DNA of 64,000 nt from Eutreptiella sp. 'Long Island Sound 2002' (Eukaryota; Euglenozoa; Euglenophyceae; Eutreptiales; Eutreptiaceae). The first letter of the stretch is position 1, and each line of letters opens with the position of its first letter. The stretch lies in contig OZ038385.1 of NCBI GenBank assembly GCA_964036045.1, positions 28,232,853 through 28,296,852 of the forward strand, written 5' to 3'. The position numbers were made by a program, and so were the translations under genes. Shown here in pieces: positions 1 to 64,000 of this stretch. The notes under the pieces were generated by a model. The model ran no database searches. It saw nothing but the letters and a program-made list of their open reading frames with translations, and was not told the DNA's origin.

Positions 1-1214
1 TAAAGGTTTTCTCTGCTGATCCGTGCTTTGCTGGTCTTAGAGTCCCCCGAAGGAACAATGAAAAAAATCTCTGAGGCTTCCTTCGATGGCTCCGTTTCTT
101 TTCCTACTGATGAGGCGCCCTCGGACCGCATGTGTGTCTTAAAAATATTTCTTATACCCAACGTATGAACAATTACTTGCAGTTGATCCTTGAGCCCTTG
201 AAGCTCAGAATCTCGCTGGGTGCGACAGGGGCAGTCGACACGGCAGTACATTCCATGCCCTGCGGGTGCAGGACAGACTGCAGGGCTGCATAGGGCTGTG
301 GACTTTAACCAGGAGTCCACCTTCGGTGCTCCTTCGGTCCTGATCTCTAGACTGGCCTGTTTTGCAGCTTCCAAAATACCTTTCTCGGCCGCTGCAGCCA
401 ATTCAGCCGCAGCATCTCGGCCGGGATAGGAAGAATGAGGGGCGGAGGGCCCAGGAACAGCCTCCCCGGTCTTCACCTTGGGGAAGGGCGTCGCATTCCA
501 TACGTGATGGTGACGCGTTCCCGTGGGGGGGCCGGGCCACCGGACGCTGCGGCGGACACGCACGAGCAGTCAGGCAGGCAAAGCACTGCGCTCACAAGGG
601 CATCCTCATGCTCGTGTCATGTGACAAAGCGTTTCAGGAGGCTTGCCACTCTGAAACAAGGGAACAAAAGTATGTACAGAAACACATCAGGATATGTACA
701 CATGGGGTTAAGACTGGACTGGGGTAAGGGCATCACAGGACAATAGGTACTCAGTCCCAACTCATATCCCAATCCCAGGTCCGACCCTCTCAGTGGCTGG
801 CAGGGGCGGGGGCTCAGACACAACCCATGCCCTGCTCAGTCCGGACCCTGAAACCCTGCCAATAGGGGAGGGTGTCCCGCCCAGCCGCAGGCGAGTTCCT
901 GGGAACCGAGAGGCTCCAAGGCCAACCGACAATGGCTCCCCATGCTCCCGTAACGGCAGGTCCCAACTCCCCTTTTGAGCCAGAGATAAGGCCCCGCCAT
1001 TATCCCCTAGGAGTTGGTAGTTGAAAGTGGGATGTTTCAGCCCAAACTGCTATTAGCTCAAAAAGCTCCAAAATTGACCCCTCGTCCGGACCCGCCAGAG
1101 GTAGGAACGAGGCTACTGGCCCTATGCCCTTCAGGTACGAGCTCTGTGGAGCCTTCACCCAACCTGGTTCCCTCTGAGCTCCCAGCATCAGGGCACCACG
1201 GGTTCGTCAAGTGG

Positions 1215-2430
1215 GGTCATGATGCCAAAATCACCAAAATTGGTGTCATCCCCACGCGTGGCTCGCCCGGCCAGGGCAAGGCTAATAGCTCACAGGATAG
1301 GAGGCAGGACCTTAGACCCTCATCTGAGTGCACAATGTGACGTTAGGTCCGGACTTCTCATGGGCATAGAGATATGGGGCCGCCAAATGACCACACGGGG
1401 GGGCTGAAATTGGGGTCCCAAAAGGGGGTCGTTTTGGCTGCCCAAAATGAGCCAAAATGGGGGTTGTCCTCAATGGTATATCTCCACGCCAGCTCAGAGA
1501 TCGAATCCGCCAGTGCATTTGCGATCCACTTGTCGTCTAACAGAGACTCACATGTACTTGGCTCTTAAGGATCTCCATGGCCCTCGGCGTGGTGATGATC
1601 CAAACCGGGTCCACAAATGCCAAAATGGCAAAATCGCTGGTCTCGGGCGACCAGCCAGGGTAGGAAACATTGGCGATTCTGTCGCGCCAAGCCTGGATTC
1701 GCGACCCTTGATATCCCCTTTGGTCCCTTGCCCTGGGTTATGGCTTGCTGTCACACTGGCTGCTTGCTGTTCATCGAGGGGATGAACACCCGGATGGGGC
1801 AGAAAGCAGCATGCGGTGCAAAGGGGGGGATCATGGATCGCACCAAAAGTTGAATACTCCGGATGAGCCAGAAGAGCAAATACGAAGCTCAATGGTGTTC
1901 AACTACTGGTCATAAGCTACAATCATCGCTCCTCCTACCTAGCTGGATCCCGTGCCCCATGGAGATATGGTAGTTCCAATATGGCATACAATGGCAAAAA
2001 CAGCAAAATTTGGCCAAAATGGCCCGCACTCATGATTCCATATCTCCATGGCCACGGCGAGGATTCTTTCAACCAAAGATGCTATAGACACATGGGACTT
2101 AGGTTCCAATATATGCCGCTTGCCAACCCTCATGGTCGCCTCTAGCTATTTTCCTCACTGGTGGGAAAGTGACACACAAATGGGGCAGAATGGCAACATA
2201 CCCCAAATTGGGTGACTCACAACTCTCCCTTCGAGAGGAGAGGCCACATGGGGAAACACCCCATTCGAAGCGGGTTTATGTGCCCTCTCCGAATTGCCCT
2301 TACCCTTAGTCAAGTGGCGCACGCAACCTCGGGGGTGAAATCAGGGGGAAAAGGGGTTTGTGGCCATTCTGGGCAAAACAGCCAAAATTCACCCAAAAGT
2401 GGTCACTCAAAAAATCGTATCTCCGTATCA
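1215..2430. repeat. Degenerate dispersed repeat with CCAAAATGG and TATCTCC cores
   Basis: The core GCCAAAAT or CCAAAATGG recurs near 1220, 1447, 1616, 2011 and 2375. At 1447, 2011 and 2375 it is followed about 25-35 bases later by a TATCTCC core (1478, 2039, 2410). An inverted GGAGATATGG occurs near 1969 and GAGATATGG near 1371. Spacing is irregular, so this is a decayed family and not a clean satellite. The copy at 1447 contains GAGCCAAAATGG, discussed as a finding. Confidence 0.45.
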
Positions 2431-3238
2431 CAAGAGAAAGGGGCCTCGGGCTTTTGCATGGATGCATACCGAAGCTTTGCTTCCCTTTTGCAACAAGGGT
2501 TGAGGTTCAAAGCATAACGAAAACATTTTTAACACCTCAATCCTTGAAGCACACTATTTATGGGAAAAAGTGCACATATCGGCCATATTGGTATGTACAT
2601 ATCTTTGGGTCATTGAGGAACACGAATATGAGCAAACATTTTTGGAGTAGGAGCATGGTAGGTGCTCTGAAAGATGCCCACTATGATTAGATCGTCTCCG
2701 CCCACTCATGTCATTAGTGCTTGCATATGAGCGCGTGTGCAAAGAGGCAGTATGGCACGCGTGCTCACAAGGCGACATTATATAAAATGGAAGACAAGGT
2801 TGTAAAGGTCAGCCAAGCCATCCACGATGTCCCTCGTGGTCTCTACTTTACATATTGCCTTGCTTCAAGGCTCAACCCCCCGAAGGCTTCGAGTCCGAGC
2901 CTCGGGGGATTGGCCACTTTGGCCTAATTTCCGACCAAAACTTGCCCTTTTTCGAAAATAGAGTTTTGGTACGCATTGAATTGCGTACAGCCGTCGTTGA
3001 GTTGGCTCGAAAATCAAAAATGACTTGAGGGTCTTGTTCTTGTGAGCATTGTGTTCGATTATTAACGTTCATGCTCACAAGGCCACAAAGTTAGGGTTTG
3101 CACACGCAAACGACTTTGGTTTGCGAAACCCATAGGCTGCCTGAAACATCCCTATTGCCCTCTTCCCTATTCAAAGTGATATGCCCATGTGAAAGGGGCA
3201 TGAATGAGAGGCATAGGGGGAGAAAGTAGGGTTCCGTC

Positions 3239-3270
3239 CGAACTCATGGTCCTTGAGAACCATGAGTTCG
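3239..3270. other. Perfect 12-bp hairpin
   Basis: CGAACTCATGGT is followed by an 8-base loop and then its exact reverse complement ACCATGAGTTCG. No T-run follows and no gene is adjacent, so the role is unknown. Confidence 0.6.
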
Positions 3271-3570
3271 AGCGATTGACGGAAAAGCTTGTGCGCTGAT
3301 TTTCTCTCAGACGCAACGGCGAAACATTCTGGCGAACACACCAGATGAAAGTACAAGAAAAGCCCTCTAGATCCAGCTTTTCAGTTTTTTTAAAACCTCA
3401 AAGATACCTGAGAAAATTCCATCACAAAACTCTCCACGGAGAAGCGACGAAGGTGCGCGAGCAGGCGACAACAGGCGGCAATTTCACGACAAATAGAAAT
3501 CGAGGTAGAAATCGGGTATTTCACCGATTTCTGACCGAAAATTGACCAAGACAATAGAATTATGGTAATT

Positions 3571-4091
3571 CTACATGGATTTTATGGTTAGAAATCGGAT
3601 TCCAGATCTCGCAGACTAGAGGACAGGGACATCCCGCTGACAGCCGGTGTCAACGGCTTCCGCAAGGGTGTGACGGCTCACAGGCCTCTGGGCCATGGGC
3701 CATAGGTTATGGGTACCGCTTCACCCCCCTCCTTTGAGCAAACCCTGGGGGGGGCTTGATAACACCCAAGTATGGCAGCGGGTACCCAGGACCATCCCCT
3801 GAAGGGGGGAGGGGGGTCACACCTCACACGTCAGGCTGGTTTCGGGTCAGGTTGCCCATGACAACTCATGGTAAAACAGGTATTTGTTAGTAATCAGAGG
3901 TATAATATCAAGTATCAAGTCCCGGGTCCTGGCGGCGATTGTTCGGCATCCAAAGGACCCGTTAATCCATACCAGGCGCACCGGGTGCTGGCTGCGACGG
4001 TCACTACCACAGTGGCAGTGGCATACACGACCAACATAGGCGTCACACGACGACCGAGGTGGTCCCACAGGTCAAAAGCGACCACAAAGAT
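3571..4091 (-). other. Probable remainder of the gypsy D 3' LTR or flank
   Basis: This stretch continues directly from the left copy of the 515-bp duplication. Before LINE A inserted it would have been contiguous with 16416-16682, just downstream of the gypsy D pol ORF. That position suggests 3' LTR sequence. I could not fix the LTR ends, because no 5' LTR is visible beyond gag to compare. There is no convincing ORF. Confidence 0.35.
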
Positions 4092-4606
4092 CCATCAGGC
4101 TACCCCAGGCTTCCCAAGGCCGCCGGCTGGGTGAGAGTCCCCACGGGTCTTCCCTTGGGCGCACCATGTCCATATCCACGACGCGAGTGCAGAGTGGTAA
4201 AGCCGAAAGAGCTCCTCCATAAGGGAGCGGGCATCAAGGCCGTCTTTCCCCTCGCCCCATTACCACGAAGGCCATGCATGGGGGAGTCCCCATGCAGTCT
4301 GGGCGGAGGGGTCGACTCCTCAGACCACTAGTTTCCCAGGCAGACTGACCGAGGTCAGGACACCGGAGGTCGCCACCCGACTGCAAGTGCGTCTGCGAGT
4401 CGGTAGGCTCACACTGGGACTGACGTTGGCGGACCGCTGGGAGTGTAGTCAGGCAACTGGGCTTCCCGCCTGGCGCCATCAGGATCTCAGCACATCACAG
4501 CCACTAGGGCAGACGGTATCACGGGTACTCAAACATGACAATCTGTACTTAGGTACTGGTCCAGGCTGGACCTTATGTAAGAGCATGTACACGGCGACTC
4601 AGGGCG
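4092..4606. repeat. 515-bp direct repeat, left copy (candidate giant TSD of LINE A)
   Basis: Runs from CCATCAGGCTACCCC to GACTCAGGGCG and matches 15901-16415 in the same orientation and at the same length with few substitutions. The two copies exactly bracket LINE A: GAGGACGG follows the left copy and the (CTTA)n tail precedes the right copy. The right copy continues into sequence next to the gypsy D pol 3' end, which marks the repeat as duplicated target DNA. Confidence 0.8.
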
Positions 4607-5447
4607 GAGGACGGGGGGCACATGGGAGGTGGGTCAAGGAGTATGTCGCGCAGCTGAGGATGGAGTACGTCAGGGCGCTGGAGAGGAGGCCAGTCATCGT
4701 GGTGGGAGACTTCAACTACGATCCCCGGAGGAGGGGCGCGGAGACGGAGGTGGACCGCGAGGTGCGGAGGTTTGTGGAGGAAATGACGCTGCAGGACGTG
4801 TCGTACAGTGGAGCCCCGGGCCCCTCACACTACCCGGCACCGGAAAGCAGCGCGCCGTCGCGGATAGACGCGGTGTACGCGGACCCCAGCTGGGTCAAGG
4901 GGGTGACGGCGGGATACATGGTGGGGCCGTAAGAAATGCAGGACAGGAAGGGGCATTGCCCCATGATGGTGACTGTGGACGTGAAGGTGGGGGAGCCCGG
5001 GGACGAACAGGAGGATGAGCAGGGGTCGTACGAGGAAGGCGTCCGCCTGCCGCCAATGGTGAAGTGGCCGGAGGAGGGGGACGAGAGGTGGCAACAGTGG
5101 GGGCAGCGGGTACACGCCGAAATGAGGCAGGGGAAACAAGTACATCAAGCCATGAGGGGGGCAGCGCGGATATGCGGGATTACGAAGCAAGGGGGGGAGT
5201 CGCAGGCACAGCCCAAGCTGCAAAGGCTGGTGGCCACACTGAGGAAACGGCAGCAAGAGGAGGTCGAGGCGCGGGCGCGGGAAGAGGGGACTGAGTGGCA
5301 AACCGAGGTGACACAGGCGAAGAAGAGGGTGCGAACAGCGAGGAGGGCTGTGAAGGAGGAACACGAGAGGATATACCAGAAAGTGGTGGCGGAACATGGA
5401 AAGGGCGGTGCCGTGCAAGTCGGTACGGTACATCAGAGAGCTTGCTG
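4607..5447 (+). pseudogene. LINE A endonuclease (EEP) C-terminal part
   Basis: Cleaves target DNA to prime reverse transcription in this family. Visible motifs are VVGDFNYDP (about 4700), PSRIDAVYADP (about 4855) and GHCPMMVTV (about 4954), matching the GDxN, SRID and SDH-type motifs of exonuclease-endonuclease-phosphatase domains. The N-terminal Asn and Glu motifs are absent because of 5' truncation. An in-frame TAA lies at 4930-4932 between the last two motifs. The frame then stays open to 5447, but the protein continues in another frame from about 5410. The ORF that reads into this region from 4387 is target sequence fused by chance. Confidence 0.8.
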
Positions 5448-7429
5448 AGGCTGGAAAACCAAAGGAAATCAGGGCGGTGAGACTGCAGTGTGGCAGGGTC
5501 ACTGGCAACAAAAAGGAGGTGCTGGAGGAGGTGGCGCAGAGTTTCAGGAGGCAGCACAACCAGGGGCAGCAGGAGCTAAGTGGGATCACAAGGAGAAAGG
5601 TAAGGGCGTTACCGCGGGTGTTCACAGCGGAGCAGAGCGAGGACATACACCGCAGCAGGGTGACGCTAGGGGAAATTAAAGAGGCAGTGAAGGCTCTCAA
5701 GGGGAAAAAGAGCCCGGGAGTGGACCAGCTGGTGGCGGAGGCGTACCAGCACCTGGAGGCGCCGGAGCTGGATGGTCTAGCGGGGAGGGTCACGGAGGTG
5801 TTGCGCAAAGGCGAGCCCCCAAAGGAATGGGGGGGCAAGGTGCGGCCCCTGTACAAGAAGGCAGATCACCTCAAACCGGGGAACTGGAGACCAATATGCT
5901 GTGCCGTCACAGAGGCCAAGCTGGTCTGGATGGTGATCTTCAGGAGGATACAGCGGCGGCTGTATGCAGCGGGGGTCATACCGGACAATATGTGGGGGTC
6001 AGTGCCGGGTAGGTCCACACAGGAAGCAAGCTTCCTGTACGATATGTACCTCGATGATCAGGACCTAGAGACGTTCATGGCGTTCGTGTACGTGAAGGGG
6101 GCGTTCCCCAACACGCCGCATAGGCTCATAGAGGACGTGTGGCGACAGCTAGGACTCCCATATGGTGACTTCGTGGAAACGTACCTGCGCTCAAGGAGGT
6201 ACACAGTCGCCACGGGGAAGGGGTGTACCAAGTGGGTAACCCCAGGCAGCGGGGTGCCACAAGGCGGGGTGGAGGGCCCGTTTCTGTACTTGCTGGCCAT
6301 GCTCCCCCCGATGAGTTGGATAGCGCGGAAATATCCACCACTGGCGCGGGCGCCACACACGTCGCCGGCGCAGACGTATGTGGATGATGCTGTACCCATG
6401 GCGCGGGATGAAAAGGCCCAACAGGTGGTGCAGGACGTGATGCAGAGGTACGGGAGGGATAACCACCTTGTCTGGAGCGCGGAGAAGTCGGCGGTTCTGA
6501 GGAGGGGTGGAGAGGAAGGCATGGCGCTGGATGTGGGAGACGGAGTGGCATGGCTGGAGAGGGCAGAGGAAGCGGTGGTGCTGGGACATGTGCAGGCCAT
6601 GGAGGCGAGGGGGGTCAGGCTACCTGACAAATTAGTCCGGGGGTTCAGGGTGATGCTGGTGGTCCTGCGGCATCACCCCCCGTCGGTGCAGACGACACTG
6701 TACTACCTGCGGGGGGTGCTCAATGCGGCGGTAGGGTACCAGGGGATGCCCCTCCCGTACTGGAGGGAGCAGCTGGAGGAGGTGGAGGGAGAAGTGCGGA
6801 GGCTCATCAGAGGGTATGAGGGGATACCCGCAGAGATGCCGTGTTGCGTGGTGCGGTGGCCGACGGCCTACTATGGAGAAGGGATGCCCACAGCGGGGGA
6901 GGCGTACAGGGCACACACGGCGAGGACGCTGAGCAGGATGTGCCACAATCAGGAAGAGGTGGTGAGACGGGTGTGCTATCACGCGGTCCCAGACGTTCAG
7001 AAGGAGGAGAACATGTGCCTGCGCTATGTGTGGCACCGGCGCAGACGGTTGGCAGCGGGGAAGAAGGAGCGCATGTGGCGCGCCCTACAGGCAGTGTTGC
7101 CGGGGGAAGAACACATGCTGGCAACCAACAGGACGTGCGGTAGGCGGGGACCAATCCTGGTCCTGGACACGGACTTCCGGGGGGCGGCACATGGGACAGT
7201 ACGGTGGATCAGGAAGGAAGGAGTGAGCATGGAGGTGCTGCACCTGCGCAGGAGGGATATGAAGGAATACAAGAAGGCGGGGCTGCACCATGCGGAGTTC
7301 TATCGGGACACCAGGGTGGTGGAATGGGGTGTATACAGGTGGATGATGCGGAGAGCACGAGGACAAGAGGACGGCGCAAGGTGGAGAAGGAGGATGCGCG
7401 CGATGTGGAACGAGTGGGTAGCGCTGTAG
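5396..7429 (+). pseudogene. LINE A reverse transcriptase
   Basis: A 677-codon open stretch. GKKSPGVDQ lies near residue 102, NWRPICCAV near 162, and GSGVPQGGVEGPF (motif B) near 284. The polymerase box YVDD is residues 328-331. Motif A reads YVKGAFPNTP where LINE B has DVKGAFPNTP: the catalytic Asp is Tyr232, a one-base change, so activity should be lost. The frame opens downstream of a frameshift near 5410. It closes at TAG 7427-7429, which is in frame with the following RNase H ORF and is therefore a nonsense mutation and not the natural end. Confidence 0.85.
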
Positions 7430-9619
7430 GGGATCCAGCAGAGGAAGCCAAGATGCGGGAGAGGAGAGGGGGCGCAGCAAGAGATAGTAGTGCTGGACAG
7501 GGGGGTGAGGGACAAGGCCAGACCGGGCATACTGTTGTGTGCGCCGCTGGGACTCAAAGGACCGAGGGGGAAGGTACAGAGTGCGGCCGGGCAGTGGTAT
7601 GATGTCCATGCAGATATGTTCCGGAAAGACAACATCCCAGATGGGGCAGGACAGGGGGACCAGTGCTGGAGGTGCACCAAGGAGGCGGGGCAAATCCCGT
7701 GGCCAGTCCTACGAATGACGGCGTGGGCGTTCCCGAACGCGACCATGCGCACTACGGACACCAGGGGGCAGTGGTGGGGGCCGGTGCTGCGGCTGCCCAA
7801 GGAGGTGCGGGAGGATGAGGAGGCCCAGGGGGACGTTGAGGTCTGGTGGGGAGAGGAAAAGGAGGGGAAAAGAACAGGGGTCCAGTTTGGATGGGACACA
7901 GTGCGGGGACTACAAGAAGAGGATGATGGGGTGGCGGTGAGTTTCCGGATGACAGACACGGGGAGGACCGACGAGGAGGCGCCCATAGTGCCCATGGGCC
8001 ACAAGTGTGGAGAGAGTGCGAGGAGGATCAGGCTGACGGTCCACGGGTTGCCAGCAGACAGGGTATGGTACCTGATTCTGGTACAGGCATACCTAGAGCA
8101 GGGCAGGGCGAAAGGGGACAGGGCATGGTGCCACGGAGTGGTGGTGACGAAGGGATGGAAGGCGAGGACGGACAATAACTGGGCGGTGTACAGAGGGGTA
8201 AGAGAGCTAAGCATCGGGGATGGGGTACGAGAGTATGGCATTGGGAAGCACAAAGTGTACTGCCACTACCCGAGGGAGGTGGTGCGCATACCGGAGCCCA
8301 CGAAGGAGAGGGTGGTGCTATTTCTGGGCGGGTCCGAGGTGGAAGGACAGCCGCCCATGCCGGGGGCAGCGGCGGTAAGGGTCAAGGGGGTGGGACAGGT
8401 GACGGAGAGTGTGGTGGAAAAGATGGTGTACGGAGCAGCGTCCCATGGAGAGGTGCAGGCGGTGGCGGACGTGGTTGGGGAGATAGGGGAGGACGTACGG
8501 GAAGTGTGGATGGTGGTGGACGCGGAGGCGGACATGGCGTCCCTCAGGAGACTGGTCAGCAGGCCACTGCATGAGGCCCTGGGCACGGGACTGTCGTCAC
8601 AGGTGCACGTGATATGGCAAGGGCTGGGGATGAAGAAATTGCCCCTGGTCATACACCTGGTGAAACAGGAGTCACACAGGGCGGGATTGGGGAATCATGA
8701 GGCGGATGGGGCGTCGCAAGCAGTGGATAAGGAGCAGGACCCAGAGTGGAGGGTGCCAAAGAGCAAGGACCACCTCCACTTGGTGCATATACCTCCAAGG
8801 GTCGGGGAAGAGGAGAAGGCCAGGCCGGTGGTGGAGGAGGACAGAGGCAAGCAGAAACTAAGGGTGTATCCACAGCCGGTGCACATGCTAGCCCAAGTAC
8901 GAGGGGGGCCGGAGGTGGTAGAGCTGAACGAGTACTTGGAGGGCAAGGTGGGACAGCGGATCCACTACCCCAATGTGCTGAGGCCGGAATCGCTGCCCAA
9001 AACGCTGCAAACCAGAAGGCTGCAGGCGATCACGGGGCAGGTGCCGGTGCGTGAAACAATCATGAGGTGGTACAGACATAAGGGTATGGACCTCCCGGAG
9101 GAGTACATGAGGTGCCACTGTGGCCAAGGGCAAGAAACATACGAGCACTTCATGCGGTGTACACAGTATAAGGGGATCGAGGAACCACTGGTTCGGGATC
9201 AGGACGTCCCGTTACTCAAGAAGGGTGCAAGAGGCAGAAGCGCGGTGGAGAGAGAGCTGGGGAAGGAAGGGCACCGCAAGGGACTATGGCACATGGTGAT
9301 AGTGAAACCGCTGTGGCGGGCACTCCAGGAGCATACAGTGGCACCGGAGGCCATGGCGCACAGGCTGTTGCGGCGTATGGTGGAACATCTCCAGGAACGC
9401 ATGGCGTGCAGAGAGACGCAGTTGGAGGCGCGGGCGGACGACATGCGTGATCCAGTCACCAAGCGGGTGGAGATTGTGTTGATCGGGTACAACCCAAAAA
9501 TCACAGAGATGGAAGTACGGAGGCGGCCAGATTGGCGGCCAAGGCGGTCAGGGGGAGAGACGGGAATGGAGGACAGAGAGGGAGACGAGCAGAGGGACCG
9601 CCTGATGGCACGCAGTTGA
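7430..9619 (+). pseudogene. LINE A RNase H and zinc-motif C-terminal region
   Basis: Same frame as the RT, reopening after the TAG at 7427; the first ATG is at 7490. The RNase H domain lies about 8300-8715: HGEVQAV, VVDAEAD and HEADGAS match three catalytic-region motifs. The first motif reads FLGGSEVEG where LINE B has FTDASGE, so the first catalytic Asp is missing. A CHCGQGQETYEHFMRC motif (9112-9159) matches the CxC-H-C motif of LINE B. The stop is TGA 9617-9619. RNase H would remove the RNA template during copying. Confidence 0.75.
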
Positions 9620-9724
9620 AAGAGAATCCGCAAGATATGAGGGCAGGACGGGTGTACGGTTTCATCGCGCAGGGGGGCGTCAGGAAGGGGACCGGAGGGA
9701 AAGGGACAGCGGAAGCGCCCGTCG

Positions 9725-10110
9725 CATGGACTGGAGCGTCCGGGACTGGGCACGCAGAGGCGTAGGGCGGAGCAAGAAGCGGGGAAAACGAAGCGGGGAC
9801 GAGGACGGCGACAGTGCAGAATGCGGCAGAGAGAGTACGACAAAAAGACCCCCCGGATTGGAGCAACCGGGGAGGAATGAAGCACGGCGCTAGCCCCCAG
9901 ACTGGATCGTCCGGGGGTGAACCCGGTGCCACGGATTAAAGCGTCCGAGGCAACTGAGGGAATACGGAAAAAAAAAAAAAAAAAAAAAAGGCGCCCCGGA
10001 TTGGAGCATCCGGGGCGGAAAAAAATACAGCACTAGCCCCAGGACTGGACCCTCCGGGGGGGAACCCGGTGCCACGGACTGGAGCGTCCGAGGCAGCAGG
10101 GAGAATATGA
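9725..10110 (+). repeat. Hairpin-forming CGGAYTGGAGC-TCCGGGG repeats with internal poly(A)
   Basis: The motif (CGGA)(C/T)TGGAGC(G/A)TCCGGGG recurs near 9729, 9854, 9900, 9940, 9997, 10043 and 10077. It lies inside two 143-bp-spaced copies (9851 and 9994) that also share AACCCGGTGCCACGGA. Several units can fold, for example CCCCGGA with TCCGGGG. A run of 21-22 A lies at 9968-9989 between the two large copies. The block separates the RNase H ORF from the second ORF. Confidence 0.65.
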
Positions 10111-10207
10111 CAGAGCACCCCACACGTAGGGCGCGCGAACAGCGGAGGTAAAGGGCGGGGGAGGTGGGGGAAAACGGCGACAGGGCGCAGGACTCAGGCG
10201 TGATCCC

Positions 10208-12389
10208 ATGTGCAGCGCAATGTCACACATGCCTGACCCGCAGCCCAGCCAGCCACCGACAGTGCGGGCAGAAGTGGCCCGCATGCAGGCAGGCGCAGCC
10301 CCGCGGCCCCCCTCACTGGCGTCCTCGGCGACGTCTGCGGACGTGTCGTCGCCCTCGTCTCCGGAGAGCCCGGAGACGGTCAGGGAGGAAGGGCCGGGGG
10401 CTACAGGGCGACAGAGGGGGGAAGGAGCCGTGGTGGGGAAGGGAGAGGGGAGGGAAAAGGGAGGACAGGCGGAGGCGGGGAAGGGCGGGGCAGAGGGGGT
10501 GGCGGCAGGGGGTGAAGGGCAAGGGGAGGGGCAGGGGCAAAGGGCAGCGGAAGGGCCAGGGGCGGACCCGTTCAATGTCGTTGATGTGAGGGCGGGCATG
10601 GATATGAGGAGCAGGGAGTGGAGGAGTCGGAGGGAGTCGGTAATCGCCGACATCCTCGAGGTGTCGGAGGATGAGGGGGAGGGGGCGGGGAGGATGGCGG
10701 TGGAGAGAGGCCCAGGACAGCCGTCGGCGTCCAATGTTCTGGCGGCTGCCATGAAGTCCATCCTCCCGGAGGTGCGGAGGCAGGAGGAAGGCAAGGGCGG
10801 ACGAGGGCAGCTAGAGGCGGGAGCGGCAGGGAGCGGAGACAGCAGCCTGAGCACCGGAGGGAGAGGGCGGACGGGCAAGGGAGGGAAAGGGCAGGCAGGG
10901 ACGTCGGGGGCTGTACACGCGAAGAAACACCTGGCAGGAAAGGGGGGAAAAGGGAGTGGACGGGGGCGACAGTGGCCGCAGCCCCAACGCTCGTTCAGGC
11001 AGCCGCCGCCGGGGTCGCCCCCAGGGGTCAGTGCGGCGGTAAGGGCGGAGGAGGAGAGGCAGGTGCGCCGCCAGGAGGCGGCGCGGTACGAGGCGCTGGC
11101 GAACGTGGGGCACCAGCGCCGTCGCCGCCACCCCCCAGAGCAAGGGCCGGACACCGTCTACCAGTTGGAGATGGAGCCGGGGAGGACGGGAATGAGGGGG
11201 GGGCAGGCGGAGCAGAGCAGCGCAGCGGTGCAGGGCAGTGGTGCGGAACAGGTAGAGGCCGGCAGGGGCAAGCAGGGGAAAGGGGCGGGGCAACAAGGGC
11301 TACAGGGGAAGGAACAGGGGAGGGCGGGACTCCACGGAGTAGGCGGTAAGGGACGCGGGGCGATGGGGCGACAAGGCAAGGGGCAGGGGAAGGGGGGTGG
11401 CCTTGGGTACATCGGCTCGCCGGTGTTCCCAGGGACGGGATTTGGATGGTGGGGAGGTGTAGTCCCGACAGCCGTCCCACCAATCATCCCACCATTCCCG
11501 CCGCCGCCATACCCAGCGATGGGGATGATGTACCCGCCCCTGCCGGCGTACCCGGGCATGCAGCCACAGGCGCACATGCAGCAGCACCAGCAGGCCAGTG
11601 GGACAGCGTGGGGAGCGCAGGAAGGGAAGGGAGAGGAGCACAGGAGGGCGTGGGAGAGGTTCGGGGAGGCAGGGAGGTGCCTGCGGGAGAGGGAGGCCAG
11701 AGTCAAGGGTGAGGTGGGCGGAACGGAGGAGGGGAGGACGGAGGGGACAGACGGGCCGCAGGGAGGGGAAGCAAAGGCAGTGGATGAGCTGCAGAGGGCG
11801 TGGGCGGACCTTCGGAGGAGGCAGGAGGGGGTTGAGTGGGCGGAACGGGAGGGAGGACGACAAGAGGAGGGTAGGGGGCGGGAGGATACCCCGCTGGTGC
11901 CGTTCGGACGGCCGGCTATCCCACCGGAGCAAGAGGGAGAGTTGCAGGAGAGGGCATGGAGGCGGATCAGGGGGGGGGGCGGCGAGGCTGGCGGACAGGG
12001 ACAGGGCGGTGGCGGCGCGGGAGCGCAGGGTGCGGGAGGAGGAGGAGGCGGTGGCCCGGGGGGGCCACTGGGTCCTCCCGGATCCGGAGGGGGACACCCC
12101 CTCCACGGATGTGGAGGGGCGGTCGCCGTCAGGCAAAAGGGCCAGGGAGGAGGACGAGGAGGCAGGGCAGGAAAGGGGGAAGCGGCGCAGGGGGGAGGAG
12201 CGAGGGGCAGGGGAGGCGGAGGGGGCACCGCGGCCGGCCAGCCCCAGTCCGGAGCCGAAGCCGACGGACTGGGACTCGGAGTCCCCGCCGCCGCGGCAGT
12301 ATGCGCCGCCGCCGGTGCGGAGGAGACCCGGGACGGTCGCGGGGTGGACGGAGGGGGACGTGGCGGAGCTGGCCCGCTACGTGAAGTGA
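10208..12389 (+). pseudogene. LINE A second ORF, low-complexity protein with conserved C-terminus
   Basis: Starts at ATG 10208. The protein is rich in Gly, Glu, Arg and Pro. It has a Pro-rich patch (PPFPPPPYPAMGMMYPPLP, about 11490-11560), then a charged helix likely to form a coiled coil (RDRAVAARERRVREEEE, about 12000). The frame breaks at a run of ten G (11970-11979). The true continuation is the third frame, ending WTEGDVAELARYVK with a stop at 12387-12389. That ending resembles WWSPPALQELRRWVK in LINE B and B', and KSILPEV near 10760 resembles PSILPAV in LINE B, so this is the same ORF. I see no Ulp1-like protease here, unlike LINE B. Confidence 0.55.
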
Positions 12390-15300
12390 GCGGGGAAGAC
12401 GAGGGGAAGGCGGGAGAAGAGGAGGCCCCGCCCCTTCAGTGACCTGGTCGGCAGGGCGGGGGGCCCAGGGAAAGGGGGCCGGAGATGGAAGAGTGGCGGT
12501 TGAGGAGGATGCTGGGGGCGGCGCTCCCGGGGGTGCGCCTGGACTGTCCCCAGGAGAGGGGGAAGAAGCCCAGGGTTCAGATGCTGCGAGAGCTGTTGCA
12601 GCGGGAGGGGCGGTACGGTGGCGACGCGTATGGCCGGGTAGGAGCAGGAACGGGGAGCACTAGGGGCAGGGGGCCAGGGGCGTGCGGAGGGACGGGCAGA
12701 TGGGATGCGGGGAGGCGGACGCGGGGGGTCGGCGGAGGTTGAGGGGTGAGAAGGGGATGTGGCGGACAGGAGGAGAGGAGGAGGGGAGCAGAGAGGTGCG
12801 GGTGCGCAGAGGAGGACAGGGACACGGCTGAAAGTGGAGGGGGATGTGGTGATGGAGGACGCGGACAAGAACCCCAAGCGGAGAGCACAGGACCAGCGGC
12901 GGGGGAGAGGGGAGATCGGGCGGCGGAGTACGGGGGCGCAGGCGAGTGCGGATGAAGCAACCGGGCAGTGGGAAGCGAGACGTATCGTGGGTACGGCGAG
13001 CAGTGTGAGGCAGAAGGGGCAGCAGACGGGAAGCAGTGTCGGAATGAGGTACAGTGACGGAGCAGAGCGCGAGGTCGTGACTGGCGAGAACAGCCGACGA
13101 AGGCGTGGAGCAGCGCTGTGCCCTTCGGGTGCAGCACGGCGCCAGGGCTCTGACTTGCAGGAGAGGCGAATGGGCAGACGCATCCAATATGCCAGGGTCT
13201 TGGCTAATGGTGTGATCGGAGGGATTGCTGGGATGAGCAGATGGCAGTGCCGGTGTACTCGAATCCGGTGCAGTGGAGCCACGTCACGGTGGCGCCCCAG
13301 TGGACTGGCAGTTGGGGTGTGCGGGCTATCCGCCAACTTGGTACATGGCGGCAAAGCTCTCTGCGTGGCAGGAAGGTGCTGCATCGAAAACATTGAGCTT
13401 ACGTGCACCATGCTCAGAGGGGTTGACCTCGCCAGGCCTTGGTGGCCGGGCTCCACAATGCAAATGCAGCGGCGGGAATTCGGCTAGCGTCTCCGGCGCA
13501 TGGGGGGTACAGGGCCACAGTCCAGACCACAGATACACCCACCCCCCCCCCCCCCACACAGGGCGCCAGGCAGCCAGGATGGGGTGAGAGGCGGGGACCC
13601 AGGGAGCACCCAGGGGAAAGGGTAGGGGCGAGGGGGAGGGGCAGGGGTAGATCACGCGAGTGGCACACACGAGTGACAGCGCTGCACGGACAGGGTGGGC
13701 AGACGTGCAGGCAGGGTCGACAGCGAGAAGGGGAATGGGACGGGAGACAGGCGAGAGAGGGGGCGCAGGGCAGCGGGATCAGGGTAGCACGAACAAGAGC
13801 AGAGGGCACACGCAGGGCGCGCCGGAGCAGCAAGGAGCGCGAGCACAGAACCACAAAAAAAAAAAAAACGGCAGGACAGGCGGACACACAGGAAGGGCAC
13901 ATAGAGGAGGCAGGGCGTGGGAGGTGGGGAGAACAGGGGGCCAACGAGGGCGCAAAGGAACACATTGTCTCACAGAGAGACACCATGCCGATGACCCGCA
14001 TAGAGCCGTACCTGCCGTCCCGCCCGACCATCAGGGAACTGAAGGAGGGGGCGGCCGGCGGGAGAGGACGACGGGGGAGTCCCCCCGAAGGGGTCTCTGG
14101 GGAGGCTGCCCAGGTCGGCCTACAGGTCGGAAGACAGGGCGGAGGCCCTGAGACGCGTGAGGGCGCACGAGATACAACCATGGCGCGGAGACGACCAGCG
14201 GCGAGCACACAGAGCACGAGAACAACACTAAGAGGACGGGCAGGAGACAGAGGCAAGGGGAGGGTAGAGAGGAGAGAGAGCGGATACATGTACAGCAACG
14301 CGGGCTAAATGGCTGGGTCGCCCGGCATGGCTGGGGACCGCAAAGGGCAACGCCACAGGATGGCGGAGGGACTGGACGTGAGCACCGAACAGAACCGAGA
14401 CAGATGGCCATGCAGTGTTCTTGTGCGTACATGCAGGGAGGAGGGAACCAAGCGGAAAAAAGCACGAAAAAAAAAGGAAACAAACGCGGACAACACCCCG
14501 CAGCACCACAAGGAGGCGGGACAGAAAACGACGAGTGGCTAGGGCCACGCAACGGCCCCAGGTGACTAGGACAGCTAGGGAGACGGCACAGGAGAGAGGG
14601 GCGGGGGCGGGAGGGGAGCGACCCGTGCGAGGCGCACAAAACGGTCCCCGGATGGATGAGGATCCAGTGGGCCCGCGCCACAGGGTTGCTGGCCGCCTGG
14701 TGGGGTATGAACACGGGAAGAGGTATGGGATGGGGCCGCACGACAACCCAGGGGAATAGGCCGGGGCCGCGGCACAGGGGAAGGGGGCGGGAAGGGAGCG
14801 ACCTGTGCTAGGCGCACGAAACGGTCCCCGGATGGATGAGGATCCAGTGGGCCCGCGCCAAGGGGTTGCTGGCGGCCCGGTGGGAGATAAACACGGGATG
14901 AGGGGTGGGATGGGGCCGCAAGACAGCCCAGGGGATTCGGCCAGGGCCGCGGCACAGGGGAAAGGGACGGGGGCGGGAAGGGAGCGACCCGTGCTAGGCG
15001 CACGAAACGGTCCCCGGATGGAAGAGGCCGCAGTGGGCCAGCGCCACAGGGTAGCAGGAGACCCGGTGGGGTATAAACACGGGATGCACGGACAAGGGGA
15101 CAGGGCGGGGAAGGGCGTGTGGCTAGGGCCGCACAACGGCCCGAAGGGGTAGGGAGTCCACAGGACGCTGGGAACGGGCAGGTGCTGGGATGAGGCAAGG
15201 GGGAATGGGACATGGGAAGGGCAGGGAGGCCGAAAGCGCCAAGCAACAGCCCCGTGGGATTGGGAAACCAGTCGCCATGGAGTGGTGAACCATGGGCCAA

Positions 15301-15883
15301 CCATGGGGAACCTGGGCACGGGAAGTCGGGAAAATGCCCTGAACTCCGGGACGGCCGTGAGGTGTCCGCAGGGGTGAGGCCTGACCTTGAGATCCCCGGG
15401 TCAATGGCCTGACTACACTTAGGTTCACGCGTGAGCGGGACCAGGGGGAACGTGGAAAGGGTCGCCCCCTGGCCTCCAGCCGTGGATGGACGACAACCAA
15501 GTGCATCCGGGAGCCAAGTCGGTACTCCAGCCCGTGAGGGATGGGGAGAGGTGGAATGTGGTTGACAGAGAGAAATGTTCCGCTGTCCGCGAGGGCTATC
15601 CACAGGAAATCCGCCTGCAGGCGCCCAATAGGCTGTGCTAGGGGGAGAGGGCCGGGGGATCCTTCAAAGGGAAACCGGAAGGAGCTGAAACCGTGATGGC
15701 AGCGACTGAAGGGAGCCTACCACCGGTCATGCCCCAAGGGAACCTGGTTGAAGTTCTCGGCCGTGAGGTGAGACAGGGGTCGCCAGGGGAACTGATGGTG
15801 GAGAGCACTCCTTCCCGCCAGAGGCGGCCACCATGTAAAACAAACAAGGAGGAGTCAGATGAGGCTGCGGACGCGGCCGCCCT
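12390..15883 (+). other. LINE A 3' UTR, G-rich
   Basis: No supportable coding gene; the long ORFs on the opposite strand are by-products of strand-biased composition. It holds A-runs at 13854-13867 and 14467-14475, a C-run near 13540, three 180-bp tandem units (14581-15150) and a less G-rich island at about 13090-13500. The last 150 bases resemble the LINE B end: both have a CGCCAGGGG element about 50-120 bases before the tetranucleotide tail. Confidence 0.55.
14581..15150 (+). repeat. Three 180-186 bp tandem units in LINE A 3' UTR
   Basis: ACGGTCCCCGGATGGA recurs at 14641, 14821 and 15007, each inside a conserved unit with GGAGCGACC, CAGTGGGCC and a GG-TATAAACACGGGA-like end. Because the first unit is 180 bases, antisense frames stay open across it and show a repeated peptide of about 60 residues. 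That peptide is a by-product. Confidence 0.8.
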
Positions 15884-15900
15884 TACTTACTTACTTACTT
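15884..15900 (+). repeat. (CTTA)n 3' tail of LINE A
   Basis: About four CTTA units end exactly at the start of the right 515-bp repeat copy. LINEs without poly(A) often end in short tandem repeats. LINE B and B' end in the same way with ACCT units. Confidence 0.75.
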
Positions 15901-16415
15901 CCATCAGGCTACCCCAGAATTCCAAAGGCCGCAGGCTGGGGGAGAGTCCCCACGGGTCTTCCCTTGGGCGCACCATGTCCATATCCACGACGCGAGTGCA
16001 GAGTGGTAAAGCCGAACGAGCTCCTCCATAAGGGATCGGGCATCAAGGCCGTCTTTTCCCTCGCCCCATTACCACGAAGGCCATGCATGGGGCAGTCCCC
16101 ATGCAGTCTGGGCGGAGGCGTCGATTCCTCAGACCACTAGTTTCCCAGGCAGACTGACCGAGGTCAGGACACCGGAGGTCGCCACCCGACTGCAAGTGCG
16201 TCTGCGAGTCGGTAGGCTCACACTGGGACTGACAGTGGCGGACCGCTGGGATTGTAGTCAGGCAACTGGGCTTCCTGCCTGGCGCCATCAGGATCTCAGC
16301 ACATCACAGCCACTAGGGCACACGGTATCACGGGTACTCAAACATGACAATCTGTACTTAGGTACTGGTCCAGGCTGGACCTTATGTAAGAGCATGTACA
16401 CGGCGACTCAGGGCG
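15901..16415. repeat. 515-bp direct repeat, right copy
   Basis: Same length and orientation as 4092-4606. It continues at 16416 into gypsy D 3' noncoding sequence, which the left copy lacks. Confidence 0.8.
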
Positions 16416-16682
16416 CCCTCGTATTCTGACACGTGTCCCGTCAGGGGGGGAAAACAGTCCATATCTCCGTGATGGACTGACAACACTTAACATACAGATG
16501 CACATATGCTGAGGGGCGGAACTGTGAGCAAGAAATCGGTAAATAGGCGTGTAAACACACTCTGGATAGAGTGCCAAACCGCGCCCCGAATTCAGCATGG
16601 GGCTATGGCCCTCCATGGATTCCGAAATCACACTGGAAAGACCAGTGATGCTCATCAGGGGAGAGCTCGGGGCGGTGATCAG
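16416..16682 (-). other. Gypsy D 3' noncoding sequence
   Basis: Lies between the pol stop and the duplicated target block. It includes ATGTTAAGTGTTGTCAG near 16490 on the minus strand, a possible LTR start beginning with TG. No clear polypurine tract is present, so the boundary stays open. Confidence 0.35.
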
Positions 16683-16808
16683 GCGCCTCTGGCTGCAATC
16701 GCCTGGGTGAGTGCTGCCAAGTCCGAGACATGGAGCTTGGTCTTCTGCTTGCGGATGTAGTCCATGAAGGGGGTGTTAATCCGCGGCACGAACGAGAAGA
16801 GGTTTGAG
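16683..16808 (-). pseudogene. Gypsy D integrase ORF, C-terminal end after an insertion
   Basis: Encodes FSFVPRINTPFMDYIRKQ and then a short helix ending QAIAARGA with a stop. It fits as the end of the chromodomain protein: the upstream piece stops matching right after SHDTWE at about 17463, and this piece resumes with the hydrophobic segment expected after a chromodomain. The two are separated by a 650-bp insert. Confidence 0.6.
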
Positions 16809-17462
16809 GTTTGAGGTTTGATTTTGCGGGTACTAGACGCCTTTCGGCCCCGGGGGGCCACCTGGTCGGGCCAGGTGATATCCTCCCCACCGGGTCCTAG
16901 TGGGGAGCCCTCCAAGACGCACCTCCTGCCTGGTGGGGGAGTCCCCCGGGTTCACAGAGCTCGGAGCCCCGTCCTTCCCCGGCGTCCCCGTTTCGCCACT
17001 CCCCGGTCAGTGCATCAATTCGCAGCCGTGGCTGCGGGCGCTTACCTACTGCGTCGCCCCCCTAATGCGTGGTCGCCCGGGGCGCCGGCGCCGCCGGGCC
17101 CGTGCTACTGGCTTGTCGCCAGTGGGACCCCCTTGGGCTGGCGCGGAGGCTGCCTAGCCTAGGGGTTGGGGCGTGGCGCTGTGCGCCACTACTGCCTTGG
17201 CGGGTGCAGTGTCCCGTCTGTGTGTGCGCGGCGCTCGCGGCCGCTTCGGGGGGGTTCGGGCCGGTGCCTGGTGTTGTGTCTCCCCTTCTTCCCCCTTCCC
17301 GCCCCGCGTGTTCCGCGCTGCATGTGGCGGGCCGTCCTGTCCGGGTGTCCCTTACCCTCGCTCGCTGGTACGCCATTCCATGCGGTCTGTGCGTTCCGCG
17401 CGCTCGCTCTGGTTGCCCTTCCGGTAGTCCCCGCGTGTCCTTTTCGTGTGTGTGCGAAGACA
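16809..17462 (-). mobile_element. Short retroposed insert with CTCAAAC tail
   Basis: Interrupts the gypsy D chromodomain ORF. On the minus strand it begins after CACCTGGGAAC and ends in about three AACCTCA-type heptamers, like the short tandem 3' tails of the LINEs here. It has no ORF with motifs and is GC-rich. It could be a 5'-truncated LINE 3' end or a SINE. An exact target duplication could not be resolved. Confidence 0.5.
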
Positions 17463-19081
17463 AGTTCCCAGGTGTCGTGGGACGGCCCATAGCCTCGCCA
17501 ACGAACCTTGAACTCCAGGCCTCCGGGTGCCGAGGCGTTCGGACGCTGGGCCAGGATCTTCTCGACAGTATAGCCGTCCTGCTCAGCATAGTCGTCGTCC
17601 GAATCAGCCTCGTGTACAGCGTAGTTCAGGGACACATGTTGGCCACGGAGGGCGGGTTCCCGCACACGGAGTTGACTCTCGTGGCGCTCCCGGAACTGTC
17701 CGTGACCCACCTTGAAGCGGTAGGTGTCCTCACCAATCCTGCCGACCACCTCTCCGGGTGTGAACCAGGTTTTGGTGCGGTGGGTGCCCATAGGGCGGGG
17801 TCTGATCACCCACACCGGGTCTCCCACCCTGAACGTTTGCGCTGTTGAGCTCGGGGCGGACTTCTGACGCTCAGCATGCTCCTTCTCGAGCTGCTGGCGG
17901 ATGTCCCGCGCCGTTGCCTCTTGCCGCGCAAAGAATTCCTTGGCGTCCATGGCCATACCATCACCAGACAAGGGAAGTCCCCGACCCGGGGGGTCCCTGC
18001 CGAACAAAATCTGGTGAGGGGACAAGCCACCCGGAGTGGGGGTGTCATGATGGGCCTTCAGAGCGGGCCACGTCTCCTCAAACCAGTTCCGACGTGGATT
18101 GGTGATGTGAATCTTGCGTACCTTCTCGAACAGCTGCCTTCGAGCCACTTCAGCCCGTCCATTGGACCGGGTGAGATAGGCGACGCTCTTGGCATGACGT
18201 ATTCCCATGAGGGAACACATGGCCTTGAACCAGCCACCAGTAAACTGGGGCCCTCGGTCACTGCAAATGGTGCGGGGGATGTCAAAGACGGTCAGCCAAT
18301 GACGAATCATCATGACTGCCACTTCCTTGGCAAGCAACCCCTTTTTGCGTGCCGGAACGGCTACTACGTAGCCACTGTGGCGATCCACACAAAGAACCAC
18401 ACAGTCAAAGGTCTCCTTGCCAATGTGAACTTCGGGCATGGAGAAGACGTCCATGGCCACGCTCTCCATTGGCTGGTCAGGCACCGGAGTCCATCTGGCT
18501 TCCCCCTTGACGTTCTGGTTGTCAGGATTGCAGGCCTGGCAAACCGAGCAACCCTTTCTGACCTTCTTGATAGCATTGTAGAGACTGATCTGGTTGATTT
18601 CGAACCGGCGCTGCATATCCAGGGCTTGCTTCCTGACCCCTGGGTGCATCATGTGGTGGTGCCAAGCCTCACATTGCTCGAGCACTCGGGACTCTTGGAC
18701 CAGCAGCTTACCATTCCGGTAGAGCTTGCCATCCTCCTCAGTCAGCCCCTTTGGCCACTTCTGCCCCTCATCAGGGTCGGTCACAGCCCTATACTCGGCC
18801 TCAAAGGCCTCAGACTTAGTGTAGTCGTCAGTCCAGTCGTCCTGGAGGCACGATTCAGGGAAGCGGTGCTTGTCGGACTCGGCTCTTTCAGGGGCCAGTA
18901 CTCTGACCGCTCTGCCCATCTTCCTTCCGAGGGGGGCATCCGCAGCCATGACGACGAAGCATTTAACAACCTCCTCCTCCATCAGGCGCTCCATTTCTAT
19001 GATCCTCTTGGCCTCAGCAGTCTCAGCCTCATCGCCATGGGCGGAGACATCCGTCATGCCCTTGCTGGCGAAATAGGCCCA
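17463..19081 (-). pseudogene. Gypsy D integrase with chromodomain
   Basis: Inserts the cDNA into the genome. The open frame is 19123-17189, but the first residues (19123-19082) are LINE B tail and the last (below 17463) are the short insert. Domains: an HHCC zinc region with WHHHMMHPG and CSVCQAC (about 18670-18535). The D-D-E core is AMDVFSM (18450), CSDRGPQFTGG (18260) and SNGRAEVARR (18160). A GPY-like segment is followed by a chromodomain with YTVEKILAQRP and RWRGYGPSHDTWE (about 17570-17463). All three catalytic residues are present. The chromodomain places D among the chromoviruses. Confidence 0.85.
19073..19081. repeat. 9-bp TSD of LINE B, left copy
   Basis: ATAGGCCCA lies directly beside the GGTAGGTAGG tail of LINE B. 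The same nine bases lie at 40026-40034 at its other end. Joining them restores a continuous gypsy reading frame through SRWAY. Confidence 0.8.
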
Positions 19082-20888
19082 GGTAGGTAGGTAGGTGCAC
19101 TCGGTCGTGGAGAGGCGCCCCATGGTTCCCCCTGGCGTCGCCCCTGTGACGAACAGGAAGAGGCTTCGCGCGTGAAGAGGGGAGGCGGCTTATTTTCCGC
19201 TAGACCTGACTGTTGGCCCCCAACAAAGCGGCCCCGGGCTACGCCGGGAGGGCTGGTCGCCGCCAGCGTGACATGCTTGTCTCGCCGGGAGGGTGTGCCC
19301 CCGTGCTTGCGCACGTCCCCTCCTTTGGGCGGAACCCTAGGGGTTCACCGGACTTCCTGGCGTATCCCTTTCTCAAGGCGTGCATGCACTTTCTTGGTAC
19401 TAGGGTTCCGAGGCGCTTGGGTGTCGCACGCTCCGCCTCGAGTCCCAAAGCAGCGCAGGCCTTAGGATGCAGCCTTACCCCCGGTCTCCGGATCTCGTTT
19501 GGCCGGATCACCTGCATGGCACGGGCTGCCTCAGTGCCCGGGCTGAGGGCACTGGGTTTCCTACTGTTGTGTGGCGTTTGTGTTTGGGTCCGGTTGGCGG
19601 TTGGGTGCGGGTTTTGTTAACCCCGCCAGTCCTGGCTGGGGTCTTGGGTGGGTGTGTTTGGGCACGGTTTGTGGTGTTGTCCCTCTAGTGTCGGCTGTTT
19701 GTGGTGTTCGTGGTTGGGCTTTGGTTTCGGCCTGGTTTTGGGACGTGTGTGGTTTCGTGGGCGCCCCGCTTGCCCCCCGCCGTTTCCGGTTCCGGCGTGC
19801 GGTGTGGGCGTGTGTGCTGGGCCTGGGTCTCGCCTGTGCCCAGCCCTTCTTGGCTGGGTTGTCGGGGTGTGTTTTTTGCGCTTTGGTTTTTTCTTTTCTT
19901 TTTTTTTTTTTTTCGGGCTTTGTGGTCCCTGTCCCTCCATCCCCTTTCTTTCGGGCTGGGCTGGTGGCTCTCTTTTTGCTTTTTTTTTTTTTCCGTGTCC
20001 CTTTTCCCCGTGGTCCGCTGTTACTGGCTTGGTGTTGCCGGTTTTGGGTGGGTGGTCCCCCTGTGCCTCTGTGGGGGTCCTGTCTTCGGTGCCTTCTGGG
20101 GGGGGGCTTGGCCGCCTGTGGTGGTGTTGGCGGGCAGTTTGGTGGCTGTGGGCTGTTTTCGTGCCTTTTCCCCCTCCCCCATCCTTTTTTTTTTGGGGGG
20201 GGGGGGCTTGCCTGTTCCTCCCTCTGCCTTCCCTGGGCTGGCGCACGCACTGGCCTGCTTTCAGTGTTGTCTTCCGGGCTGCTGTCTTCAGTTGCGCTCT
20301 GTGTGGCCGCGTTCCGGCCCCATGGGTCGGGTGGGCTTTGTACACGGTGGGCTCGGCGCCCCTTCTTGCCGGGTTAGGTCCTGGCTCTGCCGGCTGGGCG
20401 GCTGCGCCAGGCGGCTGCTTGTGGTTTTGGGTTAGGAAGCCGGGGCTGTTCGTGTCCTTTCCCCTCTGCGGTGCCGGCTGTAATCTTCTGGGTGGTCCGC
20501 CACCGTTGTCGCCTGGCGCGCTGTGGCCCCGCGTGTGGCCTGCGGTGCTGGTGTGTGGCGTGCTGGCGCGGCGCTTTCCGGGGTGTGCGGTGGCTGGCTT
20601 TGGTTAGTCCCTCAGGTTAGGGTCAGTTGTGTCGTGCTGTGCCGCTCTGTGCCGCGTCGCGTCGCGTCGTGCTATGGTGCGTTGCACTGTGGCGCGCTGT
20701 GGTGCGGTGTGCCGTGGTCTCGCGTGGTGCCGCGGTGGGTCAGTGGAGGTCAGCCTGGCCTGTGTCGTGGTGCGGAGTGCAGGCCGGAGTGTGGCCGGCT
20801 GGTGGTTGGGGGGTGCGGTTAGGTGTGGGTGGCTCGCTGGGTCCGTGCTGTGGGGGCTTGGGCGTGCCGCTCGGGCTGGTGGGTCGGG
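19082..20888 (-). other. LINE B 3' UTR, distal part
   Basis: Mirrors 44292-46113 in LINE B' closely. It contains T-runs near 19895-19912, 19979-19992 and 20187-20196 (A-runs on the element strand) and C/A-rich low-complexity sequence. The last 100 bases contain GGGGCGACGCCAGGGGGAAC and end in ACCT repeats. The roughly 90-residue ORF at 19517-19239 is shared with LINE B' (45677-45994), but I recognise no family and treat it as conserved 3'-end RNA sequence. Confidence 0.6.
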
Positions 20889-21470
20889 TAGGTCTTCGGG
20901 AAATTCTGCTGAATGATCACGGTGTCCTTGGGGCGTGCACGCTGACTCTCACCCATGGACTCAATCTTCACCGGGCCTCGCAGACAGGCAGGCGTACTCG
21001 GGGTGTAGGAAAGGCGTTCCTTCTCGGAGGCAGACAAACAGAAATCAGGAGACGGACGGTGGAGGTGGCTTCCGAACGCCGTTTGAGTGGCGAAAGGCTT
21101 GCACTGCAGCTCGGCTGCGCTGGCAGGGACATGAGGGTCCGGGTCGGTGCCGCCGGCAGGCATGAGCTCATACTTCAGGGTCAGGGGGATGTCCATATCT
21201 CCGGTGCTGAACTGCAGGGGTCCGGGGCACCGGTAGTAATCTTGGCACTTCCAGTCTTCACGGCGCTCGGAGAAGGCCTTGAAGGGGGCACCGTCCAGCA
21301 GCACCAAGGCCTTCGCGATCGATCACAGCCTTTCACTTCCCCTTGCGGCGCTCGAAATTCATCATGGACGGGATCCGCGTGCCGCCGCAGTGCCATTCCT
21401 CCACTGGACGCAACAGGTTGGTGACGGACGCCCTCACGGACGTGAGACCAGCTGAGATCAAGCCCCCGGC
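20889..21470 (-). pseudogene. Captured phosphofructokinase (PFP-like) fragment in LINE B
   Basis: Encodes the C-terminus of a beta-type pyrophosphate-dependent phosphofructokinase. Visible: GGLISAG, RPVEEWHCGGT, SMMNFERRKGK, LLDGAPFKAF, then WKCQDYYRCPGPLQF. About 60 residues later in the same frame it encodes what looks like the N-terminus of an alpha-type subunit: EKERLSYTPSTPACLRGP and NFPKTY. Plant and alveolate enzymes have these landmarks in this order. A TGA interrupts after FERRKGK in both copies. A 4-base GATC gain follows in this copy only. It is a metabolic-gene fragment carried by the retroelement, not a working gene. Confidence 0.75.
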
Positions 21471-21932
21471 CGTCAATCCAAGTGCTTAGCAATACTCCGC
21501 GTCAAACCGCGACGGTAACGCAGCCCGGCCCTTATAGCCAAAGGCGTGGTCGCGTGACGGTCCGTGGGGTTGCCCTCCCTGGGGGCCTGTGCCTTGGTCC
21601 CGTGTCCTCTGGGGGTTTCGGTCCCCAGTCGTCGGTGCCGCGGCCGTGCCTTCGTCCTCTTCCGGTGCCTGTGAGGTGGCCTTTGTGGTGGCCGGGGTTG
21701 TCGGCTGGCGGTGAGGGCGTGGTGGTGCGCCGTGCGGCGGCGTTCCCTGCGGCTTCCTCTGTTGGTGTGACCCTCTCTCCCCGTGTAGGTGTGCCCTCCG
21801 TTCTCCGTGTGGTTTCCGGTGGCCGGTGGGCGTGCGCTGGTGTGATCCGCATGGCGTCCGATGTTTGCTTCGGTGGTGTGTGTTGGGGTGTTTGGTGGGG
21901 CTGGGGCGGCGCTGGTCCGCGTGTGCCTGCCC
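21471..21932 (-). other. LINE B 3' UTR, proximal part
   Basis: GC-rich sequence between the second-ORF stop and the phosphofructokinase fragment, matching 43103-43707 in LINE B'. No independent gene is supported. Confidence 0.5.
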
Positions 21933-22346
21933 TCACTTGGGGCCCTTCCGTGCCCTCTTGCTTGAGTGCTCCTTGGTGCCCCTTGCCCTTCCCTTGCCCT
22001 TGTCCTGCCCCTTCCTGGTGTGGTGGTGGCGGGAGGGGCGGGGTGGGGAGGGGGCGCCGGCGGCCCAGGCCTGGGGGTGGGTGGCCTGGAGCCACTGGCG
22101 GAGGGCTTGGGGGGTGTAGGGGGGGCGGAGGCCCTGGACCGCATCGCGGAGGAGGGCCTGCCATGCCGCTTGCGGCATGATGGCCTCCGGGGCGGCCTCG
22201 TTGGGATTTGCGGGGGTGCGGGTGCGCACCTCCTCGAAGGTATGCACCATGTGCACCCCTTCGTGCCTTCCCGCTCCTCCGGCCCACTTCACCCAGCGGC
22301 GGAGCTCCTGCAGAGCTGGGGGAGACCACCAATCGAGGTAGGCGGG
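21933..22346 (-). pseudogene. LINE B second ORF, C-terminal globular segment
   Basis: Separated from the rest of its ORF (31169 and above) by LINE C. Encodes WWSPPALQELRRWVKWAGG, then HMVHTFEEVRTRTPAN, AIMPQAAWQALLRDAVQGL and a basic tail ending in KRARKGPK and a stop. LINE B' keeps the same segment uninterrupted after its RS-rich region, which proves continuity. The regular spacing of hydrophobic residues suggests a small helical domain. No named family is recognised. LINE A has a shorter match. Confidence 0.65.
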
Positions 22347-22359
22347 GGCCCGGGGGGGG
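22347..22359. repeat. 13-bp TSD of LINE C, left copy
   Basis: GGCCCGGGGGGGG, repeated at 31156-31168. In LINE B' the same place holds one uninterrupted copy followed by the WWSPPALQ coding segment. Confidence 0.75.
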
Positions 22360-22814
22360 TTTGGTTTGGTTTGGGTCCAGGCCTGTGCCGGACGCCTTGG
22401 CCCACGGTCAGCACTCGCCTGTGTGCCGACACGACTGGGCTCGGCGAATCGCGGTTGTCCGGTCCCAAGGCCTGCCGGACTGTTGACCGCCCCCGTACCC
22501 CGCGGTGGCACTCGCGGGAGGGAGATGCCGCCGTGCCAGTGTGTGTGGCGCGCGCGGGGCAGGAGGGCAGGGCGCGCATGCTGGTGGTGCTCGCGGGGCA
22601 TGACGGGTCACACGGCTGTGCCGCGCCTGGCCCTGCCCGCATGAGCTAGTGGTGCCCTGGTGCCTTCGGCCGCCCGCGCGGCAGCTTGGCCCGTGTTTGT
22701 GGTCGCGGGCTTTGTCCCCGGGGGTGGGTGCGTTGGGGGGGGTTCGCTTGTCCTACCTCTGCCTCCCTGAGCACGTGGTAGAACCAGGAGTCGCATCTGA
22801 TCGTTGCTGGCAGT
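22360..22814 (-). other. LINE C 3' UTR
   Basis: Follows the ORF2 stop and ends with GGACCCAAACCAAACCAAA against the TSD. The short pentamer tail replaces poly(A). No ORF is supported. Confidence 0.7.
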
Positions 22815-25800
22815 TCACTGGGTGGGCCCGGTTGCAGGCTGGAGGGCCCAGCGGTGGCCCACACCGGCGGTGGCGTACAGCCACAGTGGGCCTAGGGCAA
22901 AAGGTTGAAGCGGTTGCGGCAGTGTCAGGGCGCGGTCCCCAGGAGGTACGGCCGTAAGCAAGGCCACGCCAGCCCCTGGGGGCTGCCCGTTAGACTCTGC
23001 CAATAGGGCAAGTGCCCAGTATAGGTCCTCTGGCGGCGATACTATAAGGTGTACTGGCGGTCCAGGGTGCCAGTGTGGCTCCACTGGAAGTGAAAGATGT
23101 AGCTGACCTGCACTGCATACACGCCACGACACCAGGCCCCGCACCAGGTAGGCCGCCGCCAGCGTATATACCCAGGGCACGTAGCTCTGAGGGTCACGGA
23201 AGGTGACGGCTGGGGGCTGCGGCGGGGGCCGGTCTGGGGAGCTGAGCGGGCATGGCAGCGTGGCCCAGAGGGCCGGCACCATAGGCAGGGACAGTGCAGG
23301 TTGGGCAAGCAGGCTTACGACCACTCGCGTGGCGCGACGCTTAGCGGCGGCGGAGAGGTCGGACAGGTGGTCGCTGGGCACGTGGTACCACAGGCCGGAC
23401 AGCGTGAGCACGTTGCCCACGTCGGCGTGGTCTGCCACATAGTGGGCGTCCCACGAGCACTGCAGGACTGGACGCCCGTCGCTGTCGAGGAGTGCACCTT
23501 CGGCGGTGACGGTAGCCCCACGGGCAGAGGTCACTTCGAGGAGGAGCTGCGCGCGGGCGTGGAGGAGATGTAGGTACGCGGCGGGGCAGCGGCTGCGGAC
23601 GTGTCTCCAAAGCTGGTGCTCCGTGACGCCGCAGAAATGGCATTCCATGGCGATGTTGGGGTCCGGGGGTGGCTGCCATTCCAGCGCTCGGTACGCGAGC
23701 GCGCGTTTGATGGCGCGTGTGGGCAGTTCATCAGACTCCAGGAGGTCGTAGAAGGGGCCCCCATCCGGTCGGAGGCACGAGGCACGGCGGCCGGCGAAGT
23801 AGGCCGCTGCTGCGGCATCGTCATATGCCTGGTCCAGACCTAGCTGAGGTTCGAGCAGCAGGGCCCCACGGTAGTACAGCAGCAGGGGCGAGGGGAGGTG
23901 CTGGGGGAGGGGGACGGCCCATGGGGTTGGGGACGAGGCACCACGGGCGGCTAGCTGGTGGGCCTCGCGATTGAGGAGGGCCAGCAAGTGAGTGTCCTGG
24001 GTATCATGCTGGGCTGGACACCACACCTCGTAGTGGGCTTGGAAGTCCAGGAGGGTGGGGGTGAGGCTCCGCCAAATTAGCTCTAGAATGGTGAGCTTGG
24101 GGGGGAACCTGGTGTAGGCACGGTGGAGTGCGGAGGTGCCGTCCAGGGCGGACGTAAGGCATCCCTGCCATCCCTGCAGGAGGTGCAGAGCCACCAGGCG
24201 GGCCAGCCACTCCATGCCTGTGGGGGTGGCCCATACGCGCAGGCCGTACCAGGCGCGGAGGATGATACCGTCTGTTGGGGCATAGAATACCACGCCCCCG
24301 CCGCCCAGGTGGTGGCGGAGGGCGGCATCAGTGGAGACAATGAGGTGTTGGTGGGCGTGCAGGATGGATGGGTCGGCGTCGTAGTGGATGGGCATGGCGT
24401 TGACGGAGGAGTCGGGGGGGATGGAAATCTGGAGGGAGAGGCGCTGGGCTGCGGCTGCAAGGGGGTGCGATTCACTGCCTGGAATGTTGGTGGAGCTGAG
24501 GTACAGGGCTGACTGGCGAGCTAGCAGGCTGCGGGAGCACGTGGCTTGCGCGTAGGTGAGGGGGAGGTGGCACGCAGTCCGCAGGGGCAAGTGGGGGCAG
24601 CCTGGGCCCCCGTAGCGGGGGGGCAGGGACATTAGGGCGCGGGAAACCCAGCACGGAAGGCCCAGGACCTGTCGGTAGTAGGCCCGGGCCTGGACGGCCA
24701 GGTCCTCTATGTGCTTAGGGGGGATGGCTACACCTGAGGCGATGAAGTCCAGCTGGGAGAGGGCAAAGGCCCACAGGGAGCGCAGCGCCAGGATAGTGTT
24801 CGTGGGGACGGCTCCGATGCGGAGGCGCATACGCTGTACTTGCTTGGCGAGGTCGGCATAGGACTGTGGGGGCTGCAGCGCATGGGACAGCGGGATGCCT
24901 ACAACTTGGGGGCAGTCGCGGGAGGTGTCGGTGAGGTAGAAGGGTACTGGGGATGTGAGTTGGATCGGACCGGACGCTCTGAGCCGGAGAGCAAAGAAGC
25001 GGAGTTTGTCCAAGTGGACAAGGCCTCCCTTGGCCAACGTGGCGCGAGTGCAGAGGCGGGTCAGGGCCACCAGGGAGGGAAGGGTAGGGCGAACCAAGCG
25101 GCGATCATCGGAATACGACAAGTTGCTGACGGGGATGCCGGCTGGGCCTGGGGGCACCCGGACGTCGTTGGGGTGGGGTAGGCTGCCACTGACCACGAGT
25201 TCACCGACTTGGTAGGTGTCACCGGAGGGGTTATCGCCCTGGTTCCACCCCTCTTCGGTGACGTAGGGCGGGGCGAACCCGTCCTCTGCCAAGGGATGAA
25301 TGCGGAGGCGCCCATAGTATTTAACGGCCCACGGGCCGAAATCCCAGGGCAGCTGGAGGATGCTGTGGAGGGTGGTGCAGTCTTCCCGTTGCTGGCGGAG
25401 GAAGGCATCGGCAGAGTCCCAGTCCGTGACGGCCGCCGTGCCGTGGGTCTCCAAGCTGGAGAAGACGGTTGCCCGGAAGGAGAGCGCCAGAAATGCCGGC
25501 CGCATGTCGGAGCGGTAGGCGAAGGCGTCGGGGGGAAGGGCGCCTGACACCTCTAGGGACTGCACCAGCATGGTGCGGGCGGCGCGGGATTCGGTGCATG
25601 TGAGGGGGGAGGTGAGGGTGACGGGGCGGTGGGCTTTGAAGAGGTGGGGGAAGGGCTTCCCCTTGTCGATGCCCATCATGACGGAGTCGAGGGAGAGGGA
25701 GTCCATGCCGGCGTCCACTAGTCGGAGGTGGTGTTGCACTCCCTGGACTCCGCCGTGGCGCAGGTGGTGCAGGAGTGCCTGCGGGCATTGGTCCAGGCCT

Positions 25801-26702
25801 GCGAACAGGGAGCCGGCTGTCGTGGCTGACGCCCAGACTCGGTCGTCCCGAAGCACGGGTCCAGCTGCAACGGAACGGCTTTGCTGGTCTCTGTGCTGGC
25901 AGTCCCGGGGGTCCAGTCCTGCGGCCAGCAGGTCACCGAGCAGGGGGGTCGGAATGTGCGCGATGGGGTCGAAGTGTGGGTCCCACTTGGCTGGGTCGTA
26001 CATGGCTGTGAGAAAGTCGCGGTCCAGGGTGTGGCCTCGATGAGCTGTGGTGGCTGCCGCTTGGTCATGGACCTCCTGAAGGCGGGCGCTAGGGGAGGGC
26101 AGTGTGGCGCCAATGTCGGGCAGGATGCCGCTGTAGGGGCGGAGAGGTTTGGAGGGGCGGCAGAGGGCACCTTTGGTGGCTGAGGTGATGGAGGTGGAGC
26201 GCAGTACGTCGTCGGGACGTTCCACGCCGTGGCGCGCGGCTGTGCTGGCTAGAAACTCTCGAAGATCAGCCAGGTCGGAGTCGGTGCGGGGGGCCGATCG
26301 GAGCCGGAGGTCCCTCAGGACGTGGTCGAGAGGTCTGGGGTGCGGGATGAGGCGACGGGCGGCGGCCCATAGGGACTGGAGGTAGGCATTGGGGCCGACA
26401 GGGTACGAGGAGAGCCAGCCCCACAGGAGATCAACAAGGGCAGCGAGGCGGGGGAGGGTACCTGGTGGTGCGTGGCGCCAGCGGATCATGCGCCAGCTGC
26501 GAATGTCCGTGAGGCCTTCCATGGGTTCCACGGTGACCAGGAGAGGCTTGTGGGGCGTGGGCGAGGGGAGGACGTCAGCATCGGGGATGGACCGGGCTCC
26601 GCGGGTGAACACGTGATCAATGCACGTGGCGGTGTGGACCCCTTGGGAGGAGGAGAAGTGGGTGGGGGTGTCAGCTGGGAACGCTGGTCTGAAGCGCAGC
26701 AT
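22815..26702 (-). CDS. LINE C ORF2, main part: endonuclease end, RT, RNase H, zinc finger
   Basis: 1295 codons open. CIDHVFTRG (26620) and PHKPLLVTV close the EEP domain. RT motif A is TDWDSADAF (about 25400), motif B is GWNQGDNPSGDTYQ (25230) and motif C is SYSDDRRLV (25110); the polymerase aspartates are intact. RNase H follows with STDAALRHH (24340), GMEWLARL and a closing LNREAHQLA, where His replaces the usual Asp. A CHFCGVTEHQLWRHVRSRC finger (about 23640-23590) follows. The ORF start given is only the first Met after the upstream frameshift; the true protein begins near 28165. It primes and copies the element RNA at a nicked target. Confidence 0.85.
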   Translation of the reverse strand: MLRFRPAFPADTPTHFSSSQGVHTATCIDHVFTRGARSIPDADVLPSPTPHKPLLVTVEPMEGLTDIRSWRMIRWRHAPPGTLPRLAALVDLLWGWLSSYPVGPNAYLQSLWAAARRLIPHPRPLDHVLRDLRLRSAPRTDSDLADLREFLASTAARHGVERPDDVLRSTSITSATKGALCRPSKPLRPYSGILPDIGATLPSPSARLQEVHDQAAATTAHRGHTLDRDFLTAMYDPAKWDPHFDPIAHIPTPLLGDLLAAGLDPRDCQHRDQQSRSVAAGPVLRDDRVWASATTAGSLFAGLDQCPQALLHHLRHGGVQGVQHHLRLVDAGMDSLSLDSVMMGIDKGKPFPHLFKAHRPVTLTSPLTCTESRAARTMLVQSLEVSGALPPDAFAYRSDMRPAFLALSFRATVFSSLETHGTAAVTDWDSADAFLRQQREDCTTLHSILQLPWDFGPWAVKYYGRLRIHPLAEDGFAPPYVTEEGWNQGDNPSGDTYQVGELVVSGSLPHPNDVRVPPGPAGIPVSNLSYSDDRRLVRPTLPSLVALTRLCTRATLAKGGLVHLDKLRFFALRLRASGPIQLTSPVPFYLTDTSRDCPQVVGIPLSHALQPPQSYADLAKQVQRMRLRIGAVPTNTILALRSLWAFALSQLDFIASGVAIPPKHIEDLAVQARAYYRQVLGLPCWVSRALMSLPPRYGGPGCPHLPLRTACHLPLTYAQATCSRSLLARQSALYLSSTNIPGSESHPLAAAAQRLSLQISIPPDSSVNAMPIHYDADPSILHAHQHLIVSTDAALRHHLGGGGVVFYAPTDGIILRAWYGLRVWATPTGMEWLARLVALHLLQGWQGCLTSALDGTSALHRAYTRFPPKLTILELIWRSLTPTLLDFQAHYEVWCPAQHDTQDTHLLALLNREAHQLAARGASSPTPWAVPLPQHLPSPLLLYYRGALLLEPQLGLDQAYDDAAAAAYFAGRRASCLRPDGGPFYDLLESDELPTRAIKRALAYRALEWQPPPDPNIAMECHFCGVTEHQLWRHVRSRCPAAYLHLLHARAQLLLEVTSARGATVTAEGALLDSDGRPVLQCSWDAHYVADHADVGNVLTLSGLWYHVPSDHLSDLSAAAKRRATRVVVSLLAQPALSLPMVPALWATLPCPLSSPDRPPPQPPAVTFRDPQSYVPWVYTLAAAYLVRGLVSWRVCSAGQLHLSLPVEPHWHPGPPVHLIVSPPEDLYWALALLAESNGQPPGAGVALLTAVPPGDRALTLPQPLQPFALGPLWLYATAGVGHRWALQPATGPTQ

Positions 26703-26739
26703 GCAGCCGGTGCCGCGACATGCGGCTGCGAGGGGGTTG

Positions 26740-28165
26740 CGGAGCTCTCACGGGACATGTTAAAGTCCCCACCGATTAGCTCTAGGGCTGCGCGAAGGTA
26801 GGCGGCGAGGGTGGTGAGGTTGAGCAGGACTGCACGACGAGCCTTGTAGTCCAGGTGGGGGTGGACGTGCACGGAGGCGAGCAGGATGAAGCCGATAGTG
26901 TGATGACGCACCGTGGAAGCGAGGAGGTCTGGGGCATCGTGCTCTACCCGGGGTCTCGTGGCAGGGTGCTGCAGGGAGCGACGCCAGCCAATCATGAAGC
27001 CCGTTCCGCAGCCCTCGGCGGAGCTGGTGTGGTAGGCGTAGCCCGACGGTAGGGCCAGCAGTAGAGGCTCAAAGGTCCACAGCTCCTGTAGCGCGAAGCA
27101 GTCCACCTCTAGAGCGAGAAGGACATGCACTACGAAGTCCACGTGGCTGGCCACACCGCCTATGTTCCACGAGAGAAATACTAGCCCGGCGTGTCGGCAT
27201 AGATGGAGCGGGGAGAAGGCAAGGGAGTGCTGGTGGAGCGCCCAGGGGGGGGAAGGGAGAAGCAGGGTGTGGTCGGGGTGGAAGCACGAGGCACCTGGGC
27301 GAACTGGGGCAGCTGGGACACCATGGAGAAGTGGCAGGCCGGGGGGGCGGACGTGTGAGCGTCGGGCAACGTCGGCGGTGAGGTGCGTGCGGCCCGCGCA
27401 CGGGTGCAAGCACATGGCATTCGGAAGCAGGAGGGATGGGGGGGGGGGGTGCTGGATGGAGGCGGCAGGGACCTGGGGGCGGCCACATGACGGGCAGAAC
27501 CATGCTGCGATGGAGATGGGGACTGGGGGGGCTGGAGTGAGCCACAGGCGGTGGCCCGGGACGCCATAGAGGGAAGTATTGTAGTGTGCTCGGGGGTGGG
27601 GCCAGGGGGTGAGGTGTGTGGGAGAATCATCGTAGAACCAAACCACATACCCGTTGACGGTGAGGGGGACGCTGACGACAGGGTCGGGGTCATCGCTGTG
27701 GACGAGGTGATGGGCCTGGGACAGCCAAAGAGCGAAATGGCGCAGGGTCTGGAGCATCTGTCGGGGAGGGGGTCGGGGACCGTGCGTGGGTTCCGCGGGC
27801 GGGGGTAGGGCGGCTGTGAGCTGCGAGACGAAAGACGCCTCGGCCGGGGAGAGGGGGGAGTCGTCGGGCGGGGGCAGCAGGACATGGTCAGAGCTGTGGC
27901 ACAGGGGGCAGATCCAGGGTGCCTGGGCACGAGTGGCGACGGTGCCGCACTGCCAACACGCAGCGGGGCATGGGCTTCCGGGGGTCGGGCTGGGGGCGTG
28001 GGGCTGGGTTTCTGTCTCCGGAAGGAGGGCTAATTGGGATGCTGCATGATCGGCGAGGCCTCGGAGGTCTCGGTGCTGGGGATACGCCAGGGCGCAGTCG
28101 AGGGCGAGCCGCGTGAGAGGGGTGGACGGGAGGGCGCCAGGGGGCAGGCAGAGGGGCAGGGCCAG
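26740..28165 (-). pseudogene. LINE C ORF2, N-terminal part: zinc ribbon and EEP endonuclease
   Basis: The frame is open directly after the ORF1 UGA (28166-28168) and in the same frame; the first ATG appears only at 27757. Early sequence reads CWQCGTV, then 13 residues later CPLCHSSDH, a CxxC-CxxC zinc ribbon (about 27960-27890). The EEP motifs are LSWNIGGV (about 27165), DCFALQELW (27095) and GGDFNMSRE (26775). A frameshift just after GGDFNMSRE (about 26750) separates it from the rest. It would nick target DNA. Marked pseudogene because of that single frameshift. Confidence 0.7.
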
Positions 28166-30160
28166 TCAGTTCACGCGGGACCCCTGATATGGAGTGACGC
28201 GGTGGGCCGTGTGGGGTGCGTCACGCGTGTGGGGCACTGTCTCGTACGCGCGGGGTGCCTGTGTTGAGGCGGAGGGAGCTCGGCTGGCGCTGGAGGAGGT
28301 GGTGAACCCCGGGGGGGGGTGCGCTGGGGGGGGCATCTCACTGGGGCGATGACTAGCGCGGCGGTTCTTGGGGGCTTTGAGGCGCTTTTTGGGTGGGGGT
28401 TTGACCGGGCTGTCAGGGAGGAAGAAGGGCTCCCCGTTGGCTGTGCGGGAGTCCAGGGTGATGGTATACTGATGGTGGGGGTCGACATAGGTGCGTGTGG
28501 GGGCACTGGCGAAGAGGGCGCGAAACGGGCTGGAGGGGACGGACACAAAGTGGGTGCCCTCGTGGAGGGCGTGCGCCGGGATGGCGATGGGTGCCCCGAC
28601 ATGGTGGGTGAGGGCGGTGGACGCCTGTGTGGCATCCGGTACTGTGCGAAGGCCTCTGAGACGAATCACTTGAGGGGCATCGATGGGCGCTGGGGGCAGG
28701 AGGCCGGTCGGGGAGGCTGCGGGGGCCAGAGGAGACGACGGGTAAGGGAGCGGGCATGTCGGCTGGGGCCACGAGTTCGTTGGGGGGGTGGGCAACGGGC
28801 CCGGGGGGGGCATGTGCGGGGGCGGGCCAGATGTTCGCCTTTCGAACCACGCATAGGCCGCTGCCGGGCCGGCTGCAGGCTGCAGGGCTGTGCGCACTTC
28901 GGCGATGAGTTGGTCGAGGCCCTGAGTGCGAGTGGTGCCTTGGACCGCGGCTGAGACCGCGACTCGGAAGGTTACCGGGTCGCGAACCGCCAGAAGTAGG
29001 TCGGTCGCCTGGAGGGGGATCACTGTGGGGCGGGCGGCCAGGAGGGTGGCTGCGGCGGAGGACCAGACGAGGTCATGGCGTGCGGCGGCGGCGTCCACGA
29101 GGGGGTCAAGGGTCTTGAGGGCTGCGAGTTTGTGGGACTCCAGGGCGGACGACCCGTGGAGGTCTTCTACGGTGGAGATGAGGTCGAGTAGGTTGGCCTG
29201 CAGGGATGGACGGAGGTTGGCGGGGGATGCGTACCAAACCGTTTTAACGGCCGACGCCAGGGAGCGACCGTTCTTGACCGACCGCAGGGTAGTCATGGCG
29301 CTCTCGGGGATGGACATGTCCGTGCACATGACCCGGATGGACTGGGCGACGTGTTCTGCGTGGCTGTCCGGAGTGGTTGCGAGCCGCTCTATATCGGTGG
29401 TGAAGTCGGAGGAGGCGGCCAGCGTGCCAGGTTGCGTCAGCATTCGTTTCCACAGAGGCTCCGAGGAGGCGGAGGTGCCGGCGAGCTCGGCTCGTTTGAT
29501 GGCCACGCGCGATAGTATCCCTGGGTACGTGAGCGTGGATTTGTGCCGAGTGATCTCGGCGTTCCACTGCTGCGTGGATAGTGGGCAGGGGGCGGGGAGG
29601 CGGGTGTCTCCCTGGGGGGTGATTTGGCATCGCAGGGGCTTCTTGTGGTGGGCCGCGTGCCAAGTGAGTAGCCAGTGTACAAGCGGGACTCGGTCTATGG
29701 GCCTTTTGGGTAGCTCGTCTGCTGCCAGGAGCATCAGGAACTGGTCTGGGGAGGCCGCTCGGAGGGCATCGGTGAAGGGGCCGACATGTGCGGCTGCAGC
29801 CTGCTGCAGCTGGTGGGGCGCATCTGGCGGGGCGGCTGCCAAGTACGCGACCAGGTCACACATCGCCGCCTGGTACGTGCTCCAGTGGAAGTTGGCGTCC
29901 CTCTGCTGCAGTGTGCCAATGTCCAGCGGCGGCAGGGCTTCGACCGCGACAGCCCAGAACAGGCAGAGCGCCCCAAGCATGTTGTCGCTGGGGTGGAAGG
30001 CCTCCACAGGTGCAGCAGACTCATGGTGAGTGACTGTGAGCTGCAGTTTGCCAGAGGCTTCGCTCCAGCCTACAGCTGTCGCAGGCCAAGACTCCGCAGG
30101 GCGGATGTCGGCCGCGCGCTGGGCCGGGGATTTGCCTGCGAAGGGATGTTTGGGCGCCAT
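28166..30160 (-). CDS. LINE C ORF1, putative nucleic-acid-binding protein
   Basis: 664 codons from ATG 30160 to UGA 28166. The N-terminal 430 residues look helical and Ala/Leu-rich, with balanced composition. The C-terminal part is Pro-rich and ends in basic patches (PPPKKRLKAPKNRRASHRP). No CCHC knuckle or RRM is recognisable, so the RNA-binding role is inferred from its place upstream of ORF2. The stop UGA is followed by CUG, and the frame continues into ORF2 with no shift. This suggests readthrough or reinitiation. Confidence 0.7.
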   Translation of the reverse strand: MAPKHPFAGKSPAQRAADIRPAESWPATAVGWSEASGKLQLTVTHHESAAPVEAFHPSDNMLGALCLFWAVAVEALPPLDIGTLQQRDANFHWSTYQAAMCDLVAYLAAAPPDAPHQLQQAAAAHVGPFTDALRAASPDQFLMLLAADELPKRPIDRVPLVHWLLTWHAAHHKKPLRCQITPQGDTRLPAPCPLSTQQWNAEITRHKSTLTYPGILSRVAIKRAELAGTSASSEPLWKRMLTQPGTLAASSDFTTDIERLATTPDSHAEHVAQSIRVMCTDMSIPESAMTTLRSVKNGRSLASAVKTVWYASPANLRPSLQANLLDLISTVEDLHGSSALESHKLAALKTLDPLVDAAAARHDLVWSSAAATLLAARPTVIPLQATDLLLAVRDPVTFRVAVSAAVQGTTRTQGLDQLIAEVRTALQPAAGPAAAYAWFERRTSGPPPHMPPPGPLPTPPTNSWPQPTCPLPYPSSPLAPAASPTGLLPPAPIDAPQVIRLRGLRTVPDATQASTALTHHVGAPIAIPAHALHEGTHFVSVPSSPFRALFASAPTRTYVDPHHQYTITLDSRTANGEPFFLPDSPVKPPPKKRLKAPKNRRASHRPSEMPPPAHPPPGFTTSSSASRAPSASTQAPRAYETVPHTRDAPHTAHRVTPYQGSRVN

Positions 30161-31155
30161 GGTCTACCTGTGGAGAGCGCGAGGAGGAGTGTGACTGGGA
30201 CAGGGGTGAGGGTAGGGTATGGAACAAAACCTTAGGAACTGGGCTGGAGCCAGGGAGTCAGGCAGGAGGGGCTAGGGGAACAACAGGAAGGGGGGCAGGA
30301 GTGTACTCAGGTAGTAGCGTGCAGCTATGGCCTCTCGCGGACCTCGTGTGAGCGGTGCTGGCCTTAGGGGCCTGTTATGGGTCGGCGCTGCGCGGGCACT
30401 AGGGCAGGGGTTCAGGGTCGGAGGCACACACACGCAGGGTGGTGGGACGCTGGCTGGGGTGCAGGGCAGGAGGCGCACACACGCAGGATGGTGGAATTCG
30501 TGATGTGGGAGGGGGGGAGGAGGCATATGAGTTGCGGCGGTCTGGGGCGTGCTGGCTGGGGGCGGACTTGATGCTGGAGGCGGCGTGCAGATGTCCCGGG
30601 GCGGCCGGGAAGGACTAGACTGACATGCAAGACGTGGCCGTCATTGTTGGTCGTAGTGGCGTCCCGGCTGTTCGTGAGGTCGTCAAGTGTGAACCAGGGT
30701 CCGCCACCACCGGGCCCTGGTTGCTAGCGCGTGTGGGGGGGGGGGGGGGGGGACGCGTGTGGAGGGCTGTGTGATGCCTGGTGCTCCAGGCCCCGGCAGG
30801 GAGGCCATGGGAGCCTGACGCTGAGCCCGCCGGGGGAGTAATCGATCTGGACACGCCGCCTCCTGGTCATGGACATGCTGCAAGCGGCCCCACGACTGCA
30901 TGAGGCACGGGGGCGCGCTCCCTTGGCGCGCGACTGGGGGGGTCCACACCCCATGACTGCCAGAGGCACAGGGGTGCTGTTCTGGACTGGACCTTCCGCC
31001 CACGGCGCCAGGGGGTAGCAGGAGGAGGGGCTCCAGGGCGCGCTGAGCGCTGCCCTGCCCTGGAGCCTGCCCGGGCTCGGGGCCCGGGTGGCGGTGCTAC
31101 TGTCCTCGTAAACGGGGGGGCCCGGAGGGCACACCACCCGAGTGACCGCTCCGTT
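30161..31155 (-). other. LINE C 5' UTR
   Basis: About 1 kb between the TSD and the ORF1 start. Holds a 49-base imperfect duplication (GGAGGC.CACACACGCAG at 30420 and 30469) and an 18-base G-run at about 30735. A promoter is expected here, as in other full-length LINEs, but no recognisable element was found. Confidence 0.55.
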
Positions 31156-31168
31156 GGCCCGGGGGGGG
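31156..31168. repeat. 13-bp TSD of LINE C, right copy
   Basis: GGCCCGGGGGGGG, the same as 22347-22359. It borders the 5' end of LINE C. Confidence 0.75.
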
Positions 31169-33600
31169 GAGGGGTCCGTGCCCGTGGTCGTGGTGCGGCG
31201 GGGGGAGGACGTGGACCCGCGGTGGTGGCGGGGGTGGCGGTGCCTGGGGGAGCGGGAGCGGCGGCGGCGGGGGCTGGGGGTGGAGGACGGGTACGGGCGG
31301 AGGGGGGAGCGGGAGGGGGAGGTGGACATGGGGCGGCGGTGGCGCGCTCGGTGGCGTCCGAGGGGACCGGGAGTGGTGGTGGCGGGGGCTGGGGGTGGTG
31401 GATGGGTACGGGTGGCGGGGGGAGCGGGGAGCCCGGCGGGGCGTGTGGGGGGAGGGGGAGGTGGACGTGGGGCGGCAGTGGCGTGCCTGGCTGCGTCAGG
31501 GGGAGCGGGAGTGGTGGTGGCGGGGGCTGGGGGTGGGGGTCTTGTTTGGCCGGTGGGGGGAGGGGGAGGGGGACATGGGGCGGCGGTGGCGCTCGTGGTG
31601 GTGCCCGGGGGAGCGGGAGCGACGGGAGCGGGGTCCCGGGGGGTCGTGGTGGTACCTGGGGGAGCGGGAGCGGCGCGAGTGGGTGGTTGAGGCGCGGTGG
31701 GAGTGTGGGCGCCGTGGGCGAGTGTGCCGTGCGGGGGGGGAGCGGGAGCGCCGCCGTTTGCGGGACCGGGCCTCATCGCTCGAGTCGGGCCAGTCCGGAA
31801 GTGTCGGCGGCCCCTGGGGGGCCTCGCGCGGTGCCGCCTGGGGGGGGAGGTCCCCCGTCGCCCATGGGGCCCCTTCGGCCATCGGATGGTGGGCGGGGGG
31901 GGTACGGGGGTGCTGGCTGGTACGGGGGGGGTGGCTGGTACGGGGGGGGTGGCTCCTGGCGGTAGGTGGGGTAGGCGGGTGGGGCGCTGGGTGGCTGCCA
32001 TCCCGTCCGCTGGTGCTGTTCGTGCACGGGGGGTTGTGGCCCGGTGGGGTAGGGCGGTGGGCAGTGGTAGTGGTGAGGGTGGTGTTGGTAGTGGTGGTGG
32101 TGGGGCCGCTGGTGGTGGTGGTGTGGGTAGTGGTGGGGTTGGTGTTGCGGGTATGGCCCATGGACTCCTTGTGGGTTTTCCGGTCCCCCTTGTGGGGGTG
32201 GGGGGTTGGGCATCGTGGGCAGTCCCCGGGGCTGCACTATGTGGTGGGCATGGGGGAAGGGTCCGGGGCCGGGCTTGACGGTGACGGTGGTCGAGGGGTC
32301 CCACGTCCCTGGGTCGGTTTGGCCGGCGGTGGTGGTGGTTTGTGGGGGATGGATGACGGGGCGCTTGGTGACGGGGATGCGGACGAGGGCTTGGACGGGG
32401 TCGTGCTGGGTGGCCGTCTCTGCGGTGGTGGTGGGTGCCGGCGGGAGGGGGGCGCGGGTTGCGGTGGGTGGGGGGTCCTGGCTTGGGCGAGGGCCCGGGC
32501 GGGGGTGGTGTCGGGTGGGTTTGTGTCGTTGCGTCTGCGGTGTTGTGTGTGCTCGCATGGGCGCCGGCTTGGGTTTGCGGTCGGGTTTGGGGTTGGGGTC
32601 CGGTTTGGGTTTGGGGTCGGGTTTGGGGTTGGGGTCCGGTTCCAGGTTGAGGAGTACCTCTGTCCGGAGGTGTGAGGGCGCCGATGTCGGGTCGGGGGGC
32701 GTCCCGGTGGGTTGCCGGGGTGCCTGAGTCGCCTGTGTGGGGGTTGGGGGGTCGGTGCGTGCGGCCGCGGCTTTGGCTTTCGCCGTGGCCTTGAGGATGA
32801 GTTTGGCGGGGAGGGGGGGGTCGGAGGATGAGGTGGAGGAGGTGGACGAGGCTGAGGATGAGGAGGAGGTGGTGGACGCGGGTTTTGGCTGTGATGCGGG
32901 CGGGCTTGTGGGCGGCGGCTTCTGCTGCGGCCACGGCGGGGAGGATGGAGGGCATGTCCTCGGGTTGTAGGTTGGGGGCGGGCGGCTGGGGGGGCCCGGT
33001 CGTGACCTGGCGGCCCGGCGGGCCGATCTGGTCGGCAGCGGCGGGGGAGGGAGGCGCGGGGCTGCGGCCTTCTCTTTCTGGGCTCGGCTGGGCCCGGGTC
33101 CTGCAATGTGCGAGGTCGTGTGGGTTGGTGTCCGCGGGGGGGAACAGTTCGCGTGGGCTGCATTTAGGGGCCGGGGGGGGTGGGCCTGGGTCCTCTGGGG
33201 TGTGTGTGGGGGGCGTCGGCGGGCCACTGGGTGGGGTGGGCGTGCCGCGGGGCGCGGGGCTCCCCTCGGCGGGTGTGTGTGGGTTGTCGAGTGTGGGGGG
33301 CGGTGAAGGGTGTCCGCTGGGTGGGTGTGTGGCGGGCGTGTGCTGGTGTTCGGGCGGGTGGGGGAGGCCCGTGTCGCGGGGCCCGGGGGTGCGCGCGATG
33401 GTGGGCGTGTGTGGGTCTCCGGTTGAGCAGCGAGAGGGTGGGGCATGGGCGGGGATTGTGCTGCGGGGTGTGCTGTGTCGGTGTATGTGTCCGCTTGCCG
33501 CGCGCTTGCGTGGGCAGTTGTAGGCCGGGCGGTATGGAGGAGAAGCTTGCCGTCTTCTGCTGCCGCGGCAAGGATTTCGCAGACGAGCTTTCGTATCTGG
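31169..33600 (-). pseudogene. LINE B second ORF: Pro-rich and RS-rich middle
   Basis: Continues from the protease region through Pro/His-rich sequence (HHYHCPPPYP, PPPPYQPPPPYQ near 31930), then a shifted frame with an SR-type domain: SSDEARSRKRRRSRSPPARH and RRSRSPRYHH-like units (about 31790-31500). A coding minisatellite around 32581-32643 gives PNPKPDPKPKP repeats. Frame changes make the exact path uncertain. The sister copy LINE B' has the same order with length differences and then runs straight into the WWSPPALQ domain, showing that this is one ORF interrupted here by LINE C. Confidence 0.55.
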
Positions 33601-34801
33601 TGGACCTCTTGGTCAGTGGTGGGAAGGGGGCATGCTAGCTTTGGGCTAAGACCCGCGCGGTTGAGGACCCTGTGGATGGCGTGGTACCCGCAGGTGAGGG
33701 ACTGCTGCGGTCTGGGGGGGGGGTTTGGTCGTGTGTCCGGGCCTGCCTCGACTTGTGTGTGGGCGGTGGGGATGGCCCAAACCCAGGGCACGGTCCCCGT
33801 GGGCGGCCAGCGGCGCTGGATCCAGTGGGTTAGGCAGAGCATGGCCAATCCCAGGTGGTAGCCTGCCTTCCCTGAGGTGATTTGGGCCAGGGCGCGGGCT
33901 GGGGGCGTGTCCCCTGGCTGGAGGACACCCTGAGGATCCTGTGCTGGGTGGTGGGGTCCCCCACTGCCCCTGGTGGGGCGGTCTTCGGGGCGAACATGGT
34001 GTCTGTCCCCTGGATGATCCATTGCGGGCCGGGGGACGTAGCCGTAGCGGCTATCACGTAGTAGTGGCCGCGCTCGAGGACTGTAACCCAGACCTCCGGC
34101 GGGGGGTGGTCACTGTCTTTAGGTGGGGGGGGGAGGTCGTCGTCCGGGATGCGGAGGCCGGCGGCGCGGAGGGCGGTGTCGCGGTTGGGCGCGGTGGCCT
34201 GTTCCCACTGCTCCGGGTTGTTCGGGTCCGCTGGGTGGTCCGTCTCCGCTGGGGCCCGTCGTAGGCGTACGGTCCCTTGACGAGTGACGTTGATGCCGGT
34301 GTCGTGCGTCAGGGCCTGGCCCCAATCGATGGGGGGGATCCAGATGGGCTGGCCCCGGGTGTGTTTGCGGGCTCGCCAGAGCACGAGGTCTACTATGGTC
34401 TCGTGGAGGCCGCTGCCTGGGGTGGTCAGGTCCCGGAGGGCTTTGACGGTGAGCTTCGTCCAGTCCTCTTGTAGGCGGTACCAGCCCAGAGGGGTGGTCG
34501 GGGCCCTGTCTTGGAGGGTTGCTCGGAGGAGGTCGGGGTCGCGGATGGTGGCCAGTGTGAGGGGGGGGTGCCCCGGGTCCGGGGGGGGTTGGCTGGATGG
34601 GCTGCCGGGGTCTTGCGCGTCTACATCGATGGATGGTTGGCCCTGGCTGGGCTCGGCCGGACTGGGCGGTGCCGGGTGGCTTCTTGGGTGTGAGACGGGT
34701 CTCGGGGCGCTGTGGTGGTGCCTTGGAGACCTGTGGATGGAGACGGGGGGCGCGTGCGGGGCGCGGAGCGGGTTAGTGGACGTCTGGGTCATGCACGGCA
34801 T
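33601..34801 (-). pseudogene. LINE B Ulp1-like cysteine protease
   Basis: Begins at ATG 34801, overlapping the RNase H ORF stop (34773) by 29 bases. Landmarks in order: LTVKALRDLTTPGSGLHETI, like the LxxL-LND segment of C48 peptidases; IWIPPIDWG; WVTVLERGHYYVIA with the candidate catalytic His (about 34070); WIIQGTDTM with an acidic residue; and QQSLTCGYHAIHRVL with the Gln and catalytic Cys (about 33680). A frameshift near 33915 separates the His/Asp half from the Cys half. Ulp1-type enzymes remove SUMO or ubiquitin-like tags. The role in a LINE is unknown. An OTU-like fold is the alternative. Confidence 0.55.
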
Positions 34802-37028
34802 GGTAATGGATGAGACGCTGCATGTGTTCCCTGGCGGTGGGGTCGGTGAGTTGCTCCGCGTGTCTTAGCAGGAGGTGTTTGCGGTGTACCATTTGGGCCG
34901 CTGCTCTGCGGACTGCTTCTAGCTGGAGGTGTGCTGCTGCCTCCATGGGGCTTTCCGTGTGTTTGTTGAGGTGTCGGTGCAGGGCCTGTGTCACTGCCCC
35001 TCTCATGGTGGCTTCTTTGATCAGGGGGTCCCGGAAGAGGTGTTCGGTGGCCTGGTGTGCGTGGCTGTGGGTTGGCCATCCTTCGTGTTGTCGCAGGGTT
35101 TCTGCCGGGGACCAGCCCACTAGGGTGTCCCTGTCTGTATGGAGGGGGCATTTCTTGAAGTGTTCCCAGTCCTCCGGGGTGGTGTGGTCGCATGGGCAAC
35201 GGGTGTGTTCGTCGGGGACGTGGATGTGCTTGCGGGCGAGCCATCTGGCGACCCTGGTGAGGAATGGCAGTTGCTCCCTGAGGAGCTGGATGCGTCGTTT
35301 TTGGTGGTGGGCTGGGACGTTTGCTGGGCGGAGCGCTGAGTGGTAGAGGGGGACTTGCAGTCTGTCTTGGAGCTCCTGGATGTGCGCCCGGCTGTCTGCG
35401 TCGCCGAGCACGCGGGCGAGATGTTGGATGAGGTTGGGGTAGTGGTACGCTCTGTCGTGGGAGGAATAGGGGGCGTCCTCTGGTACCCAGTCCGGGGTCT
35501 GGTGGGGCTCGGGTATAGGGGGCACGTGTTGCAGGTGTGTGTGGTTGCGGCCGAGGTCAGGGATCTGGAGGGCTGGTAGGTGTGTTGTGCGCTGGTGTAC
35601 TGCCTGGTTGTCGACCTTACCATTTCCGTATTGGTGTCTGTGGGACTCTTGTTTCACGATGTGGAGTTGGACGTAGGGGGGAAGGCTGCGTAGGGCTTTC
35701 CAGAGTAGCAGTGCCTGGGTGCCGAGGCTCGTCGCGGTTGCTTTGTGAAGTGGTTGCCTTGCTATGCGGAGGAGCAGGTGCCTGTCGACAGTGGCGTCTA
35801 CCACGAACCAGACCCAGACGATGTGCGGGGAGTGGGCGGGTAGGTGAACCGCGACCTCGGTGATGGCGTCGGCCATGGCCCCTAGCTCCCCGTGGGAAGA
35901 GGCCCCATAGGTGGTGTGGCCCGTGTGGTGGTCCATGTGGTAGTGTCCACCGGTGTGGGTTAGCTACAGGGTGGCCCCCCCGGTGATGGGCGTGAGGGCG
36001 GATTCGCCTGAGGCGTCGGTGAAGAAGAGCCGGTCCGCCGGTGATGGTTGTGGGAGGCGGCATGGGTTCATGGGCAGGTAGGCGTATATGGCAAGGCCCG
36101 TGGCGAGGTGGGCTACTGGGGTTGTGGGCTGCAGGATGGGGGTGGCGTACACCCCTATTCCTTTGGAGATGATGTGCTTCGCTTGGGGGGACAGGGCTAT
36201 GAGTCCCTGCTTCGGCTGTCCTTGTGTGAGGTAGGAGTAGATGTAGTGGAGGATGTAGGCTGTGTCGGGGTTTAGGTCGTGGCATGTGAGGGTTTGTGTT
36301 CGGTGCTCCGGTGTGTGGCAGGAGTGGTGGAGCGGATAGTAGGGGTGCTCGTGCTTGCCCGTTCTGCCTGGCTCGTACATGCTGTAACGGATGGCGACCC
36401 CTGCCGGGTCGGGGCGGGGGCATGTGGTTGTAGTGGTGAAGAGCCATTTGGGCGCGTGGTCGGGGTTCCATGCTACCGTGGGGTTAGTGTCGGTGCGGTG
36501 GAACCATGGGGCTATCCATGCGTAGGCCTGTGGTGGTAGGTGGGTTGTGGGGTGGGTGTGGTGGCGTGCTATGAGGTGTAGTACGGGCCATGGTGTGGTT
36601 GGTGCCTCGGGGTCACAGGCCCAACATGTGCGTGGCATGCTCTGGGAATCTTCGGGGACTTTTGGTAGGTCTCGGGCGGTCATGTGGTGTTTCGGTATGC
36701 GCCATTTTGCCCCGTGGTGGATGACGGTGGTCTGCGTGGGTTTGGCTTCATTCGGGGCAAGTAGTAGGGTTAGTGGTGGGACTGGGCCCGTCACCGGGGG
36801 GACGGGTTCGTGTTTCGATCCGGTGGGTGCGTAGGGCGGTGTCGCTGGGATGGGTCGCGGGTGTTGCTTTTTGAATTCTCGGTAGGCTGTGCGCATGTTT
36901 TTGCTGCCCGGTAGAGTGTGTCCCGCTGCTCGTGCCGTCTGCCTGAGGTACTGGTGGAAGAGGCGGTATTGTGGCCATTCGGGAAGCTGTAGAAAGGGGG
37001 TGTGGTGTGCCCCGCTGTGGTGCAGGAC
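34773..37028 (-). pseudogene. LINE B RNase H and zinc motif region
   Basis: In frame with the RT ORF but reached only past TAG 37029-37031. RNase H begins RLFFTDASGES (about 36020) and is cut by an in-frame TAG at 35964-35966. It resumes with SSHGELGAMADAI, VWFVVDATVD and VKQESHRHQYGNGKVDNQAV. The motif CPCDHTTPEDWEHFKKC (about 35200-35150) matches the CxC-H-C motif of LINE A. The end is TAA at 34773. The first Asp is intact, unlike LINE A, so the two copies have lost function independently. Confidence 0.75.
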
Positions 37029-40025
37029 CTACATTCTCGGGAGGGTGACGTATACTACGGTGATGGAGGCCCCGACAAGGTCTATGGTGTGGATGGTGCC
37101 CTTGGGGTGATGGGTGAGGTCCCCGAAGAGGACCGCTAGTGGCCCTTCCTCTGGGCACGTGTGGTTGGTGAGTATGGCGTGGTTCGGGGATGGGAGGAGA
37201 AGCTGCAGGTGGTTCCACAGGCGCGTGTTCATGTTGGTGGGCATGCCCGTCTGGTGGAGTACCCAGCGCGGGCATGTGTTGCGGGCCCGTTGTGCGGCTT
37301 GGAGGCGGATGGCGGTGACCTCGCGGACCTCCGGTGAGTGGTTGTGGGTCGTGCGGTGAAGGAGGAGGGCGGTGTGTCTGGTGTAGGCCGCTTTCACCTC
37401 GTCCCCTATGGCGTCTCCATAGTGGGGCCATGCCGCTCGGATGGCGCGGGTGGGTATGGAGGTGGGCCAGCTCCCGTGTGCTGCCCATGCCTTGGTCACG
37501 GCGCGTGTGGCCGGCTGGAGGGCGGTGGTGGGGTGTGTCAGGTGGAGTGCTTGGAAGCCTATGGAGGCGTTCAAGACCCCGGTGAGGTAGTACGCCAGGC
37601 TCTGGTGGGACAGGGAGAGGGCCTTGGTGGTCGGGGACGCATATCTGGGGAGATGGGCGAGGTGTGACTGCAAGTTGGGAGGGAGGGTGGCGTCCTCAGG
37701 GTTGGCGGCCTGGATTACCCCCAGGTGGGTGGTGGTCGTCACGACGTGCATGGGGGGCCCTTGTGGCCCTAGGGTGGGAGGTGTGGCAGACCCCTTGATC
37801 ATGGCCACTGACTTTGTGGGGTGGACGATGAGGTTGTTGTGGGAGAGGTAGGAGACGGTCACGTCCAGTAAGTCGTTGGCCTGTTGGGTGACCGTTGGTC
37901 CGGGGTCCGGGGCATGGGGGTCGTGTGGGGTGTGCGCGACGGTGAGGTTGGTGTCCTCCGCGAAGCCGACCAGGGGGGAGAGGAGGGGGTAGGGTGCGTA
38001 GGCCGGGTAATCCTGCTCGATTGCGAGGGCCAGGGGCAGCGTCACTAGAAGGTACAGGAAGGGGCCTTCTGCTCCCCCTTGGGGGACCCCGCTGCCTGGC
38101 TCCAGGAAGGGGGTGAGGCCTGCTCCTGTGCGGACCGTGTATTTGCTGGTGCGGATGTAGTCGGAGGTGAAGTTGTAGAAGGGGAGGCCTAGGCGTTTCC
38201 ACACCGCTTCTAGAAGGAGCCAGGGGGTGTTCGGGAAGGCTCCCTTGACGTCGAGGGAGGCGATGATGAGGTCCACCGGGTCCATGTCCGCGATGGTGTC
38301 CTGGAGGAAGATGGCCTCGTGTGGGGAGCGGCCTGGGATGGCCCCCCAGAGGCTCGCTGGTATGTGGGGGTCCAGGTGGGGGCGGATGCGGCGCAGGAGG
38401 ATGGTCCAGACGATTTTGACCTCCGTGACCGCACAGACTATGGGGCGCCAGTTGTCCGGGTTTGCCCAGTCCCCTTTTATGTAGAGGGGGCGGACAACGT
38501 TTGCCCAGTCTGGTGGCAGGGGGGTCCGCCCCGTGACGATGTCCCAGAGGCGGTGGGCGAGGACGCGGAGGAGGTGGGCGGAGAGGTGGTAGTATGCCTC
38601 TGCAGGGAGGCCGTCGTAGCCTGGGGTTTTGTGTTGCCGGAGACTGTTGATGGCCTTCCGGACTTCGTGGATGGTGAAGGGGCGTTTTTCCAGGTGCCTC
38701 CTCTGGGCGTGGTTGAAGACCCGAGGGAGGCGGTCGATTTTGGCCTGGGTGTCTGGGTCCAGTGTGTCTTGGGTGGGGGTGTGTTGCCGGAGGAAGCTGT
38801 CTTGGGTGGCTTGGAGCACTGTGGCTGGGTCGTTGGTGAGGGAGCCATCCTCCTGCCGGACCGTGGTGATGGTGCGGTGGCCGGTGGCGGTCATGGCGTC
38901 GTTGAGGTGGCGGATGGCCTTGTAGGGGAGTTCATGTTGCGCATACCGTTCGTGTTCCTGGGCGATGCGCTGTTGCCTGTGGATGTGCCACCGCTGCAGG
39001 TCCGCCCTGATGTGGGCTATCTGTGTCCTGCAGTGGTGTATCTGGCGGCGGGTTTGGGGGGTGTCGGTGTGGAGGAGGGTCGCCAGTTGTTGCTTCGCAT
39101 GCCAGAGGTCATGGAGCATGTCCCCCAGGGCCGTGGGTGGTTGGTCGTCGTCTGTGTGGGGGTGTTGTTGGAAGCCGCAGGCGACGGCGGCCGTGCGCAT
39201 GGCTGTGAGTAGGTCGGTGGGGTCTGGTTGGATGCGTCGGGCGCGGTCTATGGCCCTGTGATATTGGGACCAGGCATGCTTGTCATGCAGCGGGGGCATC
39301 TTCAGGGGGGGTGGTAGGCCTTGGTCCGCATCTTCTGGGGGGCTGGGGGGAAGGTTGGGGATGGTGAGGCGGATGTGCAGGGGGCTATGGCCTGTGGGTC
39401 CCAGCGGGAGGGGTCCATACCGGGCCTCTGCTCGGATGATGGTGGTGGGGTCGCCATAGCATACGTCGATGCGGGATGGGGCGGCATCCGTTTGGTGGGG
39501 AAAGTGGGATGGTTGGCCTTCGAGGCTGGCTGTTAGGTCCACGAGCCCCAGCATTTTGATGGTGTCGCGGACTGCTTGGTCCTGGGGTGTGGCCTGTCCC
39601 CCTCGGTCCGCTGGGGTGGGGGCGGCGTTCATGTCGCCGATGATGACTGTGGGGGCGAGCATGGCCATCTGGCGGTATGCACCGGCCAGGGCTTGGAGGA
39701 AGGGTTCTGGGGCTTCGCCGAAGGGGACTTGGGTGTTGATGACATTGAGTTGCCATCCGTCCCCGACGACCTCAGAGACACCTAGCCTCCCTGGGACGCT
39801 GAGGTGGTGGACGAGGTGGACGTGGATGCCAGTTTGGGCGTATAGGGGGGTCCCCTTGTGCCAGTAGCATTTGTACGCTTTCTGGTCCGGGGTATATATG
39901 GGGGTGGTTTCTGGGGGGTCGTCGCGCTGTAGGCCTTGTTCCTGGAAGGTGAGGAGGTGGGGAACCCACCCCGGCCCCTGTGCCATCGGGAGCTCTTGGA
40001 GGGCGGTTGTGGCGTCCTTGGAGGG
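37029..40025 (-). pseudogene. LINE B endonuclease-reverse transcriptase
   Basis: Open from the insertion point to TAG 37029. Endonuclease: LLTFQEQG, TVIIGDMNAAP, PSRIDVCYGDP and GHSPLHIRL; only the first Asn motif is lost. RT: KTPGYDGLPAEAY, NWRPIVCAV, motif A SLDVKGAFPNTP, motif B GSGVPQGGAEGPF, and motif C GFAEDTN (about 37965). The catalytic pair reads ED where LINE A has DD, which should cripple the enzyme. The open frame runs back through 40358 because the gypsy RNase H is fused in frame upstream, giving a 1109-codon chimeric ORF. Confidence 0.85.
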
Positions 40026-40034
40026 ATAGGCCCA
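40026..40034. repeat. 9-bp TSD of LINE B, right copy
   Basis: ATAGGCCCA, the same as 19073-19081, at the 5' end of LINE B. Confidence 0.8.
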
Positions 40035-41320
40035 TCTACTGAGACAGTCCGCCAGGGTGTTGTCCTTGCCAGGAACATACACAACTGTGAGGTCGAACTT
40101 GGCCAAGGTTTCATGCCATCTTGCCTGTCGGAAGGCGGGACCTGAGGGGGTGTCCACGTGCTCTTTCTGCCACGACTGCAGACTCTGATGGTCGGTGCAG
40201 ACGGTGACGGGATGCAGGCCTATGTACCCAGCCGATTTACTGAGAGCCATGACGATGGCATACACCTCCTTTTCTCGGGGCGTCCACGTCCGTCTGTGGC
40301 CTTCCGCCAGGACTCGGCTCCAGAAGGCCACCGGCACGTGCCTCCCATCGTCAAGCACTTAATCCGACACAGCGCCAACGGCGTAGTCGGAAGCGTCGGT
40401 GCGCAGGACGAACCCTCGGTCAGGATCCACGACGTGCAGACCCACTGCGGATAGCAGCGCCTGCTTCATCCCCTCAACGGCACGGTCGGACTCTTCATTC
40501 CAGACCAGAGCCTTCTTGGACCCCTTCTTGGTCTCCTCTCGGTTGCCCTTGAGCATGGTCGTCATGAGGGCTGCATACTCCGCATACATCTTGATATACC
40601 CCAAGTAGTAGTTGCAGAATCCCAAGTACGCCCGTAGCTCAGAGACCGTTTTGGGCTTTTCCCAGTGCTCAATTGCAGCCACCATGCCAGGTAACGGCTT
40701 CCGCTGCCTGTTCCCAACTACGTGGCCAGCGAAGACCACCTCGCTTACCGCAATGGTGGCCTTGTCACTGCTGCCCCTGAGCTTGTGCCGAGCCAGAAGG
40801 TCCAGCACTCTGGTGACGTCCCTCTCATGTGCCTCCAGGAGCTCCTCATAGCTCATACTGGGGTCCCAGGACGCGACGATCACGTCGTTCACGAAGGGGT
40901 CCGCACAGTCACGCACCGGCTCAAGCACGTTCTCCGGCATCCGCTGAAAAGCCGCATTGCCGTTGGTAACGCCCATGGGCATCACCTCCCACTGGAGGGG
41001 TACAAGTGGTGTGCTCATTGCTGTGCAAGCACGGGACTCCTCGGCGAGAGGCATCTGATGATAACCATGTTTCAGGTCAATCACCGTGAAAATCCTCCGC
41101 CGGTATTGTCTTTGCAGCATGTCCTCAATGAGGGGCAGCGTATAGCTGTCATGCTGCGTTTGGGTGTTTAGGCCGCGGTAGTTGACCAAGAGCCGCCACT
41201 CTCCGGCCACCTTCTTGAGAACGACGAAGCACGGGGAGGCCCACTCGGAGTTGCACGGCTCAAGCCAGCCCCTCTCGATGAATTCACAGAGGATCTTCTC
41301 CATGACCTCCTTTCTCTCGC
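40035..41320 (-). pseudogene. Gypsy D RT and RNase H, second copy
   Basis: Starts in the middle of RT at the LINE B' junction (41320). RT motifs: VIDLKHGYHQMPL; the polymerase box reads FVND (about 40890) where the sister copy at 46.7 kb has FVDD, so the catalytic Asp is lost. A TAA at 40359-40361 replaces the Gln codon of GAVLEQ. RNase H follows: DASDYAVG, PREKEVYAIV and VCTDHQSL, running to SRWAY at the LINE B insertion. The segment up to 40298 duplicates 46114-47136. The rest is single-copy gypsy D sequence. Confidence 0.85.
40298..41320. repeat. 1023-bp direct repeat, left copy
   Basis: Matches 46114-47136 base for base in length (constant offset 5816, no indel) with scattered substitutions. 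It brackets LINE B' exactly: this copy ends at TTTCTCTCGC against the LINE 5' end. Confidence 0.85.
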
Positions 41321-43102
41321 ACCACCGCAGAGGCGGCCACCCAGCACGACCCCATCCAAGCCCTCGTCCGCATCCCCGTCACCAAGCGCCCCGTCATCCA
41401 TCCCCCACAAACCACCACCACCGCCAGCCAAACCGACCCAGGGACGTGGGACCCCTCGTCCACCGTCACCGTCAAGCCCGGCCCCCAACCCTTCCCCCAT
41501 GCCCACCACATAGTGCAACCCCGGGGACTGCCCACAATGCCCAACCCCCCACCCCCACAATGGGGACCAGAACACCCACAAGGGGTCCATGGGCCATACC
41601 CGCAACACCAACCCCACCACTACCCACACCACCACCACCAGCGGCCCCACCACCACCACTACCAACACCACCCCCACCACTACCACTGCCCACCGCCCTA
41701 CCCCAGCGGGCCACAACCCCCCATGCACGAACAGCACCAGCGGACGGGATGGCAGCCACCGAGCGCTCCACCCGCATACCCCACCTACCGCCAGGAGCCA
41801 CCCCCCCCGTACCAGCCACCACCCCCGTACCAGGAACCGTATCCGTACCCCCCCGGCCACCATCCGATGGCCGAAGGGGCCCCCCGGGCCCTACCCCGCC
41901 AAGGACAGCCGCTCGACCCATACCACCAGCCACTGCCGCCACCACACCCCTACGTGGCGGACCCATGAACGACGGGGGACCTTCCCCCCCCCTGCCCCCA
42001 GTACCAGGCGGCACCGCGCGAGGCCCCCCAGGGGCCGCCGACGCCTCCGGACTGGCCCGACTCGAGCGAAGAGGCCCGGTCCCGCAAACAGCGGGGCTCC
42101 CGCTCCCCCCCCGCACGGCACACTCGCCCACGGCGCCCACACTCCCACCGCGCCTCAACCACCCACTCGCCCCGCTCCCGCTCCCCCAGGTACCACCACG
42201 ACCCCCCGGGACCCCGCTCCCGTCGCTCCCGCTCCCCCAGGGACCACCACGAGCGCCACCGCCGCCCCATGTCCCCCTCCCCCTCCCCCCAACAGCCAAA
42301 CAAGACCCCACCCCCAGCCCCCGCCACCACCACTCCCGCTCCCCCCTGACGCAGCCAGGCACGGCACTGCCGCCCCAAGTCCACCTCCCCCTCCCCCCAC
42401 ACGCCCCGCCGGGCTCCCCGTTCCCCCCGCCACCCGTACCCATCCACCACCCCCAGCCCCCGCCACCACCACTCCCGGTACCCTCGGACGCCACCGAGGG
42501 CGCCACGGCCGCCCCATGTCCACCTCCCCCTCCCGCTCCCCCCTCCGCCTGTACCCGTCCTCCACCCCCAGCCCCCGCCGCCGCCGCTCCCGCTCCTTCA
42601 GGCACCGCCACCCCCGCCACCACCGCAGGTCCACGTCCTCCCCCCGCCGCACCACGACCACGGGCACGGACCCCTCCCCCCCCCGGGCCCCCGCCCACCT
42701 CGCCTGGTGGTCTCCCCCCGCTCTGCAAGAGCTCCGCCGCTGGGTGAAGTGGGCCGGAGGAGCGGGAAGGCACGAAGGGGTGCACATGGTGCATACCTTC
42801 GAGGAGGTGCGCACCCGCACCCCCGCAAACCCCAGCGAGGCCGCCCCGGAGGCCATCATGCCGCAAGCGGCATGGGAGGCCCTCTTCCGCGATGCGGTGC
42901 AGGGCCTCCGCCCCCCCTACACCCCCCAAGCCCTCCGCCAGTGGCTCCAGGCCACCCGCCCCCAGGCCTGGGCCGCCAGCGCCCCCTCCCCACCCCGCCC
43001 CTCCCGCCACCACCACACCAGGAAGGGGCAGGACAAGGGCAAAGGAAGGGCAAGTGCACCAAGGAGCACTCAGGCAAGAGGGCACGGAAGGGCCCCAAGT
43101 GA
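41321..43102 (+). pseudogene. LINE B' second ORF, RS-rich and C-terminal part
   Basis: Lacks the protease because of 5' truncation. Pro/His/Gln-rich sequence is followed by SR-like repeats in one frame (RRSRS-type units with HHHRSRSP near 42080-42650). The conserved WWSPPALQELRRWVKWAGG, HMVHTFEEVRTRTPAN and AIMPQAAWEALFRDAVQGL segment (42710-42905) ends in KRARKGPK at 43102. Several frames are open because the sequence is low-complexity. Frame changes relative to LINE B indicate indel decay. Confidence 0.55.
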
Positions 43103-43707
43103 GGGCAGGCACACGCAGGGACAGGACGCCGGAAGCGACACCACATGGGGGCAGGAAACCACCCAAGAACCAGGAAGGGGCGGGAACGGGGACCAAGACA
43201 CGGAGGAAAAGGGCACCACGGCAGGCACCACGACCCACACCCAGGAAGGGCACACCACGACGGGGGGACCAGCGCCGCCCAAGCCCCACCAAACACCCCA
43301 ACACACACCACCGAAGCAAACATCGGACGCCATGCGGATCACACCAGCGCACGCCCACCGGCCACCGGAAACCACACGGAGAACGGAGGGCACACCTACA
43401 CGGGGAGAACGGGCCACACCCACAGAGGAAGCGGCAGGGAACGCCGCCGCACGGCGCACCACCACGCCCTCACCGCCAGGCGACGACCCCGGCCACCACA
43501 AAGGCCACCTCACAGGCACCGGAAGAGGACGAAGGCACGGCCGCGGCACCCACGACTAGGGACCGAAACCCCCAGAGGACACGGGACCAAGGCACAGGCC
43601 CCCAGGGAGGGCAACCCCACGGACCGTAACGCGACCACGCTTTTGGCTATGAGGGCCGGGCTGCCTTACCATCGCGGCTGGACGCAGAGTATGGCTAGGC
43701 ACTTGGA
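43103..43707 (+). other. LINE B' 3' UTR, proximal part
   Basis: GC-rich linker between the second-ORF stop and the captured fragment, parallel to 21471-21932 in LINE B. It is longer than in LINE B by a local insertion near 43120-43270 (GGACAGGACGCCGG onward). No gene is supported. Confidence 0.5.
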
Positions 43708-44291
43708 TTGACGGCCGGGGGCTTGATCTCAGCTGGTCTCACGTCCGTGAGGGCGTCCGTCACCAACCTGTTGCGTCCAGTGGAGGAATGGCACTGCGGC
43801 GGCACGCGGATCCCGTCCAGGATGTATTTCGAGCGCCGCAAGGGGAAGTGAAAGGCTGAGATCGCGAAGGCCTCGGTGCTGCTGGACGGTGCCCCCTTCA
43901 AGGCCTTCTCCGAGCGCCGTGAAGACTGGAAGTGCCAAGATTACTACCGGTGCCCCGGACCCCTGCAGTTCAGCACCAGAGATATGGACATCCCCCTGAC
44001 CCTGAAGTATGAGCTCATGCCTGCCGGCGGCACCGACCCGGACCCTCATGTCCCTGCCAGCGCAGCCAAGCTGCAGTGCAAGCCTTGCGCCACTCAAACG
44101 GCGTTCGGAAGCCACCTCCACCGTCCGACTCCTGATTTCTGTTTGTCTGCCTTGGAGAAGGAACGCCTTTCCTACACCCCGAGTACGCCTGCCTGTCTGC
44201 GAGGCCCGGTAAAGATTGAGTCCATGGGTGAGAGTCAGTGTGCACGCCCCAAGGACACCGTGATCATTCAGCAGAATTTCCCGAAGACCTA
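43708..44291 (+). pseudogene. Captured phosphofructokinase (PFP-like) fragment in LINE B'
   Basis: Second copy of the fragment at 20889-21470. Reads GGLISAG, RPVEEWHCGGT, FERRKGK, TGA, then ASVLLDGAPFKAFSERRED, YYRCPGPLQF, and on in the same frame to EKERLSYTPSTPACLRGP and NFPKTY. It lacks the 4-base gain of the LINE B copy, so the two together show the ancestral reading. Substitutions such as SMMN to SRMY fall in conserved positions, as expected of neutral decay inside a UTR. Confidence 0.75.
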
Positions 44292-46113
44292 CCCGACCCA
44301 CCAGCCCGAGCGGCACGCCCAAGCCCCCACAACACGGACCCAGCGAGCCACCCACACCTAACCGCACCCCCCAACCACCAGCCGGCCACACTCCGGCCCG
44401 CACTCCGCACCACGACACAGGCCAGGCTGACCTCCACTGACCCACCGCGGCACCACGCAAGACCACGGCACACCGCACCACAGCGCGCCACAGTGCAACG
44501 CACCACAGCACGACGCGACGCGACGCGGCACAGAGCGGCACAGCACGACACAACTGACCCTAACCTGAGGGACTAACCGGAGCCAGCCACCGCACACCCT
44601 GGAAGGCGCCGCGCCAGCACGCCACACACCAGCACCGCAGGCCACACACGGGGCCACAGCGCGCCAGGCGACAACGGTGGCGGACCACCCAGAAGAATAC
44701 AGCCGGCACCGCAGAGGGGAAAGGACACGAACAACCCCAGCCCCCTAACCCAAAACCACAAGCACCCGCCTGGCGCGGCCGCCCAGCCGGCAGAGCCAGG
44801 ACCAAACCCGGTAAGAAGGGGCGCCGAGCCCACCGTGTACATGGCCCACCCGACCCATGGGGCCGGAACGCGGCCACACAGAACGCAACTGGAGACAACA
44901 GCCCGGAAGACAACACTGAATGCAGGCCAGTGCGTGCGCCAGCCCAGGGAAGGCAGAGAGAGGAACAGGCAAGCCCCCCCCCCCCCAAAAAAAAGGAGGG
45001 GGGAGGGGGAAAAGGCACGAAAACAGCCCACAGCCGCCAAACCGCCCGCCAACACCACCACAGGCGGCCAAACCCCCCCCCAAGAAGGCACCGAAGACAG
45101 GACCCCCACAGAGGCACAGGGGGACCACCCACCCAAAACCGGCCACACCAAGCCAGTAACAGCGGCCCACGGGGAAAAAGGGACACCGAAACGGACAAAA
45201 AAAAAAGAAAAAAGGAGAACCACCAGCCCAGCCCGAAAGAAAGGGGATGGAGGGACAGGGACCACAAAGCCCGGGGAAAAAAAAAATAAGAAAAACAAAA
45301 GAAAAAACAAAAGCGCAAAAAACACACCCCGACAACCCAGCCAAGAAGGGCTGGGCACATCCGAGACCCGGGCCAAACACACACGCCCAAACCGCACGCC
45401 GGAACCGGAAACGGCGGGGAGCAAGCGGGGCGCCCACGAAACCACACACGTCCCAAAAGCAGGCCGAAACCGAAGCCCAACCACGAACACCACAAACAGC
45501 CGACACTAGAGGGACAACGCCACAAACCGTGCCCAAACACACCCACCCAAGACCCCAGCCAGGACTGGCGGGGTTAACAAAACCCACACCCAACCGCCAA
45601 CCGGACCCAAACACAAACGCCGCACAACAGTAGGAAACCCAGTGCCCACAGCCCGGGCACTGAGGCAGCCCGTGCCATGCAGGTGAGCCGGCCAAACGAG
45701 ATCCGGAGACCGGGGGTAAGGCTGCATCCTAAGGCCTGCGCTGCTTTGGGACTCGAGGCGGAGCGTGCGACACCCAAGCACCTCGGAACCCTAGTGCCAA
45801 GAACGTGCATGCATGCCTTGGGAACGGGATACGCCAGGAAGTCCGGTGAACCCCTAGGGTTCCGCTCAAAGGAGGGGACGTGCGCAAGCACGGGGGCACA
45901 CCCTCCCGGCGAGACAAGCATGTCACGCTGGCGGCGATCAGCCCTCCCGGCGGTGCCCGGGGCCGCTTTGTTGGTGGCCAACAGTCAGGTCTAGCGGGAA
46001 GTAAGCCGCCTCCCCTCTACACGCGCGGAGCCTCTTCCTGTTCGTCACAGGGGCGACGCCAGGGGGAACCATGAGGCGCCTCTCCACGACCGAGTGCACC
46101 TACCTACCTACCT
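44292..46113 (+). other. LINE B' 3' UTR, distal part
   Basis: Mirrors 19082-20888. A-runs near 44990, 45200 and 45280 interrupt C-rich sequence. The final 450 bases, from GTGAGCCGGCCAAACGAGATCC (about 45682) onward, are the most conserved part between B and B'. They fit a structured 3' end recognised by the RT. Ends in ACCT repeats. Confidence 0.6.
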
Positions 46114-47136
46114 GGCCTTCCGCCAGGACTCGGCTCCAGAAAGCCACCGGCACGTGCCTCCCATCGTCAAGCACTTGTTCCAACACAGCCCCAATGGCGT
46201 AGTCGGAAGCGTCGGTGCGCAGGACGAACCCTCGGTCAGGATCCACGACGTGCAGACCCACTGCGGATAGCAGCGCCTGCTTCATCCCCTCAACGGTACG
46301 GTCGGACTCTTCATTCCAGACCAGAGCCTTCTTGGACCCCTTCTTGGTCTCCTCTCGGTTGCCCTTGAGCATGGTCGTCATGAGGGCTGCATACTCCGCA
46401 TACATCTTGATATACCCCAAGTAGTAGTTGCAGAATCCCAAGTACGCCCGTAGCTCAGAGACCGTTTTGGGCTTTTCCCAGTGCTCAATTGCAGCCACCA
46501 TGCCAGGTAACGGCTTCCGCTGCCTGTTCCCAACTACGTGGCCAGCGAAGACCACCTCGCTTACCGCAATGGTGGCCTTGTCACTGCTGCCCCTGAGCTT
46601 GTGCCGAGCCAGAAGGTCCAGCACTCTGGTGACGTCCCTCTCATGTGCCTCCAGGAGCTCCTCATAGCTCATACTGGGGTCCCGGGACGCGACGATCACG
46701 TCGTCCACGAAGGGGTCCGCACAGTCACGCACCGGCTCAAGCACGTTCTCCGGCATCCGCTGAAAAGCCGCATTGCCGTTGGTAACGCCCATGGGCATCA
46801 CCTCCCACTGGAGGGGTCCAAGTGGTGTGCTCATTGCTGTGCAAGCACGGGACTCCTCGGCGAGAGGCATCTGATGATAACCATGTTTCAGGTCAATCAC
46901 CGTGAAAATCCTCCGCCGGTATTGTCTTTGCAGCATGTCCTCAATTAGGGGCAGCGTATAGCTGTCATGCTGCGTTTGGGTGTTTAGGCCGCAGTAGTTG
47001 ACCACGAGCCGCCACTCTCCGGCCACCTTCTTGAGAACGACGAAGCACGGGGAGGCCCACTCGGAGTGGCACGGCTCAAGCCAGCCCCTCTCGATGAATT
47101 CACGGAGGATCTTCTCCATGACCCCCTTTCTCTCGC
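46114..47136. repeat. 1023-bp direct repeat, right copy
   Basis: Begins GGCCTTCCGCCAGGACTCGG right after the LINE B' tail and ends TTTCTCTCGC, where the gypsy sequence continues upstream. Same length as 40298-41320. Confidence 0.85.
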
Positions 47137-47167
47137 CCCTCAGGGCGAACTCCCGGTGTCGGTACAC
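46114..47167 (-). pseudogene. Gypsy D reverse transcriptase, first copy
   Basis: Encodes RT from YRHREFALRGE through VIDLKHGYHQMPL, CADPFVDDVIVASRD (catalytic FVDD intact), GFCNYYLGYIKMYAE and the start of RNase H (DASDYAIGAVLEQ). It is cut at RVLAEGQ by the LINE B' tail, which adds VGR. The preceding pol segment is in another frame, so a frameshift lies near 47170. The annotated ORF start is a GTG, not a true initiation site. Confidence 0.85.
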
Positions 47168-47169
47168 AC

Positions 47170-48392
47170 GGGGGTCCGGTTTTTAGTCGTATCTTGGCCT
47201 CGCCATACGGTCCACGCACCGGTGGGGGAAACACAGGTTTTCCGCTGAAGAAGGTATTCCAATACTTCTGCTTCAGCCTGGCCCTCAATGCCTGGATCTT
47301 GGGGCACTCATCGGACTCCGCCTTGGCCTTGCCAGGCACCTGAACCACTGAGCTTACTTGCGGGGTGTCACCGCATGGTTTCGGCTCTGGTGGTCTTCCC
47401 AGGTGGCCCAAAGGGCCATCTCTGGTCTTGCCTTGGAACAGGTCGCCGCAGGTGGGTGCGTTGCCGCCGATTGGCTCGTCCTGGCTGGACACGTGGTCCA
47501 GCACCCTCCTTACGAAGGTATCCCCATCATAGGAACCAGAGACGATCGAGTCCACTTCCCACCAGGCTTTGTCCTGGCCCCTGCCCTCACGCTGGCTTCC
47601 CCAGTCGTGAAAGGGCTGACCCATATACCCCTGAACCAGATCCAACTCCTCTTCGGTGTGGAGGTCCTCCGATTCTCAGATGTCAACAGGGCAAACCGCA
47701 AAGCATTGCCGCCATGGCTCCGCTATGATGCGGTTGACACACACGAAGTCCGTGGTGTTGGCCTGCTCCAGGCCCCCATCCACATAGTGGAATTCCGTTG
47801 GCCATCTCTGGGCCGGCATGGGCTGTCCCTTAGCGTCCTGATAGACACTCTCTCCAGCCGGTAGGACGACCTTGTTTAAGGTCATGTTGGTCAGTGAGAC
47901 CACCCAATCTTGGGTGCTTTCCTCCCAGGTGCATCCCATAGGAACAACCAGCACTGCCTTGGAGCGGTCCTTGCGAATCTTCGCTACCGCCCTTGGAATG
48001 TCCCATCGGGGGCAATGGATCCACATCAAACCCTGATGCGGACCCCAGTGCTTCTTCCACACGGAGTCCTGGGTCCTCCAGTACTTCTCACAAACCCGAA
48101 GATGGGCGGAGGTTCCTGAAGAGAACGCATCCAGGGCCAGATCCGAAGCTCCCAGGTCCGCGACCACTCGGCTCGCCACTTCCGGCATTACGCCGTACTC
48201 CTGGTTTGCTGGCCCAGCTGGCTCAGTCCCCAGTGCAGCTACTTCGAGCTGATTGCGTTCCGGGTGGATCTATTGGCACTCCACATGATGCTCAGGTGAC
48301 GAAAGCCACGGGAGCTGGTCTTCCTGGTACAGGGTCATGGAGGCCTGGGCCGGGAGAACGCCGGAGTCCGTCTCCATCATGAAGTTGTACCA
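47170..48392 (-). pseudogene. Gypsy D pol linker with methyltransferase-like segment
   Basis: Joins protease to RT. It holds the motif DLALDAFSSG, then WKKHWG, WIHCPRWDIPRAV and KAVLVVPMG (about 48130-47950). This spacing resembles the Dam-like methyltransferase-fold domain found in some retroelement pols (DxFAS, then NPPF-like, then LVxP). Element F has TDIFASRD, WHRHWG and GILVITG at the same place. Breaks: frameshift near 48393, TAG 48270-48272, TGA 47676-47678. The NPPF catalytic motif is not intact in either copy, so enzyme activity is unlikely. Confidence 0.5.
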
Positions 48393-49094
48393 ACGATCAT
48401 GTCCCAGTCCATCTCGGCCTCGTAGAAGCGACCTTGCAGGAGGATTTCCTTGCCGAGGTCCGGGCGGCTCAGCTCACGATGGTTCACGAACTGCAGCCCA
48501 ATGGCCGCTTCCCTCGTGCCTCCCACCATGTACTGGCCGTTCGCCACCTTCAGCCTGACAGGTCTCCGACTGTCGGTCAAGCACTCTGGCGGAAGTATGC
48601 CAGCCTTGACCAGGCTGACCTGAGCTCCCGTGTCGGCCAACACATCGAAGACCTTCTCCACTTCCCCGCATAGGGCGCGGACCTTAAGGTGCAACTGCCG
48701 CTCACGCCCAACACGGCGCACGGCGTGCAAGCTCAGGATTCTCCGGCCGTTCCAGAAGCTCAATAGGCGACTGCTGCAGGTCGTGGACAATGGGCTCAGG
48801 CTGCCCATCTGCAGCATCCAGCTGCGGTCCGGGTGATCCTCGGATACTCTCGGAGAGATCTTGAAGCACATCAAATACGTTCTTGGTCGCGAAGGATGGA
48901 CCGGTGAAGGGGTTCGTGCCTTCACTTGCCCCCACCCTGCGACTGCGACTGTCCTTCGTCTTGGGTGCCGGACCGGGCCTTACGCCCGCGGCAATCCCTT
49001 TGTGCTCATTGTCTCCCAAAAGGGATGGTGCGGCGCTTCCCGCAACACCATCCTGCGACCGCCGTAGCTGGGGCCCTTGGCTGCAGGGGCTCCG
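48393..49094 (-). pseudogene. Gypsy D pol N-terminus and aspartic protease
   Basis: The frame reopens in phase right after the gag UAG (49095-49097) with RSPCSQG, continues through GDNEHKGIAAGVRPG to about 48725, then shifts. The protease follows in the new frame: LHAVRRVGRERQLHLKVRA, then FDVLADTGAQVSLV (active-site DTG, about 48640), RPVRLKVANGQ and WDMIVG. Retroelement proteases work as dimers with one DTG each. A second frameshift ends the ORF after DWDMIVG. Cleaves Gag-Pol in the particle. Confidence 0.75.
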
Positions 49095-51863
49095 CTAAGG
49101 TGCGTCGCTTGTGGTAGCAGGGGTACTCTCTTCCGCATCAACCTCGTTGACACTCTTCTTCTTTCCCCCTTTCTTACCCTTCTTGTCCTTGTCCTTGTTC
49201 TTGTCGTCCGACTTGGGGACCCAGGACTTCTTGATCTCCTGGATCTCCTTGGCCAACTCGGTCCCCACCGACATCAGCTTGGAGAGCTCGTCCTTGGTGA
49301 TCTCCACCTTGGTCTCCCGGATACCTGCGGGTGCACGCTTCTTCGACGCGTGCACCTTCTTGTAGGCCTCTGTGTCGGCCTTGTGGATGGGGCATGTCTG
49401 GTGGTCATGGTTGAACCCTTTGTTCCTCCCATAACACACGAAACAGCCCTGAGGGTGAGCTCGTATGAACTCCCCAAAGGACAGCGGAGGGTCGCCTGTG
49501 CGGCGCGGCTCCTTCTTCTCCTTCTTCTTCCAACCCTTCTGCAGGGGCTTCCAGTTTCTCCGGTTGCTCCCCGTGTTCAGGTTGTTGGCCACAAAGGCAC
49601 AAACAGCTGTCTCGGCGGGCTCACCGTTGTCGTCCTCATCGTCGATGGCCTCACCAGCTTCGGTTCCCACTGGGTCCATGGCAGCTTCCCCGCCCGACCC
49701 TTCGCCAACATAGTTGACGTCACGGTCACCGGCCTTCAAGCCGCGGGTGTGGTGGAGATTTCTGTACTCTTTGAGCACTTCCTCTCCGACCCAATTCAAG
49801 ACCTCGTCGCAGGTCATCCGCGCCGCGATGGCCTGCAGACGGAGGGTCTGGCCGCCCACGTCACACTCGTCGAGGCGCAACATCGCGGTCTTCTTGCGAT
49901 CGCCCGTGACGGTGATGAGGAGGGCGTTCCGCAGCTCTCGCCGCTTGACATCGCGCGCCACATGCTTATTTGTCCAAGCCAACACTTTTGGATGATACTC
50001 CTTGGGGAGCATCATCTTGAACATTTGGGTGAACTTGGCTCTCTTGGCTTTCTCCTTGGTGACTCTCTTGTTCCATGCCTCCGGCAGCATGGAGAGCAGG
50101 TGGGCCTGCTCGTCACACTCATTCCAGTCCTCCACGTTGCGGCGGAAGAGGGTGTATTGCCCCCGGAAGTCTCCCCAATCCCGTAGGCGGATCTCCCGAC
50201 CAGCATGCTGAAGGTTGATGGCCCTCCAACGCTTGGCAGCCACCTGCGGAGCGTCCACCCGCTCCTGCTCGTTGAGCCAGTTCTTGGCTTCCTTGAGGGT
50301 CTTGATTTTCGCCTCCTTGGTCACCACGAAGTATAGCTCTTGGAGCACCTCTGGCAGGCGCCACCTGAACCGTTTGAAGACACATTTCTCCGCCTCTGCG
50401 GAATCCATGTCTTCAGTGACGGTCATCCCCCAATCGTCCAGCTTCTCCAAGAAGCGGTCGAGGTTGAGGGGGTTGCCATCGTACGTCGGGGGCTTGATGT
50501 CCTTGAGATCTTCCCACACGGCGGCATCCGCCGGCTTAGAGACCATGAACGCCGGCCGCGAGGTTGACCGAGGTTCTGATAGGCGTCCCCCACGGAGTCC
50601 CACGGCCGCCACTTCCATCTCCTGCACGGTATCCATGTGGCTGCGCCGTGGTTCATCGATGTACGCTGAACCTAGATGTTCACGCCGTACTCCTCCCATG
50701 TATGCCTCCTCATCACGGCGCCGGCGGCTGCGTTCAGTGGCCTCCCATCGTACACCACGCGGCGGGGTAATGCCGAACTCCTCCAGGTCTTTCTCGCCTC
50801 CGCCGACATCCCACTCCACGTCCCCTCCGGGGACCTCATCTCTGAGTCCACCGTATCGCCCACCAGCCATTTGGATTGGCTCTTGGGCTGGTGCGGGGCG
50901 TCGGGGACGTACCGGTGTCCGCGGTGGAGCACGGCGGTTGTGGTACTCCGCATTGAGCCACTCGTCACGCCAATCTTCACTGCCACTGCCGGGCGGCATA
51001 CGCTCGTTACGGCGGCCCGCGCTGTGATGAGAGGGGGCGCTGAGAGAGGGGGCACTGGCGCTGGGGCGACTACTGGGGGCTCTGCTGGGGGCGTGGGCTC
51101 TGCCTGGACCTGGTCCAGGTCCCCAGCCGTCGTCCGACGAGCCGGACTCCAGGGGTGGGTGGTCGCTGCCGACGCTCCCACGGCCTTCCAGCTCGTCCAA
51201 CCTCTGCTGCAGGCCATTGATGACCTTGTTCAGCAGCCTGGTCTCGCCTCTGGCGATGTCCAGCTCCCTCTGGGCAGCGGCGGCAACCTGGGCGATCTTG
51301 ACAATCTCCTTCTTGGCGATGTCCAGCTCCTTCTGTGCGCCCGCGGCGACCCTGGCGATGCAGATCATCTCGCCTTTGCCCGTGTCTACCTCACGCTCGA
51401 GGGTCTGGACCCTCCTGCGGAGGTGGACGGTCCACCGCCAAGTGGCCTCCGGGTCGCCGTCTTCTGGTGGGCCGTTGGGGTCCCCAGGGGGTCCTCCAGG
51501 AGGGCCGACGCCGGGTCCGCCTGGTCCAGGGGGTCCTCCCCCGCCCGGAGGTCTGCCTCCGGGGGGTCCACCTGGTGGGCGTCCTCCAGGGGGTCCTGAT
51601 GGTCCTCCGCCAGGGAGTCCCGGTGGACATCCGCGCTGTGCACGCCACCTGTGCGCCCTTCCCCTCCAAGCCCTAGCAGGGAAACGTGTCCTGGCGTCAC
51701 TGTTAGGCCACAGTTGCTTAGCAGCGCTGTGTTCTCTTGTCTTCTTCAGAGGAGGGTCATTAGGACCCCACACCCACACACCCGCGCCCACGGCATGTGG
51801 GTGACGGACCCCAACAGAACGCCAAGAGGGCGGGCAGTCGGAGGAGGGGGAGCGCCTGACCAC
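49095..51863 (-). CDS. Gypsy D Gag polyprotein
   Basis: 922-codon ORF. The first about 90 residues come from the 51622-51765 repeat and satellite edge and may be leader. A Pro/Gly-rich tract follows (about 51600-51480), then heptad-like helices (LEREVDTGKGE to LLNKVINGLQQRLDELEG, about 51410-51180) likely to form coiled coils. The capsid-type segment starts IKPPTYDGNPLNLDRFLEKL (about 50490). A zinc knuckle is CFVCYGRNKGFNHDHQTC (about 49448-49395). The C-terminus is Lys-rich. It ends in TAG, with pol continuing in the same frame, so Gag-Pol may be made by UAG readthrough. Exact start uncertain. Confidence 0.8.
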   Translation of the reverse strand: MVRRSPSSDCPPSWRSVGVRHPHAVGAGVWVWGPNDPPLKKTREHSAAKQLWPNSDARTRFPARAWRGRAHRWRAQRGCPPGLPGGGPSGPPGGRPPGGPPGGRPPGGGGPPGPGGPGVGPPGGPPGDPNGPPEDGDPEATWRWTVHLRRRVQTLEREVDTGKGEMICIARVAAGAQKELDIAKKEIVKIAQVAAAAQRELDIARGETRLLNKVINGLQQRLDELEGRGSVGSDHPPLESGSSDDGWGPGPGPGRAHAPSRAPSSRPSASAPSLSAPSHHSAGRRNERMPPGSGSEDWRDEWLNAEYHNRRAPPRTPVRPRRPAPAQEPIQMAGGRYGGLRDEVPGGDVEWDVGGGEKDLEEFGITPPRGVRWEATERSRRRRDEEAYMGGVRREHLGSAYIDEPRRSHMDTVQEMEVAAVGLRGGRLSEPRSTSRPAFMVSKPADAAVWEDLKDIKPPTYDGNPLNLDRFLEKLDDWGMTVTEDMDSAEAEKCVFKRFRWRLPEVLQELYFVVTKEAKIKTLKEAKNWLNEQERVDAPQVAAKRWRAINLQHAGREIRLRDWGDFRGQYTLFRRNVEDWNECDEQAHLLSMLPEAWNKRVTKEKAKRAKFTQMFKMMLPKEYHPKVLAWTNKHVARDVKRRELRNALLITVTGDRKKTAMLRLDECDVGGQTLRLQAIAARMTCDEVLNWVGEEVLKEYRNLHHTRGLKAGDRDVNYVGEGSGGEAAMDPVGTEAGEAIDDEDDNGEPAETAVCAFVANNLNTGSNRRNWKPLQKGWKKKEKKEPRRTGDPPLSFGEFIRAHPQGCFVCYGRNKGFNHDHQTCPIHKADTEAYKKVHASKKRAPAGIRETKVEITKDELSKLMSVGTELAKEIQEIKKSWVPKSDDKNKDKDKKGKKGGKKKSVNEVDAEESTPATTSDAP
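51622..51765 (-). repeat. 144-bp dispersed repeat, copy 1
   Basis: Shares GTTAGGCCACAGTTGCTTAG, CAGCGCTGTGTTCTCTTG and GAGGGTCATTAGGACC with 60864-61009 in the same orientation. It sits at the 5' end of the gypsy D gag ORF and is probably element D leader or N-terminal gag sequence. Confidence 0.7.
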
Positions 51864-53262
51864 AGACGCCCCTCACAACGGCGGAAGGCACCCCCCCCGG
51901 GGACGCCCTTCCGCCATCCCCACAGCGAGCAACGCCCGCCAGCAAGGGCGCATGCTGTGGGGCCGGTGCTGGGTCCCCACGCCCGATCTGACCGCACCCG
52001 GGACACACAGGTCGCGGAGCCCCGGCTGCCCGCTCCAGAGGACGGGCGGCCGGGGGAGGGACAGCGCCTGACACCACACGCCCCTCGCAACGGTGGCAGG
52101 CCACCCCCCCCGGGGACGGCCCCTCACCACCCCCGCGGCACGCAGCCCTCACAGGGCATGCAGGCCAAGGGGACAGTGTTGGGCCCCCACACCCAGACAC
52201 CCGCGCCCACAGCACGTGGGTGGCGGACCCCGACAGCCCGCCCAGTGGGCGGGCAGTCGGGGGAGGGACAGCGCCTGACCTCAGACGCCCCTCACAATGG
52301 TGGAAGGCACCCATCCCGGGGGCGCCCTTCCGCCACCCCCACAGCGAGCAACGCCGGCCCGCAAGGGCGCACGCTGTGGGGCCGGTGCTGGGTCCCCACG
52401 CCCGCATCGACGGCACCCGGGACACACGGGTCGCGGAACCCCGGCTGCCTGCTCCAGAGGACGGGCGGCTGGGGCAAGGACAGCGCCTGACACCAGACGC
52501 CCCTCACAACAGTGGCAGGCCACCCCCCCCGGGGACGGCCCCCCACCAGCCCCGCGGCATGCAGCCCCGACAGGGCATGCAGGACAAGGGGACAGTGTTG
52601 GGCCCCCACATCCACACACCCGCGCCCACAGCACGTGGGTGGCCGACCCCAACAGCCCGCCCAGTGGGCGGGCAGTCGGGGGAGGGACAGCGCCTGACCT
52701 CAGACGCCCCTCACAATGGTGGAAGGCACCCTTCCCGGGGACGCCCTTCCTCCACCCCCACAGCGAGCAACAGCGGCCCGCAAGGGCGCACGCTGTGGGG
52801 CTGGTGCTGGGTCCCCACACCCGCACCAACCGCACCCGGGACAAACGGGTCGCGGAGCCCCGGCTGCCCGCTCCAGAGGACGGGCGGCCGGGGGAGGGAC
52901 AGCGCCTGACACCAGACGCCCCTCGCAACGGTGGCAGGCCACCCCCCCCGGGGACGGCCCCCCACCACCCGCGCGGCACGCAGCCCCTACAGGGCATGCA
53001 GGCCAAGGGGGCAGTGTTGGGCCCCCACACCCGCACACCCGCGCCCACAGCACGTGGGTGGCCGACCCCAACAGCCCGCCCAGTGGGCGGGCAGTCGGGG
53101 GAGGGACAGCGCCTGACCTCAGACGCCCCTCACAATGGTGGAAGGCACCCCCCCCGGGGACGCCCTTCCGCCACCCCCACAGCGAGCAATGCCGGCCCGC
53201 AAAGGCGCACGCTGTGAGGCCGGTGCTGGGTCCCCACGCCCGCACCGACCGCACCAGGAACA
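51766..53262. repeat. 419-bp-period satellite with internal half-repeat
   Basis: GCGCCTGACC recurs at 51852, 52271, 52690 and 53109, an exact 419-base period. Within each unit a diverged half-copy (GCGCCTGACACCAGACGCCCC, for example 52484) lies about 213 bases on, so the unit is a dimer of about 210-bp monomers. It separates the two divergent gypsy elements. The ORFs crossing it on both strands arise from its lack of stop codons and are not genes. Confidence 0.85.
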
Positions 53263-53269
53263 CAAAGCC

Positions 53270-55231
53270 GGCCGAGGAGCCTGACGGTACGGATGTCCCA
53301 TGCCGCCCAGGATCCACCGACCACTACGGCTGCCCATGCAGTTTATGCGGAAGAGGAGAACCAGAGCCAGACCATGCAGGGGCGAACGATGGGAGGCGCC
53401 GACGGACATGGTCGAGGTCATCCAGGCGGAACCTGTGGGCGAAGGACCCCAATACGGGGATAAGGACGGCCGGTGGAGCAAGTCCTTCCCGCATTCGAAA
53501 CCCCATGGGTTCAGGCCCAACTGGACCGCACTCCATGGAGGAGAGGGATGTACGGGGAGTGTACTCACACCCCCCGGCCACAGGTGGTATCCGTCTCGGT
53601 GGAGTGGTGGCTCGTGACGTCGGAGACGCCATCAGGATTGACGACCTCAGGGGAATCAAAATCCCCTACTATGATGGCAACCCCTCCAACCTGGACGACT
53701 TCATCCTGGATTGGGAGGACTTCGCCGAAGAGGTCGTCGGAGAGATGCGGGGAGCGCCGCGGGACAAGTGGGTATGTCGGACATTCCCACACCGGCTGGC
53801 GCAGGACCTGAAGGAGGAGCTGCGGGGTCAGATCCGGGAAGGATTGATCCATACGGAGCAGGCCTGCCTCCAGTGGTTGGAGGATGAGGAGCGGGTGGAC
53901 GCTCCGAACCAGAAGCTGGGGGACTTGTGGTCCATCCCGCTGCAGCTGGACCGCGGTGAGTTGCGGGTCCAGGAGTGGAACCGGTATCTGCGGAAGTACC
54001 GACGGAGCCTCAAGCTGGTTGAGGACTGGAACCAGTCCAGCGAGATCCGTCACCTGTTGAAGGACGTCCTCCCCGGGCACTGGAAGAGGAGAGTGGAGGA
54101 CGAGGAAAAGAAGAGAGCGAAGAAGCGCGTGGCGGTGAGGATCATGGCGGCGGAAGATACCCATGCGGGTATCATGGAGTTCTTCAGGAGGAACCTGGGC
54201 GAGCCCAACCGGATGTTGGGACTGAAGAACGCAGTGTACGTGGAGGTATTTGGAGACACCATGGGGCAAAGGTTGCTGGGCCTCAACAACGTGGAGTGGA
54301 GGCGCGGGGAGCCGCTGAGGATGCAGGTCATCTTCGCCTTCATGAGCCTGGACGAGATCGTGAAGTACATCACGGTGGAGTTGAAGCTCAATGGGAAGAA
54401 CGAGGCCCGAGTGCAGGATCGACATGGTCATGGACAACGAGGCCACCGAGAAGACCGCCATCATCGGGAGATCCAGGAGGACACGGCCAACTCCGCGGAG
54501 AATGGTAGTGGAAGTGGCCAAGACCACTGGACCTGGTCCCGGGAGGATCACGAGGAGGCCCATTTCTTCGCGTTTGTGGCGCACAACGTGAGGAACCATG
54601 GGCAGGATCGGTCCAGATGGAACCGGGTGGGACCCAAGAAGGGCAATGAGCCAAGGAGGATCGGGAACCCACCGGTCTCTTTCCCGGAGTACAGGTCTCA
54701 GCACGACGGGTGCTGGGTCTGTTATGGCAAGGGAAACAACCATGCACACGACCATCGTCAGTGCAAGGTGTATGAGGCGGACAAGAAGGCCTACATCCTG
54801 CACTTCAGTGTTAATTTACTCTGTAAATTAGGGAAATGGCGGATTAGCATGGGAGACTCCTATGTCACTGCCACCCACCCAGCACTGAACTCAGCTTGTT
54901 GCTACACTTTGGGCGGGAAGCCGCCATGCCTAAAAAAAAAAAAAAACAGAAGGCCTACTTCGCCGCCCACCCCGAGAAGAAGCCCAAGGAGCAGCGGATT
55001 GACGATTGGAAGGCGAAGGGCGGAGACGGGGGAAAAGGCCAAGGCAAAGGCCAAGGCAAAGGCGGGGGAAGAGGCTATGGTGGTGGACCTGGCCAAGACC
55101 GACGAGTGAGGTCGATCGAGGAGGTTGCTGAGGACATGTTGAGGACGTTGGAGGACCTCAAAGCCCAGCAACGTGGTGGACAGAGTCCTGGGGGATCGCA
55201 GCCGGAAGGGGCTGTGGGAAGTCAAGTCTAG
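53270..55231 (+). pseudogene. Gypsy F Gag polyprotein, interrupted
   Basis: The frame is open from inside the satellite, so the true start is unknown. Capsid-type segment: IKIPYYDGNPSNLDDFILDW (about 53660), EERVDAPNQKLGDLW and MAAEDTHAGIMEFF. Zinc knuckle CWVCYGKGNNHAHDHRQC (54712-54765). At 54795 a 152-bp poly(A) retroposon shifts the frame. Beyond it, Lys-rich AAHPEKKPKEQRIDDW continues in the pol frame to TAG 55229-55231. The knuckle spacing equals that of gypsy D Gag. Coats the element RNA. Confidence 0.75.
54795..54946 (+). mobile_element. 152-bp poly(A)-tailed retroposon with 11-bp TSD
   Basis: Flanked by AGAAGGCCTAC at 54784-54794 and 54947-54957. The insert ends CCTAAAAAAAAAAAAAAC (14 A). 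Removing it restores the gag frame across ADKKAY to AAHPEKKP. Internally it holds a perfect 7-bp hairpin AATTTAC-TCT-GTAAATT and a GGC-GCC stem before the tail. It looks like a retrocopy of a small structured RNA or a SINE. It includes GGATTAGCATGG, which partly resembles U6 snRNA. Confidence 0.75.
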
Positions 55232-55684
55232 AGGAGCCCCCACGGGAGTGGGACCTCGGAGGTCTCTCCTCCGAAAATCAGTGGAATCCCAGAGAAAGCG
55301 AAGGCACATCGGGTGCCAAAGAAGGCTCCAGAAGAGCCAAAACCACTGAGTTTCGCCGCTCCCAACGCCTGGAGCGCCCTGCCAAGGGAAGTTTATGTGG
55401 GCAAGGGACGTGGCAAGAAGGAAGGAGCGACCACGGAGAGCCCCGTGGACGGGCAGGACCAGCCCAAGATCTACACCATCCGTGACCATACCCTCGAAGT
55501 CCTGATGCACCCGGATGTGCTAGAGTTGCATGCCGTGAGAGTCGTCCATACACCGCATGGCGACGAGCGGCAGTTGCACTTGAAGGTGCGTGTACGGTGC
55601 GGACAAGAGGAGTTGGTGGTGGATGTTCTGGTGGATACGGGTGCCCAGGTGAGCCTGGTCGGGAGAGGGTTGTTCAAGGAATAA
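55232..55684 (+). pseudogene. Gypsy F pol N-terminus and aspartic protease, first half
   Basis: In phase with the end of gag after UAG 55229-55231, beginning RSPHGSG as D begins RSPCSQG. Protease: LHAVRVVHTPHGDERQLHLK and VVDVLVDTGAQVSLVGRG (active-site DTG near 55635). It ends at TAA 55682-55684. This codon is in frame with the following 959-codon ORF, so it is a nonsense change inside pol and not a natural terminus: D reads through this position without a stop. Confidence 0.75.
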
Positions 55685-58588
55685 TCCCTGCAGCACAGCC
55701 GTAGACCGGTGGGCCTGAAGATGGCCAATGGAGAGATTATGGGTGGTGGCACCCATGAGGCCACTATCAGTATGGAACTCTGGGAGCATGAGCGCTTGAA
55801 CTGCCCTGATTTGGCGAGGAGAAGCACTCTATCCGGGAACTTCTATGTGGCCGACATTACAGATTGGGATATGATCATGGGGTATGACTTCATGGTGGCA
55901 AATGCCATTGGAGCCCTTCCCCATCGCGCAACGCTGGTCCGGGAGGATGATGAATGCCTCACATGGCTGTCCACGGATTATGCATGCGGATCATCCCAAT
56001 GGAATGCTGAGGAAGAGGATCGGATCGTCCGAGCGGTGCAAGCTTTGGGTGCCAAGTCCAGAGGAGACCGCGGAGTTCAGCTCACGGAGTACCGAATGGC
56101 GCCACAGGTGTATGACAGGATGATCCAGACGCTGGGAGCCGAAGCGCCCGAGACGGACATCTTCGCTTCCCGGGATGCCCCACTTTTGCGGAAGTGTAGG
56201 AGGCATTGGCATCGAGGAGACTCAGCCTGGCATAGGCATTGGGGTTTGAAGGAGTGGGGGCCCATGTATTGGCATGGCTCCCTGGACAATACCAGACGTA
56301 CGGTGGAGAAGATCGTCGCGGATAGGGCGAAGGGGATCCTGGTCATAACCGGCATAGGATCCACCCCATGTCCGCTGGAGGGTCTCAAGTCGACGCTGGA
56401 CTCCATCACCCTGAACGAGATGTCATTCGGGCCAGAGGAAGAGTTGTTCATCGACGCCAAGGGTGTATCAATGCCCTCCCCGGGTCAAGCGTGCGGTACC
56501 AAGGCTTTGCTGGTGGATGGGGCGCAAGCCCAACCCACGGGTGATGAAGCATTCATCCGTAGGGTGGAGGCGGTGCCCATGAAGGTCATGTTTGAGCCCA
56601 AGGAGGGGACGCATCAGCCAATTGATGGCATTGACGTCCTGTCCCACGCCGAGATCGACGACGTCGTCAACTACATGCGGATGGGGATGCACGACCGTGT
56701 GGCAGCCAAGAAGAGGCGGGCCATTGTCACATCTCCGCATTGGTGGGATGACAAGATGTTGGTCACCGGCAAGTACGAGAAGGATGAGTTCGTGGCGAGG
56801 GTCATGGATCACATCGCGGACCAATACGATGGTCCGGTTGGGTCGGACCCACCAACGTGTGGTTTTCCAAGAGTGGGAACCGGTAGTGACAAGAACCAGC
56901 CTGAGGCCGCAAATTTTCGAAGATTATCGGTGGGAATCGCGACCCACGACGATGAAGACGGCATATCAGACGAGGAGAAGTCGGACTCGGACCCAGAAGA
57001 GGCCTGTACCGCAGTGCGGTCGGTTGTATCGATACCGAAGCAAGCGGCTGAAGAGGCCCAGGAGAACCCGAAGGTCGCCGAGCTGAAGGAGAGGCTGATC
57101 AATGCCTATCCGCGGCTATTCAGTGGCGTCGCCAACAAGAACCCTCCAGATCGTGGGAGCTTTGGTACAGCGAAGATCAAGCTGAAGCCGAACCCCAAGA
57201 TCTATCGTCATCCGGAGTACCAACTTCAGGGCGATCGGGCCGAGGCCATGAAGAAGTTGTTGGCCGAGTTCATTGAGTGGGGATGGATCGAACCCTCCGA
57301 CAGTGAGTGGGCCAGCCCAGCCTTTATCGTGCCCAAGAAGGAGAAGGGCGACTGGAGGTTGGTGGTGGATTACAGGGGTTTGAACGAGCAAACCGAGCAC
57401 GACTCGTACTGGCTTCCCCTGATCGACTCCATCCTCCAAAAACAACAGAAAAAGCGGATCTTCACGGTGTTGGACCTGAAACACGGTTATCACCAGATGC
57501 CGCTACACCCGGACTCCAGGCCCTGCACAGCGATGTCGACGCCGCTGGGGCCCATGCAGTGGAAAGTGGTGCCCATGGGCGCCAAGAATGGCAACGCCGC
57601 TTTCCAGCGCATGATGGAGGACCTACTCCGTCCAGTCCGGGATTGTGCAGACCCCTTTGTGGATGACATCATCATCAGGTCCGGCACGGAGGACATGACT
57701 GAGGACGAGCTCATCGAAGCGCATGAGAAGGATCTGGGCCGAGTGCTCAGCGAGGTGGACAAGCACAACATGGTATGCAAGCCCACCAAAGCCTCACTCT
57801 TCGTGAAGGAAGTGGAGTTCGCGGGTCACGTGGTTGGTCATGGGCAACGCCGTCCCATGCCTGGGAAGCTGGTGTCCGTGCACCACTGGGAGAAGCCCCA
57901 GACCATCAGCGAACTCCGGTCCTTCATGGGGTTCTGCAATTACTATTCGGGCTATGTCCTGATGTATGCAGAACTCTCGGGGCCGCTGCACAAGATGCTG
58001 CAGGTGGGGAAGTTCGATGGCCGGAAGGGGAGCAAGAAGAAGCTTGCCTGGACCCCTGAGGCTGAAGATGCGTTCAGCCACCTGAAGGAGCGACTCCTGG
58101 GGCAGCTAGGGCTATTCCTGGTGGACCCGGACAAGGGATTCCTGCTACGGATGGACGCCTCGGACTATGCTGTAGGGGCAGTCCTCGAGCAGGTCCGGGA
58201 CGACGAGTCGCACGTACCCGTGGCGTTCTGGAGTCGAATCCTTGCCGAGGGCCAACGTCGAACCTGGACCGCGAGGGAGAAGGAGACGTACGCCATCGTT
58301 TGTGCGCTCAGGAAGTGGTCTGGCCACATCAGATTGCAACCGGTGGTGGTTTGTACAGACCATCAGTCGCTACAGAGCTGGCACAAGGAGCACGTCGACA
58401 CCCCCTCGGGACCGGCGGCAAGGAGGGCCCGATGGCATGAGACCTTCGCCAAGCTCGACCTCAGCGTCGTGTACGTCCCAAGGAAGGACAACACTGTGGC
58501 AGATTGCCTCAGTCGATGGGCCTACCCCGAGAAAGATGTCCTTGCTTTATGCCCTAGATATTTTGATGTATTCCTGCAGGTTTCGTAG
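55685..58588 (+). CDS. Gypsy F Pol: protease end, linker, reverse transcriptase, RNase H
   Basis: 959 codons from the first ATG (55709). Protease end: VGLKMANGE, then DWDMIMGYDF. The linker has TDIFASRDAPLLRKC, WHRGDSAWHRHWG and AKGILVITG (methyltransferase-like, residues about 145-215). RT lies about residues 500-740: SEWASPAFIVPKKE, VLDLKHGYHQMPL and CADPFVDDIII (FVDD at about 650, intact). RNase H: LRMDASDYAVGAVLEQ, AREKETYAIV and VCTDHQSLQSW, with Asp-Glu-Asp present. It ends SRWAYPEKD, then 14 unrelated codons. Copies element RNA into DNA. Confidence 0.85.
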   Translation, partial: SLQHSRRPVGLKMANGEIMGGGTHEATISMELWEHERLNCPDLARRSTLSGNFYVADITDWDMIMGYDFMVANAIGALPHRATLVREDDECLTWLSTDYACGSSQWNAEEEDRIVRAVQALGAKSRGDRGVQLTEYRMAPQVYDRMIQTLGAEAPETDIFASRDAPLLRKCRRHWHRGDSAWHRHWGLKEWGPMYWHGSLDNTRRTVEKIVADRAKGILVITGIGSTPCPLEGLKSTLDSITLNEMSFGPEEELFIDAKGVSMPSPGQACGTKALLVDGAQAQPTGDEAFIRRVEAVPMKVMFEPKEGTHQPIDGIDVLSHAEIDDVVNYMRMGMHDRVAAKKRRAIVTSPHWWDDKMLVTGKYEKDEFVARVMDHIADQYDGPVGSDPPTCGFPRVGTGSDKNQPEAANFRRLSVGIATHDDEDGISDEEKSDSDPEEACTAVRSVVSIPKQAAEEAQENPKVAELKERLINAYPRLFSGVANKNPPDRGSFGTAKIKLKPNPKIYRHPEYQLQGDRAEAMKKLLAEFIEWGWIEPSDSEWASPAFIVPKKEKGDWRLVVDYRGLNEQTEHDSYWLPLIDSILQKQQKKRIFTVLDLKHGYHQMPLHPDSRPCTAMSTPLGPMQWKVVPMGAKNGNAAFQRMMEDLLRPVRDCADPFVDDIIIRSGTEDMTEDELIEAHEKDLGRVLSEVDKHNMVCKPTKASLFVKEVEFAGHVVGHGQRRPMPGKLVSVHHWEKPQTISELRSFMGFCNYYSGYVLMYAELSGPLHKMLQVGKFDGRKGSKKKLAWTPEAEDAFSHLKERLLGQLGLFLVDPDKGFLLRMDASDYAVGAVLEQVRDDESHVPVAFWSRILAEGQRRTWTAREKETYAIVCALRKWSGHIRLQPVVVCTDHQSLQSWHKEHVDTPSGPAARRARWHETFAKLDLSVVYVPRKDNTVADCLSRWAYPEKDVLALCPRYFDVFLQVS

Positions 58589-60863
58589 TTGAAAACCCAA
58601 ACCAAAGCAGCAAGTAGAGCAAGAACAGGATGTGGATCGAATCAATGATTGGTTTTGGAATCCAGTGTAACACAGAAGGGCTGCAGATAGACAAAGCAGG
58701 TTTATACACATAGATTCAATCACAAATTGATAATACAAAAGATTTTATATGAAAATTGGTCTGACTCTTGCCTCAGAGGTTGCATTAGGCACTTCATGTG
58801 CACTCTTTTGGGTGAAATGGTGCTGGTTAGGAATGTGGGGCATAGATGTCAGTACCACACAGAAAATGACTTGGCCAAGCAAGTAAATTTAGAAACAGTT
58901 ACAAAGTAGGACCACAATAAGTGGTAGAAACAATTGAGTATAGGGGTCTTGGGGTGGGAGACCACTAGGCTTAACCTCCAAGGCCTAAAGCATGAAATGC
59001 CTGTTTTACTTCAGTATATCCTCCATGAAGGAAGGTACGTCCGCTCAGTTGAGTGGTAGGGGTGAACTTTATGGGGGGCTAGGGTCACAACCCTAGTTAC
59101 TTTGAGAAAGTGTACTTTAGGCAACAAAAGAGAGATAAAAACAGTTAAGTTTGTCTTAGCATCAACAAAAGGGTTTTAAGGGGGGCTTGGCCTGGATCAA
59201 GCCCTCCAAGAAAGACATGGCAGTGACTTTTTCTTACTCCCCCTTGGAGTACTAGTTAGCTAAGCTAGTAGGACCAAGGAAAAAGGCTCAAATATTCCCA
59301 AAATTACCTCAGAAAATGCATTAAACTTACCAAAAACATCCTCATCACTTCATAGAAGCCTATCACACTGTAGGTACCACTGAAAAACAGTGTAATGTAC
59401 CGTGAATGATGTCCCTTCGATGGGGCATTCCTCAAAAGTCGCCGGCGTGCGACGAATCCTCTTGGAAAAAGTTCGGGTTTAGTGGGGTTTGAACCCAGGA
59501 CTCCCTGCCTAGAGCACATATGCTTGCCCACTAGGGTACAGTCGAACGCTCTAATGCGGACGGCCATTGCTGTATAAACAGCGTTTTAGTAAACGTCCTG
59601 ACCAAGGGCCAGGGCGGAGCAATACTCCCAATGGAGGACACAAACCTCCAGGAGCTGGAAAAAATAGAAAATGTAACCAGCAGGGAGTGATTCCTGCGGT
59701 TTAGCGGGAGGGGTTGCGATTTAGCAAGTGAAATCGTTAAAAATGGACGAGACCACACGGGAAATCGTCATTTTTACACATAACTCAAAGTCGCAGACAA
59801 GCGCAAAGGAAGCGGACTCCAAGAAAAGGGTTGCGCAAGCGTAAACGGCTTTTGAAAAAGAAGGTATGAGCCGTAGTTTTTAAAGTTCCAAAGGAAATTT
59901 TTGCACAGTTGCATCAAAATTTTTATAAACTTTAGAGAAAAGTGTTCAAATCCAACCCACACCACAGAGCAGGTCAACAACCCACCTCTCAGGTATGTTA
60001 GTGTCATCTCACACGTATGCATTGTGTTCGTGTTGGTTGTTTCGTCAAAACGTTAGGGTTGTCAACGCTGTGTTCGTTGGGGGGTCAGGTGTTCCTCCTC
60101 GTGCTCTGCACAGGTCTGCACAGGAATGAAAGGTATGCGATGCGAATGGAGCGCGCAGCGCGCACGTAGGGTTAGAATATGCGCTGTGCCCGCGGTGCAT
60201 GTGCCTAATCGAGGCATTCACACGCTGTGACGCTTTACCTGTACCCCAGATTCACCCTTGCTTTCTTCTTCACAGGTAAGTAAAGAAAGCGTTTGTTCGT
60301 GTGTGGCCGTGGCGTTAAAGTAGGGTTGCTTAAAACGCTTAGGCTTGTTTTGTGTCCGCTTCATTCGGCATTCACACGATGCATGGTGAGTAAGGTAGGT
60401 TAGCCCAAAAGGAGCTCACCTCCTGGCTGAGTCAGTGTGGATATGGTTAAGCCTCCCTTCCCTGCGTGCACATGATGCATTAAAGGGTAGGCCACGCGAA
60501 TTGCGCACGGTAAACCTTGTTTAGGTTACCCAGAGGCTCCTCGGTACGTTCTTTAAGAGAACCTGAGGAGTCTCTTAACGCTTGCTTTCTTGACAGGGGA
60601 GCTGATTCTTCAGCGTGTTTGCGGACAGTGTATCATAGGTCACACTGAGAAGCGTATAATACGTGGAGTGTGGCTTGGTTCCTCCGCCGCAAACACCCCT
60701 TCATTTGCCTCTGTTGTACAGGTGGGAGAGGTTCAGGGTGATTGGTGCACGCAGCAGCTGCCTCCGGCGGCTATCCATTTTTCTGCTGCAGCAAAACAGG
60801 GGCGCTGATCACAAATCAAATGACTGTGCCTCAGCCAGGACTGGCGAGGGCAGTTCGACTTCA
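58545..60863. other. Lower-GC DNA without recognised genes
   Basis: Composition shifts to AT-rich right where gypsy F breaks off. ORFs are short and motif-free. Contains a 7-bp hairpin CTAGGGT-CACA-ACCCTAG at 59079-59096, a tRNA-like stretch at 59466-59560, an 8-bp hairpin TTAAGAGA/TCTCTTAA near 60554, and splice-like strings CACAGGTAAGT (60271) and CTTGCTTTCTTGACAG (60582). It may be host intergenic sequence or a decayed insertion into F. Confidence 0.5.
59466..59560 (-). repeat. tRNA-derived, SINE-like sequence
   Basis: On the minus strand TACCCTAGTGGGCAAGC resembles a Pol III A box. About 30 bases later, CTGGGTTCAAACCCCA gives a good B box and T-arm (GGTTCAAACCC, 7-base loop). The acceptor and D stems do not pair, so it is not a working tRNA. 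A SINE head or tRNA pseudogene fits. Confidence 0.4.
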
Positions 60864-61009
60864 ACGACATCTGCGCTGTGCACGCAACGAGAGCACCCCT
60901 TCCCTCCAAGCCCTAGCAGGCGAAACGCGTTGTGGCGTCCCCTGTTAGGCCACAGTTGCTTAGCAGCGCTGTGTTCTCTTGCCTTCTTCACAGGAGGGTC
61001 ATTAGGACC
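60864..61009 (-). repeat. 144-bp dispersed repeat, copy 2
   Basis: Same sequence and orientation as 51622-51765. It ends at ATTAGGACC against the LTR of element G, so G inserted into a D-family fragment. GGACC may be its 5-bp target duplication; the other side lies outside the window. Confidence 0.65.
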
Positions 61010-61568
61010 TGAGTGATCTTCGACAGCAGCACCCAGTAGCGTGTGTAGGGGTTAGGGTCAGCAGGCCTGGCAGGAGTTGAGTGCAAGTGATGAGTGCTCC
61101 CCCTGCCTTCGAAGGCCGGTGCTTGCTTTAGTGAGTGTAATGTAGTGGTGTCTCCTGTCCCGCGTGATTTTCCTCGTGGGCAGGGGAGTGCGTTAGCTTT
61201 TGGCCTGTAGCAAAAATGGGCGTTTTGTATGCCCTTAGCACACTTGGCCACCCCTCCCCTCTAGTAGGTAGGGCTTTTGCCGTCTTACCGCAAGGATAGG
61301 CGCCAGCACAGAAATTGGGCGCCATAGGAGTGGTAATAGTACCTGATTAGGACCTTCGGTCCGACGTCAGCGAAGCCCGGTCTCCGGGAGCCACGCTGGG
61401 GAGAGAAGTGAGACACACACAGACATACGTAGCACACATAGGGGTATGGTAAACCCTGTAAGGAAGGGTAGAACCCCATGGGTCTGGCGCAGTCAGGGGT
61501 CCTAACTGTAGGCTCGCTTGTCCCCAAGGAGGGAAGACACACCTTGCCTCATAACACCTTGCTTGTCA
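61010..61568 (-). repeat. 3' LTR of gypsy G (559 bp)
   Basis: On the minus strand it starts TGACAAGCAAGG directly after the purine tract and ends GAAGATCACTCA, giving the TG...CA ends of LTRs. The left border meets the independent repeat at 61009. The 5' LTR is not in the window, so the length is inferred from these ends alone. Confidence 0.7.
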
Positions 61569-61577
61569 TTCCCCCCT
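61569..61577 (-). promoter_or_regulatory. Polypurine tract of gypsy G
   Basis: AGGGGGGAA on the minus strand lies immediately before the LTR TG. It is the expected plus-strand DNA priming site. Confidence 0.65.
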
Positions 61578-61946
61578 GGTGTAGTAAGCCACCGTTCTTC
61601 GTTGGCTCTCCAAGGTCATTACATTAGGGCAGTACCCCTGCAACACATGGTCAACAAGGCACACACTTGCTGGTTGGCTGCAATCCTGATAAGCGGCCAC
61701 CTGGCTCACGCTGGAAACCATACGCATGGGTCTGCAGGGCACAGACAGGGTCAGTGCAGTGCTCAGTAAGCAGTAGTCTGTGAAAAAACCAATGGCCTTC
61801 GGCCAGGGAGTGGTTGTCACGGGGGGCTAACGGTCCTGTCCTGCGATGCAATGCGGGGCAACTGTGACAACTGCTCTTACACCCATACACAGGCACGTCT
61901 GCAGAAGAGTGCTCACTGCACCTGTCAGTAGACTGACACAGGGAGA
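61578..61946 (-). other. Gypsy G 3' noncoding region
   Basis: About 370 bases between the integrase stop and the polypurine tract. No supportable ORF or repeat. Confidence 0.6.
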
Positions 61947-63557
61947 TTAGTTTCGCTTCTTACGCTGGGACATAGTCTCAGCACTGGTCAGGAGCTGCCC
62001 CTTGTTGTTCTCAACGAGGTAAGTGCGGAAGATGGGGTTGATACTCCCATCTGGTTGTATGAAGGCTGACATAGGTTCCCAGGTCGCCTCAGATAACCCA
62101 TAGCCATCCCACAGGGTTAGGAATTTCCATCCCTGTTTATACTCGTGGCGACCAATACCTGCAACCACGTAGTAACCATCAACTGCCATCTCATCGGCAG
62201 TCATCTCTTCGAGTTCGTCTGCCTCCTCTGGACTGGCAGCGTTTTCTAGGTCTATACGCTCAACCTCACTGTCGCTGAGGCGCCACTCATCCCAAGACAA
62301 GTCGTCAGGGGAGTGATAGTGCCTCAACTGCTTAGGTGCACACAGTAGTTCACCACCTAGACGTGGACTGCACCTGACATGGATCCTGGATCCATCTATC
62401 CAGATGATACGATAGGGTCCAAAGTAAGGGTCCTGTAGGCAGTTACGTGGCCAGGAGGGTAGGCGTGAATGGTGTACCAAAACAAGGTCACCAACCTTGA
62501 AGCTGGCAGGTCGCCGTAGGCGGTTCCGTCGGCTCTGTTCACGGTCACGAATGTGTCTCAGGTTAGTACCAGCCTGGTTAGCCAGAGACTGCTTGTGTTC
62601 CAGCCAATCTCCCACAGGACTCTTGAAGTCCTCAGGAAAGGGGGTTTTGAAGAACCAAGCAGGTCGTCCTCCATGGAACAGTTCGTGGGGGGTGAAACCC
62701 GTAGAAGAGCTCCGCTGTGAGTTCATGGACAGCACTGCCCAGGGCACTAGGCGTACGCAGTCCTTGGTGCGCTCCTGTTTCATCAGGATTCTTACGTTTT
62801 GCTCCACCACCCGGTTCTGTCTCTCACAGAGAGGGTTAGACGTGTGGGTATAGGGCACACCTGTGGTTACCTCCACGTTGAGGGCATTTAGCACTCGTTT
62901 GTACCACCCCGTGTCACTGCGGATGCGTACATCCTCATCAGAGTGCACCTGCTTAGGTGCTCCATAGGGTTCGAACCATAGTTCGACCAACATTTTCACA
63001 GTCTGCTCACCTGTGATTTTCTTATTGCAAGGGAACACACGGGTGAAGCGAGATAGACCACAGGTGACCACGAGGCAACTATCATAGCCGCCAAAGCGTG
63101 GTAGGCCGTGGATGAAATCCACGTAGAGAAGAGAGTTAGCACAATAGGGTATGGGTAAGCTTGAGATCAGGCCCCTATCCCTACTGTCGCTCTGCTTGCT
63201 GGCATGACAGCCACAAGCATCCACAATGGTCTGCATACGCGACCTCAGTTCAGTCAGGGTTAGACTAGAGTAGAAACAGTCACGGAAGAAGTCCACTGAG
63301 CGATTAGCGCCAGTGTGACCAGAACTGAGATGGGACCACTGTAGGCACCCATCCAGTCGTGCCTCAGGCACCACAATTCGGTCCTCGTAGAAGAGGTACT
63401 GATTGTTTTTATACCACTGGTGCCCGTCAATGACACGGTGTTCGAGACCAGTGCTGAGGGTTTGGAGAATTTCTTCATACTCTGACTGATAGTCGGTCAG
63501 ACTCCAACCCTCCAGGATTCCAGCAGTGCGCATGGACAGGTCAAGCTGGACATCCAT
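61947..63557 (-). CDS. Gypsy G integrase with chromodomain
   Basis: 536 codons open; the true frame reaches up to the frameshift near 63588. Zinc region: WSHLSSGHTGANRS and DACGCHASK (about 63340-63200). Catalytic core: SLLYVDFIHGLP (Asp, about 63125), VHSDEDVRI (Asp, 62945) and NPLCERQNR (Glu, 62825), all present. SFKVGDLVLVHHSRL (about 62490) is the GPY/F-type region. A chromodomain is YYVVAGIGRHEYKQGWKF followed by GYGLSEATWEPMSAF (about 62160-62050). A basic tail ends in RKKRN. The chromodomain may direct integration to marked chromatin, as known for chromoviruses. Confidence 0.85.
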   Translation of the reverse strand: MDVQLDLSMRTAGILEGWSLTDYQSEYEEILQTLSTGLEHRVIDGHQWYKNNQYLFYEDRIVVPEARLDGCLQWSHLSSGHTGANRSVDFFRDCFYSSLTLTELRSRMQTIVDACGCHASKQSDSRDRGLISSLPIPYCANSLLYVDFIHGLPRFGGYDSCLVVTCGLSRFTRVFPCNKKITGEQTVKMLVELWFEPYGAPKQVHSDEDVRIRSDTGWYKRVLNALNVEVTTGVPYTHTSNPLCERQNRVVEQNVRILMKQERTKDCVRLVPWAVLSMNSQRSSSTGFTPHELFHGGRPAWFFKTPFPEDFKSPVGDWLEHKQSLANQAGTNLRHIRDREQSRRNRLRRPASFKVGDLVLVHHSRLPSWPRNCLQDPYFGPYRIIWIDGSRIHVRCSPRLGGELLCAPKQLRHYHSPDDLSWDEWRLSDSEVERIDLENAASPEEADELEEMTADEMAVDGYYVVAGIGRHEYKQGWKFLTLWDGYGLSEATWEPMSAFIQPDGSINPIFRTYLVENNKGQLLTSAETMSQRKKRN

Positions 63558-64000
63558 ACGCTGGAAAGCCTCTTTGGCAGCGCCTCAGAGCTCTCACCAA
63601 TAAGCGCATCGAACTTGTTGCGCGATATATAGTCAGACAGTTCATTCTTAATCCCGGGGATATGATGCACTGTCAGCCTGAACTGGCTCAGGTAAGTCCA
63701 CCACCGTTTTAGCTTTGCTTTTTCTGGTGGTGGGCCCTTCTGAAAAGACTTCACAGGCTCCTGGTCACACAGCCAGACAATAGGGTTAGATCCCAGGAGT
63801 CGGGATTGTGACGATAGCACCAACATACCGGCCAGGAGTTCCTGGTCATAGGTGCTGTAGTTGGAAGGCGCTTGGTTCCATTTCCAATTCCAGTGTCCTA
63901 GTGGTACCAGTCGCCACTCACTGGTAGGATAGTCATGTTTCAACGAACCATCACGCTTCAGTCCAGTAGTACGATAATGGCAGTGGGTTACTTCAGCGGG
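63558..64000 (-). pseudogene. Gypsy G RNase H, partial
   Basis: Open to the window edge. Contains NYSTYDQELLAGMLVLS (catalytic Glu), NPIVWLCDQEPVKSF (Asp) and VHHIPGIKNELSDYISR, the typical end of a gypsy RNase H and start of the linker. The first Asp lies near or beyond the edge. The RNase H frame runs past the shift to 63497 as an overlap. A one-base shift around CTGCC (about 63588) moves the reading into the integrase frame, so this copy is probably inactive unless the element uses frameshifting there. Confidence 0.75.

Follow-up and report, generated by a model that had tools for sequence, protein, structure and literature searches.

A piece of a host phosphofructokinase gene inside a LINE, with a probable single capture and spread as a passenger

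A 655-bp piece of a host gene for PPi-type phosphofructokinase (PFP) was very probably inserted once into one LINE of about 12 kb and then spread to hundreds of loci as a passenger. The donor gene, both junctions, the empty sites, the single clade formed by the sampled loaded copies, the copy number and the decay of the piece are all directly observed (copies of the LINE with the piece are called loaded, those lacking it empty).

The captured piece and its parental gene

In the window (the whole stretch of 64,000 nucleotides that was analysed), the minus strand from 21549 to 20891 consists of a 655-bp piece of a fused beta-alpha PFP gene and a 4-bp duplication. The features of the piece are as follows.

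20891..21549, minus strand: captured PFP piece, delimited by alignment to the parental gene (L041) and by profile matches
21317..21324, minus strand: 4-bp tandem duplication GATCGATC, frame-shifting, absent from the gene and from the second copy in the window
21333..21335, minus strand: TGA stop in place of the Trp codon 439 (TGG) of the parental gene, present in 22 of 22 copies, including both window copies
21550..21560, minus strand: left-junction filler of 11 nt, CCGTCACGCGA, which is also found without change in codons 20-23 of the parental gene

The initial annotation had recognized a PFP fragment at 20889-21470 from six peptides. That observation is real: all six are found on the minus strand where it had placed them, and the true span (21549-20891) reaches about 80 bp further on the 5' side. 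The peptides RPVEEWHCGGT and SMMNFERRKGK share one frame, and a second frame holds LLDGAPFKAF, YYRCPGPLQF, EKERLSYTPSTPACLRGP and NFPKTY, because the GATC duplication (21324-21317) divides the piece. Both frames match NCBIfam TIGR02477 (PFKA_PPi) in collinear order, the upstream one at profile positions 432-480 (E=7.8e-9) and the downstream one with its best stretch at 485-525 (E=1.1e-10 for the whole frame, with two stretches). The last 49 residues, searched alone among 18,950 models, match only TIGR02477 at profile positions 2-48 (E=0.058, weak alone); judged by these positions, they are the start of the next (second) domain, as predicted. A PDB search by sequence with the second piece returned 1kzh, a PPi phosphofructokinase, as the sole match (4.4e-5), and with the first piece 1kzh at 0.11 plus one unrelated match at E=1. 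A Pfam search of both pieces, in the two frames, gave no match. Chance resemblance to PFP was considered and is ruled out by the profile matches and by an intact homologue at 93%. The window piece is itself not a functional PFP gene: at 655 bp, with a TGA stop and a frameshift, it holds no open frame for the whole enzyme.

A protein search (31 matches from 2133 candidates) found P0001, a fused two-domain PFK of 1137 aa from JGI data. The parental gene, at G000:C12:4715473, lies in the same genome as the window (2.28 Gb in 2205 contigs searched): residues 1-367 of P0001 match 100% at C12:4715473-4716573, inside one open frame of 1171 aa that contains two PFP domains, the second of which matches the query again at 42%. 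The window piece spans the C-terminus of domain 1 and the N-terminus of domain 2. The proposal that both halves belong to a host PFP fragment, derived from a fused beta-alpha gene and lying across its domain junction, is thus borne out by the TIGR02477 matches, by 205 identical residues among the 220 aligned across both frames with P0001 366-585, and by the parental open frame on C12.

Counted from the Met of P0001, the piece corresponds to CDS nt 1101-1755 (third base of codon 367 to codon 585), within the first 949-codon open stretch of the parental gene. The gene tracks P0001 up to codon 949, diverges and picks up again about 1.1 kb on; from this alignment, the interruption appears to be an intron. 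As the captured codons lie in one open stretch before the putative intron, DNA and mRNA sources are indistinguishable and splicing cannot be inferred; splicing was therefore dropped as proof of an mRNA origin. Looked at as a processed pseudogene, the piece offers no intron removal to be read, the only interruption noticed being the one after codon 949; it is internal, with no poly(A) tail, and comparison with the empty sites reveals no duplication at the insert edges.

Five more genome matches to P0001 are at 30-32%. A more distant tandem PFP-like gene is found at C1548:39766-42736 (G000; L033 and L035), with two matches, at 62% and 42%, to the first P0001 domain. A search of viral contigs with P0001 found no relatives. 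The tandem architecture of P0001 resembles that of the PPi-dependent PFK2 of Toxoplasma, which has two PFK domains; as described in PMC8836295, the latter is an intact enzyme gene, whereas the window has a domain-junction piece only.

The carrier LINE and its loaded and empty copies

The piece is carried by a LINE, designated LINE C, of which the window contains two copies.

19082..40025, minus strand: carrier LINE C (copy 1), about 12.1 kb without the nested LINE, 5' end approximate
37029..39857, minus strand: part of LINE C with a reverse transcriptase (RVT_1 match at E=4.2e-13) and an endonuclease-like domain (Exo_endo_phos at E=1.9e-4, which falls short of the cut-off)
22360..31155, minus strand: unrelated nested LINE, flanked by a target duplication of 13 bp (22347-22359 and 31156-31168) and ending in a (CCAAA)n tail
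41320..46126, plus strand: second copy of LINE C (copy 2), 5'-truncated, with the PFP piece, from comparison of the window with itself
43635..44289, plus strand: PFP piece as carried by copy 2, which differs from the parental gene by 3.1%

LINE C is inserted in a Ty3/gypsy element, with the 9-bp repeat TGGGCCTAT at 40034-40026 and 19081-19073. Its ORFs lie at about 39.9-34.8 kb. The endonuclease-reverse transcriptase frame is followed by a second region and a proline-rich stretch, then by the PFP piece, and about 1.8 kb of further sequence leads to a 3' tail of (ACCT)n. The reverse transcriptase, an endonuclease match below the cut-off, the simple-repeat 3' tail, the target duplication and the 5' truncation of copy 2 are the marks of a LINE (non-LTR element). 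The reverse transcriptase frame has at least 92 homologues at E<=1e-10 (best 7999 candidates scored), and among the 92 listed, 91 come from ENA contigs, which are 88 kb to 7.8 Mb long. Three loci (L009-L011, the same loci as L013, L018 and L017) are collinear with LINE C at 91.5-97.6% in pieces of more than 900 bp and have the PFP piece at the same position.

Copy 2 sits between direct repeats of gypsy reverse transcriptase sequence (40297-41323 and 46113-47139; 1,027 bp, 98.3%). Positions 19065-21918 match 46126-43266 at 95.7%, both segments including the PFP piece, and the match continues from 21919-22359 to 43116-42677 at 96.4%. Copy 2 runs on continuously where the nested LINE cuts copy 1 at 22360-31155; this uninterrupted copy and the 13-bp target duplication rule out the candidate reading that the piece is part of the nested LINE. 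The fragment had been assigned to the 3' UTR of a "LINE B", a label that was left undefined and may or may not denote LINE C. The sense orientation within a LINE 3' region is upheld; the nearest LINE frames (22815-30163) belong to the nested LINE.

The exact 34-base right junction of loaded copies occurs 180 times in the genome and the exact 34-place empty junction 275 times (0 for the reversed-pattern control in both cases); these are lower bounds, because exact matches alone were counted, and the two patterns differ in strictness. A 601-bp query gave 1083 first-look candidates, of which 40 were scored, every one at 98-100%. Six protein clusters over the second half of the piece contain 375 member ORFs (193, 41, 122, 12, 6 and 1), which may stem from more than one assembly. 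Twenty of the 39 scored loci outside the window were fetched (L012-L031). All 20 share an identical right junction and 19 an identical left one, L026 ending right at the junction; all 20 have an (ACCT)n 3' end followed by unrelated flanks, as expected from LINE mobility.

In a tree of the LINE flanks, the 21 loaded sequences (19 fetched copies and both window copies; L026, which has no flank, was omitted) are monophyletic with a support of 0.965 and nested among 20 empty ones (17 with GCC and 3 with ACC at the site). The loaded sample was picked by likeness to copy 1, so old loaded copies are under-represented. One loaded clade inside the empties points to a single capture and to an internal insertion rather than a 3' transduction; on this tree, one capture event is most likely. 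In the flanks, the empties of the sample that come closest to the loaded copies agree with them at about 91%, so that they stand for the recipient LINE subfamily approximately and not base by base. The initial annotation's view that the fragment was amplified with the LINE, for which it proposed counting copies, agrees with the 180 exact loaded junctions, the shared junctions and the one loaded clade sampled; capture followed by spread with the element is what characterizes a retroelement with a captured cellular gene.

A diverged loaded LINE subfamily was also seen among the proteins (P0145, P0146, P0147, P0150 and P0151), with in-frame deletions within the PFP piece. P0146, P0147 and P0150 have the left junction of the other loaded copies, and P0145 begins just inside it. 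The two largest clusters of this subfamily, P0150 (140 members) and P0145 (81), might represent ORFs from one shared set of copies. In most empty ORFs, the residues at the insert site are GNPTDAYPTHQ or GNPTDTYPTHQ; of the 26 listed, several are off by at least one residue.

Decay of the piece and routes of capture

The captured copies differ from the parental gene by 2.0-3.1% (22 aligned copies). The stop at Trp439 is present in 20 of 20 fetched copies and so is the GATC duplication (L012-L031); copy 2 of the window has the stop and no duplication, the other 21 aligned copies both. Six changes are fixed in 22 of 22 copies: one silent, four amino-acid changing and the stop. Two further loci, L062 and L063, lack the stop and have an open frame that runs across the piece and the LINE sequence on either side of it, over all 267 codons fetched. 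L063 has 8 differences from the gene, retains Met406, Trp439, Ser575 and Arg580 and has no duplication; L062 has 14 differences, among them every change fixed in the 22-copy set except the stop (five of six). N550S occurs in every aligned copy (the 22, L062 and L063). The exact donor-type context of Trp439 is found at 23 places, one being the parental gene; for at least 3 of the other 22, a loaded junction is found at a distance of 439 bp, on comparison with the 100 of 180 junctions that were listed. The donor-type Trp439 and the open L062 and L063 show that the piece was open at capture and that the numerous class later lost its open frame; a short coding phase is possible, given that L062 and L063 are open across piece and flanks. 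The decay stages form no clean ladder: the changes at nt 1107, 1117 and 1705 are common to L062 (no stop) and copy 1 and missing from copy 2 (with the stop), a conflict that implies recurrent change or recombination among copies.

That the piece has been kept for a function, e.g., as an extension of a LINE protein or in small-RNA control of the PFP gene, is very improbable. The open frames of L062 and L063 and the 97-98% likeness of the 22 measured copies to the parental gene would agree with such a role, but the stop and the frame-shifting duplication in all 20 fetched copies contradict it, and the piece is apparently too young for its likeness to indicate constraint. Copy 1 and copy 2 differ by 20 substitutions, 8, 5 and 7 at codon positions 1, 2 and 3, so that a third-position excess is absent in this small test. 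From its sequence, the PFP piece looks like a passenger with no visible coding role.

The junctions are CACGGACCGTCACGCGA/CCACGC and GAAGACC/TACCCG (slashes mark boundaries), and the parental gene diverges outside both. The empty site reads GGAC/GCC/TACCCG in 17 of 20 empty copies, the nearest included, and the loaded site GGAC/CGTCACGCGA/655 bp ending ACC/TACCCG; microhomology with the parental gene amounts to two bases (CC) on the right and one (C) on the left. Ten bases are extra on the left; with the C before them, which is shared with the LINE, they equal CDS nt 58-68 of the parental PFP gene. As a measure of chance, 7 of 11,468 LINE 11-mers are found in CDS nt 1-1101 and 38 if the whole of that strand of the locus is taken, and 29 of 20,000 shuffles of the 11-mer match. 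The filler match, which is short and was spotted post hoc, favours a two-piece patch from one gene. The filler may instead be a chance match or belong to an unsampled LINE variant: P0168, an empty-looking protein with 1 member, could carry the 11 nt with no insert, so a LINE variant might have had these bases before capture.

The most probable course is that the 655-bp piece entered the 3' region of the LINE in sense orientation, most likely once; if the recipient resembled the nearest sampled empties, the joining to the LINE on either side used 1-2 nt of microhomology and cost about 1 nt. Ordinary retrotransposition of the descendants of that LINE would have carried the piece to hundreds of loci, and in their untranslated sequence it would have persisted as a neutral passenger. 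For the capture step itself, we infer either repair of a break with PFP DNA or cDNA, or template jumping, in which the LINE reverse transcriptase switched between LINE RNA and PFP mRNA. Repair, i.e., a break in a LINE copy mended with a PFP DNA or cDNA fragment through microhomology end joining, has about an even chance of being the right account. The little or no loss at the insertion and the short microhomologies agree with it, and it has a precedent in mouse zygotes, where pieces of spliced mRNAs or exons were described at induced breaks, often with microhomology (PMC4516963); however, the break left no trace, and template jumping fits the identical junction features.

A jump of the reverse transcriptase from LINE RNA to PFP mRNA, copying codons 585 to 367 and then 23-20 before going back to LINE RNA, is a serious candidate that falls somewhat short of even. 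Provided that the filler comes from PFP, it would account for the presence of two pieces of one gene in collinear order; it would also account for the 1-2 nt microhomologies and for the return to the same LINE position. Against it, the filler match is short and post hoc, the captured codons cross no intron, and free jumping would not be expected to lead back to within about 1 nt of where the enzyme had left. The more specific claim that the LINE's own enzyme wrote the insert in these two PFP-mRNA jumps (codons 585-367 and 23-20), re-entering its own RNA within about 1 nt, is tentative. A 3' transduction, in which a LINE upstream of the PFP gene was read through and took its 3' flank along, is extremely unlikely. 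The position of the piece in the LINE 3' region and its sense orientation would suit it, but about 1.8 kb of LINE 3' sequence and the (ACCT)n tail lie downstream, and the piece comes from the interior of the gene, with its end in coding sequence. In empty relatives, the site is flanked by LINE sequence on either side, which contradicts read-through of flanking DNA unless all empties are deletion products; in view of this and of the 275 empty sites, the word "transduced" in the initial annotation had to be given up.

Known parallels and neighbouring elements

Capture of cellular genes by retroelements is a known phenomenon, here unusually well documented in one genome. It is often deduced from the chimera alone. 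The classic carrier is Bs1 of maize, an LTR element. Like LINE C with its PFP piece, Bs1 contains an incomplete piece of a host gene, that of the plasma-membrane ATPase (PMC13317346); Bs1 holds pieces of three genes, whereas here the element is a LINE, and the parental gene, empty sites and loaded sites are found in one genome. In 3' and 5' transduction by L1 and SVA, host sequence is likewise mobilised by a retroelement, as outlined in the same source (PMC13317346), but by read-through of flanking DNA, whereas the insert in LINE C is internal, with LINE sequence on both sides. The repair of breaks with reverse-transcription products in mouse zygotes yields exon pieces truncated at both ends with short microhomology, as here; the events described in that source were seen at Cas9 breaks (PMC4516963), whereas the present one occurred naturally, within a mobile element by which it was then spread. 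Among the papers listed in the literature searches, no earlier report of this LINE-PFP case was found.

With the donor, at least 180 loaded and at least 275 empty sites and several decay stages in one genome, the capture event can be read closely. For annotation, it is a warning that a single LINE passenger can account for hundreds of PFP-like matches in a genome of this sort. If the LINE reverse transcriptase did write the insert, LINEs would be able to gain internal patches of host mRNA in one retrotransposition cycle, with flanking DNA unmoved, and early, fully open chimeras could be raw material for new LINE-encoded proteins.

The window also contains LINE A (4607-15899, plus strand), of the same clade as LINE C, with a (TTAC)n 3' tail and a long GC-rich 3' region, three 3' frames of which gave no Pfam match. 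The second region of LINE C is homologous to that of this LINE at 4.6-15.9 kb (24.7-35.6% identity over the matches). Ten further window ORFs were searched against Pfam for other captured genes, and only the endonuclease domain of the nested LINE scored above its cut-off. An Rfam search of the window gave 0 matches, and a search of the genome contigs with P0124 found no relatives. Two insertions of the clade of LINE C have very long target direct repeats, far beyond usual target duplications, namely the 1,027-bp pair around copy 2 and a 516-bp pair around LINE A (4091-4606 and 15900-16415, 96.9%), compared with 9 bp for LINE C. At 51766-53264, the window contains a tandem repeat of 419 bp in 3.6 copies with 92% matches.
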